DNA of 64,000 nt from Polytrichum commune (taxonomy: Eukaryota > Streptophyta > Polytrichopsida > Polytrichales > Polytrichaceae). Below, piece by piece: positions 1 to 64,000 of the stretch; the stretch's first letter is position 1; every line of letters starts with the position of its first letter. A program made the translations under genes and the position numbers. The stretch covers positions 11,534,501 through 11,598,500 of the forward strand of contig OX485808.1 in assembly GCA_950295325.1 (NCBI GenBank), read 5' to 3'. The notes beneath the pieces are model-generated. The model was not told where the DNA came from, did no database searches, and saw only the letters and a program-made list of their open reading frames with translations.

Positions 1-99
1 TATATATTTCGTCTCAGCAATCAACCAATACTACATTCATGGTACAACTTCCAGCACTCTGCTAGACTAATATGTTGAATACAAAATAATGCCAACCAA

Positions 100-3000
100 T
101 TACATATTTGCCTTTGCACCCAGACGCGACGCCAGCTTCATTCCCAAACTCTTGTCAGCCTGTCAGCAAAAAACCATGCTTGAATATTAACATTGTGAAA
201 CAAATTTGAAGAACGAGATCTTCTTCATCAACTCAGACTTGAACACACATCTTATTCTCAGATTAACAAGACTTATTTGCTAAGCATCTGGCACTTACTA
301 CACAATTTTTCAACTGAGGATGTGGATTTACCCTGACATATGGAAAAGTACAGATGTGAAACTCGCAGACCAAACCTACACATCAAGAACATAGAACGGA
401 AAGAAATTCAAAAAAGTGAACTCCACATTACCTGAGACCAGTAAGACAACCAGATACTGCGAACTTCAGGAGTAACACGAGGATCTTGCAGACCAGATTC
501 CAACATATAGATGAACCTCTCCTGCCTGTTCACATCCCCAGAGACAGTCATTTCCAGCAACAATTCAACAGTGTAACTATCATAGGAACTACTTGATTAC
601 TCAATGGAATGTAAAACTTCACCAGTTGCAGTTATTAGTACATTAATCAACTGATGTGTGGTCCAATCTCTATGTCATCAGCTAAGTAATGCTGCCAAAA
701 ATAGCAGAAATCCAAGTAAGATGTAACTAGAACAACGTAGTCTTCTGAAAGAAATGCAAACAACTACTGTTAATGGTATCTACATGAAACCAAACCAGGA
801 AGATGTTGGTATTCTCTTCAATTACCAATACGCACTAAACTACAAGTGGAATCTCACAAGTCTTGTATTGAAAGTGTACCTATCAGGATCAAATGATCTA
901 AACCTAGCTCCAGGCTGAGAGAAATTGTTTTCCTTGGCAATCATGACCTGCAAAGACATAATACACATGTAAGTTGCACACCACACTTTAAAGAAATGCT
1001 ATGTATGAAGTCAAGAGAACCCTGTAGACTCCAATGAAAGACACAAATGACTCCGAGATCATCTTGAACATAACCCATCTTAGAACAAGCAACTGTGAGT
1101 CCGTTACTGTGATCCCCTCAATGATCCTCTCCTCTCAAGTGCATCACATGACTAAAATACTACACTTACCTCAAGAAGTTTTGAGGCACAATGCACAGGA
1201 TGCAGGCATGGCACAACAAGAAGTTAAATTTATCCATACCTTCTCGCGACGTCCACTGAGTTGGTGGGCTGGCATTGGAACCTTCTCAGAATGGCGAACA
1301 GGATCAAATCGGGAGGGGAAATAGTTCACCTGAATCAAAAATAAAAGTTAGTAATCTTACAGACCTCTCACTCCCTGACTGAAATTCACTTTAAGAATCA
1401 TCAAGAAAGCGTGATAAGATTCAAGAAACTTACGACCTTACCATGGACTGATAGCATACTTTTGCATCACCTATCAATATTGCAGGACAAAATTCGTAAT
1501 TGCGTATTGGAGATCACATGTTAGATACAATGTTCCTTAAAAGGTAGATGTTGTCAGTCTACTTTGATATATGTCTTACCAGTTGCATATCTAGCAAAAC
1601 CAAACATATTTTGTACTTAGATTCACTTTCAAGAGAACACCATAAGGCTATAAGAACAAGTAATGGGTACTTACCTCTTCGTCACGGTGCGTGAAATTCA
1701 TGAATCCTTCATGATGATTGTTGTGGTGTGCACATTTGGGAGCATTCACAGGCAGCAAGAGGTAGTTGGGACCCAATCTATGACGCTGAGTATCAGCATA
1801 CGAAAAGATGCGGGTCTGCAGTAGTTTGTCATCAGTGTAATACACACCTGGGACCACTATTGAAGGGCAAAAAGCCAGCATCTCGTTCTCAGCAAAAAAG
1901 TTATCAATATTGCGGTTGAGAACCATACGCCCAACAGGCTGCAGTGGAAACATCTCCTCTGGCCAAGTCTTAGTAACATCTAGTGGGTCAAAGTCAAATT
2001 TGTGCTCGACAGAGGGATCCATGGTCTGGATGTAAAGCTTCCACTCTGGGTAGTTTCCAGCAGCAATAGAATCATACAAGTCCTTGGTGGCATGGCTGTG
2101 GTTAGACCCACCCACAACAATAGCATCTTCAGGCGAGAGATTCTTAACTCCGATCGTCGGTAGCCAGTGGAACTTCACATAGGTGGACTTCCCAGCCGCA
2201 TTGATTAAGGTAAACGTATGAACCCCAAAACCTTCCATGGTCCTGTAATTCTCTGGAATACCAACATCATCAAAGAGAAAGGTGAACATGTGGAGACTCT
2301 CAGGATGGTGGGAGAAGAAGTCCAAGATACGCCACATCTCTTGGATATGGGTCTTGGGATTTGGCTTCAGCGCATGAACCATGTCAGGGAACTTCATCCC
2401 GTCACGGACAAAGAACACTGGCATGTTGTTGCCAACCATGTCAAAGTTACCCTGTAAAACAAAGGACAGTATTATCAATGAATGATGGCGCACCCACAGC
2501 ATTCCACATGTCTCTCTGCTTTGTGCACTACAGGTGCAGGAAGTACAACAAAATCTAGTCAGCTATTCATTGTCAATTCCTCTCATTCTCAAAGACCGCC
2601 ATCAATCCAGAGTACAGCTTTTCTCTAGAACACTAAGACCAGTAGGTCTATTGTTCTTGCTCGCTTTGCAGGCACTCGAATACATGCTCATTCTAAGCCA
2701 AAATTCATGACTATCCAAACCGTCGAGTACTACATACCTCTCGAGTGTAGAATTTCACAGCAAACCCACGAGGGTCTCTGAGGGTCTCAGGACTGCCACG
2801 CTCATGGATGACAGTGGAGAACCTAACAATCACCGGGGTCTGCACACCAGGAGCTCTCAAGAAGTCCGCGCATGTGAGATGAGAGATATCATGGGTAACT
2901 TCAAAGAAACCCTTGGCACTTGCTCCTCGGGCGTGCACAACACGCTCTGGAATGCGTTCCCTATCAAACTGGGCAATCTTCTCCAGCAAGTGGTAGTCCT

Positions 3001-4970
3001 CCAGTAGAATAGGTCCTGTCATTGAGACACCAATCAACAAAACGACAACAAAGAAGGTGTTTCTCTGGCAAATTCCTTCACATAATGCATCTGACATAGA
3101 AATATTTATGGCATCTACTTCAAGGCAAATATAAACACATCATCTTTCAGTAAAATTTCCCAACAAAGTAAAATATGGCGTTGCTATTCACTGAAAACAA
3201 TACAAGATCTTCACATGTTCCAGCAGTTAACAAAATGTTTGAACAGAAGTACCTCGCTCGCCAACAGTGAGAGAGGCATTGTTATTCCAGACAGGAGCAC
3301 CAGAGTTTGTCGTCCAGTGTGCTGAATCATATGCACTTGAAGGTCGGTACTGGACGACAGCCACATCCACGTCTCAGTTTATCACACCACTGTTTTGTCA
3401 ATAAACTTTCTAGGTATAAACTAATCCATTCCCCGACATGTTCATTGATTGATTGTCCTCTCGATAATCCCAAGTTGCTGACATACTAGACAACTGGACT
3501 TCAAACTCTGTGCGAGGGCACCGCGTTTCATTTCCAAAGATCAGCACATGCTTTGTCAGAAGGTTTCTATCATCTCATTTCTTAGCCATAAGTAACTTCA
3601 GATCTCAGGTTCAAGACGTTTCATGGAACATCAAGCAGGACAAGGCAGACATTCTCTCGAGTCAAGGCACTCACACATGGTGGGAGACGTATTTCAAAAG
3701 AAGAACTAAAAGACTACATAGCAGCCCGGGACGACGAACACAACATCCCAACTGGGCGAGCCTTGGTGGATGAATAGAACCACCCAGAAGCGAGAAAGAT
3801 CTCAAGAAGCTCCACACTCTAGACGGGCGACCCTGACCTACTTGACCCACTGGCTTGAAGTGAGAGGATGTCACTCCACAACCGAATGGCTTCAGAACAT
3901 GAGGGTAGCATAGAGACGTCATCGCAAACAATTTTACAAAAAAAAACACTTGAAATGCATCGAGCTTGAAGTCATTCATTTTACACCACCAAGACCAAAT
4001 GTCCTCGTTCAAGTGCGCTTGAATCAATCATTTTTATTTTATTTTCCTGGAGATACAACAATTTCCCTGACCCGTAATCAAGTCTCAAATACGATCCCAA
4101 CGGCAATTTGCTATGCACCGACAAAAGCTTTCTCAAGTGGCCATCGGGGAAAGACGACAATTAAACACTCACCCACGCACAAACTATACAACTAATGCAT
4201 GTCTGATAAGGCACTTCAAATTAACTCGACGACGCGCAGAGGTCAAGTATAAAGTGAAATTTCAGCTCAGGAGCACGAGTACACATCTCTACTCAAACTT
4301 ACTCACTTTTCCAGGAGGTTCTGTAACACCAGCATCACCAGGTGAGGTTGACAAATTACTTTTTAAGACATTTCCCCATTGTACCTCTGTGCGAACGAAT
4401 TAGCGATTGCTTCTATAGAAATAATGAAGTGAGCAATTATGAACCGACACGTAGGCAGGAGTTGCGCACTTCACAGGACCAAGCACAAATTGCAACTCAG
4501 TCATTCTCATTGCCACAAACCTAGAATCTACAACAACTAGCCTCGAACAAACCTCCACGAAGTCCTTTACAATTCATCAACACGAGAAACCAAAAGAAGT
4601 CTCTCCGTTAAGTCACACCTGACAGTAGAAAGCATAGGCCACACATAGCTGTCGCTATCTCAATCAACCTATAAGCCTAAACGTATACGCATCCATACTA
4701 GACAATGATGCCGCAACTCGCAAACCAAACCCCTGATGAGCTCTTCAAAGCTCCAGAAAATAAATTCATATTCAAGACCCTCCCACGGACAACCGCTCGG
4801 CAGAAATTCTAGGGGCAATAGAAATATACTAGGTATTCACGACGCAAATCGCTACGCACTTCATCAAAGACAAAGACACGGCCGGGAGAACCAAAAAGCA
4901 CGCCAAATAGCTCTACACAAAGCTCTCGAAACGAGAAATCAGGATTTCGACATACCTTGTAGGGATCCAT
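100..4970 (-). CDS. CAT: Catalase, plant peroxisomal type, complete, 8 coding exons
   Basis: Heme catalase that breaks hydrogen peroxide into water and oxygen in peroxisomes. Reading the minus strand with GT-AG introns gives exons 4970-4956, 3349-3253, 3015-2738, 2451-1675, 1329-1240, 947-880, 525-432 and 159-100. These join in frame to 492 codons, the usual plant catalase length. The protein starts MDPYK and ends SRLGAKANM. Key residues fall at the expected positions: His65 in [12 protein letters not shown], Asn138 in DMVGNNMPV and the heme-ligand Tyr348 in [12 protein letters not shown]. Donors are GTATGT, GTAAGT or GTATGG types. Exon 1 codes for only five residues and is followed by a 1.6-kb intron. 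The ATG at 4970 is fixed by the family-typical N-terminus. No disabling change was seen. The 3' UTR would run off the left edge below position 100. Confidence 0.97.
3350..4955 (-). other. Catalase intron 1 (1.6 kb)
   Basis: This interval lies between the five-codon first exon and exon 2 of the catalase gene. It begins on the minus strand with GTATG and ends with CAG before the TAC codon of Tyr6. Several ORFs of 60-118 codons occur inside on both strands, but none resembles a protein I know, so I treat them as chance. Long first introns can hold enhancing elements; I see no specific motif that proves this here. Confidence 0.85.
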
Positions 4971-5103
4971 GGCGAAGGTACAAGCAAATCGGGGCTGAAT
5001 TCGCAATCCACAGCCTGAGAGGCTCGCGCATCAACAACTATGGGGCGTGTGCGGACCAGCTTTGAGGCTCCCCCCGCGGTCGCACAATCGCTGACGTCTT
5101 AAA

Positions 5104-5406
5104 GCCGTCCGATCTCATATCCAAAGGTCCACATCCATTCCCCACGCACCCTTCCCACCATCCTTATCCCCCAGCCGCACGATATAAGATCCAGCGGCCA
5201 ACATCCCTCCTGCTTTTATGAATTACGTACACAAGCTCCGCTCGTGCATCTAGCCACCACGATCCACTTCATCTTGCCTCCCAGCCGTTGGATTTAAGAT
5301 CTGACGGCTTAGAACCTCTTCTTCTTTTCTAAGCACTTACGCGGCCCTCCTATCGACCTTCAGATTGACATTTTATTACTCGCCGTCGGATCGTAGATCC
5401 ACGGCC
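5104..5406. promoter_or_regulatory. Cluster of GCCGT-n-ACGGC imperfect palindromes upstream of catalase
   Basis: Four copies of a 25-bp imperfect palindrome lie 130-440 bp upstream of the catalase ATG: about 5104-5129 (most diverged), 5174-5198, 5284-5308 and 5382-5405. The shared form is GCCGTYGGAT, a spacer of about five bases, then ATCCRACGGC. Arms match at roughly 8 of 10 positions in the second and third copies; the fourth matches with a one-base offset. A dyad repeated in a promoter suggests binding of a dimeric factor, but similar palindromes are dispersed in plant genomes and may be small repeats. I cannot name a binding protein. Confidence 0.55.
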
Positions 5407-5409
5407 CAG

Positions 5410-5735
5410 AGTGCCCGCTGGAGTGATATGAGAGTCTGGGCAACGTAAGCTCAGAATAAGTGTGACACGTGTCGGTATCTCTGTGGTGGCAATCCATTGG
5501 ACCGTTTGCTCATTGGTGGGGAGGGAAAAAGTTTTGGGTCTGAAAAGCTGCCCAGGTGTGTGAATGAATATGTGTGCACGAGGCAGCTTTGGGTCATATT
5601 CTCAAAACTGGGTCGAAAATCTGCTGTTGTGGGCCAAAGTTGGCCATGGCCATCATGAGCGAGTGGTGGCAACACAATGTTTGGGCAAACCATTTGAGGA
5701 TATGATCATTTTGGTGGAAGGAACGCTACACCTAG
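5410..5735. other. Intergenic, no gene seen
   Basis: Distal upstream region of catalase. Two short overlapping ORFs on opposite strands (5451-5693 minus, 5564-5746 plus) have no recognisable similarity and no splice context. Confidence 0.5.
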
Positions 5736-6141
5736 GACCCGTTTAGACTAGAGTGAAGAAGTGCACTAGTCGGTTAAGAATTTCAGCCCGACAAGGTCAT
5801 TTGAGGCAATGGTTGGTATAGCATATAAGAAGGAAAAACAATTGTTTTAAAAAATATATTGAAAATCCATCAAGTTGGAGTTCTCTAGAGTTCAAATTTC
5901 TTGCCCCGAGTGTTTGAGGTTGCCCAAGAAATTTGACCTCTGGAGAACTCCCCTAGCAAGAAGTGTTGCCATGTTGATAGCCAAGTCATTCTTTCATCCA
6001 TGCTTGAAGTTTTTCAATGGAGAAGTTTTGGTTGTAGAGTAAACCATGGCTCGTGAAGGACCCAATTCGTTGCCAATCGTATTGTTCCATTCCCCTAGAA
6101 CTCTTGACTAGTGCACGTCTTCATTGGAGTCTAAACTGGCC
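5736..6141. mobile_element. Non-autonomous TIR element, about 405 bp, copy 1
   Basis: The left end (GTTTAGACTAGAGTGAAGAA, from 5741) is the inverse of the right end, which on the minus strand reads GTTTAGACTCCAATGAAGAC. Both arms continue through GTGCACTAGTC. There is no coding capacity. A second, diverged copy in the same orientation lies at about 55995-56397 and shares the internal block around the words GTTGGAGTTCT and GGAGAACTCCCCTA, which are themselves partly palindromic. The family was not identified, and exact ends and target duplications are uncertain. Confidence 0.65.
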
Positions 6142-6313
6142 ATTATTATCTCAACGTGTGTGACTAAAAAGAACAAGAAGAAGCCTCTTTGAGCTCCCCA
6201 AAATAAATTGTGCACTTTACAAACACCTTAGAGCACACACTTGTTATCTTGAAATGTATGCTAAATGAGCATGCATTCATGAATTAAGTAGCACTTAGGA
6301 ATAAATTCCAACC

Positions 6314-6723
6314 CCGGGGAGGGCACTCCATTGTCAAGTTGAAAACCATGTGCAACGGAAAAAAATCTACTTTTTCTAAAAAGCATCAACAAAATGGGTC
6401 AAACTTTTATCAAAAAAAATTCATGAGTACATATACATGGTATCTATTACATAGTAAAAATTGATAACCAAATTTGATAATTTGTTTTTTCTAGAAAACA
6501 TACCGTTTCTAACTAGAATGACGCAGAATTGATCTAAAAAAATTACTAGAAAAAATGGAGATGACTAAAAATTTCAAAAAAATATTCAAAAGATATTATC
6601 AATGGATATGTATATATAGAAAATATATCATAAATTTTAAAAATATCTATGGCATATAATATAGGGGTAGCAAACTTCCGTTGCACATGGTTTTCAACTT
6701 GACAATGGAGTGCCATCCCTGGG
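6314..6723. mobile_element. Mutator-like MITE, 410 bp, 9-bp target duplication
   Basis: Terminal inverted repeats of about 55 bp: the left arm starts CCGGGGAGGGCACTCCATTG and the right arm, read on the minus strand, starts CCCAGGGATGGCACTCCATT. Both continue through the same AAGTTGAAAACCATGTGCAA stretch. The element is flanked on both sides by ATTCCAACC (6305-6313 and 6724-6732). A 9-bp duplication fits Mutator-type elements. The interior is AT-rich and non-coding, so movement would need a transposase from elsewhere. Confidence 0.75.
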
Positions 6724-6732
6724 ATTCCAACC

Positions 6733-8029
6733 TTCAAAAATATTGAGATACGGCAAAATAATTGTAGATGGGATCATTTCTTAATAACCGCCCATGTCAA
6801 ATGGGGAAGTGTGTTCTAAGCCCATGTTTCCTAGTAGTGGAAAGGGGTTCTTTTGACCTCATATTGTAATGAGTGCATGACAATGTCCAGGGAGGATTTT
6901 GGGCATAGTTGGTCAAGATCCTAGTGGTTTTTCAAGCCCAACCAATTAGTTACATGTTGTGATCTTTCAGTTTTTCTTTATTAAATTGAGGTATATTCCA
7001 TAGATTCTCTCATATGATTAGTAATGTTCCTGAAGTCTTGAACTTTAATTGGTTATTTCTCAACTGAGCCGATTAATCTGTAACTAGCAATCGGTTCTCC
7101 CCATTCATTGGTGCAAACAGGTTAGTGGAATTTCTTCATCATCATCATCATAATGAAGTCAAATCATTAATTGAGGGGTAATCATAATACTAACAATTTG
7201 ATTTGCCATTGCCAACTAGGGGGTGGGGAGGTCTAAGAGGGGTAAGTCATCTTTTGTATATAATATTCTTGAGAGTAGACTTGAATTCTTAGGGCTAATT
7301 CATATGGGGTCCCAAGTCCCAAGTCCCATTCATGTTAGCGAGTCCTAACATGGAGGCAAAGTCCCAACTTTTGAGCCTCAAGAAACCATTAAAATGTGGT
7401 TATCTATCATTAAAGTCGGATCTTGATCGTTTTATGCAAAAACATTCATGGGACTTGTGTTGAGGGTTGGGTCTAGCTTTTTGTTCAACCCGCCTCTAAA
7501 CACAACTCCCAAGGCTCACCTCCAAATCATGTCATGTGTTGCCATGTGGGCATCCATGTCATACTTGGGGCTTAAGACTTGGGACTTCTGTGAACCGACC
7601 CTTAGTAGAGACAAACTCCTAGTAGAGGAGGCTAAGCAATGTTATTGGAACCAAGTTGTTGTTTTGATGTTGTCATTGAAGATACAATATCTTCAACATG
7701 CGGGGTTGCTGATATTTATAACGATGATTTTTAATTTTTGGTAACTAGAAGTATTGACTTTGATTTGTATTTGTTAGGTGTTTATTTCTTCTTGCATAAT
7801 ATTCTCATTTTTTTGATAACTATAGTCATAATCTTGGCATTTATTAGAGCTTCAATGTGGCTTTAATGAACATAATATATACCAGGGCAAGCAAGAAAGG
7901 AGTAAGATAGGGGGAGAGAGCAAGAGAGCAAGTCTTGTTTTTCCTCAATTATTCTCAAACCTATTACAAGTCTCTTACTATTGTCCTTGTAACATGTGAT
8001 GACTCTTAAACTTGGAACTTATTAAAGTT
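6733..8029. other. Intergenic, AT-rich, no gene seen
   Basis: Apart from a short ATC/TCA-rich run near 7136-7150 I see no structure. A 98-codon plus-strand ORF at 7448-7744 shows no known motif and is probably chance. Confidence 0.5.
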
Positions 8030-8850
8030 TCAATGAGCATAATGTTGAAAAGTAGGTGAGCACTTGCTAAGAGAGAGGTCTTGTAGACATTTTCGTAATA
8101 AAGTGGTGTTGAGTGAGGAGCACACCGATTTTACAGAAGACATATTCAACACCCAGGTAGTAAGACAAGTTGCCCATGAATGACATGCATAAGTGGTGGT
8201 AGAGGGCAACTTGGAGAGAATGGTGGAAGGTATGGTTATTCCATATGAGTAGTATATAGAGAAGTAAGAGAAGAAAGAGGCCATTGTTTGTGCGATGGAA
8301 GTAGAGATTGTGCTCATAGGAGCTTTGGATGAGGCCTTGGAAGAATAGGCATGAATAGCGTCACACCAAGCTCAAGGAGTTTGGCGGAGTCCATAGATGG
8401 CTTGTTTGAGGTGGCATACCTAATGTTATTGGTAGGATACATCAAAAGTTGATTGGTTGGGTGATTTAAACGCCCTTTAGTAAGACCACCTAGTAAAATT
8501 GTGTTCTTCATGTCAATATGCTCAATAGCCCAACACTCAATGGTGGCAAGGCCAACAAATGTCCAAATGGTTGTCCATTTGACAACAGGGTTGAAGATGT
8601 CATCAAAGTCAAAGTCTATGCCTTCAGTCAATTGACATCTTCTGGCCAAATCACGCCTTGAGTTTCTCATGCTAGCCCTCAAAACATACATGGCATTTGA
8701 AATCCATGTTGTTTCGATACGAATGATACATATGGGAACACCTCAGATTCAAGACATCATTTTTGATAATGGAGTTGTATTCATGTTGCATAGCTTCATG
8801 CCGTGCAGGATGGCTGAGAGCCTTGGCGATCAAGTAGATTTGGGAGTTTA
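8030..8850 (-). pseudogene. Decayed Copia retrotransposon: reverse transcriptase region
   Basis: Minus-strand translation gives a broken Copia reverse transcriptase. Around 8850-8760 it reads HEAMQHEYNSIIKND, the usual start of the RT domain. Around 8640-8500 it reads GIDFDFDDIFNPVVKWTT and then IEHIDMKNTILLGGL, matching the family's block in which the polymerase aspartate of the HxDVKTAFL-type motif is embedded. Further downstream the frame shifts and the catalytic YxDD box was not found. The integrase part of what is probably the same element lies at 10160-10560 on the same strand and in the right order. Two MITEs separate the parts. Confidence 0.75.
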
Positions 8851-8895
8851 GTCAACTACACCAATACAATTGCAAAATTTTGTGGGGTACATCAA

Positions 8896-9393
8896 GGGAC
8901 ACTTCACACATGAGACTGAGAACCCGTGACCATTACACTTCAAGCACTCTCATTGGTGGAAAAGGCAAAGCTAGTCCAAGTTAGCTTCACACTACGCTTG
9001 AGGGACCAACGGAGTATGTGAATGCAAGATGAATGTAAAGTCTACATGGATTCCTACATGGCATCAAATGGATCATGTTTCATGGTCACTTGGATCATTT
9101 TCAAAAACCACTTTTTGGAGGTAGGCCTAACACAAAACCGGGAGACCATGGCACTCAAACGCTCACAACCGTTGATTTATTTGATTTTATCATGTGCGAG
9201 GACCTACATGAATAGAAGTTCATTGAAATAGCATTTGATTGAGGGCCCGGTCACATATGACTTCACACTACACTTGAGAGTCCGTGACCACACTACATGA
9301 TTTTGGAGATGTCTTGGGACGGCCTTTGGACACTCTCTTTTGGGCTCTAACTATTTCATGGTCACGGCTCTTGGCTCATGTGTGAAGTGGCCC
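8896..9393. mobile_element. GGGCCACTTC-family MITE (PIF/Harbinger-like), copy 1
   Basis: About 498 bp. The left end GGGACACTTCACACATGAGA is inverse to the right end, which reads GGGCCACTTCACACATGAGC on the minus strand. Both are followed by the GTGACCAT motif. The copy matches the element at 9649-10147 along nearly its whole length in the same orientation. The flanks (TCAA on both sides) do not give a clean three-base TAA duplication, unlike the next copy. It sits inside the decayed Copia element. Confidence 0.7.
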
Positions 9394-9648
9394 TCAAGGT
9401 TGTGGTGACCGTGGGAGGGATGGAGCCTCCTCATGTGTTGACGCGTGAGGGGCTGCCTAGTGTGAGGTGGCCGTGGACGGGGTTGGGAATGATTGAAGGG
9501 TTGGTGAGTACTTCACACAATCGACTGCTTGAGCCCAAAGGTAGATAGGGACTTTGGCTCAATCATCGTAGTGGGGGCTTTATATAGCAATATTTGATTT
9601 CGATGCTCAACAATTTTATTCCAATTCGGGTTGTAGGCTTGTGTATAA

Positions 9649-10147
9649 GGGCCACTTCACACATGAGACTGAGAGCCCGTGACCATTGCGCTTCAAGCAC
9701 TCCCATTGGTGGAAGAGGCGGAGCTGGTCCAAGTTCGCTTCACACTACGCTTGAGGGACCAACAAAGTATGTAAATGCAAGATGGATGTAAAGTCTACAT
9801 GGATTCTTACATGGCATCGAATGGATCATGTTTCATGGTCACTTGGACTATTTTCAAAACCCACCTCTTGAAGGTAGGCCTAACACAAAACCGGGAGACC
9901 ATGGCACTCCGAATGCTCACAACCATTGATTTATTCTATCTTATCATGTGTGAAAACCCGCATGAGTAGAAATTCATTGAAATAGCATTTGATCGAGGGC
10001 CCGGTCACACATGGCTTCACACTACACTTGAGGGTCCGTGACCACACTACATGAATTTGGAGGTGTGTTGGGACGGCCTTTGGACACGTTCTCTTGGGCT
10101 CTCACAATTTCATGGTCACGGCTCTTGGCTCGTGTGTGAAGTGGCCC
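9649..10147. mobile_element. GGGCCACTTC-family MITE (PIF/Harbinger-like), copy 2, TAA duplication
   Basis: A 499-bp element with inverted ends GGGCCACTTCACACATGAGA and, from the minus strand, GGGCCACTTCACACACGAGC. It is flanked by TAA at 9646-9648 and 10148-10150. A TAA/TTA duplication with GGGCC-type ends fits PIF/Harbinger (Tourist-like) MITEs. The inside is non-coding and includes a conserved stretch with TGTTTCATGGTCACTTGGA. Related copies are at 8896-9393, 49159-49794 (inverted) and 51138-51453 (shortened). Confidence 0.8.
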
Positions 10148-10159
10148 TAAGTTGGCGAG

Positions 10160-10560
10160 TCATACCTTCTTTTGATGCAATATTACTCGCATTCAAAAGA
10201 CGTGAATTTGCCTCCTCGATCGGTCCTAAGATTTTGAGTCGAGCATCGTGCAAGTAATCTGCTTTTCTTCTTGAAGATTTTGAACATGGGAAGGGCAACA
10301 AATTTCTCCTTGAGGAAGAAGACCCATCCGGCTACAGTCGTTAGTGCAAGTGAGAAGGTTAGCAAGCATCATATATATAGGAAGGCAATTGGGAATGGTC
10401 CACATAGGTCGGCATGGACAAGATAAAGAATATATGAAGCCATGGTTTCATTAGCTTTGGAAAGCACTATCTTGACTTCGTTTTCTTTCTCAACATGATT
10501 AGCAAATATGGGGGGTGGACTCTTCATTGGAAACCTAAATGACGTGTGTGGGTCACTATG
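10160..10560 (-). pseudogene. Decayed Copia retrotransposon: integrase region
   Basis: On the minus strand the translation reads YLVHADLCGPFPIAF near 10430-10380, the start of the Copia integrase core with its first catalytic aspartate. Near 10345-10300 it reads GWVFFLKEKF, and near 10230-10190 LRTDRGGKFTSFE, the block holding the second catalytic aspartate. A frame change separates these pieces, so the gene is dead. Integrase precedes reverse transcriptase in Copia, matching the order with the 8030-8850 piece. Confidence 0.8.
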
Positions 10561-12769
10561 AAATTAAACCCCTTATATACAAGAAGTTTATAGAGAAAAA
10601 TGAATGTATATGTATTAATGGCATGCTAAAAAATGGACTCATGTATTTATACTAAGCTTTTGAATGGAATGTGATAAATGCCTCTACTACATATATAAAC
10701 TATACATCATGAATGAAATAAACCTCTGTTACATATAAAACCCACTTTTACTTTCCAAAGAGAAAGTTATTGAATGTTTTGCATGCAACTCAACAATTGT
10801 AGCAAACAAACAAAGATGACTCAGTCACAATCTAGAGAGCAAAACTAAAGGAAGCCCATGAGAACTCCAAGAGCCTCTAGTTTGTAAAAACCTAGAACCC
10901 AAATGCAAACACTAACAAGAAGACACATGGTAGTCATTGAGGACTACGACCATTTGAAAACAACAGATGAAAATGTGAAGTGGATGAAATTAACAAATCT
11001 ATTGTCAATTTTTTTCTTCTCTTAACCTTAGGGTCCCCTTTTTTTACATCAAACTTTACTTCTTAAAATATAATAGCCTTCTAAATGTATATATTCTTTT
11101 ATTAAAAAACAATACTTCTCCTTTTATGTATACTATATATGCTAATGCCTCAAATGACATCCCTTCTTACACTTATGTAGTTCATGTGTGGTATGTAGAG
11201 TCCACCCCCATGCTAGACATTTGTGCCATAGTTCATTTTTTACTTGTTTGTCTATGTTCGCTGCAAGTATCTTAGCAGTTGGAGCAACTAAGTCGCAGAG
11301 ACCTATTCCAACTAGGACCATGTGGTTATTTTGTTCAAAGTAAACAATTAAAATTTCAAATATCATAGTATGACTTTGATTAGTGTATGAGTCTATTGAC
11401 ATGAGATTTTGCAGATGGGTGACCATCTTGCATAGTTTGAAGAACACTTTATTATATTATGACGATGCACATGGATATTGTGGTTTTGTGCCTTTTGTGC
11501 ATTGTGTGCAAACAAATGTTTGCTTGATCTTATTGGTTGAACTTCTTAGAGTTCATGCCGGCTCCCAATTTGGCCCCAAGTATAAAGTGGGCCTTGTCTA
11601 GCAACCTCATATTGATTAATTCTTAATGGGATTATTAGCCATTCATTACGCTAAGGAGAGTAATTAATTGCATATGACTAGTACAAGAAAGGTAGAGAGA
11701 AAGTCGCTTAATTAATATATACTTCACTACCTTCGATTATAGACTAGGGCTCATACAATAAACCCAAAAGATGCTAGACATGTTTTATAAAGTCATCATG
11801 ACACAAAAATCTTCAACATCCCCTTGTGTTTGTTTTTAATTGTGGTTGTAGGCATTTGATGTCAAGAGTGAATTTTAAGGTAGATGTACTTAATCCAACA
11901 AGAATAGATTGGACACCTATATTTTTAGTGGTTAGGTGTGGATCCAAGAATTGGCATGAAAAGGACATATTCTAAAAAGAGGTTGGACTTTGTGCTTAAA
12001 ATATGCTAACCTTTTTAGGTGCGATAGTCAACATAATTGGGGGACTTGTATGATCACTTAATGAGTATAAGAATATTCTCTTAGATAATGAATAAGGATT
12101 TTGTTTGAGCTTCAAAAAATATAAGGCTAATGATTAGAAATAAGAGTTGGATTTGCTAATTATCTCACACCTATTGTGTGCTTCATGTCTTATGAAAAGT
12201 GAGTGCAAAGAGAAAAATATTCATATAGATACGACTACCTTAAGATCCAAAAAGACATGATTACTTGGAGGGTAGATGGAACCCTTCAAGTGTGGAACAA
12301 TAACCAGGAGAGAGCCCACCCACAAACAACCAACCAAGCCAACACCAAAGAAAACCCCCACACTGCCCAAAAGACCCCAAAGGCGCCATCTTACATGATG
12401 TTCCAATGCCACCGTAATCTCAAATATTTCTCTATGTTAAAGAATTCCCTTGCATTCCAAGATTGATCGAAGGTCTTGAGATGGACTTCTTCCCAAAAAA
12501 GTTGCTAACCTTGATGTATTTGAGAGCATGCTCCCAAACCACCATGCCATACATAATCGTCCCAATTGAGATATTTCACTTAAGTTTCAACAATGTCATC
12601 TACATGTAAATCATGAGAAGCACACATTAACTTCTTCTCAATACACAGAAACTTTCATGCAATAAACAAAATCTAGGTTGGTGAGGCACTAGAAAGGTAC
12701 TGCAATTTAGCAGAGGGGGGGAGAGAAAGAAGGTGGGGGGGGGGGTGAATTAGGAAGACAAGGTGACAA
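10561..12769. other. Intergenic, AT-rich, no gene seen
   Basis: Low-complexity AT-rich DNA with scattered short ORFs on both strands (for example 11142-11447 minus and 12203-12466 plus). None shows a domain or an acceptable splice model. A G-homopolymer of about ten bases sits at 12735-12745. Confidence 0.5.
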
Positions 12770-13065
12770 GTTGTCTTTCTCTTATATGCATTATCTTATG
12801 TCAAAGAGAAAATCAAAATATACTCATACTTGAGAATAATGATGAAAACCAACATATGTATTTGTATCCAAAAGGACTTTAGTATTGTATTTGAACTTAA
12901 ATCTTCAATAACGTTAATGTATCAAACTGATTCAAAAAAGTGCACTTGAGGAATAAGTTGATTTTAGACATGATCACTTTGGACATACATAATTAAAAAT
13001 TGGAAGTATGTAACTCAAATACATGTTTTTGCGCTTGGAGGGGCCTCTTGGATGCTTATGGAGTT
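12770..13065. repeat. Dispersed repeat, pair with about 59540-59850
   Basis: This block and the one at about 59540-59850 share a co-linear order of words, including CAACATATGTATTTG, ATCTTCAATAAC, AAAAAGTGCACTTGA and CCTCTTGGATGC or CTCTTGGATGCC. The copies are same-strand and clearly diverged. There is no coding signal; probably fragments of an old transposable element. Confidence 0.6.
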
Positions 13066-14450
13066 AAGTGTTGTTGTAACAATTCAACAAGTATGATGGT
13101 GCTTGTTTAGAGAGAGAGAGAGAGAGAGAGAGGATTGTTTCATATTGCCATATATATGAGCAAGACATGTGAGTATACAAGTTGAAGCCCTTAGGATATA
13201 CAATTGTGAGTACATTTATAATGGATAAGGTACCATATAATATATATAAAGTCAACTATAAGAATAGACGTAATGATACCTATGAAGCGTATGGGGAAAG
13301 TGTGAGAGCCATACCTTATCCCCGTACCTACATACCCTAAAGCACTTGGGATGGAGACACATGGAGGCATCCATCATGAGACAATACCACCTAATCCGGT
13401 ACTCCAGATAGGAGTACCCTAAGTTGGAGGAAATGCGATTGGTGGCTTCTAAGTAAAAGGGATTAGGGTTGGGGAAACCTTTACCCTTATTTACCATGAG
13501 TGTTCACTTGGTGCTGGAAGTAAGTGATATCAAGAGTTTGCCAAGTTGTGCATTGGCGCCGAGAAATAGTGAGGACTATACATATAATGGTGGCACTTAA
13601 GGTGCAAAGGGTTTCCTTAGCTCCATGTGTAGAGCATAGTTACATAAACCGGGCGCAATAAAAAATATATTTCTCTCTTGCTTTTAAGTTCTAACTCTAT
13701 GTCTGTATACATGTCACATCTATAACATGTGTGGAATATTGCTGCAGACACCTCGTATACACAACTAACCTCATTTTTGTGGTGTTGGTTGCATGAGCAC
13801 ATGTGAGGCAATTCCTTCGGGAATGTAATCATAAGAGCTTGTTGTTATGAGGAAGGAAGGTCTATGTATGTTGTATGGTATCATGTACTTTGTTAAAATA
13901 GTTGAGAAGACTATGCCATGATGGGAGTATGTAGACATAATACATGTTGCCACTTCCTCAAGATTTTTGGTAAATTGTAAAAGGTTGTCGTGTCTACACA
14001 AAGTAGGTAGATCAAGTTTGCATGTAATTAAGTTAAAGAAAATGTTGCCCAAACCACAAAACAATCTAGTGGTGATAGTTGACTTTCTTTGCTACAATGG
14101 ACTTGCATGAAACAAACCTCAAATTCAATTTTATACATTGGGTAATGTGTTATGCGAGAACAAAACTTTGATTCTAAATCACATTTCTTAAAGCAAAAAT
14201 TTGTGCAAGAAAATAGTGCCTTGCAAGAGGGTGAACCCACCCTCCCTCCCAAGTATCTCTCTCCACTTGTGGTGCATTGACAATTATAGAACATCATTCA
14301 ATTTTATATTATATTATATTTATTTTGAACTTTTTTTTGCTATCATCCTCCACCCATGGCAGGTGGGCGCCCTAACCCTTAGGTTTTTTCTCAAATAATG
14401 TACCCTTTTTCACACTCAACAAATTAACATGGTACCTCAAAGTGGCTACA
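13066..14450. other. Intergenic with a (GA)n microsatellite
   Basis: A GA dinucleotide run lies at about 13109-13132. Several ORFs of 60-100 codons on the minus strand (13252-13497, 13617-13832, 13771-14064, 14028-14297) overlap each other in different frames and show no domain, so I do not call genes. Confidence 0.45.
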
Positions 14451-14455
14451 CCGTT

Positions 14456-14648
14456 TATGATATTTAGTGTCACATACTGTTTGAAATCACTCAATGCAAT
14501 AACTTCTTATTCAAGAGTTCATGAAAGTCTAATAAGTTCTTCGGACATTATAGAACATAAATGACTTTTCTTGGTAAAAAATCACATTCTTGTTAAATAG
14601 TTAAAGAATTGCGTAACTCCGAATAGTAAGTGACACAAAATACCATGA
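14456..14648. mobile_element. TTTAGTGTCAC-family MITE, copy 1
   Basis: About 190 bp with long inverted ends. The left reads TTATGATATTTAGTGTCACA; the right, on the minus strand, reads ATGGTATTTTGTGTCACTTA. Both arms continue to a shared TAACTT block, so the whole element can fold into a hairpin. Non-coding. A sister copy is at 14985-15172 and ends of the same kind recur at several places in the window. Confidence 0.65.
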
Positions 14649-14984
14649 ATGGACCATGTGCTAAGAGTTGATTTTCACCAACGGTAACAATTTAATTACA
14701 CCCCTAGGATAAAATTCAAAGGGTGGGAGGTTGTTGAAGCACACAAATGAGTCCAAAAGCCTAGTAGGTAAGTAGGTGAAACATGCATTATGTTTTCCGC
14801 AAACACGGTCACATGGTGAATTGCCCTTGACAAAAAGTGTGGTATATGATCACATGACTTTGCAAATGGTCTAAGATATATACATAAGGTATGTGCCAGG
14901 ACTTGTGAAATAAGTCTAACAAGCCAAAATGAGTATGGGACTAGAAGTATATTAGGGTGTGGTTGAAAGTGCACACTTACTATT

Positions 14985-15172
14985 TGTGTTTAGTGTCACG
15001 TACTATTTGGAGTTACAAGGTCCTATAACTATCTATTGAGAATGTAATCAAATTTATTTATGTTTTATAATGTCCAAACAATTTATTCTACTTTTGTTAG
15101 TCAAAATTAAACTCATGAATATTAAGTTATTGCATTGTGTGATTACACATAGTAAGTGACACTAAATACCCC
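14985..15172. mobile_element. TTTAGTGTCAC-family MITE, copy 2
   Basis: The left end reads GTGTTTAGTGTCACGTACTA; the right, on the minus strand, reads GGTATTTAGTGTCACTTACT. Internal arms also pair, including the TTGCATTGTGTGATTA segment, as in copy 1. About 340 bp separate the two copies. Confidence 0.65.
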
Positions 15173-17480
15173 ATATATCATACACATCACAAAGTTTTAG
15201 AGTAATGGAGTGGAATGACTTATGTAAGATAACGGTTAATATCAAATGATGATCAAGTTGGTAGAAATAGTTGAGACTAGTGCAAAATGCTAAAATAGAT
15301 AAACAATCTTGTTTCTAATGGAGTTTTGAAAAAAATAAAATAAAATCCAATATAAAGTGTGTCTCAATTTTAACTTCAATGTGAGAGCAAAAGTGACACA
15401 ATTTGTCGTCTACATGGATTGGGATAGTTGGCCAGTGACTAATGTCAATGGGAGTCTATGATCCGAGGTGTGGTAGGCAATCATGTTTTTGTGTAGGGTT
15501 GTTGACAAGGATTGCCTCAAGTACACTTGATCTTCATAGTTGAGAAACGAGCTGAGAAAGTATTTGAGGTGAAGGCGCGCAATCCATTTTCTTGCATGTG
15601 AGGTGGAGGAGGTTCCACTTTTGAGCCATGAAGGCTTGTTTAAGAGCATCAAATGTGGTCACTCTTCTTAGTTGGAAACCTAGTCTTTTTAGAGTAAAAA
15701 TTATCTAGTCTGTAGCCAAGAATTGAGGTCCAAATGCTTTACGCTTCTAGACATTGAGTGGCTTGGATGCTCTGTGTCTTCAATATAAATGTAATAAAAC
15801 ACCAAAGCATCATCCTTGAATGCATGTACAATTTTCATTTTCTCCATATTTAAAGTGAATTAAAAACTAAGGTAGAAATACCCTAACCCGTTAACCACCC
15901 TCTAGCTGTGCACTAGACTGCCGTCATAATGGTGAAGTGTCATTTCTAAAACCGATCATGGCTTGGCGGCAACTTCAATGTGTGTACACTTAGTGTAGCC
16001 AATGGGAGTCAAGTGTTAATGTACTCATGAGGTAATTGATTTAGGCAATGTTCTGTATGGAAATGCAAATTACCATGTTCGGTGTAGGGAGAATCTAGTG
16101 AACGAGTAGGGTTTTGGACAACTTTCCACTTTGAAAAATTGTAGTATTTTTTGTATAGTGCAGAATAATATGAAACAACTTGCATTCTCTATGAATCCTT
16201 CTCATCTATCTTGGAAAATTATCTCATGATTGTCATATAAAATCTTCAATGCGGATCACCTTATTTTCACGGGTTATGGTATTTCTACCTTTGATCACCA
16301 ACGAGAGGAGAGTAGACTATGAGCCATGAGACTAGCAAGTAATCCACCTACCCGAGTTGGTAATTGGTTATATCTAATCATCTCATGGACATGAATCTAG
16401 GTTTTGTGGATGGTATCGTGTCTCCATGGATGAATATTTGTGACAAGCTTTGATCACCCTTCTCTTGCAGGAGCAATCAATTATGTTGAGTAGACCTAGT
16501 TGCAAATCCACATGATGACAATGGATTAGATAGCGTGTAATAGGAGAGTGGACGACTCACCGCGAAGTAGCGAATCATCCACCTATTTGAATTGGTTATC
16601 AGCCAATTAATAAAGTCGTGAAAAGTACAGATGATATCATGCATACATGCGATGAAAAATATAATGAGTTACGTAATGCATGTGTAATTTCGGCTTCGAT
16701 TCGGTGATTCAAGATTCAATGATGGAGGTGAGATACTTTTGCGAATTTCAGAAATTATCGTTGTTAACATTGTGTAGGAAGTTGCGCTCCACAATGTTGT
16801 TTCGACTGATTGACCCCGGTTAGTACTGCTCTCTCTAACTGCAAAAGATGATTTCATTGTTCATGGAGTTTCACTTCAAGTTTGTTTCTTAGACGCTGGA
16901 TGTAGATAGAGAACAACGGTTGAAGCATAGTTTTCGCTCTTTTCACCAGCAAATTTTCTGTCAAGCTGGAGTGCCAGGCTGCTAATACGTAGTCAATCAG
17001 CCGAAATCGACCAAAAGTATAAACGAAGAGGACGATACTGGAGCGGCTGTAATTTTTCTCTATCTTGAAAATTTCGAATATTGTATGTCTTGCAGATGCA
17101 TTTCGAAGTCCCGCGACATGGAGAGAGCAACTAATTTGAAGTGTATTTGCGTCGACATCGGAGTTTCGACTGGTATGGCTTCACTTTTGTGACACTCGAA
17201 ATTATCTCTATGCCCTTACTACGCAGGTTTTAAGTTGATAGGAGGATGGTAGATCGCAATCATGTCCTTTCTCAAGCTTCAAGAAACCTTTGCAGTTGCA
17301 CTACTTTTGTCTAGGATGAGGATAGCTGCAACCGGTCTTCTTAATGTGCTCGTGACCTTCAAGGACATGTATGTTCAACAGAATGAAAACTGAATAGGAG
17401 ATTATGAAGCTGCAAAAACTCTTTAAAGTCTATTTGTAGCAAATTTCTGCTCTGCGAAAACCGTCTCGAGATTGTGAGGT
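15173..17480. other. Intergenic, weak internal duplication, no intact gene
   Basis: A diverged direct repeat is visible at about 16310-16440 and 16545-16660; both hold AATCATCCACCTA-like or AATCCACCTACC words followed by GAATTGGTTAT or GTAATTGGTTAT. The segment after 16860 is less AT-rich and may hold the eroded 5' part of the U-box/WD40 pseudogene that follows, but I could not recover a reading frame. Confidence 0.4.
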
Positions 17481-17487
17481 CCACATT

Positions 17488-18605
17488 TTGTACAGTGTTG
17501 CTCTAAAACTTGTGGAAGTAGGCGTCTCTAGCTCATACAACATGCCGAACATAGAACCTTCTTCGTTTCCTTTGATTCACATGAACGAACGCAATTTTTT
17601 GCAGGAAACTCATATCAATGTGATGACTACTTCTGTGCAGGAAAATGTGGGAATTGCAAGCTTGTCTATGTTATTGTGCGTTGAAGCCATTCAAGGAGTT
17701 CCAGTGCAATCAGCTTCCGAATGGAGTCTGATAGCCGAATTGTCTATCCAGTTGGCTCCAGAAACGAGGACTTCGATTGAACCGTGTGATGTGCACGAGG
17801 ATCACACCGATAACCATGGACGTTCACAAGAACCATCTCAATTGTATATGGACCCTATCACATATGAAATGATAATTGATCCTGTATACACAAGCAATGG
17901 ACTATCATTGACAACAACCTGACAAAAGATCCCGTCAATTCAAATGAAAGTCAGAGATACAAGGGGACAATGTGAGCGTTAGAAGAAAACTATTCGAGGA
18001 CTTTTCCTGAACAGTGGGAAAGTTTCGGCAGCGTCGCGATGAATATAGGCGCCAAGCACTCCTTTTAGCAGGGAAACGCTCATATGCAGATGCGATACTG
18101 GAAGTATGTTCTTATGTGGAACAAAAATGATAAAGAATAAATGTGAGGAAGCGTTGAGTTGAGCAGAGATGGTCTTCAGCGGAGCTCAAAGGCCACAAAT
18201 ACATTGTCCGATCATCTGCCTGGAGTCCTTCTGGCGATGAACTCGCCACAGGATCAGTGGACCATACCGCCAATTAAAGGTTGGAATGTCGATTCCGGAG
18301 AATTGCTGTACAGTCTCGAGGGACATCAAGATCATGTAAGTTCGGTGGCTTGGAACCCTCGTCATGATTAGTTGGCAACCGGATCTATAGGTGGAACTTT
18401 GGGATGTCACCTCTAGGAATATCACTCCCAGACTCTCAGGAAATTCATCAGGTCCAGTCTTATCTGTGACTTGGAATCCTGATGATAGATCCCTGGCGGT
18501 GGGATATGAATGAGACTCTGTGAAGGTGTGGGACGCAAACCCGAAAATGATAGTCTTCGAATTGAAGTGTGTATTCCGTCATAGTACTGGGAGGTCTTTT
18601 CCAAA
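17488..18605 (+). pseudogene. Degenerate U-box / WD40-repeat protein pseudogene
   Basis: Coding similarity continues over about 1.1 kb but in changing frames. A 144-codon stretch ends with YMDPITYEMIIDPVYTSNG, which fits the start of a U-box (E2-binding ubiquitin-ligase domain). The next frame continues TIIDNNLTKDPVNSNE, the expected end of that box, before a stop. After it come fragments such as FRQRRDEYRRQALLLAGKRS. From about 18190 WD40-like pieces appear (ELKGHKYIVRSSAWSPSGDE, then LEGHQDHVSSVAWNPRHD, a stop, LAVGYE, a stop, and DSVKVWDANPK). A U-box/WD40 protein is the best reading. At least three frameshifts and several stops make it non-functional. The part after 18251 is repeated at 26609. 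Confidence 0.65.
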
Positions 18606-20409
18606 ATAATATTGTTCTATCCAGTCATGTACTCTAACGAGCACATTATGTATTCTACCTCCTTTCTACACGGAAGTGTGTTGTATGAGAGATCATTTTG
18701 AGTCTGGAAATAGATTACTGGAATTCTTATATTTTTCCATTCATGGTTGAGTTTTTTTTTCTTGATTTCTCTACTGAATTGGGACTGAATTATTGTCATA
18801 TGTGAAACGTAGAAATTAAAGTCTCATCCTCTTGAAATTGCCATTTATTGAATCAATGATCCTTTGGAGTTTTGTATTTAGAAACGACTCTCAGACTCAT
18901 AGTACTGAGGCTCACACTAAGCGTACGTTACTACACTAAATATGATATTTAGTGTCACCAATTCTAATTGTCTTGCTCAATGCCAATTGTCTTGCTCAAT
19001 GGTAATTGTAAACCAAGGTGTAGTGTCACCAACACTATGTGTTACCCCAACATTATTTGTCATTGCTTGTAATTTTTTGGGGGATTATAAATTTACAAAG
19101 TTGCAATTACTGTCACTTACCAAGTGATTTTTCATTTACATTTCAATCATCTATGACAATATTCCATCACCGGTTGCTGACAAGAGAAGGTAGAGGTTTT
19201 GGCCAATGGATGAACTCATCCATCATCCATGACAATTTTTGTTCACTTGTTCAGAAGAAGTGACATTAACACTAGGTAGTATCCTCATCCATGCAAAGGA
19301 AATTTAGCAAAAGAAGATTAAAGAATGAGAGAGATCTATGTCATCACAACATGAGGTATTGCATGATCATGTGGCTCAAATGCAAACTTGTGATTGTATT
19401 AATGCAATTTGGAGAAGTCCACTTGAAGAAGGTTGCTCTCTTATATGTGTGCATACAACCACATTCCATTTCTCAAGCATCTAAGTAGTGTTATGACAAA
19501 CCCGTGTACTTCCTGGCAACCCCCTTTTCTTCTTAAATATCCAAGTGCGGTGGTGACTAACCTACACGAGAAGCATTATCCCTACTTGCTCCGTGCAACT
19601 ATCACCATGTTGTTTGAGCAATAGATGCAATTAGTGCTTTCCCCCACATGGTTTACATGGTTACGAAACAATGACCAATAGGAGATTGGTTTATTTTCCC
19701 TCCACTTCTAGAGACCCTATGCAAAAAAGAAAGTGATCTCGTGATGGGAACCCCTATTACACTTGTGTAAAGGAGAAGTCCTCTTGAGAAATATTGTTCT
19801 CTTGTACATGTGCACACAACCATCTTTCATTTCTTAGGCATCTACTATAAGTGTGGTGGTGACTAAGCTACATGGGAGTCATTTTTCCTACTTGCTCTAT
19901 GTGACTGTGCAAATGTTGGTTCAAATTCACTTGCAACTGGCACTTCCTACCCGGGGTTCACATGGTTAAACCAAACAACAATCAATAGGAGACCATTTTA
20001 TTTCCTCGGGTTCGTCGTACTCACAGTAACCTCATTGGATGTAATGTACTGCAGTTTGGCCTCTTCACTTCATTGCATACATGACAAAACTCCTATCAAG
20101 ATGAGAACTCTCATGTTGTCATGAGCCAATTGTTGTTCTAATCAAAACAAGCTATTAGTTATATGTTTGCACAACATCTACCTTTCATTTCTCAAGCATC
20201 TAAATGTTGTGGTGTCTAACTTAATCCTTGTGGAAGTCATTTTCCATACTTGGTCTGGGAACAACTATATATTTACATGTCGTGTCAAGTCCATGTACAA
20301 GTGGCGCTTCATCCCATGGTTCACATGGTCACATGAAACGACAGCCAATGGAAGATTGTTCTATTTTAAGCAAATATGATGTAATTAGCACAATTGAGCA
20401 GCATGGTTA

Positions 20410-21510
20410 CTAGGGTTTCATTGCGAGAACGGAGACTGTGCTTGATCGGAAGCACATTGAGTTGGAGCTTGCTGGTGGTTTCTAAATGTGAGGTAATGCA
20501 GTGCACTTTATCGCATTTCTTGTAACTTAGTTGCAGAGATGTGGGTTTGACGGAAGAGTTACACTGACTTTTTCTTCAGCTGATGCTCACTGCTTTGGAA
20601 ATGGTTTGGAAATGGTAACTGTTGCATCCATAAGAGCAGTAGGTGCAGAACTTGCTCCAAACCTTGAGACTAATTAGCATTGTTCTAGGTTTCTTTGTGA
20701 GATCGGAGATAAGAATTGAAAGAGGCAAATATAGTGGACCTTGGCAAGAAGTGCACTTTCTGGCATTTCTTGTAACGAAGCTGCGGAGATGTTTATTTGA
20801 CGGTAGAATTACGATGATTTTTTCTCCAACTTATCCTCACTTCTTTGGAACGGTAAGTGTGGCATCCAGAGATCAGGAGCTGCGGACCTACCTCCAAACC
20901 TTGAGAATTATTAGCATTGTACTTGGTTCTTTGTGAGAACGGAGATTATGCTTGAAAGAAGCAAATCCAGTGGATCTTGCTGAGCATTGCCGCTTTCTGG
21001 CATTTCCCATAAGTAAGTTACAGAGATGTTGATTTGACGGCAGAATAACGATGATGCTATCCTTACTACTTTGGAAATGGTAACTGTTGCATCCAACGAG
21101 CAGTAGGTGTGGAACTTGTTGTAAACCTTGAGACTTATTAGCATTGTACTAGGTTTATTTGTGAGAGCGGAGATTATGCTCGACAGACACTTATTTTCAG
21201 TACATGCTGGTGGCATTTCTTTTAACCTAGGTGCAGAGGTGTTGATCCGACGGCATATACTTTTCTCCAATCTTTTTTCACTGATTTGGAAATGATTGCT
21301 GTTGCGATTAGAGGAACAATATGTGGTGAACTTGCTACAGACCTTGAGCCTAGGGTTGCGTTGCGCTAGGGTTTCTCTATGAGGATGGGCATTATGCTCG
21401 AAAGTAGCAAATTCAGTGGAGCTTGCTAAGCCATTGCACTTTCTGGCATCTCTTGTAAGTAAGTTGCAGAGGTTTTGATTTTGACAACAGATAGACGATG
21501 ATGATTTTGT
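20410..21510. repeat. Diverged tandem array, unit about 235 bp, about 5 units (copy A)
   Basis: The words GAGAACGGAGA or GAGCGGAGATTATG, CTTTCTGGCATTTCTT, AGTTGCAGAGATGT, TTTGACGG and ACCTTGAGACTTATTAGCAT recur in the same order about every 235 bases, near 20420, 20695, 20935, 21160 and 21380. On the minus strand the array gives an open stretch of about 214 codons whose own sequence is internally repetitive; I treat it as a by-product of the repeat. The same array is at about 28925-30020. Confidence 0.7.
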
Positions 21511-21588
21511 CTCCAAATTTGACCTAAGCCAGGTTGTACATCGATGGGCGGGCATGTGAAGAGGAAGACAGCTCCATGGGGAAATTGA

Positions 21589-22141
21589 TCAATTGATCAA
21601 AACAGAAACGTCCACCAAGGTAACGTGTTTGTATCTGTGTTGTTCCACTATGTGAAATACACTCAATATCCGCCTGAAATCCTCAAGAACAAACTCAGGC
21701 AAGAGCATTTCATGTTGCACAAGTGCTTTCTCCCCTAAAAGCTCAGGTGATGGTATGGCAGGGAGATGCTCCGGATCACATGCTGCAGTAAGATACTCTT
21801 TATCTGGAGCACCAATTGCCATCGCAGGGTCAGTAGGATGTGTGAAGGACTTCAATTTTGGTTTTTGTTTGCATGTGAGTTTTCATTACTTGTTGGTCTT
21901 TTATGGAATTGGATTGCATCAGGTTTGTAGTTTCTACCTCGAGCACACATTCTTGAATTACATCAGAGTTATCCTCTAACTCGACATGACTTTTGATCGG
22001 GAGTTGGTTGTTCTGCATACGAGACATTCCATGATCAATGAGTTTTTGGTGCATGCTTGGAGGTAGCATTGAGTGTGAATTGTGTTTGGCTCTTAATGAA
22101 CACAACCTCTTAGTGTGCACCAAAATTGGAAAGAGACTCAT
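21589..22141 (-). other. Pair of overlapping minus-strand ORFs of unknown function (copy A)
   Basis: Two minus-strand ORFs, 22141-21830 (103 codons) and 21855-21589 (88 codons), overlap in different frames. The second carries an acidic, hydrophobic run with LLPEFVLEDFRRILSVFH and is followed by VEQHRYKHVTLVDVSVLIN. Both are also intact in copy B at 30342-30653 and 30101-30367. I recognise no domain. They could be exons of one small gene, a frameshifted relic or chance. The duplication is recent enough that shared intactness proves little. Confidence 0.25.
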
Positions 22142-22475
22142 TATTTGTTGTTACATATTCAACATTTGTATGCAAAATAACTCATGGAAAATCATAAGGT
22201 ACCAACTTCCGATGAGAAGTCCTCTTGAATTAAAGGATAACTCTAGTATGAGAGTTTTGCAGTGTAAGTTTTCCAAGAATGGGGTGTCTTTCAATGGAAA
22301 GATTTTTTCCACATTTCAAACTCCAGATTCATGTGTGGTTTACTGTTTATGAGGTGATTGTCTTCCTTACATCTCTCACAGGTAGAGTTTGCATTGGTCA
22401 ATGAAGAGAAGGAGGCGCATCAGAAGCACCAGAGTTTAGTGTAACCTAGCCATTGGCTTTTTGAGTACCACCAAC

Positions 22476-22580
22476 ATGGTGAAACTACGAGAGTTTATTT
22501 TTGCTGATGTTTGTGTGCATTTATATTGTGTCTTCTGCATTTCGCAACTTTATTGGGAGCATAATCAACCTCTGAACTAG
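22476..22580 (+). pseudogene. Truncated DUF6604 gene start (copy A)
   Basis: The leader CCATTGGCTTTTTGAGTA and the following ATG are the same as upstream of the intact gene at 30987. The first 28 bases of the coding sequence (ATG to TTTTTG, 22476-22503) match with three or four substitutions, giving MVKLREFIF instead of MPKLPEFIF. After 22503 the sequence is unrelated and the frame stops at 22578-22580 after 34 codons. This is the remnant of a second DUF6604 copy cut off by a rearrangement. Confidence 0.8.
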
Positions 22581-22875
22581 TGCTTTCAAATTCGCATGAT
22601 TATGTTGTGGTAGTCCATCTTAGTTAGAATATTTAGAAAACACTTAGGGTTTCCAATTAGGGTTCAATGCTCATGTGAATTGCATTGAGTGCTATTCATT
22701 TCATTGCATTGTGTGTTGTGGGCACAATTAATGATGTGGAATTGATGTGGCAAACTCAATCTGTTGCAGATTGAATGCAAGCAGTTGTGCCTTAGGGTTG
22801 AGCTATTGAGTGGTTTTTATTGTGTGGTTTCAATGTTTTTTAGGTATACTTTCATAATATTACCTGCATGCATTA

Positions 22876-25800
22876 ATGGCGACGTCTAAAGTGAAATCAT
22901 CATCTAAAGTTCCTAAAGGGTGGACGACGACGAATCTCCTTCCAGAGGCGCTTGCAGTGGATTTGCACGTACTTGAAGATGAAAATATGATAAGGTTGTT
23001 GGGCAGGGACAAATTTGTTCAGTTGAGCATTCATGGTTCGCAAGGTTGGCAACATGGGGTAAGTGCGCCTTTCTAAAACATATTGATTTCATTGTTGTCC
23101 CCTCGTGTTTGCATTTTTGTGTTTCTTTGTGTGTTGAATTTGTTTGCATATCTGAGCTTTTTGGGTGTTGAATTTTTTTTCTTCTAATACTCACATCTTG
23201 TATTGTATGTATAATTTTTGGCTACAAACACTTGTATATACTTGCAGAAGACATTAATGTATCTGCAATTCCAACTACTCACTATATGTTTAGCATGCTT
23301 TTTAGTGTTGTTTAGTTTAGTTTAGTTTTTAGTTTAGTTTGTTTTTATGAGACTGTTAGTTAATTCACTTTGGTGGCTTGTGAGACTTTGCATATCAATT
23401 GCTCTCATGATGATGTTCTTTGACATTGTTTATGTTCTACAACGTTTTTTGGGTTTACTGTTGTGTTCTTTAGCATGCTATTTAGGTTGTTTTTGATTCA
23501 ACACAAAAGTTGGCGCCATGTGCCAGTCATTTCCACTTTCAGATTTTTTGTTTTAGTTGATGCCAATAACTTTGTATATGCATTGTTTAGATAACCATAT
23601 TTTCAAAGTTCTCTGTGTTTTGGAATATTTTTATGGCCTCGATACTATGCTAGTTTTTGTTATTTTAATAATATTTTAATGACATTTACTATTCTGTAAT
23701 CTCCATACATATGTGTAATTGGGTGAATAAACTGTTCAATGCAATTGTTTTCTGCAGATTGAATAAACTTTTTTTTTTTTTTTGTAGGTGTTTGTTGGCA
23801 ATGATGGAAGATCTAGGATTTTCCGTTGTACTATGAAACAAAATCGGAAGAATTGTGCTGCTATCTATTGTGAAGAAGAATATGAAAAACTCGTGCTAGA
23901 GACATATTGGCAGGCGAGGGCCAAAACCAAGATGGCAAATAACAGGTATCCATTTTTTTGTATTTTCTGTAAGGAGTTACATAAAGATAAGAACACACTT
24001 TCATACCATAGGATGTTCAACCTTTGCAAGGGCTATACGGGAGAGCAACCTTTGAAGATGTATCCTACTTGGGAGCCTAGCAATCATGGAGAGAAAGTGA
24101 GGATTTTTGCAAAATATGGAAAGGTGTCGTCACCAATTGCTTCACAATCTCCATCCCTTGCCGTATTTCCACCACCTCTAGAATTAGATGTACTTCAGGT
24201 TTGTAGTACAACATTGGCCAATGTCCCTGCAGAACAATGTCCTACATCCAAGAAACGCAAGCTGCAGAACAATGTCCTACCCACTCAGACTCCCCATCAT
24301 TTAGTGAGTGGTAGACCACGCAACCTAGTGATTGACATTCCCCACTCATCAACCTCCTGCAAGGTGCAAAATCTTGAAGTGAAGGCAATCCCAAAAATCC
24401 CCAAGTCACCTCCCTCTCCTAAGTGTCGACCGAAGGAGAAGAAGCCACCTCGCCGGGCCATTATCTCCTCGAGCACTGAAGATTTGAATTCGGCGAGTTT
24501 GCATAGCGAATTTGAATCAACTACAAAAGAGGCAACACCAGATTCCCAGAAGAGTGGTCATAGTGAGTTTCATGTTGTGAAGCATGACCATGTTCTTCGT
24601 GCCCAGCCTTCGCACGAGGATGTTCTTCATGCCCAACATTTGCTTGAACTTGTCCAACCTCGATTCCTCTCGCGTGAGGAGTGCAAACAACAAGCGTATG
24701 AGGAGGCCACGACACTTTTCAATGCGGACAATGAGATTGCAAGCCCTCCTGAACCTGTACCGATTAATGGTCTCTACATCCTCATCACGGAGACTGACGA
24801 GCAATGGGTGTCTAAGGATCTCTTAGACAACCCGGATGCATGCATGCAATACCTACACAAGCAATTGGAGGATGGCACAATCGGCCAACGTATTGGAAGT
24901 GCATTTGGACAGTGGTATTTATTTGGCAATGCAAAGGTATTATCATCATATGCTGTGTTCTTCTGTTCTACAAGGGTGTTACGTTTTCTTATACTTCTGT
25001 TCTACTAGGGGGTTATGTTATTTTGTTTTTCTGTTGAAGACATAGATAATGAATTGTTTGAGTTTCTATTGCAGAACACAAAAACTCCTGGAGAACATAG
25101 TGAATTTCTTGATAAAATAAAAACTCAGGTCAAGTGTTTTAAATGCAATTCGAATATGCAAGTGTATGAAGAATTGAAGAACCTCAAAGACTATCTTCAT
25201 TACCGCATTCAACAAAGGGAATACGATGCCAAGGTCGCGGCCGCGAAAGTCCGCTTCGAGAATTTTCGTAGAAATCATGTGGAAGCCAAGCTGTGGGAAT
25301 TTGATCGCGCGGAGAAAGAGAAGGAGGAGGAGTCCAAGTGGAATTGGTCCCCATTGTACCAGATATTTAAAAAATGGCCTCTTAAAAATTTTAGGGATGG
25401 CCCTTGGGATCACACAGATAAAGAGTGGTTCGAGATGTCTTCTATTCTTCTAGATAACACAAAGAATGAGCCTCTATCATTGGAGCGTGAATGCCCGCAT
25501 ATCTTGAGGGCCTTCTTGTACTTGGTTAGGACTCTAGAGGGGTATAGTCGTCCACTCTCTCACCCAACTAGAGGTCTAGATCTTCAGTACATATTGCAGC
25601 TTGCTCATGACACGCACCACTCCGTCGCTTTGACAAGAGTTGCGCAAAGTCTCCCATTAATAGGTTGGAGCACTTTTCCAGGCATCCAGAATGCTGCAGA
25701 TAGCTTTGACAATTTATACTCGGACGTTGTAGCTTTGCTTGGAAACGAATCATCAAGGCAAGTGGCAGTGGTTGAGAAGATACAGTCCTTCATAGGTAGG

Positions 25801-26357
25801 ATTGCGCAACGAGCCATTGCAGACATGGTCCGCATGCACCGTAAAGACGAGCTTGCTAACATGTGGTTCAATAGGGATATCACTCAGGAACGACATACGA
25901 AGTGTGAAGAAGTATGGACAGTTTACACATGTTCTACATCTGCTTCTTAATGTGTTCTTCATATGTTTTCATCTGATTTTTAATGTGTTGTACACATGTT
26001 ATTCATTGGTTATTTATGTGTTCTTCATCAGCTTTTTGTGTTCTTCACATGTTCTTCATATTTTTTAATGTGTTTTTCACGCTGGCCAACCTTAATGAAT
26101 GCTATGTGACGCAGGTTTTATGTTCTTCATTGATATTTCGCGAAGATGTGGATGTGGGAACAACCATGTTGGGCGACCTGTACAAGAAAAGCCATTGCGT
26201 GCAGTTGCGGGTGGAAGAGATGATACATGGCCTACAACATGTAAGGTCCATACAATTGCGTTTGTTCAATTGTGGACTGGGAGTGGAAGAGGCAACTGAT
26301 GATATTGCACAAGACGTACACTGCACGAGGGTGTTGTTAGGAGATGATGTTAAATGA
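22876..26357 (+). CDS. Four-exon gene of unknown function with a C2HC zinc-finger-like motif
   Basis: Four exons join in phase 0: 22876-23058, 23788-24936, 25075-25911 and 26115-26357, giving about 803 residues. Splice sites are GTAAGT, GTATTA and GTATGG donors with TAG, CAG and CAG acceptors; the first acceptor follows a long T tract. A finger-like motif has Cys119, Cys122, His135 and Cys141 (FFCIFCKELHKDKNTLSYHR). The middle is rich in Pro, Lys and Ser (KIPKSPPSPKCRPKEKKPPR), like a disordered, possibly nuclear segment. Exon 3 begins with a highly charged helical stretch (about 490-530) and continues into a hydrophobic C-terminal region. I do not recognise the family. The last two exon joins are less sure: without the last splice the frame ends at 25950. 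The gene lies exactly between the duplicated blocks, so it could be a gene carried by an inserted segment. Intact frames over 2.4 kb argue that it is or was recently functional. Confidence 0.65.
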
Positions 26358-26360
26358 ATA

Positions 26361-26608
26361 TCTATTTTGAGCAAATATGATGTAATTAGCATAATTAAAG
26401 AGGCTGCAAGGGTTTCATTGCGAGAACGAAGATTGTGCTTGATCGTAAGCACATTCAATTGGAGCTTGCTGGTGGTTTCTAATTGTGAGGTAATGCAGTG
26501 CACTTTCTCGCATATCTTGTAACTTAGTTGCGGAGATGTGGGTTTGACGGAAGAGTTACAATGACTTTTTCTTTAGCTTATGCTCACTGCTTTGGAAATG
26601 ATTTGGTC
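26361..26608 (+). repeat. Third partial copy of the duplicated unit
   Basis: From TCTATTTTGAGCAAATATG the sequence matches about 20357-20605 of copy A (and about 28868-29117 of copy B), ending at GCTTTGGAAATG. It then joins directly to the start of copy B at GTCAGGATCAGTGG. It is more diverged than A and B are from each other, which suggests an older duplication event. Confidence 0.75.
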
Positions 26609-26940
26609 AGGATCAGTGGTCCATACCGCCAAAGTATTTGATGTCAATTCTGGATAATTGCTGTACAGTCTCAAGGGACATCAAGATCATGTAAGTTCGG
26701 TGGCTTGCTTGGAACCCTCCTTATGATTGGTTGGCAACCGGATCTATAGATGGAAATATCATTGCCAGACTCTCAGGAAATTCATCAGGTCCAGTCTTGT
26801 CTGTGGCTTGGAATCCTGATGTAGACCCTGGCGGTGGGATATGAATGAAACTCTGTGAAGGTGTGGGATGCAAACTCGAAAAGGATAGTCTTTGAATTGA
26901 AGTGTGCATTCCGTCATAGTACTGAGAGGTCTTTTCCAAA
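26609..26940 (+). pseudogene. WD40 pseudogene fragment (copy B)
   Basis: This carries only the WD40 part of the 17488-18605 pseudogene; the U-box part is absent. It has its own small deletion (the stretch coding GGTLGCHL in copy A is missing) and a duplicated GCTT. Translated pieces include LSVAWNPDV and DSVKVWDANSKRIVFELKCA in different frames. Confidence 0.65.
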
Positions 26941-28924
26941 ATGATATTGTTCTATCCAGTCATGTACTCTAACGAGCACATTATATATTCTACCTCCTTT
27001 CTACACGGAAGTGTGTTGTATGAGAGATCATTTTGAGTCTGGAAATAGATTACTGGAATTCTTATTTTTTTCATTCATGGTTGAGTTTTGTTTCTTGATT
27101 TCTCCACTGAATTGGGACCGAATTATTGTCATATGTGAAATGTAGAAATTGAAGTTTCATCCTCTTGAAATTGCCATTTATTGACTCAATCCTCCTCTGG
27201 AATTTTGTATTTAGAAATGACTCTCAGACTCGAGAGTAGTGAGGCTCACACTCAGCGTACGTTACTACACTAAATATGATATTTAGTGTCACCAATTCTA
27301 ATTGTCTTGATCAATACTAATTGTAAACCATGGTGTAGTGTCACCAACACTATTTGTCTTGCTTGTAAATATTTTGGGGGGTTACAGTTTTACAGTGTTG
27401 CAATTACTGTCACTTACCAAGTGATTTTTCATCCAAATTTCAATCATCTATGACAATGTCTCATCACCAATTGCTGACAAGAGAAGGTAGAGGTTTTGGC
27501 CAATGGATGAACTAATCCATCATCCACGACAATATTTGTTCACTTGTTCATAAGAAGTGTCATTAACACTAGGTAGTATCCTCATCCATGCAAAGAAAAT
27601 TTAGCAAAAGAAGATTAAAGAATGAGAGAGATCTATGTCATCACAACATGAGGTATTTCATGATCACGTGGCTCAAATGCAAACTTGTGATTGTATTAAT
27701 GCAATTTGGAGAAGTCCACTTGAAGAAGGTTGCTCTCTTATATGTGTGCATACAACCACATTCCATTTCTCAAGCATCTAAGTAGTGTTATGACAAACCC
27801 GTGTACTTCCTAGCAACCCCCTTTTCTTCTTAAATATCCAAGTGCGGTGGTGACTAACCTACACGAGAAGCATTATCCCTATTTGCTCCGTGCAACTATC
27901 AACATGTTGTTTGAGCAATAGATGCAATTAGTGCTTCCCCCCACATGGTTTACATGGTTACGAAACAATGACCAATAGGAGATTGGTTTATTTTCCCTCC
28001 ACTTCTAGAGACCCCATGCAAAAAAGAAAGTGATCTCGTGATGGGAACCCCTATTACACTTGTGTAAAGGAGAAGTCCTCTTGAGAAATATTGTTCTCTT
28101 GTACATGTGCACACAACTATCTTTCATTTCTTAGGTATCTACTATAAGCGTGGTGGTGACTAAGCTACATGGGAGTCATTTTTCCTACTTGCTCCATGTG
28201 ACTATGCAAATGTTGGTTCAAATTCACTTGCAACTAGCACTTCGTCCCGGGAGTTCACATGGTTAAACCAAACAACAATCAATAGGAGACCATTTTATTT
28301 CCTCGGCCTCTAGTGCCCCCATTCAAAATAGACCCAATCTCACAATGAGTCCCCCCTATGACACTACTATAGTGATGCACATGACTTGTCATGGTGAAGA
28401 CTCGTTACTCTCTTATAGCATGCCCACACTAGGACCAATCGCTCCTCCTTGATAGCAAGATGAGTCCCTCTTGATAGGGAAAGTTCATCTCTTTCTGCAA
28501 TTCAATGCCATCAATAAGGGTTGTTCGTCGTACTCATAGTAACCTCATTGGATGTAATGTACTGCAGTTTGGCCTCTTCACTTCATTGCATACATGACAA
28601 AACTCCTATCAAGATGAGAACTCTCATGCTGTCATGAGCAATTGTTGTTCTAATCAAAACAAGCTATTAGTTATATGTTTGCACAACATCCACCTTTCAT
28701 TTCTCATGCATCTAAATGTTGTGGTGTCTAACTTAATCCTTGTGGAAGTCATTTTCCATACTTGGTCTGGGAACAACTATATATTCACATGTCGTGTCAA
28801 GTCCACGTACAAGTGGCGCTTCATCCCATGGTTCACATGGTCACATGAAACGACAGCCAATGGAAGATTGTTCTATTTTAAGCAAATATGACGTAATTAG
28901 CACAATTGAGCAGCATGGCTACAA

Positions 28925-30020
28925 GGGTTTCATTGCGAGAACTGATACTGTGCTTGATAGGAAGCACGTTGAGTTGGAGCTTGCTGGTGGTTTCTAAATG
29001 TGAGGTAATGCAGTGCACTTTATCGCATTTCTTGTAACTTAGTTGCAGAGATGTGGGTTTGACGGAAGAGTTACAATGACTTTTTCTTCAGCTGATCCTC
29101 ACTGCTTTGGAAATGGTTTGGAAATGGGAACTGTTGCATCCAGAAGAGCAGTAGGTGCAGAACTTGCTCCAAACCTTGAGACTAATTAGCATTGTTCTAG
29201 GTTTCTTTGTGAGATCGGAGATAAGAATTGAAAGAGGCAAATGTAGTGGACCTTGGCAAGAAGTGCACTTTCTGGCATTTCTTTTAACTAAGTTGCGGAG
29301 ATGTTCATTTGACGGTAGAATTACGATGATTTTTTCTCCAACTTATCCTCACTTCTTTGGAACGGTAAGTGTGGCATCCAGAGATCAGGAGCTGCGGACC
29401 TACCTCCAAACCTTGAGAATTATTAGCATTGTACTTGGTTCTTTGTGAGAACGGAGATTATGCTTGAAAGAAGCAAATCCAGTGGATCTTGCTGAGCATT
29501 GCCGCTTTCTGGCATTTCCCATAAGTAAGTTACAGAGATGTTGATTTGACGGCAGAATAACGATGATGCTATCCTTACTACTTTGGAAATGGTAACTGTT
29601 GCATCCAACGAGCAGTAGGTGTGGAACTTGTTGTAAACCTTGAGACTTATTAGCATTGTACTAGGTTTATTTGTGAGAGCGGAGATTATGCTCGACAGAC
29701 ACTTAATTTCAGTGGATGCTGGTGGCATTTCTTTTAACCTAGGTGCAGAGGTGTTGATCCGACGGCATATACTTTTCTCCAATCTTTTTTCACTGATTTG
29801 GAAATGATTGCTGTTGCGATTAGAGGAACAATATGTGGTGAACTTGCTACAGACCTTGAGCCTAGGGTTGCGTTGCGCTAGGGTTTCTCTATGAGGATGG
29901 GCATTATGCTCGAAAGTAGCAAATTCAGTGGAGCTTGCTAAGCCATTGCACTTTCTGGCATCTCTTGTAAGTAAGTTGCAGAGGTTTTGATTTTGACGAC
30001 AGATAGACGATGATGATTTT
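28925..30020. repeat. Diverged tandem array, unit about 235 bp (copy B)
   Basis: Counterpart of the array at 20410-21510 with the same unit order and only scattered substitutions, so the array existed before the segmental duplication. Confidence 0.7.
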
Positions 30021-30100
30021 GTCTCCAAATTTGACCTAAGTCAGGTTGTACATCGATGGGCGGGCATGTGAAGAGGAAGACAGCTCCATGGGGAAATTGA

Positions 30101-30653
30101 TCAATTGATCAAAACAGAAACGTCCACCAAGGTAACGTGTTTGTATCTGTGTTGTTCCACTATGTGAAATACACTCAATATCCGCCTGAAATCCTCAAGA
30201 ACAAACTCAGGCAAGAGCATTTCATGTTGCACAAGTGCTTTCTCCCCTAAAAGCTCAGGTGATGGTATGGCAGGGAGATGCTCCGGATCACATGCTGCAG
30301 TAAGATACTCTTTATCTGGAGCACCAATTGCCATCGCAGGGTCAGTAGGATGTGTGAAGGACTTCAATTTTGGTTTTTGTTTGCATGTGAGTTTTCATTA
30401 CTTGTTGGTCTTTTATGGAATTGGATTGCATCAGGTTTGTAGTTTCTACCTCGAGCACACATTCTTGAATTACATCAGTGTTATCCTCTATCTCAACATG
30501 ACTTTTGATCGGGAGTTGGTTGTTCTGCATACGAGACATTCCATGATCAATGAGTTTTTGGTGCATGCTTGGAGGTAGCATTGAGTGTGAATTGTGTTTG
30601 GCTCTTAATGAACACAACCTCTTAGTGTGCACCAAAATTGGAAAGAGACTCAT
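30101..30653 (-). other. Pair of overlapping minus-strand ORFs of unknown function (copy B)
   Basis: Copies of the ORFs at 21589-22141. The 88-codon ORF is unchanged in protein sequence; the 103-codon ORF differs by two residues (VELEDNSD becomes VEIEDNTD). No domain recognised. Confidence 0.25.
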
Positions 30654-30986
30654 TATTTGTTGTTACATATTCAACATTTGTATGCAAAATAACTCATGGA
30701 AAATCATAAGGTACCAACTTCCGATGAGAAGTCCTCTTGAATTAAAGGATAACTCTAGTATGAGAGTTGTGCAGTGTAAGTTTTCCAAGAATGGAGTGTT
30801 TCTCAGTGCAAAGATTTTTTCCACATTTCAACTCCAGATTCATGTGTGGTTTACTGTTTATGAGGTGACTGTCTTCCTTACATCTCTTACAGGTAGAGTT
30901 TGCATTGGTCAATGAAGAGAAGGAGGCGCATCGGAAGCACCAGAGTTTAGTGTAACCTAGCCATTGGCTTTTTGAGTATCACCACC

Positions 30987-33443
30987 ATGCCGAAACTACC
31001 AGAGTTTATTTTTGACAGTCACAAGCGGTATAAGGCAGATACAAATCAGTTAACAGCATGGCTGGTTGAAACAGCTGAAGGACTTGGCTATCGCTCGGAG
31101 TCATTGCACTCCACTGAATGTAAAGTAACAGCTCCCACGAGGCTCAAAGGGAAAGCAAGGAAGCAGAATACACAGGAAACTTCTTCAATCGTGGAGTACA
31201 AAACAGTTTTTGTCAAAGAGTTCACCAAACTTGCACGCTTCATTGCAGGTAGCTCTTATCCCATCAAGGTTCCAAGACTTGTGTTGAAGCTTGCCCACAG
31301 TGCCATTTCCGCCCGAAAGGGTTGTGCTGAGTGGTTTAGACATACTGCAACACAGGAAGATGTCAGTGACAAAACGCATTGGCACTTCATAACAGTGTTG
31401 GAGGAAGTCGTCCGGATTTTGGACCCACTTTGTGACCAAGATGACACCGAGCCTGCAGCTATGGAAACCAGACCCGGTGAAGTAGCCCTTGCTAACTCGT
31501 TTTCCCTTCTCAATGTTGAAGAAACAAAGGATGACGATTTTTGCCAGACATTACCACCTGTGGTCACGCAAGCCTCAACAGGCACCCCACTTTCTCAACA
31601 ATTGGTGGTGTACACTTTGGCAGAAGACGATAGGGATGATTGGTTTGTAGTTTTCTGTTTTTTCAAAGACTTGAGTGAGATTCGAAATTTCCTGCGTGAG
31701 ACATGGTCTGATTACAGACATGGGAAAACTGATCTCATTACAGCATCCGTCACAACAAACATGGCTTTCAATATCATTCGCAGCGCACAGGAAGACTTGG
31801 TATCCCTTCACCCAAATATGGACAGTTATGAAGGTATTGCCGATGTTCTCTGCTCTGGGACCTACATCCACCTTGGCGAAGGTCCTCCACCATTTGAACT
31901 GGGTGGAAATCTGAATCTGAACCTGCTTGATTTTGAAGAATTTGTGTACTTGCAAATTTTCTGGGTGCTCCTGAAATTCTGTGATGTAATTCAGCCTGAT
32001 ATCCTGCCAGTATACCTGCCTGGCCATTTTGGCATTTATGATCCACGCCGATCCAGAGACTTGCTGTCCATTCAAGAGAAAAGATTGGAGGATCGAATTA
32101 TCCTGTTTGAGACCTTACCCGATTTTGTCTCACTTGCACGGCTTAGAAAAAATGGCCAGCAAATTATACTCCACGACGAGCTGGCCAAGGAGCTGCAAAA
32201 ACTGGTGTATAAGAAGGAAATCTCCCTGCTTCTTGTGTTTGCCATTCAAGTGTATTTGGACATACACCATGTCTTGCGAGAGCAAGTCGGCCAAGGGCTT
32301 CAAGACCTGCGTCGTGCTGGAGTTTGGGTAACCAGAAGCTTGCGAGAGTACTCCCAAAACTCTCCTAAAGAAAAATTCGAAAACTGGGGTGCCTCTAATG
32401 AGGCATGTGTGGAGAGTCTGAAGGGCTTCGTCAAGGACTGGATTCTGTCAGACTTTCTTGGGGCTGTCAGGAAACCTGTGCATCTTCGTATGTTGCCTGG
32501 TGTTGAGTTTGAATCTTACTACCTCCTCACCCGCCATCCCTTCTTATGTGGCATGTTGCAATTCCGCATGCAGCTCATGTTTCAGGAACTAGGGTTGGTG
32601 CTGGCAACTGCCTGGGGCACAATTCTTTTCGTGAGCCATTTGTACGAGGCAGGCAAAAACGAGGGGTTACTAAGGCTTGAGTCATGGAAGGATATGGAGT
32701 GGGTCATGAAAGTACATGATAAAGAGCGAATGTTTCGAGGACGAGTGCCGCAGAACGTGAGTGAGTCATTCAAGAGCCTGTCTCTGATGGCTGGAGTGTC
32801 AACTTCTTATTTTGCTTCTACCACCCGTCCTACAAAGAAATCCTATTCAAGACCAAAGGCGTCACCAAAGGGCCCTTTTTTCTTGAAGGAAAATTCTCCT
32901 ATATCTGCCATGTTCCGAGACCACATTGTCCATGGAGCCCTGGCGTTGACAGCAGAGACAATGGAAGATCTCTTGGCGGATACCGGGGTGGATCCCTCGT
33001 CATTGCAACTTTCCGAGCCCCAAACAAAGCTGCAACAACAATGGGCTCATAACCATAAATTGACGCCATTGCAGTTCCTCGCGATACTCAGGGCAGCCCT
33101 GGTTGCTGAGCAGCACATGATACGCTTCGATTACGTCAGTCTGCATATGCGGTGTATTCAGCTTCTTCGTGAGATTAGGGTGATGCTCCACGACAAGTTT
33201 GTGCAATACCATGGTGAACGTTTCATGGAGAATGAGACACAGCTCTCATGGTTGGTGGGTTGGATCTTGTTAACTGCTGCCGAGTCTGAGAAAGCAACAA
33301 AGATGATGAGGCTCCGAGATAGATCTTCGTCCAATGTGATGTTGGTGCGTGCAAGCCAGGTGCTTGACAGTTTCATCGAGCGAGAAGGGAATGCAGAATG
33401 TACCAAATTGGAGAAAGTCTTGCAACAATCGAACAGGTTTTGA
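30987..33443 (+). CDS. DUF6604-domain protein, intronless, probable fungal acquisition
   Basis: An 818-codon uninterrupted frame. I place the start at the ATG at 30987; the in-frame TTG at 30972 is not a plausible plant start. Residues 3-150 read PEFIFDSHKRYKADT, TAWLVETAEGLGYR, RLKGKARKQ, KVPRLVLKLAHSAISARK and HWHFITVLEEVVRIL. Residues about 222-270 read VFCFFKDLSEIRNFLRETWS and LITASVTTNMAF. These blocks in this order are the hallmark of DUF6604, a domain known mainly from large cytosolic proteins of filamentous fungi; its molecular function is unknown. The rest (about 280-818) is mostly helical in look, without membrane segments or a signal peptide, and I recognise no second domain. The lack of introns contrasts with the plant genes around it. 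The leader and first codons are repeated in copy A, so the gene was in this genome before the duplication and is not simple contamination. Confidence 0.85.
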   Translation: MPKLPEFIFDSHKRYKADTNQLTAWLVETAEGLGYRSESLHSTECKVTAPTRLKGKARKQNTQETSSIVEYKTVFVKEFTKLARFIAGSSYPIKVPRLVLKLAHSAISARKGCAEWFRHTATQEDVSDKTHWHFITVLEEVVRILDPLCDQDDTEPAAMETRPGEVALANSFSLLNVEETKDDDFCQTLPPVVTQASTGTPLSQQLVVYTLAEDDRDDWFVVFCFFKDLSEIRNFLRETWSDYRHGKTDLITASVTTNMAFNIIRSAQEDLVSLHPNMDSYEGIADVLCSGTYIHLGEGPPPFELGGNLNLNLLDFEEFVYLQIFWVLLKFCDVIQPDILPVYLPGHFGIYDPRRSRDLLSIQEKRLEDRIILFETLPDFVSLARLRKNGQQIILHDELAKELQKLVYKKEISLLLVFAIQVYLDIHHVLREQVGQGLQDLRRAGVWVTRSLREYSQNSPKEKFENWGASNEACVESLKGFVKDWILSDFLGAVRKPVHLRMLPGVEFESYYLLTRHPFLCGMLQFRMQLMFQELGLVLATAWGTILFVSHLYEAGKNEGLLRLESWKDMEWVMKVHDKERMFRGRVPQNVSESFKSLSLMAGVSTSYFASTTRPTKKSYSRPKASPKGPFFLKENSPISAMFRDHIVHGALALTAETMEDLLADTGVDPSSLQLSEPQTKLQQQWAHNHKLTPLQFLAILRAALVAEQHMIRFDYVSLHMRCIQLLREIRVMLHDKFVQYHGERFMENETQLSWLVGWILLTAAESEKATKMMRLRDRSSSNVMLVRASQVLDSFIEREGNAECTKLEKVLQQSNRF

Positions 33444-34669
33444 TGGAGGTCACTTCGTAAGTAAATTCTTGAAAAGTAAATCCGACAGAAGGGGGAGGCG
33501 TCAGAGATCAAACAATTGAGCTGCATTTGGGTAAGAATCTGGTTACAAAATCTGGTATTTGATATTTTGGTGCACTTGATATTTTGTCACATTTTAGCAT
33601 CTTCGATGGTGTAATGGACGCCATTAGTGAATGCACTTTGATGAGGTGGACATTAACATGAATAATGAGATATATGGAAAATGAGACAGGTTGCATGGTT
33701 GGTTGGTTGGTTGGTTGATTGGTTGATTGGTTGGGTCAATCTTTTTATCGACCACCAAATCCAAGAGAGCAACAAAGGTAAAGTTCTGAGATGGAGCTTT
33801 GTCCAATGTGATGTTGTGTACACGCGAAGTAGTTGACAGTTTCATCAAGCAAAAAGGGCATGCAACCACCACATTTGAGAATTCATTGCCATACAAATCA
33901 ATGTAATTGTGATTGATTTTTGAGTTCAAACTTGAAACATTTGGGCTGAAATTGAGAGCATGGCATCAAATGGTGCAAAATCTGGTATTTAGAGCTTGAT
34001 GCTCCTGGAAACTGGGTGCACTTGGTGTTTTGTAAGATTTTGAGGAGTGGAATGTGGCCCTACTGTGGGGACTTCCAACGTCACATGTCTGATGTGATCC
34101 GCCTGGGAATTGACTCATCCAGTAAGCAAGTGTGAACCACAAAGATTGTCATATCAAGTTTGGAAACTGGAATAAAGATGCAAAAAGTTACGAGTCTAAA
34201 GTGATCACACACACCCTACAGTGATCTCACACACACAGCTGAACCTTGAATGGGGCCTATATTTTGGGCACAAAGTCCAATTTTATTGAAACAAAGATAT
34301 CCAATCATGGAGAGTGACCATGCACTAGTCTGAATGGGGTTTTTCTTGACAAAAGGTTCTGACATGAAACCCCCCTTTGTCAAATTTATGACAACAATTT
34401 AACTGTCAAGCATCCTTGAGAATGCTTGAATGAGGGTTTGGCGCCTGTCTGCCTAGAGACCATCCGTAGATGGAAACCAAGATAGCTCGTTGGTGATTAA
34501 TGCACAAGTGATTACTTCTGGTATATCTATAATAGGAAGTTGTAGGGTCTTCAGTTTTTTAACATATGCAAAGGTGAATACCACTCAAACTCATTGAACA
34601 GGATCTCAATATAAGTGACATACCCATCTGGACGGAAGTTGACAGGAAGTCTGAGGGCCTGTAAAATTT
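33444..34669. other. 3' flank of the DUF6604 gene; GGTT repeat; no gene seen
   Basis: Holds a short GGTT/GATT tandem run at about 33697-33735. The region 33735-33870 weakly echoes the 3' end of the DUF6604 gene (AGAGAGCAACAAAG, GTCCAATGTGATGTTG, TTGACAGTTTCATC), a partial duplication of coding positions near 33285-33385. Confidence 0.55.
33755..33865 (+). pseudogene. Short duplicated fragment of the DUF6604 3' coding end
   Basis: The words GAGAGCAACAAAG, CTGAGATGGAGCTTTGTCCA, ATGTGATGTTG and GTTGACAGTTTCATC follow the same order as in the gene's last 170 bases (GAAAGCAACAAAG, GATCTTCGTCCAATGTG, CTTGACAGTTTCATCGAGC). It is clearly diverged and out of frame, so it is a local duplication older than the 18-31 kb one. 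Confidence 0.6.
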
Positions 34670-35075
34670 TGCAAGGAGAAAGAATCACATTCAAGTTGAC
34701 AACAGTATGAATGATAGCCCATATAGTCTGGTGATAAGTGCAATTGATCATAGAAAACATTGAAGAAATTTGCAAGAAAAGGGAAGGACTACTTGCTGCA
34801 ATGTTGTCTGGAGTGCCGGCATCAGCAGGTCTTGTTAAAACTAGGTCACGTGCATGCATCCCTCTTAATTGCAACACTGTTGTCATAGCTCCGCCTTTGG
34901 ACACTAACACTGCAACAAGCATTTGCAATTGGCAGACATAGCAATTTCTGCTTCTCCAAAGATGATGTGCAAAGGGGAATTGTTTTGTCTTTGTCAAACC
35001 CTAACTATCACCCAAGCTTCTTTCATTTTCTTGTGTATGTACATTGTCAGTACTGAAAAGTGTGATACTAAGGTA
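34670..35075. repeat. Triplicated block, unit 1
   Basis: Starts with TGCAAGGAGAAAGAATCACA and carries GGCATCAGCAGGTCTTG, ACTAGGTCACG and TAGCAATTTCTGCTTCTC. The same order of related words is at 36115-36545 and 36650-37085. On the minus strand unit 1 lies in a 148-codon ORF (34997-34551) with no known domain. Confidence 0.6.
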
Positions 35076-35239
35076 AGCAGGCCAAATTCGTGGACAAGAG
35101 TCTAATGAGGATGAGAGTCTCAGGAGTGAATGAATTTGTTGACACAAGTCACTGATTTTAGGGTTGAGAATGTCATCATTTTCAAGATTCAATTTTGAAT
35201 CTATGTGAAAGTCTATAACATGCAAAATTAGAGGGGATC

Positions 35240-35600
35240 AAAAAAATGCCTCAATGCACTTGAAAAATCCGTCAATTGCAAACAAACACATACAAACACA
35301 TACTCGACTTCAAAGGAATTCAAGCCTAGGGGACAAATTTTCTTCTAAGAGAAGGATCAGTAGCCTCCATATATTTGTGAAACTTACCAGAAATAAATGC
35401 ACGAAAAACCTATCTATAAGTCTATTTTGACACTGTCTGGACAGGAAGCAAGTGATTTCATGTGCTGCAATGCAAGCATTTGTGGCAGAGGCAACATTGC
35501 TGCAAAGCAAAAAGAGGTCTCCTCCTAAAATTCCAAAATTGAGACGCTGAACAACATTCTCGTAGACTCTCAAACTGTTGCACAAATCAGTAACTCGATG
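35240..35600 (-). repeat. Repeated block with minus-strand coding look, unit 1
   Basis: Matches parts of 40090-40330 and 41030-41410. The minus-strand ORF (35585-35310) contains ACIAAHEITCFLSRQCQN, and the 40-kb copy reads CIAGHEIT, stop, FLSRCCQN. This suggests fragments of a duplicated exon from an unknown gene, decayed in at least one copy. Confidence 0.45.
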
Positions 35601-35754
35601 CGGCAGAATAGCTTCATTCCTGGCACCTCATGCACTTCTAAGTTTCCACCAACCTGGTACCCACTGACAAAGACGACTACTGTACCACTGAGGATGATAA
35701 GAAAGAGGTACAAGTTTCTGCAAGACATGTTCAGAGGAATAGATTCATTTATTT

Positions 35755-36130
35755 AATCAGTTTTGCTGAAGCAAGTTTCAAGCATGACACCGGAACAGAA
35801 AGTCGATCATCAACAATGGTACATGTCATCAATCAGATTGTCAGTATACTAAGTGTCTTGCGTCAGTTTCATTAATTGAATGACCATATTTCCTGGTGGC
35901 CTGGCAAACCAACCCAAGTGCATGTGTAGACTTACTTTCCTGACTCGAGTCATCAGGGCCAGCACTCCTTGGTTCAAGATATTCTGATCGGTGGAGGAGA
36001 CTCCGGTAAATGACAATGAAATCCACTTCAAAAGGCATTCTTGCAGGAAGACAAATGTAGAGGAAATGGATATCGAAGTGATTGTACATTGTTGAAAATT
36101 CTTTGTGTCTGTATAGTGCAAGGAGAAAGA
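35755..36130 (-). repeat. Repeated block with minus-strand coding look, pair with 42825-43130
   Basis: Minus-strand reading gives DQNILNQGVLALMTRVRKVS then HLGWFARPPGNMVIQLMKL here, and DQNILQQAVLSTDPDDSSF then HLDRFARPAGIKVIPLLNL in the 42.8-kb copy. Similarity at the amino-acid level in the same frame suggests a once-coding exon. The protein is not recognised. Confidence 0.5.
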
Positions 36131-36545
36131 ACGAAAATCAAGACCAGCACAAGTGCAGAAGACAGGTAACAACCTTGTGATGAGTGACATTGATCGTGAA
36201 AACATCAAAGAAAATTCAAGAAATTGAAAGACGACTCGCTGTATTTTCTACACATCCAACATCGGCAGCTCTTGCAAAACCTAGGTCACACGCATCCATC
36301 TCTCATAATCACAACACGATCGTCGTGACTCCATACATACTAACACAGCTTCAACCGTCAAACTACATTTTCGAGAACACAGCTGCAACTGAAAGATGCA
36401 CCAATTTCTGTTTCTCGGGAAATGACTACGTAGGGAGAATGTTAACACCCCTTTGTCGAACCTTAATCTTCACACGACCTCCTTAATTTCCTTGAGTGAT
36501 TCAACATGCGTTGTCACTACAAAAAAGTTTTGATACTACTCACCG
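36115..36545. repeat. Triplicated block, unit 2
   Basis: Carries CAACATCGGCAGCTCTTGCA, CCTAGGTCACACGCAT and CACCAATTTCTGTTTCTC, the same order as units 1 and 3. Confidence 0.6.
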
Positions 36546-36649
36546 TCGAACTTCGAGAAAGCAATTTAGCGTCTCAGGAGTACCTTGAAGGAGCGTCTTT
36601 ACTACCAAACCAATGCGCTCCTCTCAACTGTAGGAAAATCTAGTTATCC

Positions 36650-37085
36650 TTATACTGCGAGGAGAAAGAATCACATTCAAGACCAAGGACAAGTGCGAAA
36701 GATAGGTGTCATAATCTGGTGATGAATGGCATTGCTTGTCAAAAAGCATCAAAAGCAATCGAAGAAGGGATGACTACTACTTGCTGCGATATTGTCCACC
36801 GCTCCAACATCGGCAGCTCTTGCAAATAGTAGGTCACGCGCATTTCTCTTTCTTAGTTACGCTCATGACTCCCATATTCCTAACATTGCAGCTTCAACAA
36901 TCACAGCTGTACTTTCAACAAGCAGTTGCAACTGAAAAATGTAGCAATTTCTGTTACTCATAGAATGATGTCCGCGGATATGTAAACCCTAATCCTCAAT
37001 CGACCTTTCCTTACGCAATTACGGTAGTGCGTGCGCTGTCTCTACAGAAAAAAATGTCTGAGACTACTCACTGTCCAATATCCGA
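36650..37085. repeat. Triplicated block, unit 3
   Basis: Carries CAACATCGGCAGCTCTTGCA, GTAGGTCACGCGCAT and GTAGCAATTTCTGTTACTC. Closest to unit 2. Confidence 0.6.
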
Positions 37086-37152
37086 GGATGCAATTTTAGT
37101 ATCCCGGGACTACCTCCCCTCCGACGAGCGAGCGACTTCACCACTTCCACTA

Positions 37153-37623
37153 TCAACGCGCTCCTCTAAGCTGCCTAAATTTCTCCTCCTGCAGCATTTT
37201 GGCCGTGAGTGTGTTCACAGTGAGCTCATCCGTCCGATGAATCCAGGTCATGTGGAAAATCTCCCAGCTCTTAGGCAAGGTTTGCAGTAACAGAAGCACG
37301 AGAAGCGCCTCGCTAAAAGTCCTGCCGGCACCCGCAAGCTCGTCCCGCAGCGCCAGAAACTTCCCTACGACCGTCGACACCTTCTCACCTTCTTCTCGCA
37401 TCCTCAAATTGTTGAGACGCCACTCGAGCTCCACTGTGTGCATTGGCGTGGCCTTGGGGCGAGGCCCTCCTCCATAGCGCGCTTCCAAAATCGCCCAAGC
37501 CGTCCGTGGATCGGTGACGCCGGACTGCAGCAGCCACTCTCGTATCTCGTCGCTCACGCTGTCCAGAATAATGTCCAATGCCATCTGCTTCTTCTCCGCC
37601 AGTGTCATATTCTCAGTTCCCAT
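37153..37623 (-). mobile_element. Isolated Copia gag (UBN2-type) ORF, 156 codons
   Basis: An intact minus-strand frame starting MGTENMTLAEKK. It matches the Copia gag pattern: DSVSDEIREWLLQSGV, TAWAILEARYGG, ELEWRLNNLRMREEGEKVST, LVLLLLQTLPKSWEIF and NTLTAKMLQEEKFR. No protease, integrase or reverse transcriptase follows downstream (below 37153), and I found no LTR pair. It is clearly more GC-rich than its surroundings. It is either a truncated recent insertion or a single gag piece kept on its own. The zinc knuckle normally found after this domain is missing. Confidence 0.8.
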
Positions 37624-37737
37624 CGAGTTCAGACTTTACAATTTATGCAGATCAAAAGTCCAGTAGATGAGAATCGACTCGGTGACCAAGAAACTATTGA
37701 TCCTCCACAGTTAGTAGCATAAACTATTAGAACATAG

Positions 37738-37763
37738 TTTACTCTCTCTCTCTCTCTCTCTCA
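37738..37763. repeat. (CT)n microsatellite
   Basis: A pure CT run of about 24 bases, just upstream on the minus strand of the gag ORF. Confidence 0.9.
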
Positions 37764-38359
37764 ACTTCGGGCACCTCCGAGGTTTGTTGCGAAGATCTGG
37801 TGACAACAAGAATCAAGAGGCAGCAGCAAGACAGAAAAGCCAGTTTCTGCTTCGTGCGTTTTTAGATTCGAAGACTCTCTTTTCTATCGCCGCCTTGCCG
37901 ATTGATCTCCGCCCTCCATCTGCACTCCCTGTGAACCGTCGATGGAACTCGATTACTTACAGAGGGTCGTTTACAGTAAGGTGCACGTCCAATGAACTAA
38001 TTTCAATGCAAATATTCTAAAAGCTTTATCTGGCCCACATAAAGTCTGATTTATATTGAATTACCTCATAACAATGTCAGCTTATAAAATAAAATAAAAG
38101 TTCTTTGTATATGGCGTTTAGCTCAAACCACATTACATTGCAAAAGCTTCAACAATCCAAAGTGAATAATCATTTTCTATTTAAATGATCATGTCGGCCC
38201 TCCATTTTGCATTCTTTATAGAGATTGGATAGATGTCTCTATTTGGAGCACATACAAAGACAAGTGACATGCATGGCCACCTCATAGAGCGGCATTTCTA
38301 GATGGCACTTTAAGCTTCCTCTTCGACTAGTTCAATCTCATCATAAAGCATGTTTCTGG

Positions 38360-38775
38360 GAACATTCTGAACTACGTACACACATTGCCATATGGTATGT
38401 GGGTGTTGCTCGGTACATTCTTCATGTTCTTCAACTTCTTCCAAATAGATCTACAAAACAAAACTTGTGTTGCATTAGCACATCTACAATGAAGCACCAA
38501 CAAAAATCAAAGCTCTCCTTTTTTTTTGTAGTTACAATTATTGAAATTGCACGTTTTTTGAATCCTTCATGGCGTGCGTGGGTTCTCCCAATTGTGTTCA
38601 CTATTCAGTATGGAGTGGTCAATAAATTTGAAGACATACTCCAATCTCAGTTTTAAACATGTTCTTATGGTGTTTGTTCTTTGATTTACACCCAACCACA
38701 CACCATTCAAATATAAGTATCCAATTAAGAAAAGTACCCAAATAGCACCCGTACAGTACCTTACACCATTCAAGC
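38360..38775. repeat. Dispersed repeat, pair with 41625-42030
   Basis: Shared words in order include AACAAAACTTGTGTTGCATT, CCAATTGTGTTCACTATT or GCAATTGTGTTGGTTGTT, CATTCAAATATAAGTATCCA or CACTCAAATATAGGTGTTCA, and CAAATAGCACCCGTACAGTA. Direct orientation, diverged, non-coding. Confidence 0.6.
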
Positions 38776-38929
38776 TTTAATAGATGTAGCCACGTAAGTA
38801 AGGCTCGAATACCTTATCAAATATCAGATCAACGAAGCTACATACCATAGAGAAGTGGCTCAATGCATTCCAAGAGTCCGTCGATTGTGAACAAACCAGG
38901 GCTTGAGGAGAACTGACGGTTAGTTACAG

Positions 38930-39125
38930 ATGAATTGGCTGAGTTTGAGAAATAACTGGTTGAAGTTCAAGACTTCAGGAGAATTACCGATTGTTTAAGA
39001 GGAATATATAGAAAAATATACCTCAAATTAATAAAGCAGCAAAACCCGGAAGATGTCAACATGTAACCAGTTGGATTTAGAATCACTAGGATCTTGACCG
39101 ACTATGCTCCAAAAACTTCCCCAGC
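38930..39125. repeat. Dispersed repeat, pair with about 50475-50695
   Basis: Shared ordered words: TTGAAGTTCAAGACTTCAG or TTGAAGTTCAAGGCTTCAG, TTTAAGAGGAAT or TTTTAGAGGAAT, CTCAAATT, and ATCAACATGCAACCGGTTGG or GTCAACATGTAACCAGTTGG. Part of an unidentified old element. Confidence 0.55.
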
Positions 39126-39405
39126 ACTGGAGCAAACCTTCTACACTCACATTCTCTCAACTTCGAAGGAAGTTATGAGAAAGATACTATAATGGACTAA
39201 TTGGGAAATGTATTGTTGAGGATGGAAATAAATTGCAGGGATGAATGTTCAGGACCAAGAAGCGTGGATGACTGGAAAATTGAGGGACGATCGAGAAGGA
39301 CGAGAAGTTGGATGATTCTTATCTATGAAAAGAAAAAGGGAAAGTGATTTAAGCATATAGATAAGGAGACTTCAGTCTATGTATAGAAAGACTTGAGACT
39401 TCTAA

Positions 39406-39954
39406 GGGCCAAGTTCCATGTGCCGGTCCCGGTCCGTTTTTTAAATGGGTGAGAAACGGGTGACATCATCCAAAAAATGGGTGATGTCACCCATTTAATG
39501 GAGGGGTACTTCTATGTGGGGTGCCAGTTTTTTCCGATTTCCTACTTTCTAACTAAATTTGGTGAGTGATAAGACATGACACTTTATGAAGATCACCGGC
39601 AATGAAGGTCATCTAGATTCTAAAAACATCTTAAAATACAAGTTCCCTAGGAATACTCCTCAAAAGAAGGGACTAGAAGAACAAAGTAGCCTTTAGTATC
39701 CAAGGGTGTACCATAGGTGACCGGCCGATCCGGTCACCATAGCTTTCTAACCGGCACATGTCCTTCTTGTGACCGTTAGGACCGCCGGTCCTTTGGCACC
39801 CGTTCTTGCACAACACAAAATGTGGGACACCCATCCATGGGGGGGTATCAGTCCTTGGGTGAGAAGGATGGACACATGGCACCACCCTCTTTTCACCGGC
39901 CCACCCATTTATTTTGAAAAAAACGGACCCGGACCGGCACATGGAACTTGGCCC
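39406..39954. mobile_element. PIF/Harbinger-like MITE, 549 bp, TAA duplication
   Basis: Ends GGGCCAAGTTCCATGTGCCG on the left and the same 20 bases on the minus strand at the right. The arms continue through GGTCCCGGTCCG and GGTCCGGGTCCG. TAA flanks both sides (39403-39405 and 39955-39957). The interior holds several copies of the word ACCCAT in both orientations and is more GC-rich than its surroundings. It is non-autonomous. The GGGCCA terminus and TAA target are shared with the GGGCCACTTC family, though the rest differs. Confidence 0.8.
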
Positions 39955-40089
39955 TAAAAGTATCTCATAGATAGTATGTATAAATATGGCTCGGGGGAAG
40001 GAGAACACACATTATGTTTTGTGGTGTGTCTCTAGGTTGGGAGGTGAGCCTTACTCAATAAATGATTTTTTTTATGAAAGATTAGCAAG

Positions 40090-40330
40090 GTACGTTACAG
40101 ATACTCTCCTCAGAAGAGCAGGATTGAAACTTATCACAAATGAAAGCACAAAATCCATCTCTCCCTTTGCATTTTGACAACATCTTGACAGGAATCAAGT
40201 GATTTCATGTCCTGCAATGCAACCAGTTGTGGCGGAAGAGATTGATCGGTGCGCCCTAGCATTTCAGAGTTGAGAGGCAGAACAAAAAGTACTCATAAAT
40301 TCACAAACTGTTGCACACTTCAGTGAACTC
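40090..40330 (-). repeat. Repeated block, unit 2 of the 35240-35600 family
   Basis: Contains GCATTTTGACAACATCTTGA and CAAGTGATTTCATGTCCTGC, matching GACACTGTCTGGACAGGAAG and CAAGTGATTTCATGTGCTGC near 35430-35470. On the minus strand the matching frame is broken by stops. Confidence 0.55.
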
Positions 40331-41624
40331 CCCCCTCCACAAGGAACAATAGGTTCATTACCTTGCCACCCTGCCGCACGGAATTGCAAACCTTCATTAA
40401 ACAGAGAGGATTGACAAGAATGGAATAGGAAGACAACAGAGCTTACTGAGGGGCTGTTTACACTGCACCATGCACCATGAAGTCGTCTGAAGGCCTTGTA
40501 AAATCTGTGATTGGATGTTGAACTCGTCCCGGGACCATTTCGGCTTACATCAAGGGGAAAATGTCATAGTGACACTGAAGTTCGAGGTCCCCAGAGGACA
40601 TGTTTTAAGGCCTACATTATCCACTAACATGGTCCAACGGGTTTTGCGGTAGGAGATCGAGGCAAGGGCAGGTGGTTTGGTAGAGAAAGGCAATAACCCA
40701 TGGCAGAGGAATGTTGTTATAATAGCTTTTTAATGAAATATTTGTTGGGGAAGAGAAGATAAAAACAAGGAAAGACAAGAGAATGGTCAAAGTTGATTTT
40801 TTTTTTTTCAAAAATGTTGTTTTTGGACATATATTAAAAAATATCAGCACATTCACTTTTTGGTGCATGGTCATTTCTCTTGGTTCACATTCGGTTTACA
40901 CCTAGTGAGGGGCCCATAGGCTTTGAAAAAAGGCATTTTTAAAGAAATTGGACCATGGGGAAAAAGGCCATCTTCCATGGCCCAACTTCATGATCCATGG
41001 TGTTAAACCAACCCTGAGAGCAATTGCTTTGAATGAGGTGATTGCTCATTGCATTCCGTCAATTGTGCACAAACACGTACCCCCACCTTAATCAAAATGG
41101 ACTTCTAGGGAAACCACCAGAGCCCACCTCCTAACGGAGGCATAAAACCACATACTACATCACGGAATCCCGTGATTAGTATGAGGCCAACGGGCTCGTA
41201 GTCATGCTCGTGTGAAAATATGGGCGTTATTTTTTCTTTTCTTTCTTTCTACACCCACATTCTCAATTTCGAAGTAATTCAATCTACTAGAAAGGCTTTC
41301 TACTTAGAGAAGGATGGATAGCCTCCATCTATTTGTGAAACTTATCATAAACAAATACACAAAACCTTATTTGTCACTCTGCATTTTGATAATGTTTAGA
41401 CAGGAATTTGCCCCGAACAACCCTAAAACCTTTTTGTTTCACTTGGTCACTGTACATGTAGAAAATACAAGTCTCTTTTATTGTCCAACAACACACTACC
41501 CAATAGAACCTCCCTTGGTGTGGGTACACCTATACATCTGAATGGTGTGTGGTTAGAAGTGGATCTAAAAACACACACCATAATGATACGTTTTTAAAAG
41601 AGATTGGTTGACATCCTCAAATTT

Positions 41625-42030
41625 TGAAAAGTATTGTACACTTTGAGAGACTCATGTATTCATTTAAGGTATGTAGGTGTTATTTGGTTTGGTTTTGATG
41701 TTCTCCAACCTCTAACAATCATATTACCACAACAAAACTTGTGTTGCATTAGCAAAAATAGGATTGAAAAAATCGGACCTCCCTTGATCTAGTGATGATT
41801 ATCAAAAGTGTATGTATACTTAGTCTTTAAATGCATACCTAGATCCCCGCAATTGTGTTGGTTGTTGAGTCTAGAATGGTTGATCGGTTTAGAGCACATA
41901 GTCCAATCCATGTTAAACACATGTCTTGTTGGGTTCTATTTCTTAAATCCAATCTCACCCCACGCCACTCAAATATAGGTGTTCAATAAAGATAAATAAC
42001 CAAATAAGGCCCATGTACCTTATCAACATG
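41625..42030. repeat. Dispersed repeat, pair with 38360-38775
   Basis: Second copy of the repeat described at 38360-38775. It lies just upstream of the hairpin MITE. The block before it (41030-41410) also matches the 35240-35600 family. Confidence 0.6.
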
Positions 42031-42194
42031 CACTTCCAGTATCCTTCATTTTAAAAGGGGAAGTCTGATTTCCAATCCGATCTTGGTTGATGTTTCATCA
42101 TAGACTTGCTAGGTTGATGCAACACAAGACATATATCGGATCAATAGAAGGTGGAGGACAAGAAAAACTAACCCAATGTCACCCACACACCTTA

Positions 42195-42711
42195 GGGCAT
42201 CTGTAGTGGATCTAGGTAAAGCTCACTGCAAACCAAAACCTATCTTTTGACTGACCTAAAATTAGAAACTGAAATTACCATCATTAGAAGCACACCTAAA
42301 TAAACGTGAGATATTTCTCAAGAAAAAAGAATTGTAAAAATTTGACGTAGGTGAAATCCCTCATTGAAAACACCACATTTTCAAAATTTAGAGGGAGTGC
42401 ACCAAATCTTGCTTAAAAATGGAAAGATCCTCCCACACTCCCTCTAAATGTCAAAAATTTGGAGGGAGTGTGGGAGGATCTTTCCATTTTAAAGCAAGAT
42501 TTGGTGTACTCCCTCTAAATTTTGAAAATGTGGTGTTTTCAATGAGGGATTTCACCTACGTCAAATTTTTACAATTCTTTTTTCTTGAGAAATATCTCAC
42601 GTTTATTTAGGTGTGCTTCTAATGATGGTAATTTCAGTTTCTAATTTTAGGTCAGTCAAAAGATAGGTTTTGGTTTGCAGTGAGCTTTACCTAGATCCAC
42701 TACAGATGCCC
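42195..42711. mobile_element. Near-perfect 517-bp hairpin MITE with TTA target duplications
   Basis: The left half (from GGGCATCTGTAGTGGATCTA) is repeated in inverse almost base for base in the right half, with the centre near 42453 and a loop of about seven bases. Each arm is about 254 bp with only a few mismatches. TTA flanks both sides (42192-42194 and 42712-42714), which fits PIF/Harbinger Tourist-like elements. There is no coding capacity. A transcript through it would fold into one very long double-stranded stem, so it is a candidate source of small RNAs. Confidence 0.9.
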
Positions 42712-42824
42712 TTAGGGTCACAGCCTCACAGGTCTTAAAACAGGGATGAGGGTGTAAGCTTAAAACAGGGGCAGAAGCTTCCTGCTACACACGTTCGGAG
42801 GAATAGGTTAAATTAGGTTAAACA

Positions 42825-43130
42825 GTATGATCGAAGCTAATTTCAAGGATAACACCGAAACAGAAAGTCAATCATCAACAATGAACAAGTCATCGATCAG
42901 CTTGCCAGTATGTGAAGTGTCTTGGAATAGTAAATTCAATAATGGAATGACCTTAATTCCTGCTGGCCTGGCAAACCGATCCAAGTGCAAGTGTACTTTC
43001 CTGAAACTTGAGTCATCAGGGTCAGTACTCAGGACTGCTTGCTGCAGAATATTCTGATCGCAGGAGACTCTGAAATAAGATAATGATCTCCAGCTCAAGC
43101 TGAGGCGTTCTTGCAGGATAATAATATATA
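42825..43130 (-). repeat. Repeated block with minus-strand coding look, pair with 35755-36130
   Basis: The minus-strand 107-codon ORF (43191-42868) contains the copy with the longer open frame. Next to it is a 123-codon minus-strand ORF (43621-43250) with hydrophobic segments (LVMLGQMLLVSSTVCQMV) and no recognised family. Together they may be remnants or exons of one minus-strand gene. Confidence 0.45.
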
Positions 43131-43249
43131 AAACAGCCAGAAGACAACCCAACATTGCTTCGCACTGGTGGCTTGTCACTTGTGTGGACAATGCTGAAGT
43201 GGCTTTTGATCAAATGATAGATTCTGCACGAAAATTTGAACCAGCAATT

Positions 43250-43860
43250 TTAATGTGGAGGCCACACACGTTTGAAAGCGCCAGTTTCAAATAGAGACCG
43301 GTTGGCAAGGTAAAAGAATATTGGCCTTGACACGTGCCTAACCTTGAGGAGCTTGGTTTCCATGTTGGTCCCTCTTTTATTGGGTATAAACGTCCAAGGA
43401 TCCATGAGCACCACGGATATGCACCTTGCAAGAACCAGAGCATTCGATTCCCAGGAGGACTCAACGATGAATATATCTGAGTCCAACCCTTGCAAGTGCA
43501 CAACACAAAGCATCACCCAATTTGTGTCTATGAAGAAGTCTATGTGACTATTGCTAACCATTTGACAAACTGTAGAAGAAACCAAAAGCATCTGACCTAG
43601 CATGACCAAGCAGAAGTTCACACTCGCAAGTTAAGGTAACCTTTTCTGTGTCTAGATGTTGTCAGTGCAATCTTTGCCAATATAGAGAATGTCATGCATT
43701 TCCTCAAATTGAATATAAAGATAATATATAAGTATGCCCAAATGTAGGACATTTGACATTGAAATTGGGGTTTTCCCCACAATCGCTTCAAAGAGCCCAT
43801 GTAAATTCGTACATCACTCAGGGTGCTAAATAGTGACCCAGCTAACCAAGGGCTTATCAT
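43250..43860 (-). other. Two adjacent minus-strand ORFs, unknown, possibly exons
   Basis: ORFs 43621-43250 (123 codons) and 43860-43618 (80 codons) lie end to end in different frames. They carry hydrophobic stretches such as YIWAYLYIIFIF and no domain I know. They could be exons of the gene family whose pieces lie at 35-36 kb and 42.8 kb. No reliable splice chain was found. Confidence 0.25.
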
Positions 43861-44156
43861 TCACTCACCCATCTAGACATGTCAGGTTAGGTCAACTGAG
43901 TGGGCTTCTTGTCCTGCATACAGACTTCTTGAAAGCTCCATCAGCTGAAGACTAACAATGACAACCTACTCGTCTGGCCCAGCAATTTATACAAAGTATT
44001 ACAAAATTCACAAGCATGCCAGAGATCTAAGTTGAATTGGTCTAAAAGAGCCAAGATGTGGATGGATTCACTGATATCCATATAGTTTATGGTACAAAAT
44101 TATTGAAACAACCACCTGCTTTTGATGCACATTTGCTGTGGCAGAGTCCGCTGTCT

Positions 44157-45136
44157 TCATAGCCCCCAGCCTTGCGAGAATTGTGAACTGCGGCCAGCAA
44201 CTTGACATTGTAGGGAAATATTGAAGATGCGCGCATAGCAGACTCTTTGTTGCTCCACAAACCTTCTTATAAGGCAGGTCAGTTGCTCGAAGCAATAGGT
44301 CATCCCTAGCTTCCACGTCCAGCGTCCGAAACTAGCAGGTTCTTGGTAGCTCGTACAGCAGTAGCTGAAGAAAGAGACTGCTTGTTGATGAATCTGCTTG
44401 AGGTGTTGGTGGGGGAAGGAAGTCGCTGCAATTAGTTCGGAGTTGGTGTGATGCACCCGTGACATACTAGATTCCGTTGCGTCAAGAACGCTCCATTCTG
44501 CCTTCTTCGATAAAGTTGAGAGCAGCTGCATTCACATCACCTTTTTGTCAGTACAGAGGAAGGTGGGTTCGAATTAAGATATTCCTTACAACTTCATCAT
44601 TACGACATATCAATCCATGCGCTGTGCATTCTAGCTGTCCAATGATTTGTCACTAAAACAAAATGGACACTCTAACTTTTGCTTCATTAGTAACCTCTGC
44701 CACAGAAATCTCCAAACATGAAGGAGCTGCTGCCTCGGTGTATTAGGGTTATGTAGGGATGACTCCAAAGATTCTATCAGACTGTCGTTAGAACTCCTGC
44801 TTCTTACAGTAAATCCACACTCTCCTACATTCTTACTAACTCCGACTATATCGGAGTTGTGCCCCAATCGGATGGTTCCTCTGCTTCGTGAAAGGTAATA
44901 ATGTTTAGCAACCCGTTAAACTGTACTTAAAACCGGCACGAATCACATGGTGGAAGCTGGAAATCCTATGAGCAATAATGAGCTCCTGCCTCAATGTGTT
45001 AGGTTATGTAGGCATGACTCCAAAGGTATATTAGGCTCGTTTGAACTCCTGTCCCTTACAAGAAATTCATCCTCCTCTGCATTCTTGCTAACTCCGGCTA
45101 TGTCAGATTTGTGCCCCAAGCGGGATGGTTCCTCTG
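44157..45136 (-). other. Tentative 3' exons of the SMI1/KNR4-like gene
   Basis: After the exon 1 donor (GTGAGT, phase 1) a workable chain is exon 2 45136-45060, then exon 3 44525-44157. This keeps the frame through NAEEDEFL and into LLSTLSKKAEWSVLDATES. The exon 2 acceptor (CGAAG) is weak and the donor (GTAAGG) fair; exon 3 follows TGAATGCAG. The C-terminal part of exon 3 is not recognisably conserved, so the real stop may be earlier through another splice. Exon 2 lies in the second unit of a 250-bp tandem duplication; the copy in the first unit has lost one base and would not keep the frame. Confidence 0.35.
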
Positions 45137-45232
45137 CTTCGTGAAAGGATACAACGCTTGGCAACCCAATAAAGCATACTTAAAACAGGCATGAATCACA
45201 TGGTGGAAGCTGGAAAACCTATGAGCTACAAG
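44723..45232. repeat. Tandem duplication, two units of about 250 bp
   Basis: Units at about 44723-44978 and 44981-45232 share GGTTATGTAGG, GACTCCAAAG, GGATGGTTCCTCTGCTTCGT, AATCACATGGTGGAAGCTGG and CCTATGAGC in order. They lie in the presumed intron and 3' exon region of the SMI1/KNR4-like gene. Confidence 0.85.
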
Positions 45233-45320
45233 AAGTCTTGAAACTGGTGAATCCATACAATATAACAATTGATTTGACGATGATCATAGATTCTTGGAAT
45301 TAACGAATTGGGAAACTCAC

Positions 45321-46773
45321 ATTTGTTCCGGACGTGTGCCTCAAGTCGCTGGTTCCAAGGCCGAGGTGATGGCTTGAAATCCATCATATCCGAGATGTCG
45401 TCCTCCCTCCATCCACCCTGCCGAAGAACGACAGACATTTCCTCGAGATACCCGTGTAGCCATTTGGAGGATTTTGCTGCAAACAGGTCTTTCCTCTCTG
45501 GATTGCCCTTGATTGAGTAGAGTGGATCATATTCCACTTTCCGAGGAGAATATAGACCTTCGGCATTATTGGGAACAGGCGTCTGCGTCTGCTTCTGTTG
45601 CTGCTTCTCAGCAAGATCACTCCAGAATTCAATCCTACGAGGAGTGCGGGCGGACCACTGGGGCATCATCAATGTAGAAAAGTGTATCAAAGTTTTTGTT
45701 GATAACGGCCTCTCTATCATGTAGCTGTACTTGAAAAGATCGTCAGGAAATTCGGCTACACGTGGAGACTCTGGTTCTTGTGATCTTTGATCGAAACTTT
45801 TCGTGAACTTCAGTTGCCGGCTGGCGAGCCTGCACTTGAGGCGCTCAAATCCACTTGGCGACCTACCCGTCCGTGGGCTACCGCCTAACGACCCCGTATT
45901 CTTAGCAAGAACGTCCAGACTCCGGCCCCAAGTTTCCCCCTGTCCTAATTCGGAACTCCCAGATCCAGAAGTTTCTGACAAATCCGTTCCCGATGAAGAA
46001 TTAGAGCTCCGGTGCAAAGAGTCGACGTCTGTATGATATGGCCTTCCTTTCCCAGCTCCACTATCGTTGCTCAGGAGGCTTCTATTGCTTCCCGTATCGT
46101 CACTCCAGTTGTCAAAATCGAAGGGCTCACTGTCACGGACAAGAAACGCCTCACGCTCGAAAAAATCCGCGACGTCGTACCCGCAGTACAGGACATGTTT
46201 CTGGTACGCAAAGAATACAGGGTTGCCCGCCAGATTTGGTGTGGTTGGAATATAGCAATGGCCATACATAGGGATTAGAACTGGAAACTTGCGTAGAGCA
46301 GAGCGAGCACTTCTAATTGCTTGTTGAACATCCACCGGCCTTGCTCCCCATGGCTTCCACCAGAAGCTCGATTGAGCGACTTCCTGTAGTATTCCAAGTA
46401 CGGGAAGGTTGATGCGCATTCGCAACTGCTCAACGTTGCCCGTCCTCCAGTTAGGAAATCCTGCTCCTACAGGAAGTCCTTCCTGGAGTATGCCTTTCAA
46501 GTCAGGCGGAAACGTGAATCCAAACGTGGCTTCAATCCGTTCAAATTCTTCATCCGACAGGCCTTCAGCAATGGGAACTTCACATTTTTTCAACTGGTTG
46601 ATTACGCTTCGCGCGTAAGCCGAGAAGGAGAAGAAGACACGTCGGCTGCCCGGCGGAGTTGATGGACCTGCACTTGCGCGCGCTGAAAGACGCTTTAGCC
46701 CCGCGGCGTGAGCTTGATACTTCTTCGGAGTTCCTCTTAAGACCTCCCCGGCCAGCTGCCCCACATCCAACAT
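45321..46773 (-). CDS. SMI1/KNR4-like plant protein, exon 1 (484 codons)
   Basis: A large minus-strand first exon starting MLDVGQLAGEVLR. It resembles a plant family of unknown precise role with an SMI1/KNR4-type fold, known in fungi for cell-wall signalling scaffolds. Key blocks are AHAAGLKRLSARA (21-33), GLSDEEFERIEATFGFTFPP (71-90, the SMI1/KNR4 signature), DLKGILQEGLPVGAGFPNWR (91-110), FWWKPWGARP (137-146), LIPMYGHCYIPTTPNLAGNP (166-185) and VLYCGYDVADFFERE (194-208). A Ser/Gly-rich linker follows, then a conserved second part with FWSDLAEK and LHGYLEEMSVVLRQGGWRED. The frame runs on to a stop at 45226, but a strong GTGAGT donor at 45320 suggests the last 31 codons are intron. No transit or signal peptide is obvious. 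The codon use and GC are higher than in the flanks. Confidence 0.85.
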
Positions 46774-48120
46774 CCTGATAACTGTCTTCCTGAATTACTC
46801 CTGACCCTTTTCTTACTTTTTCGCTTGACTGCTTTCCCTCATGTTCAGACACCCTGCGGCAGGAGCGATCCTCACAAGGACACCTCAAGTCCAGAGAACG
46901 TGCATAAAATTTGGTGCAATAGAACACTCTATTTCATTGCATTTACTCGTAGTCAGCTGAGTCGCAGTCGAGGCCTACGAACTCCAGGGAGAATTATATT
47001 CTGCTCCAATCAATTCAGACAGCAACCTGTCGCATAACTACATTTGCTTCCCGCAGCTACAAGTTAACTACTGGCCAGGAATGGAAGACGTCAAGGCAAG
47101 AAGCGGGCATGTGAAGATTGACATCGTCCTCCACCTAATGACCAATTCCACAAAGTTGCGAGCCTTAGCACAATCCCATAGAGGAAATTTGCAACAGGAG
47201 ACGTACTTTCCTCAAAGACTAATAGCTCCCCGCAGACTGAAGGTAGGGAAGGTATTTGAGAGGACTCGACGATGAGAATATCAGGGCGTGGAAATTTGCA
47301 TGTATGACTTTCTCACTCTGCATTTAGTAAAGAATCAATCCATTGCCGATATATTGCAAACGGCTGGGACAACTTTCAGATGTGATGATTAGGACACCGC
47401 TCAAATGAGGCGATATTATCAAAAACTATTACAATCTGCACAAGGCGGTGGTTCGTAGCGTAACGAGATTCCCCTCGGTTTAAATTGTGAACACTAAATG
47501 ATCGAGAGCCGGCACACACAATGCACACACAGGCGACTTGAGAAAGCAGCACGCAAGAGGAAGGCTCCCTCGTTGGAAGACCAGCGCTAAGAAACAAAAA
47601 AACGAATGAAATCTCTCTCAACTAAACACCTGTTCTCTCACTTGAACATAATAAGGAGCAGCAACCCCGAGCTGATGGATTGGCGCCTGAAATCAAAAGA
47701 CAAGGTCACTGTTCACAGGAGCCACATTAAACTCGCAAAACAAAAGTATTGACAAAACAAAATTAAGACCTTCACCAATGAAGGGCTCAGTCAAGATCCA
47801 CTACACAACGGCCAAAATCCAACGAGCTTCAAAGGCACGTCGGTTTGACACTCCATCACCCTTTGTGAACCCAAACAGGCACCGATCTGGGAGAATATTA
47901 TATGGACAGAGATCTGGAAGTGAAAGCTCCCCGATGACAATGGTTTCCCAGACGATAAACCTCCCTCTTGCGGCAGCTAGAGGCGCGGGGGGAGCGGCTG
48001 CGAGCGACGACAACTAGGAAAAGCGAGGCAGGAGGCGAAGCTCTCTAGAGGTCTAAGGGTGCGAGACGAAGTGGGGAACGTGGGAACAGCAGTCCGTTCA
48101 GCTCGTTCCCCAAGCACGTT
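46774..48120. other. Upstream region of the SMI1/KNR4-like gene; GC-rich 47.9-48.1 kb
   Basis: The presumed 5' leader and promoter of the KNR4-like gene. A GC-richer patch at 47930-48120 holds a 70-codon minus-strand ORF (48013-47801) starting MSSLAAAPPAPLAAARGRFI. It could be the first exon of a small gene or an upstream leader exon or uORF. I recognise no domain, so I do not call it. Confidence 0.35.
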
Positions 48121-49128
48121 GGTGAGTGTAGGGAATAGGTAAGAGGTAATTGGGACCCTTCAAGTTCAACTGTAAACCTTTTATTCTTTAAAACCTAGCA
48201 TCTACAATTTATTGGCTCTGTCTATAGGACAGAGACTATGCATCAACTTCTTCGTTTCAAGAGCAAATTTCCGAACCACTTTGTGTTCACACTTGGACGT
48301 TACTTGTTCTTGTTATTTTTGGTCCACTTTATGTAATGTGGATGTTAACTATAGTTTTTATATATAAGTATATTTTTTACAAGTGCTCCCTAAAATGCAT
48401 TGAAAGAAATCTAGTTAACTATAGTTATTTCGGCAGTTCTTGATTATTTATTTTAAAAATTTTGGGTGATAAATGAGTAGCTTCAATTCTTGACCCGTAT
48501 TTGAGAAGAAGGTGCACTGAATCCAAGAAAGGTTTGGTATAATGAATAGCCATGGATTGGCATGAGCAAAGTAATCAACTACAATTGTAGTCTTTCATAG
48601 CAAAGGACAAAGCCTCACGGTTCTACCGTTTTCTTGTTGGTGCTCACATTGATTAAAAACTCTAGTACACGGTGCCCGATACAAGTCGCACATTGATTCG
48701 AGATCAAGCTAAGTTAAAGTCGAGTTAACGACGTGCTCCTCCTCCCTCATCGGGTCTACGTCAACCCCGGAATATTATTATCTCGTATAGTGAAGCGGGT
48801 ATGAACTTAAAGTGGGATGAATCCAAATACCTAATCCCACAAGCAAGCAAGCATGAAGGTGGAATTTTGCAAAGGGTTGTGTCTCATCACGATTGGGACG
48901 TAACTTAATAAGGCCCGGTCCACAAAAGCTTCTTTGTTGGATGAATCTCTTGGAGGGGCCGTACCTGCTCTGAAGAGGAGTGGGATTAAACTAATGGTTT
49001 GATTAAGTTAGCAAGTGCTCAATTTGGATGCACACTGAAGTTAGGGAGAAATGCAATGCACTACTTGTTTAAAATGGGTGTTTGACAAACACCCTTCCTG
49101 CTTTGAGGCCATCGGCTGAGTCCGAAAC
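48121..49128. other. Intergenic, no gene seen
   Basis: No ORF of note and no repeat recognised within the window. Confidence 0.5.
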
Positions 49129-49158
49129 GCAGGCTAAAAGTTCATCTCTCTAACTTAA

Positions 49159-49794
49159 GGGCCACTTCACACACGAGCCGAGAGCCGTGACCATGAAACT
49201 GTGAGAGCCCAAAGGCCGTCCCAAGGCACCGCCAAAATCATGTAGTGTGGTCACGGATCCTCGAGGCTAAAAGTTCATACTCTCTAACTTAAGGGCCACT
49301 TCACGCACGAGCCGAGAGCCGTGACCATGAAACTGTGAGAGCCCAAAAGAAAGTGTCCAAAGGTCGTCCCAAGGCACCGCCAAAATCATGTAGTGTGGTC
49401 ACGGACCCTCGAGTTTCGTGTGAAGTAATATGTGACCGGAGCTTCGACCAAATGCTATTTCAATGAATTTCTAATTCATGCAGGTCTTCACACAGGATAA
49501 AATAGAATAAACCGACGGTGGTGAGCGTTTGGAGTGCCATGATATCATGGTTTTGTGTTAGGCCTATCTCCAAGAGGTGGTTTTTGAAAATAGTCTGAGT
49601 GATCATGAAACATGGTCCACTTGATGCCATGTAGGAATCCATGTAGACTTTATACATCCATCTTGCATTCACATACTCCGTTGGTCCCTCAAGCGTAGTG
49701 TGAAGCGAACTTGGACCGGCTCCACCTTTTCCACCGGTGAGAGTGCTTGAAGTGTAATGGTCACGGGCCCTCAGTCTCGTGTGTGAAGTGGCCC
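49159..49794. mobile_element. GGGCCACTTC-family MITE, copy 3 (inverted), with duplicated end
   Basis: Opposite orientation to the copies at 8.9 and 9.6 kb. The right end reads GTGTGTGAAGTGGCCC (to 49794). The left end occurs twice, at 49159 and 49293, because a block of about 134 bp comprising outside flank (GGCTAAAAGTTCAT) plus the terminal 100 bp is tandemly repeated. The first unit lacks a short internal stretch (AAGAAAGTGTCC). The left flank is TAA and the right flank TTA. Confidence 0.8.
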
Positions 49795-51137
49795 TTATAT
49801 GTCCCCCACATTACAAGCCCGTGAGGATTTGCTCTTCCTGATATGTCGGCAACTTGCTTAGTGGGCATGTTAGGGTTGCGAGCTAAGGCAAGTGAACATT
49901 ATCTCAAATGAGCCTACCTCTCATCGTGCAACATATAAAAAAAAATTAAATTAAAAAAAAAACTTGAACCCCTACATGTTCGTGGATGATTGATCTCAAA
50001 TGACTTCAACTATAACTAATCCATGGACTATACAACTAAAGTGGTGTCAACGCATTTTATATATTTTTTAAATGTTGGATAAATGAGAGTTATGTTTGTA
50101 TGCGGAAAATTCCCTTGTCTCTGCCCACGGCCTTGTCATAGATGTTGGTCAAGTTGTCCACACATCATGAAGACTGCATGGATGAAGTCCACGTGACTTG
50201 CATTATTGAGAGTAGTGGTAACTAATAATATAAGTACGTTGTTTATGGTATGTAGTGTCATCAATCTAGTAGTGTCACTTACCTCAATAAAACTTGTGCT
50301 TATGATAGAATATAGAACCTTTGATGCTAAATATGAGGTTCAACAATCACAAAATATATTTGCTATAATGTAATTGACTATGTTTTGATCTTGAGTAATG
50401 TTGGTGGGGGACCCAACTCAAAGAGATGGATGTCTAGCCCTGACCAATGAATTGCACCAATGAACGGGAAAAAATGACGGTTATGAAGTGGTTGGTTTTA
50501 AGAAAATAAAATAATTGATTGAAGTTCAAGGCTTCAGAAAACTTGCCAATCATTTTAGAGGAATTTAGGGAGCATGTCTCAAATTCGTAAAGAAAAACCA
50601 ACAAATATCAACATGCAACCGGTTGGACTAGGAAACAATATGATATCAACCAACTTATGCCCATAATCCTCCCCGGAAACTAGAGTTATCCGTTAAATCC
50701 CTCAAAGAGGGATGAAACCGAGGGTTTAACAACTTTATGATTAATATTTGAAGCTAACTCAACTCCTAGATTACGTTAGAGACCTTGAATTTATCTAGTG
50801 AGCTTGGATTGAGATGAATCAGCAACCAACATATACCGGGGCATGTTTCTTACTACTACACTAAATAATGTATTTAGTATTTACTACTACACTAAACAAT
50901 ATTTTATGTCATCGTGGTAACTTTACTAATGTTAAACTAAACGGTAAATAATATTAGGTTAGATTAATGTTTAGTGTTGGTGACACTACACCGGGGTTTA
51001 CAATTAGTATCGAGCAAGATAGTTAGTGTTGTATCCCTTGGTAGGTGTTAGGAAACCAAACCACTGTCCAAGGTGCCAAAACATAGGGCCACTTTTGGGG
51101 AGTTGTGAACTTCAGTCCCTGCGTCCGGGTATCATAA
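49795..51137. other. Intergenic with TTTAGTGTCAC-type fragments and an old repeat
   Basis: Fragments of the TTTAGTGTCAC family occur near 50245-50285 and 50855-51035. The interval 50475-50695 matches 38930-39125. No gene seen. Confidence 0.5.
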
Positions 51138-51453
51138 GGCCCACTTCACACATGATAAGATAAAATAAATCAACGGTTGTGAACATTCAGAGTGCCATGG
51201 CCTCCCGGTTTTGTGTTAGGCTTACCTCCAAGAGGTGGTTTTTGAAAATAGTCCAAGTGACCATGAAACATGATCCGTTTGATGTCATGCAGGAATCCAT
51301 GTGGTCTTTACATCCATCTTGCATTCGCATACTCCGTTGGTCCCTCGAGCGTAGTGTGAAGAAGCGAACTTGGACCGGCTCCGCCTTTTCCACCAATGAG
51401 AGTGCTTGAAGTGTAATGGTCACGGGCTCTCAGTCCCGTGTGTGAAGTATCCC
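51138..51453. mobile_element. GGGCCACTTC-family MITE, copy 4, internally shortened, TAA duplication
   Basis: About 316 bp. The left end (GGCCCACTTCACACATGATA) is joined directly to the internal part found near 49494 of copy 3, so about 180 bp next to the left end is missing. TAA flanks both sides (51135-51137 and 51454-51456), showing that it probably inserted in this short form. Confidence 0.75.
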
Positions 51454-53764
51454 TAAGCTTAGTACAAATTGGGGCCCCGGCTGGTGGGGGCTTTGCTGCG
51501 GCCAGTGTATGTACCCACATATACTGTATATTGTATCTTTGTTTCAGCCTTGAAGATATTTTTCCTCCAATCAGACTGTCCTTAAGCATGACGACTTCTT
51601 CTTCTTCTTCTTTATGTGAATTTGTTAATGGTGGCAGGTGTACATAACATTCTTTAGCCAGTTTACCACTCACTCTTTGTAGGGAACATTACTCTTCTAC
51701 AATTTAGGGTAAATGTCATGCATTAATCATGTATTTATCTTGTCTATCTCTGCATAACATTACTCGACACCAGGGTGTTGTACCCCTAGTGCTAAGGAAG
51801 AGTAGTCCCCTACTTATGTTAGACCATCCTTTGCAAAATGAACAATAATATCTAGCTTGAGTATTGTTCGCTTTGCAAGGGCTGCACAAATAAGTTTGGG
51901 GGTGGTGGGAAAGGGTCCCGCGTTTAGCCACCAAAAGTGAACATGTTGATATATATATATCGCGGAAAATTTGTCATGCCAGTTGCTTGCGAGTTGGCGT
52001 GACGCGCGGGGTCAGACACCTATGTAGTTGGTCAAAGCATAATAATGCACCTCGAAATCTCATTACCAGTGCATTAGGACTAATATGGAGTGATTCATGG
52101 CCACATGATAAGCGCCCTTTTTCGTAAAAGAGAGCCGAACTTATAGGTTGTGTAATGTTATGCATATTGGAGATGTCACATAATGTTTTGAATTCAATCC
52201 AAATGAGATGGTGTCCTTACTTGGAGGAGAAATTGGACAATGGGAAGGGAAGTTAGAAAAGTGGCATGCTTATCGAAATGGGAAAAAATGTTAAGGGTTA
52301 TGTTGTTGACTAATCTTATGTAACGTTCTATAGTTGTGAGAGATTGATCACTTGATGGTTTCAACATATTACACAAGTGCAAAGGGTTGCAACCCTAAAC
52401 CTACTAACTTTGCTCTCCTCCTTGAATAGATTTTCATGGCAACTACCATGGGACATGGGTGGGAGGGGGGAGGGGGTAATCTTCTTTGAGAGTTGGTACT
52501 ATGTGCGTGCACAACCCCTTATTAAAACCCCCCTATATACAAAATCTTCACGACCAAAAACTAGACTACACATATAAACCCTAAACTACATAACAATCTC
52601 ATTATATGTCTATGAGAATTTTGAACTCGAAGAGTAAATTGTCTCGATTACTAAAATGGTTAGTATTGTTCATGGAAGTTAAAAGTGCCCACAATTAGAC
52701 AACATACATTTGTATGTTGTCTCCTACACCCTACGCTCCTACTATTGCAATTTACCATCCGGAATTACTTGTTGCTATAACTTTCTATGAACAATACCAT
52801 TCTATACCAAATTAGTTGTACCATGCTTCATGATATGCACACTGCCTATTTATGTTATCCGAGTTAAGAAACGATGCGATATATTGATAAAAATTCATAG
52901 CAACATGTAACTCGAACCCCAAATGACAAACCATTGCAATAGCTATATGAAAGGTGTAGTTGCTTGGCTTAGCCCCCCCCCCCCCCCCCCTTTCCCAAGA
53001 CAAGGCTTGTGATATCATGTACTTCCGGGTTCAGTGCCTTGTTGCTAACTAATTACTTGAACAATTCGGCTCCCACGGACGGGTTTGTCGAATGAGAGCC
53101 CGCCAATTGGTCATCACATGTGGACATGACATATGGAAGTACCTCGAGGGAAAACCGTTGTGCAAGTCGCTTGTTATATGGCTACCCTAGCTTATAAGTT
53201 ATGTAGTACCTTACCATCGTTGTTGGTTGGAGCTTGGGACCCCCCCCCCCCTTTCCTTCCTTCCTTCCCGCATTGAATATAAGTATCACAAGGAGCTTGT
53301 TTTCCGATGTTTTCGAGTACACAATGTGATGGAGATCATCACTTTGGTACACGGCCAAGTATTTGGGCTAGGGATCCGTAGTGTTTACGTCAATTTGTGA
53401 AGGTGTCCATGGATTATTCAATAGCATGATTCGACTTTGAAATCGGCATCAACATTACCAATGTATGAGTGCTAGGGCAACCGTCATGTGTCGGTGGGTG
53501 GATTGTGTAAATGTGTAAATATGTAATTGTATGGTAATTGAGGTGGCCGTTCACTAAGATAACATAAGATGTTTGACACTTCACAATATTTTATGTGAAT
53601 GTTATCCCTTTTTTCATTTCATATTCCTAGTTCTAAGCATGTGATACTATGTGTTCAAGATTGGCATGGGTCAATAAAACGTTGGATTCACCAAAGTTTT
53701 CGTGGTAAGTCATGATTATAGTGGACCACAATAATAGGTGTGCTTAAGAGGAGGACTACGGTTT
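51454..53764. other. Intergenic with C/G homopolymers, no gene seen
   Basis: Holds a TTC run at 51598-51612, a C run of about 17 bases at 52974-52990 and another of about 10 at 53240-53250. Scattered short ORFs have no recognisable content. Confidence 0.5.
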
Positions 53765-53767
53765 ACC

Positions 53768-53800
53768 CACGAGCCCGTGACCATTACACTTCAAGCACAC
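53768..53800. mobile_element. Fragment of the GGGCCACTTC-family MITE
   Basis: Only the sub-terminal words GAGCCCGTGACCATTACACT and TCAAGCAC are present, matching positions near 8925-8948. The outermost end is missing. Confidence 0.6.
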
Positions 53801-55994
53801 CGATATGGTTGTCTCGTATGCAACACTTTGTATGTATGCAATTTCCAGTTTGAGTTTTGTGAGACATTCACATTGTGTAGAGTTGCATGTGCAACTTGGG
53901 GCATGTTTACATGATATCCATAGGCCATGGCTCTTGAGAATCCTTGAATTTTTGTTGGGCCACATTTTAGGTTTACATGAGGGGAATTTTGAACTACAAC
54001 TCATAGTAGCTCCAATGGATGAGATATCTACATGGAATCCCACATGGCAAGTATGGATAATGTTGGCCAGGATTGAAGGGAAATTTTTCAGGATGAGTCT
54101 TGAAGGTAGGCCGGATGAAATGTGTGGCGGAGCCTGGGCACAACCCATGATAATTCATTAAAAATTACATATTCTAGTACTATTGATGTATAATTCAAAA
54201 TGTGATTGATGTAGCAACTGTAGGAGGTTGTTTTTTTAGTAAGTAGCATGCAATAATTTCCTATTGTGTACTAAGAGGTCAATTTGTCTAATTCATTAAC
54301 CTAAAATAAAGTTGGAATGCTCAAAACTTGCTTTTAACATATACAAATACCAATACTACAAAGTTAACACTTTCTTTCTTCTCTCCTCCATGACGCATTC
54401 TCATATCTAATTCAAATGTTGTTGGGTTTGTTTATGGTCCCATTACTAAGGGCTTGTAACCACCAAAAAGCTTTGGACTATAGTTCATGAAATTCTCTAT
54501 GCTCTCATCCAAAAAGTGGGGTATCATGGTCATTCAAGAACCATGGCCTAATGCTTTAAGTGTAATGAAGCCCTTAATATCCATGGTGGGATGGTGTTGT
54601 TGGCTTGGTGGTTGCCATGTTGCTTACCATCTTTAACGAGTGAGAGGTATCCGGTGTGTACACTTGATTTTAGTGGTTGGTGAGTTGGTGGACATTGGCA
54701 TTGTGTCCATCCTTGCTACCGGTATACAATACATCTATAATTGGCAAACTATCTATGCTCATTTGTTATGTATCAAGACTAGATTCAAGCCGATAATCAT
54801 TTCCTTTCATTCATCTTGGTGATGATTCAATGGGTGTTCACCCTCTCAAAGACCAACACTTTTGGAGCCCATCTCTTGCTCAGTCATGTCTCCGAGGCTC
54901 TTCCTAGTGAACATAAGACTCGATCCTCTCAAGAGGAGGAGGTTCAAACTTTCAAGTGCTACGTCCGTTTGTCACTACTATATAATGCATGCAAAATAAA
55001 CACGGAATTAGGAATGGGAGCACTGAGGCCTTCCTTAGATGAGCGCCTAGACAAAAGATTGTCAAATGTTATTGGTTGAAACGATAGCTTCATCCATTGC
55101 GTTGTGCAGACATAGGGTTTGTCCACTTTGTCGACCCACCATGTCACCAACCAATGGAACCACCTGAACAGACAAGACGAAGAAGTTTTGGGTCTTGCAC
55201 GGGGGTGGCTCCAAACTTTTCAAGCAAAGGAATACTCCTGCTTCTTTAACGAGGGTCGGTCAAAGTTGCCAACAAGTTTGAAGTCACATCTAATGCACCG
55301 GACGACACACACAACGGTCTGATGGTGTGGGAGCACTTGAAGGGGGGGGGGGGGATATGAAAGACTAATTGGGGTGTCATTGTTCACGCTTTGTCTAAGC
55401 AATCATCTGAAACAGGCCTGAACCCCTCATAAACAATTGCGTGTGTGTGAATCTTTATAAGAATTTGCTAACATTAGCGTGACTCGTAACCATTCCACTC
55501 ATCCAACAAAGAGATGTTACATTTGTTTCATCAATGAGGGTGTGATATCATATTGTGTTCATGTGTTGATTGGTTATGATTGATAACCAACTCCAGTAAG
55601 TGGATGACTCGTTGCTCTTGCGGCTCGTCATCTCCTCTCTTTTCGTTGCTTATAAAGTCCATAATCTGTTTCCAAAATATCAGGATTGACACTAATAAGG
55701 GAACCAGTGGCTTAGCTGCATCGGCAAACAGAGGACAGCAGGTACCACATGTTCTTGATCTGTACGTTTTGTGGAAATGTTCTTATGGCCAACTCACAAT
55801 GGTGGTCATGAGCCTTTTGAAGTGACTATTAAATTGCCAAGTATCAGACAGCCTCGTAGTAGTGCCGATAATAATACATGTTGCTTTGAAACATTTGCTT
55901 TAAAAAAAACGTCGATGAGTCATAATATGTACGGTGTTAGTTCCGGGAATATGATCGTTTAAAATCACACACACTCGCAACAACCGTGTACGAA
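53801..55994. other. Intergenic, no gene supported
   Basis: Two antisense ORFs overlap at 53756-54161 (118 codons plus, 130 minus), and short ORFs occur at 54816-55322 plus. None has a domain or splice support. A G run of about 13 bases lies at 55341-55353. Confidence 0.4.
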
Positions 55995-56397
55995 GGGTTG
56001 GTTTAGATAACGGTGAAGAAGTGCACTGGTTGGTCAAGAATTTTCGTCCCAAGTCAAGGTTGTTTGATGCAACGGTTGGTATGGTGGATAAGATGGGAAG
56101 AAAAAAATAACAATACTAAAAGTGCCTCAAGTTGGAGTTCTTTGGAGGTCGAGTTCCTTGTCCGAGGGTACAAATTGCCTAAAAAACTTGACCTCCGGAG
56201 AACTCCCCTAACAAAAAGTGTTGCCATGTTCGTGTTCATGTCATTTTCTCATTCGTGCTTGAAGATCTCCACCGGAGAAGTCTTGGTTGTAGTGTAAACC
56301 CCGGCTGGTGAAGTACCCATTTCATAGCCAATCATATTGCTCAATTCCCTTAAATTTCTTGACCGGTGTTCTTCTTCATTGTAGTGTAACTGGCTCT
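55995..56397. mobile_element. Non-autonomous TIR element, copy 2 of the 5736-6141 family
   Basis: Same orientation and internal order as the copy at 5.7 kb, with left end GGTTTAGATAACGGTGAAGA and right end, on the minus strand, AGTTACACTACAATGAAGAA. Clearly diverged from copy 1, so the family is old. Confidence 0.65.
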
Positions 56398-59300
56398 AAG
56401 GGTGCATTTTCACAACACCTACCAGTGTTGGGTTGCTATATATTGGGTGAATGCATGTATCAATAATCCACATCAACAATGGTATCAAAGAACCTATCCT
56501 AGACCCTTAAACCCTAAACCCAAGGGTTTCAAAATCATGCCACTAGTCAAACATTGATATTTGGTGGGTATGTCAAGTTTATGTAGACTTAAGTTACTTT
56601 ATGGGTCAATACCATTCTCAATCATATTGATATTAGGGCGATGTTGCCTGAGTATGAAGGTTGATGCATGGTGTATAGACCTAAATGTGATCGAAAGCAC
56701 AAACACTGTCAAATACTCATATTATGTTGATATCAAAAAAAAAAACGGAATCCTTGTTATGGTATCCCAAAAAATAAACTATATATATATATATCACACC
56801 AACATTGGTGAAAACCTTAGTTCCTACATGTAGAGCCCGGTGATTGTTATTTTTAGATTAAAGATCACCAAAGTTAGGGTTGGAGACTTCAAATTAGTCT
56901 TACAAAATTAATTCACTATGAATCAATAATACACCTCAAGGGGACAATGTTTTACTACATCCCCAATGATATGTGTTGCAAAAATGAAATCCACATACTA
57001 TGTGACCAAGGATTGGTGATGTCTACGTAACCTCGTTCATCATAAAGGGAAAACATGGTTTAGGGTTTAGCAAATTGTTCTATAGTTTGGAATGATTGTT
57101 TATAGATGTCTTGATTTAAGGAATGGCATCAACAACCTCAAATTAGTTGAGCAAGGTCCAATTGAATTAAGTTGCCCTCAACCTACATGAATATTGTTTA
57201 ACTATAACCCTTTATCCATGATGCATGAGTTTACATAGACGTGTACTTAAACCACTTGTGTACATGGATTTTATGCAAGTCTATCGAAATGTGCATCCTC
57301 CTTAAAGGATGCACCTTAAGAGTCACATACATGTAACCTCTTTTTCCAAGGTAAAGTGAGCACTAGTTAGAGCAAAACCAACCCCAATCCACCCCATCTT
57401 GAACCGTACCCTAAAAAGGATAGTGTTCCACACAAGTGTCACACCACTCACCGTCCGTATTAAAAACACGTCCCATATAAGTGTGTGCATAATTCATTTC
57501 CATAGGGTCCCACTAGACTGATTCAAAGTCTCTTAAGCTAATACCAATTCCTTACTCCAAACAACCCTAAAAAAATAATTATCACCGTACAAGGCGTTTC
57601 GTTTGGATGAGTGAAAGGTATGCTCTTATGCACTTTTTGAAGTACCTATTTGTCCCTCTAAGTAAGTCGTGTTTAGGAGGGCAAAACTAGGGCTAAGCAA
57701 TGCCACTTTTGGGATGCGGGATGGGGGGGGGGGGGGGGGTAATTTGCATACAAATGAAATCTCTACACATTCTTGATCTCTTCATGCAAATTTTGAATCC
57801 TAAACCAATTTATTGTAATACCCATAGTTGGTAGCTTAGTAAGTCAACTAAGCTACATCATGGTTACATGCACTCTTTATGGTATCGACGAATCGTTACA
57901 TGCACTCTTTGAGTTCTTTCAAATGAGTTAATTCCAAAGCCTGAACAACTATGAACATGCATGCAACACAAATTTTAATACAAATATATAATCAACAGAC
58001 GATGGAGAATCAATTAATGACTAGCTGAATAACATCCATTTTTATTTTTTAAATCCTTTAATGAAGGTATACTCGCTCAACAAGTTGTTCATGTTCATTT
58101 TCTTTTTATCACCGCATTGATTATCCCATTTAGTGTATGGGGTACTGATTCTTGAAACACACACAATTTGCCGGAATCTCCAAAGTAGCGATGGTTGAAA
58201 TCTTTACCAAGTGACACTAAATTCACGAATCCATACATTTACCACGCCTTCCAAGAAAATTAGTGCATGCTCTAAGGTGTTTCTGGAATGCATGCTTTGT
58301 TTTGGTGAGCTCAAAGAGGCTTTTTTTTTTTCTTCTTCTTTTCAATCACTGACACTCACTCCTGAGGCATCTCCTAACACTAAGAAACTAAAGTAGACTT
58401 GTATTGAGAGTTTATGACACGTTGACACTTTGGGCTCCCAAATCCTTGGATCTCATGGCGGCTTTAATTTCATAACATTAAAAAAAAAAAAAATACTAAT
58501 GTCACCTTCACTAGTTTCCCACACATACTATTAACCCATCTTCACTAAATGGGACAATCGATGCAGTCTAATCAAGAGTTAGGTGCACTGATATGTGCAA
58601 TGAAGTTGTCCAATGTCAATTTATCCACATTCCACGTTGTTCCAAGTATTTGGTATCACGACAACAAAATACATGAATTTTTTTCATTACTATAATTTCC
58701 ATACGGATTGATCAACAAGATAATAAGCTTTTGAGATCTAATTTTGACCCAAGATAATTTGCATGTGTAGATATGATGTGTGGGTTGGTGGTGTTTCAAT
58801 CTAAGTAAGATAAATTTAGTGTCTTAGCAAGTAATGAAGGACATGCATTCCTAAGGAACACAACGTACAATGATACCCATCTAGATCCACATCTATCTAT
58901 CTTATCATGCATTGTACGAGATCACATTATTTTCTATCACGGGTCACATGTTCAAGGCTACTCAAATTATGACAATTACGACAGTTACAGTAGTTAATAA
59001 TTTTAGCTGTTGAGGGGGATTGCAAGGGGCCGGGGAAAGAGTAAAGGCACACTTCTAGGTGCCGGCCAAGTCGGTGAAAACCCCAATAAATGAGGTAGAA
59101 GATGCTCAAATTCACACCTCACCCCAACATTAACACCTAAAACATCGTGCAACGTAAGTATATATGCATTGGTTCTTGGAGTGTTCATGTTGCCTTGAAG
59201 TTTTAACCCCTAAATGTCTAAGAGGTTCAAATTGGGTTACTCCAAGCAAAATATATAGTCTATTTGAGCTACATGTATCATTTTCAGCCAATCGTGTAAA

Positions 59301-59539
59301 AACGATCCCATCTTGTATCAACTTATTCTCCAAGTGCAATATTTGAATAAGTTAAGGACTATGACGTTGTTTTATTGAAGCTTTTAAGTTCACATTTGCA
59401 GTTTGGGTGTCATTGGATGCAAACACATCCTTTAAGGGTTAAAGGACACATGGCTTCAATATACGACCATCTACACAATGTATATGGACCTCATCAGGTT
59501 CAAAAGTAATATTTTATATATTCATGGGTTTGGAATCTT
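56398..59539. other. Intergenic, AT-rich, no gene seen
   Basis: Contains a TA run near 56770-56784, a G run of about 18 bases at 57723-57739, and A and T runs at 58480-58493 and 58321-58330. Short ORFs only. Confidence 0.5.
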
Positions 59540-59850
59540 ACTTTATATATTGCCTTATGTCAAGGAAAAAGTGAAAAAACACTTTTACATAACAATGATG
59601 ATCATAATACAACATATGTATTTGCATCCAAGGGCACCCATGATGTGTATGTGAACCTTGATCTTCAATAACATCAAGGTATTCAACCAATTCAAAAAGT
59701 GCACTTGAAAAACAATACGATTCTAGATAGGGACACTTTTGACACACTTGACACATTTGACTAAAAATAGAAACATGTAGCCCAAACACATATTTTCGTG
59801 CATGGAGAGGCCCAGTACGGGTCTCTTGGATGCCTAAGAATTAAGTTTTG
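59540..59850. repeat. Dispersed repeat, pair with 12770-13065
   Basis: Second copy of the repeat described at 12770-13065. It ends with the CTCTTGGATGCC word near 59820-59833. Confidence 0.6.
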
Positions 59851-60045
59851 GTCGTGCTTCCGTGTCCATTTTGGGTTTCTAATCGATAAAAATTTGAGCT
59901 CTCATAACAATTGCATAAGGAACTTGACATCCACATTTTGGTGCATTGGAATCTCCTAACAATTGCTAACAATGACCAGATAATTTGGAATGAATCAACA
60001 ACCAACTTAAAGGGGTAGGTTCGTACTATTACTTCTCGGTAGGTG

Positions 60046-60974
60046 TTAACCCCTAATGGACCGGGGGTGTTTTAGCTTAGGTCATGTTTTCTCGATTAGC
60101 TCTTGTAGAAAGCTCAATTTCTTATTAGTGTGGGGTAATTTTCACGATCGGCACCGTTGAAACTAAAGAAGACTTACATAGCTTGTTAATGAAAAAAAGA
60201 TCAACAAGATCGCACAATTTATGAGAAATTGCCACCGTTGAGAAGATTGATGGAAATTGTTCGGGCAGGGGGTACTTCATACTTATGCTGGAATCAGATT
60301 GCTTAGAAGTGCTCCAAAACATCTGAAATTTTTACCACATGTAAAGAACATTATGACCCTCATGTGGAAATTTTTTCGTCAAATTTTGAGGTGTGGAAAA
60401 AAAGATATGGGACTCTGAAGTCTCCAAGCAATGAGATTGGGCCCAAAAACTGAAAACTCAAAGAATTCGCCAAAAATCCAATCCTTCATCATTTTCTGAT
60501 CGGAAAAGACCATTGGATCCATCTCGCAAAAATAGCCTGGGTCCTCTCCCCGCAAATTTGGACTTCTTTGGAACAATCTCATCCAATTTGCACTTTTCTA
60601 CAATCAAAAGCCCCCTGGGGGCCTTACGGTCCTTAGAAGTGCTTCAAAACATCTAAAAGTTTTACCACATGTAAAGAACATTATGACCCTCATGTGGAAA
60701 ATTTTTCGTCAAATTTTGAGGTGTGGAAAAAAAGATATGGGACTCTGAAGTCTCCAAGCAATGAGATTGGGCCCAAAAACTGAAAACTCAAAGAATTCGC
60801 CAAAAATCCAATCCTTCATCATTTTCTGATCGGAAAAGACCATTGGATCCATCTCGCAAAAATAGCCTGGGTCCTCTCCCCGCAAATTTGGACTTCTTTG
60901 GAACAATCTCATCCAATTTGCACTTTTCTACAATCAAAAGCCCCTTGGGGGCCTTACGGTCCTTTAGGGGTTAA
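60046..60974. mobile_element. TIR element, about 929 bp, with a 330-bp internal tandem duplication
   Basis: The left end TTAACCCCTAATGGACCGGG is inverse to the right end, which reads TTAACCCCTAAAGGACCGTA on the minus strand. Inside, 60303-60632 and 60633-60962 are near-identical direct copies of a 330-bp unit. The second unit ends at the right terminus, so the duplication copied the sub-terminal part. There is no transposase; a 67-codon minus-strand ORF in each unit is a by-product. Superfamily not determined. Confidence 0.7.
60303..60962. repeat. Direct tandem duplication, 2 x 330 bp
   Basis: Both units begin TTAGAAGTGC and continue through ACCACATGTAAAGAACATTA to GGGGGCCTTACGGTCC. Only a handful of differences are visible, most in the first 50 bases, so the duplication is recent. 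Confidence 0.95.
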
Positions 60975-61079
60975 GGAACCAAACTACAAGCCATAGAAAG
61001 GATCGCAGGAAAGACTTGTTGCTAGAGGACAAGTCTTGGAGGCTACTCTATTTACCATGGCCCATCAATTCTAATGCCG

Positions 61080-61335
61080 CATAAATAACCAATGTCAGGC
61101 ACTCCGTCATGAAGTTTAGCCTGTTGGCCCTACCCTGCTCAAGAATCCTCTTGATGCAAGGTGGGGTTTACTGCCTCCCTTGCGGTGGGTGGGCCCTTGG
61201 CTTCCTACCTACTTAGCTAGTTGTTTTTTTCGTCAAGTATAAAGAAGATTTCACAATGGGAATCGAACCGCCAACCACTCCATTCGGAAACGGGTGCCTC
61301 TCCACTATCACCCAGTAGTTTAGGGTCATCTCGGA
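61080..61335 (-). mobile_element. tRNA-derived SINE
   Basis: The minus strand starts near 61320 with CTGGGTGATAGTGGAGAGGC, which fits an A box region. The exact B box GGTTCGATTCC follows at 61269-61259, with tRNA-like spacing. A non-tRNA body comes next, including AACAACTAGCTAAGTAGG and CCCACCTTGCATCAAGAGG. This layout, and the wording of the 5' part, resembles the Au-type SINEs of plants. No tRNA cloverleaf with a proper acceptor stem is present, so it is not a tRNA gene. The 3' end is uncertain. Confidence 0.65.
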
Positions 61336-62846
61336 CTATATAGGGCCATAGTAAGCACATGGTAAAATGACAAAAAAAAAACTTTATATAAGTTAGCAAT
61401 TGGCCGATGTCAACTATATGTTCTCATTAGCCTCATCTTAGAGTCAATTTGCTTGGGGTACCCTGAGCAAAGTGCACAAAAGTGTGGGAAAAAAAAAAAA
61501 AAAAAAAATCTTAGAGTGTCCTTGGCAACTTTGATTTGATCATTGACCGGAAAAGTTTTTTTTCCCCGCATGCAAATCCAGTCACTGGAAGAAAATATGT
61601 CCATTACAACCATATGTTGTGACTCGTCCATTGCAACTCATGACAAGAAAAATGAATAAACATATGACTAGTTGTAAGAGTGCTCTTTGCCTTAAGTATT
61701 ATCTTGCACACGTGGTCAATTATGGTTGGTTTGTCCAACCCAGACCAAACTTTGGCTCATTTTAGGGTTCACTTTACATCAATAATCACTTGCAAATAGG
61801 TTGGACTCCACTTGAAGAGTGAGTTACTAACACCAAGTGATGCTTATTATGGTTGGCTGCCAATTTGTGGCCCATTTCATAGACCACCCCTAGGTCTCTT
61901 CCCATGGGAGCAAAGCCAATGAATCAAACATTTTCTAAACACGACAACATGTTGTTCTTGAGGTGGTGGACATTCTCAAAATCAATATGTACTTAGTATG
62001 GGAAAAAAAATCAAGGTGTTGATTCTACTTGGGGTATTGGTTTTCATGTATTATATCTTAGTACATTTTGATCCTCATCAACTAATGCACCATTTTTTTC
62101 TTCTATTAGGGTGGGTTTCATTTGTGGTTACACATTCCTATAGCTTTTAATTGAATTTTTTTCTTTCACCAAGTAAGTTGTTTCATAATCCTTGAAGTGC
62201 ATATTATATATGAACATACTATTTGGGTATATCTAGTTAGGTTTTTGCGGTCACTTAAAACAACAAATCACATGGTACAAACTCTCGAGCAAGGCTTAAT
62301 TGGTGTCTCATACATGCATTTGTTGCCTTATAATTCATTAAATAGACAAAAGGATAAGTTTTTGACTCTAAAAATGCAATTAACATGTTTTCTACTCTTC
62401 TTTCTCTTAAGAACTCCAACTTTGATGGCTTCATATGTTCTAGAAACATGTGATAATATAAGATATATAGAAATTGTTGAAACATGGTTTAATTATCTTC
62501 TAATTGTGTGAAGTTGTAAACACATGCCTTATGTTGTAATTGCAGTTGATTGAGTTGATAGAGTTGATATTGCGAGATCGTGCAAGAGTGAATTGTGATT
62601 GACATAGATTAATGGATGTGTGAGAAGGAAATTGAAATGTGAGTAAGAGATAATTATTCTATGTGGAAGAAAGAGAGAAGCTTATAGAATCACTACGTGT
62701 GTAAAGAGATGAAGTTTACAACGATTGTTAGATAGACAAGTGAATTGATGAGAGTGAACGTAAAACTATTGGCCAAAGAAGGTGTCTAATGAAATGAAAT
62801 CGATTGTCAAGTCAAGGAGGCCAAAAGACTTATAGGACTACATCCT
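61336..62846. other. Intergenic, AT-rich, no gene seen
   Basis: Contains an A run of about 20 bases at 61490-61508 and short ORFs without recognisable content. Confidence 0.5.
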
Positions 62847-63463
62847 TTATGGTATTTAGTGTAACGCACACTATTTGCAAAAGGCCTAAACTAGATGTCC
62901 AGAGGTCTCAAAGTGCCCCGTCCATTAATTGCCAATATGATATTATTTATCAACATAAGTAACAAAATTAAGTGAAAATTATTTACATTATGACATTTAG
63001 TGTAGCACATTGGGATACTTGAGATGATAGTTTTGCGTTTTAGTATGCAAGTGGAAGATATTATTGAGCATACTAATGACAAATGTCATGTGTTTACATT
63101 CTAGTATGCAAGAGAAAGATATTCTTGAAGAAGAAGAAGAAGAAGAAGAAGAAGAACTCCAGTCTCTGAAGGAGGCTGGAGTGAACAAAGTCTTTGTTCA
63201 TAAAAAAACATTCTTGAGTTCACATACTAATGCCAAGTGTCATTTGTGTACACTTTAGTCAATTTGTAGACCAATTTGTGCCATAGTCATACACCTCAAA
63301 ACATTGTTGAACATACTCATGCTAAGTTATTAGTAAGCGCACTTGGACACCAAGTGTCATGAGGTGACACTAATGGTCAAGTTGTTGATCATAAGTGTCA
63401 CCTAGCATACGCCTCAAAATATGATAAGTGAAAACTATTACACTTGGCACTAAATACCATAAA
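62847..63463. mobile_element. Larger TTTAGTGTCAC-ended element, about 617 bp
   Basis: The left end TTATGGTATTTAGTGTAACG is inverse to the right end, which on the minus strand reads TTTATGGTATTTAGTGCCAA. Inside is an internal direct repeat (TAGTATGCAAGTGGAAGATA near 63041 and TAGTATGCAAGAGAAAGATA near 63102) and a GAA run at 63128-63157. It could be a bigger relative of the 190-bp MITEs at 14.5 and 15.0 kb. No transposase. Confidence 0.55.
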
Positions 63464-64000
63464 TCACGGGTAGGTCACTTAGTGCATTTTAAAAACGACG
63501 TGCGGCATAATATAGAGAGGATTAAAATCATTTGAAATAAAAATTATAAAGGAATTCCAAATAATGAAGGGGCCATTAAATGTAGACAATCCCACTATAA
63601 GTAAGTTAGATGGACATAAAATGTGGGCCATTATTTTTTTGTAAAATTAATATAGGGGCTGAAGATAAGGATCCTAGAAGGTATGTTTAGTATGTTTGCT
63701 ATGGTCTCCTATGTGTTTTCTTCATAACTTTGTTTGCAATGATATTATTGTTTGCACCCTTCTTTGTTTCCATGGTTTCCCTTAACACTCGTCAATGCGT
63801 TAAGAAGTAGATTAGCTTTTATTACTTAAAAGGAATATAGAGTACAAAAAATTGCAGTGACTTGGACAATATAAGTAATGGAAGGGTGCAAACAAATGGG
63901 CCATTTTTAAAATTTAAGTAATTATAGGGAGGCTTTAATTCAACCCTTGAAGGTAAATAGCCCCAAAACAAAAAACCCCCAGCCGCACGTGGTGCACAAA
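63464..64000. other. Intergenic, no gene seen
   Basis: AT-rich DNA to the window edge without ORFs of note. Confidence 0.5.

Follow-up and report, generated by a model that had tools for sequence, protein, structure and literature searches.

DUF6604 is a domain of unknown function that is known mainly from fungi and is broadly represented in filamentous fungi. A long open frame with this domain on a chromosome of the moss Polytrichum commune raises the question of whether the frame is a genuine moss gene and, if so, by which route the family reached the moss. The window analysed here, a stretch of 64,000 nucleotides, corresponds to positions 11534501-11598500 of contig C6 (44.65 Mb) in an assembly of 407,808,757 bases and 64 contigs. 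The features on which the argument draws are collected in Table 1.

Table 1. Features of the window around the DUF6604 gene (positions counted from the first base of the window)
Feature	Position	Strand	Basis and remarks
Intact DUF6604 gene, coding frame	30987..33443	+	818 codons plus stop, ATG to TGA
DUF6604 domain (residues 13-272)	31023..31802	+	PF20253, 221.7 bits, profile positions 1-250 of 251
Leader of the DUF6604 gene, copy B	28523..31014	+	Runs 28 bases into the frame; 98.2% identical to 20010-22503
Leader copy A, start codon included, truncated after coding base 28	20010..22503	+	Pairwise alignment
Upstream duplicated block	26608..28306	+	91% identical to 18249-20009
Candidate 5'-UTR intron, GTAAGT...TTACAG	30776..30892	+	Sequence alone; copy A has retained these signals (22264-22381)
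Dispersed repeat between the two duplicated units	22504..26350	+	5' limit from 22504 to about 22712; 3' limit near 26350
Second 3' end of a DUF6604 gene, present as a decayed remnant (residues 752-806)	33687..33873	+	tblastn, E 8e-6; nucleotide alignments
Catalase gene, two exons, native neighbour	1651..3139	-	PF00199, E 1.7e-114 and 2.2e-45
522-codon frame, presumed native neighbour	45229..46794	-	Sub-threshold SMI1_KNR4, 15.9 bits where the cut-off is 25.4

An intact DUF6604 gene

A sequence-only reading of this DNA had described an 818-codon frame that shows the DUF6604 blocks in order and has neither introns nor stops, and both points were borne out. The translated protein matched the Pfam profile PF20253 with an E-value of 1.4e-65 and a score of 221.7 bits, far above the cut-off of 27, so that a chance match is excluded; with the gathering cut-off exceeded and nearly the whole profile covered, the protein is a member of the DUF6604 family. 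An in-frame stop at 30948 closes the frame on its upstream side, no internal stop occurs across its 818 codons, and the domain, which sits toward the N-terminal end of the protein, is not interrupted by an intron. Compared with the family as defined in Pfam, the moss member has a near-complete domain and adds 546 C-terminal residues without a Pfam match (E up to 10), PF20253 being the sole family listed by Pfam for the 818-residue protein at the same threshold. The NCBIfam search returned a single match that was not useful (E 0.15), the PADLOC and PHROGs searches of the protein returned none, and no relative was found in the PDB (best E 0.91).

In an old plant gene, an intron-free frame as long as 818 codons is unusual. 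This counts against ancient vertical inheritance, according to which DUF6604 would have been present in an early eukaryote or plant, would have been lost from other lineages and would have survived in fungi and some mosses. Many independent losses would also be required if the family is distributed as described above.

Integration into the moss chromosome

Contigs C1 (77.85 Mb), C6 and C7 (42.08 Mb), together with C2, C3, C4 and C5, which extend to at least 67.8, 54.3, 53.0 and 52.7 Mb as judged from the furthest matches seen, hold at least 392 Mb, or at least 96% of the bases; the haploid number of Polytrichopsida is seven. The genome gave 22 DYW-domain matches, a count compatible with a moss but not decisive for the placement. 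Six LEAFY exon matches fell at three loci, L004 (C1:40.57 Mb), L005 (C1:62.30 Mb) and L008 (C7:8.64 Mb). At the sites taken as 312/345, L005 and L008 carry Asp/Cys, as in moss type II, and L004 carries His/Arg, as in type I, where the assignment of these residues to the two types is our assumption. According to the available part of a published study (PMC6588583), P. commune and several moss classes outside Bryopsida have both LEAFY types, and Bryopsida have type II only. The presence of both types, together with the seven large contigs, suggests a moss of Polytrichopsida.

Within the window, 34 frames extend from stop to stop over 115 codons or more, and the 33 besides the DUF6604 frame were scanned with Pfam, a floor at which genes made of small exons are missed. 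The scan gave two catalase matches, one copia gag match and one reverse transcriptase match, which, along with the dispersed repeat described below, support the earlier description of the window as otherwise occupied by plant genes and transposons. The window also contains a near-perfect inverted repeat at 42190-42716, with two 260-base arms that are 98% complementary and separated by 7 bases, which might reflect a foldback element, a small-RNA precursor or another hairpin. Separately, a tandem duplication of 333 bases at 60302-60964 is recent, with 98.5% identity.

Mosses host many fungi, and the available text of one study (PMC11228847) estimates a fungal origin for 22% of the genes in the raw assembly of a moss, which favours fungal contamination or misassembly as the source of the frame. 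However, the DUF6604 gene is surrounded by host DNA and by duplications specific to the host, as a gene integrated into the nuclear genome should be: it is continuous with host repeats, and its leader is duplicated only at this locus. Other parts of the 44.65 Mb contig carry decayed relatives, no N was present among the 64,000 nucleotides of the window, and the GC content at third codon positions (GC3) resembles that of two native frames. A Zn_clus profile used as a contamination control gave no match, and it was uninformative because it matched nothing anywhere. Contamination or misassembly is thus unlikely, to the point of being scarcely credible.

Duplication of the leader

The leader and first codons of the gene had been reported to recur in a copy 8.5 kb away, and the alignment of copies A and B, with A upstream, confirms this over 2,494 columns at 98.2% identity, with the ATG at 22476 in copy A and at 30987 in copy B. 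In the genome, the final 200 bases of the leader were found in copies A and B and nowhere else. The local duplication proposed in the sequence-only reading therefore holds for the leader together with codons 1-9 and does not extend to the gene as a whole. The upstream duplicated block contains a 49-residue frame at 26695-26841 that was judged WD40-like by eye. Both leader copies also contain a degenerate internal repeat (20500-21516 and 29012-30028), with spacings of 250, 237 and 446 bases.

The two duplicated units are separated by a dispersed repeat whose core had 73 matches in the genome, the query itself included; searches around its 5' and 3' ends gave 29 and 64 matches, respectively, counting the query and local duplicates. 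The repeat carries frames of 406 and 313 codons without a Pfam match, and at least some 20 long relatives with 73-82% identity occur on several chromosomes. It is an uncharacterised mobile-element or repeat family.

In the simplest history, the DUF6604 gene would already have been present with its leader when the upstream block was duplicated in tandem, coding base 28 marking the breakpoint, and the dispersed repeat would have been placed at or near the duplication junction. Copy B, in which the whole gene is kept, would then be the original, and the truncated copy A the stump. The idea that copy A represents an older gene split by the repeat was rejected, no DUF6604 sequence being found between the repeat and copy B. 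The leader (28.5-31.0 kb) probably drives transcription of the gene, and a small 5'-UTR intron may be removed from the transcript.

Decayed relatives and past selection

A search of the genome with the protein as query found two places, the gene itself and a fragment at C6:12481834-12482697, 0.92 Mb away, which matches residues 355-650 with 46-48% identity and contains three stops and a frame change. Patchy similarity extends past the 3'-end remnant in the window into the 3' flank. The DUF6604 profile run over the genome at E up to 10 found the 30987-33443 frame alone, and one intact DUF6604 copy is thus present among those found. These older, strongly decayed copies show that the gene was resident in the genome well before the duplication of the 98%-identical leader.

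At first, second and third codon positions, the frame differed from the distant fragment at 61 of 280, 53 of 281 and 107 of 283 sites, respectively. The excess at third positions (107 of 283, or 38%) over the other positions (114 of 561, or 20%) was significant (p = 9e-8). With 18 gaps in the two aligned pieces, some sites are assigned to the wrong codon position; such errors should dilute a codon bias and not create one. The third-position excess shows, at the level of sequence comparison, that selection on the protein acted in the past on at least one of the two lines, and it does not speak to present-day selection.

Every other copy found is decayed, as might be expected if the frame itself were a recently disabled gene or a chance survivor whose product is no longer useful. 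However, about eight stops would be expected in 818 codons at the decay rate of the fragment, a rough figure as decay times may differ, and none was observed; together with the codon-position bias, this makes such a state improbable.

The GC3 of the DUF6604 frame (0.498) was close to that of a catalase exon (0.533) and of the 522-codon frame (0.506), which we take to be plant in origin, although two native frames are a small sample. The frame thus shows no foreign base composition. A host-like GC3 is expected after an old transfer, and composition is therefore not decisive on transfer. Host-like GC3, old decayed copies and long-term selection all fit the long residence that vertical inheritance implies, and the age and native composition of the gene fit that history as well as they fit an old transfer. 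Against it stand the intron-free frame and the independent losses considered above, and we regard vertical inheritance as unlikely, while giving it real weight.

Origin of the gene

In our best reading, the frame is a genuine gene of the moss nucleus; the mainly fungal distribution of the family, the uninterrupted frame and the precedents set out below lead us to infer that it probably descends by horizontal transfer from a fungus. The transfer would be old enough for a host-like composition to have been reached. Duplication has left at least three pieces, namely the dispersed fragment, the 3'-end remnant and the recent truncated leader copy; every other DUF6604 copy found has been lost as a gene, and the remaining one was retained as a protein by selection, to judge from the codon-position bias against the fragment.

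Transfer could also have involved another donor, such as a moss or other plant that had itself acquired the gene or another eukaryote, or could have run from moss to fungi. The breadth of the family in filamentous fungi argues against this. Furthermore, scans with six short peptide patterns each gave no close relative in viral or prokaryote contigs: eight stretches of the viral contigs and three of the prokaryote contigs matched a pattern, none of which was confirmed. Moss-to-moss transfer has been proposed for fungus-derived NAS genes in the available text of one study (PMC12454661) and offers a parallel for such a route, though we consider a donor other than a fungus, or the reverse direction, quite improbable for DUF6604.

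Descent from a fungus has precedents in mosses, as described in the available parts of the following papers. KP4 and HET genes are present in mosses, and 273 transfer candidates have been published for Physcomitrium patens (PMC11228847); PpMACRO2 derives from Mucoromycota (PMC7181705); fungal NAS genes occur in several moss groups, Polytrichales included (PMC12454661); and HopQ1-like moss genes fall inside a fungal clade (PMC6019455). According to a review (PMC7911284), Sun et al. (2020) identified two fungal regions in P. patens that contain HET and HopQ1-like genes as well as CF, described as a conserved fungal gene without known function. KP4, PpMACRO2 and HypNAS/PolNAS resemble DUF6604 in being fungus-derived and fixed in mosses, with PolNAS reported in Polytrichales; they differ in belonging to other protein families and in having published trees or experiments. 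The P. patens regions FR1/FR2 resemble the DUF6604 locus in placing fungal-type genes amid mobile elements in a moss chromosome, and CF shares with DUF6604 the lack of a known function. In contrast, FR1/FR2 group HET, HopQ1-like and CF genes and DUF6604 stands alone.

The fungal HET domain (PF06985) had at least 12 matches in the P. commune genome, all above the cut-off and 11 of the 12 in open frames of 540-800 codons. They lie at C1:37635090, C3:23059834, C4:5185015-5674367 (six, clustered within C4:5.18-5.68 Mb), C4:18546421, C4:39141744, C7:37868206 and C50:44349. Among the 12 matches listed, none is on C6, and an adjacency to DUF6604 of the FR1/FR2 type was thus not found. Other fungal-type genes with long frames are therefore present in the genome, but away from DUF6604.

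The DUF6604 profile found no match in any of 14 control genomes. The terms DUF6604, PF20253 and IPR046539 were absent from the open-access literature, which omits most subscription papers, a weak sign of novelty. The DUF6604 gene is a probable new example of the known phenomenon of fungus-to-moss transfer.

Possible function and significance

No signal peptide was evident by eye on the 818-residue protein. Its most hydrophobic 19-residue stretch, residues 412-430, reaches 1.8 on the Kyte-Doolittle scale; this value is borderline, and the protein may thus contact a membrane through this stretch. AlphaFold2 run without relatives gave unusable models of both the whole protein (mean pLDDT 34.9) and residues 1-300 (mean pLDDT 35.5). 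The protein is probably mostly helical, as a weak prediction.

By analogy, the likeliest role of the protein, which we put forward tentatively, may be an intracellular part in the dealings between moss and fungi, as has been proposed in print for the fungus-derived moss genes HET, HopQ1-like and CF. A more specific suggestion, which we hold to be doubtful, is that DUF6604 and the expanded HET genes form a moss set of fungal self/non-self recognition genes that was acquired from fungi and has been reused within the cell to sense or act against fungi. If that were true, DUF6604 would be an unrecognised component of recognition in fungi as well.

If a tree confirms the transfer, DUF6604 would join the fungus-derived genes of mosses as a fungal family that has been long kept and under selection, and the moss would offer a host in which the function of DUF6604 could be learned. 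The decayed DUF6604 copies allow bounds to be placed on the age of the acquisition.
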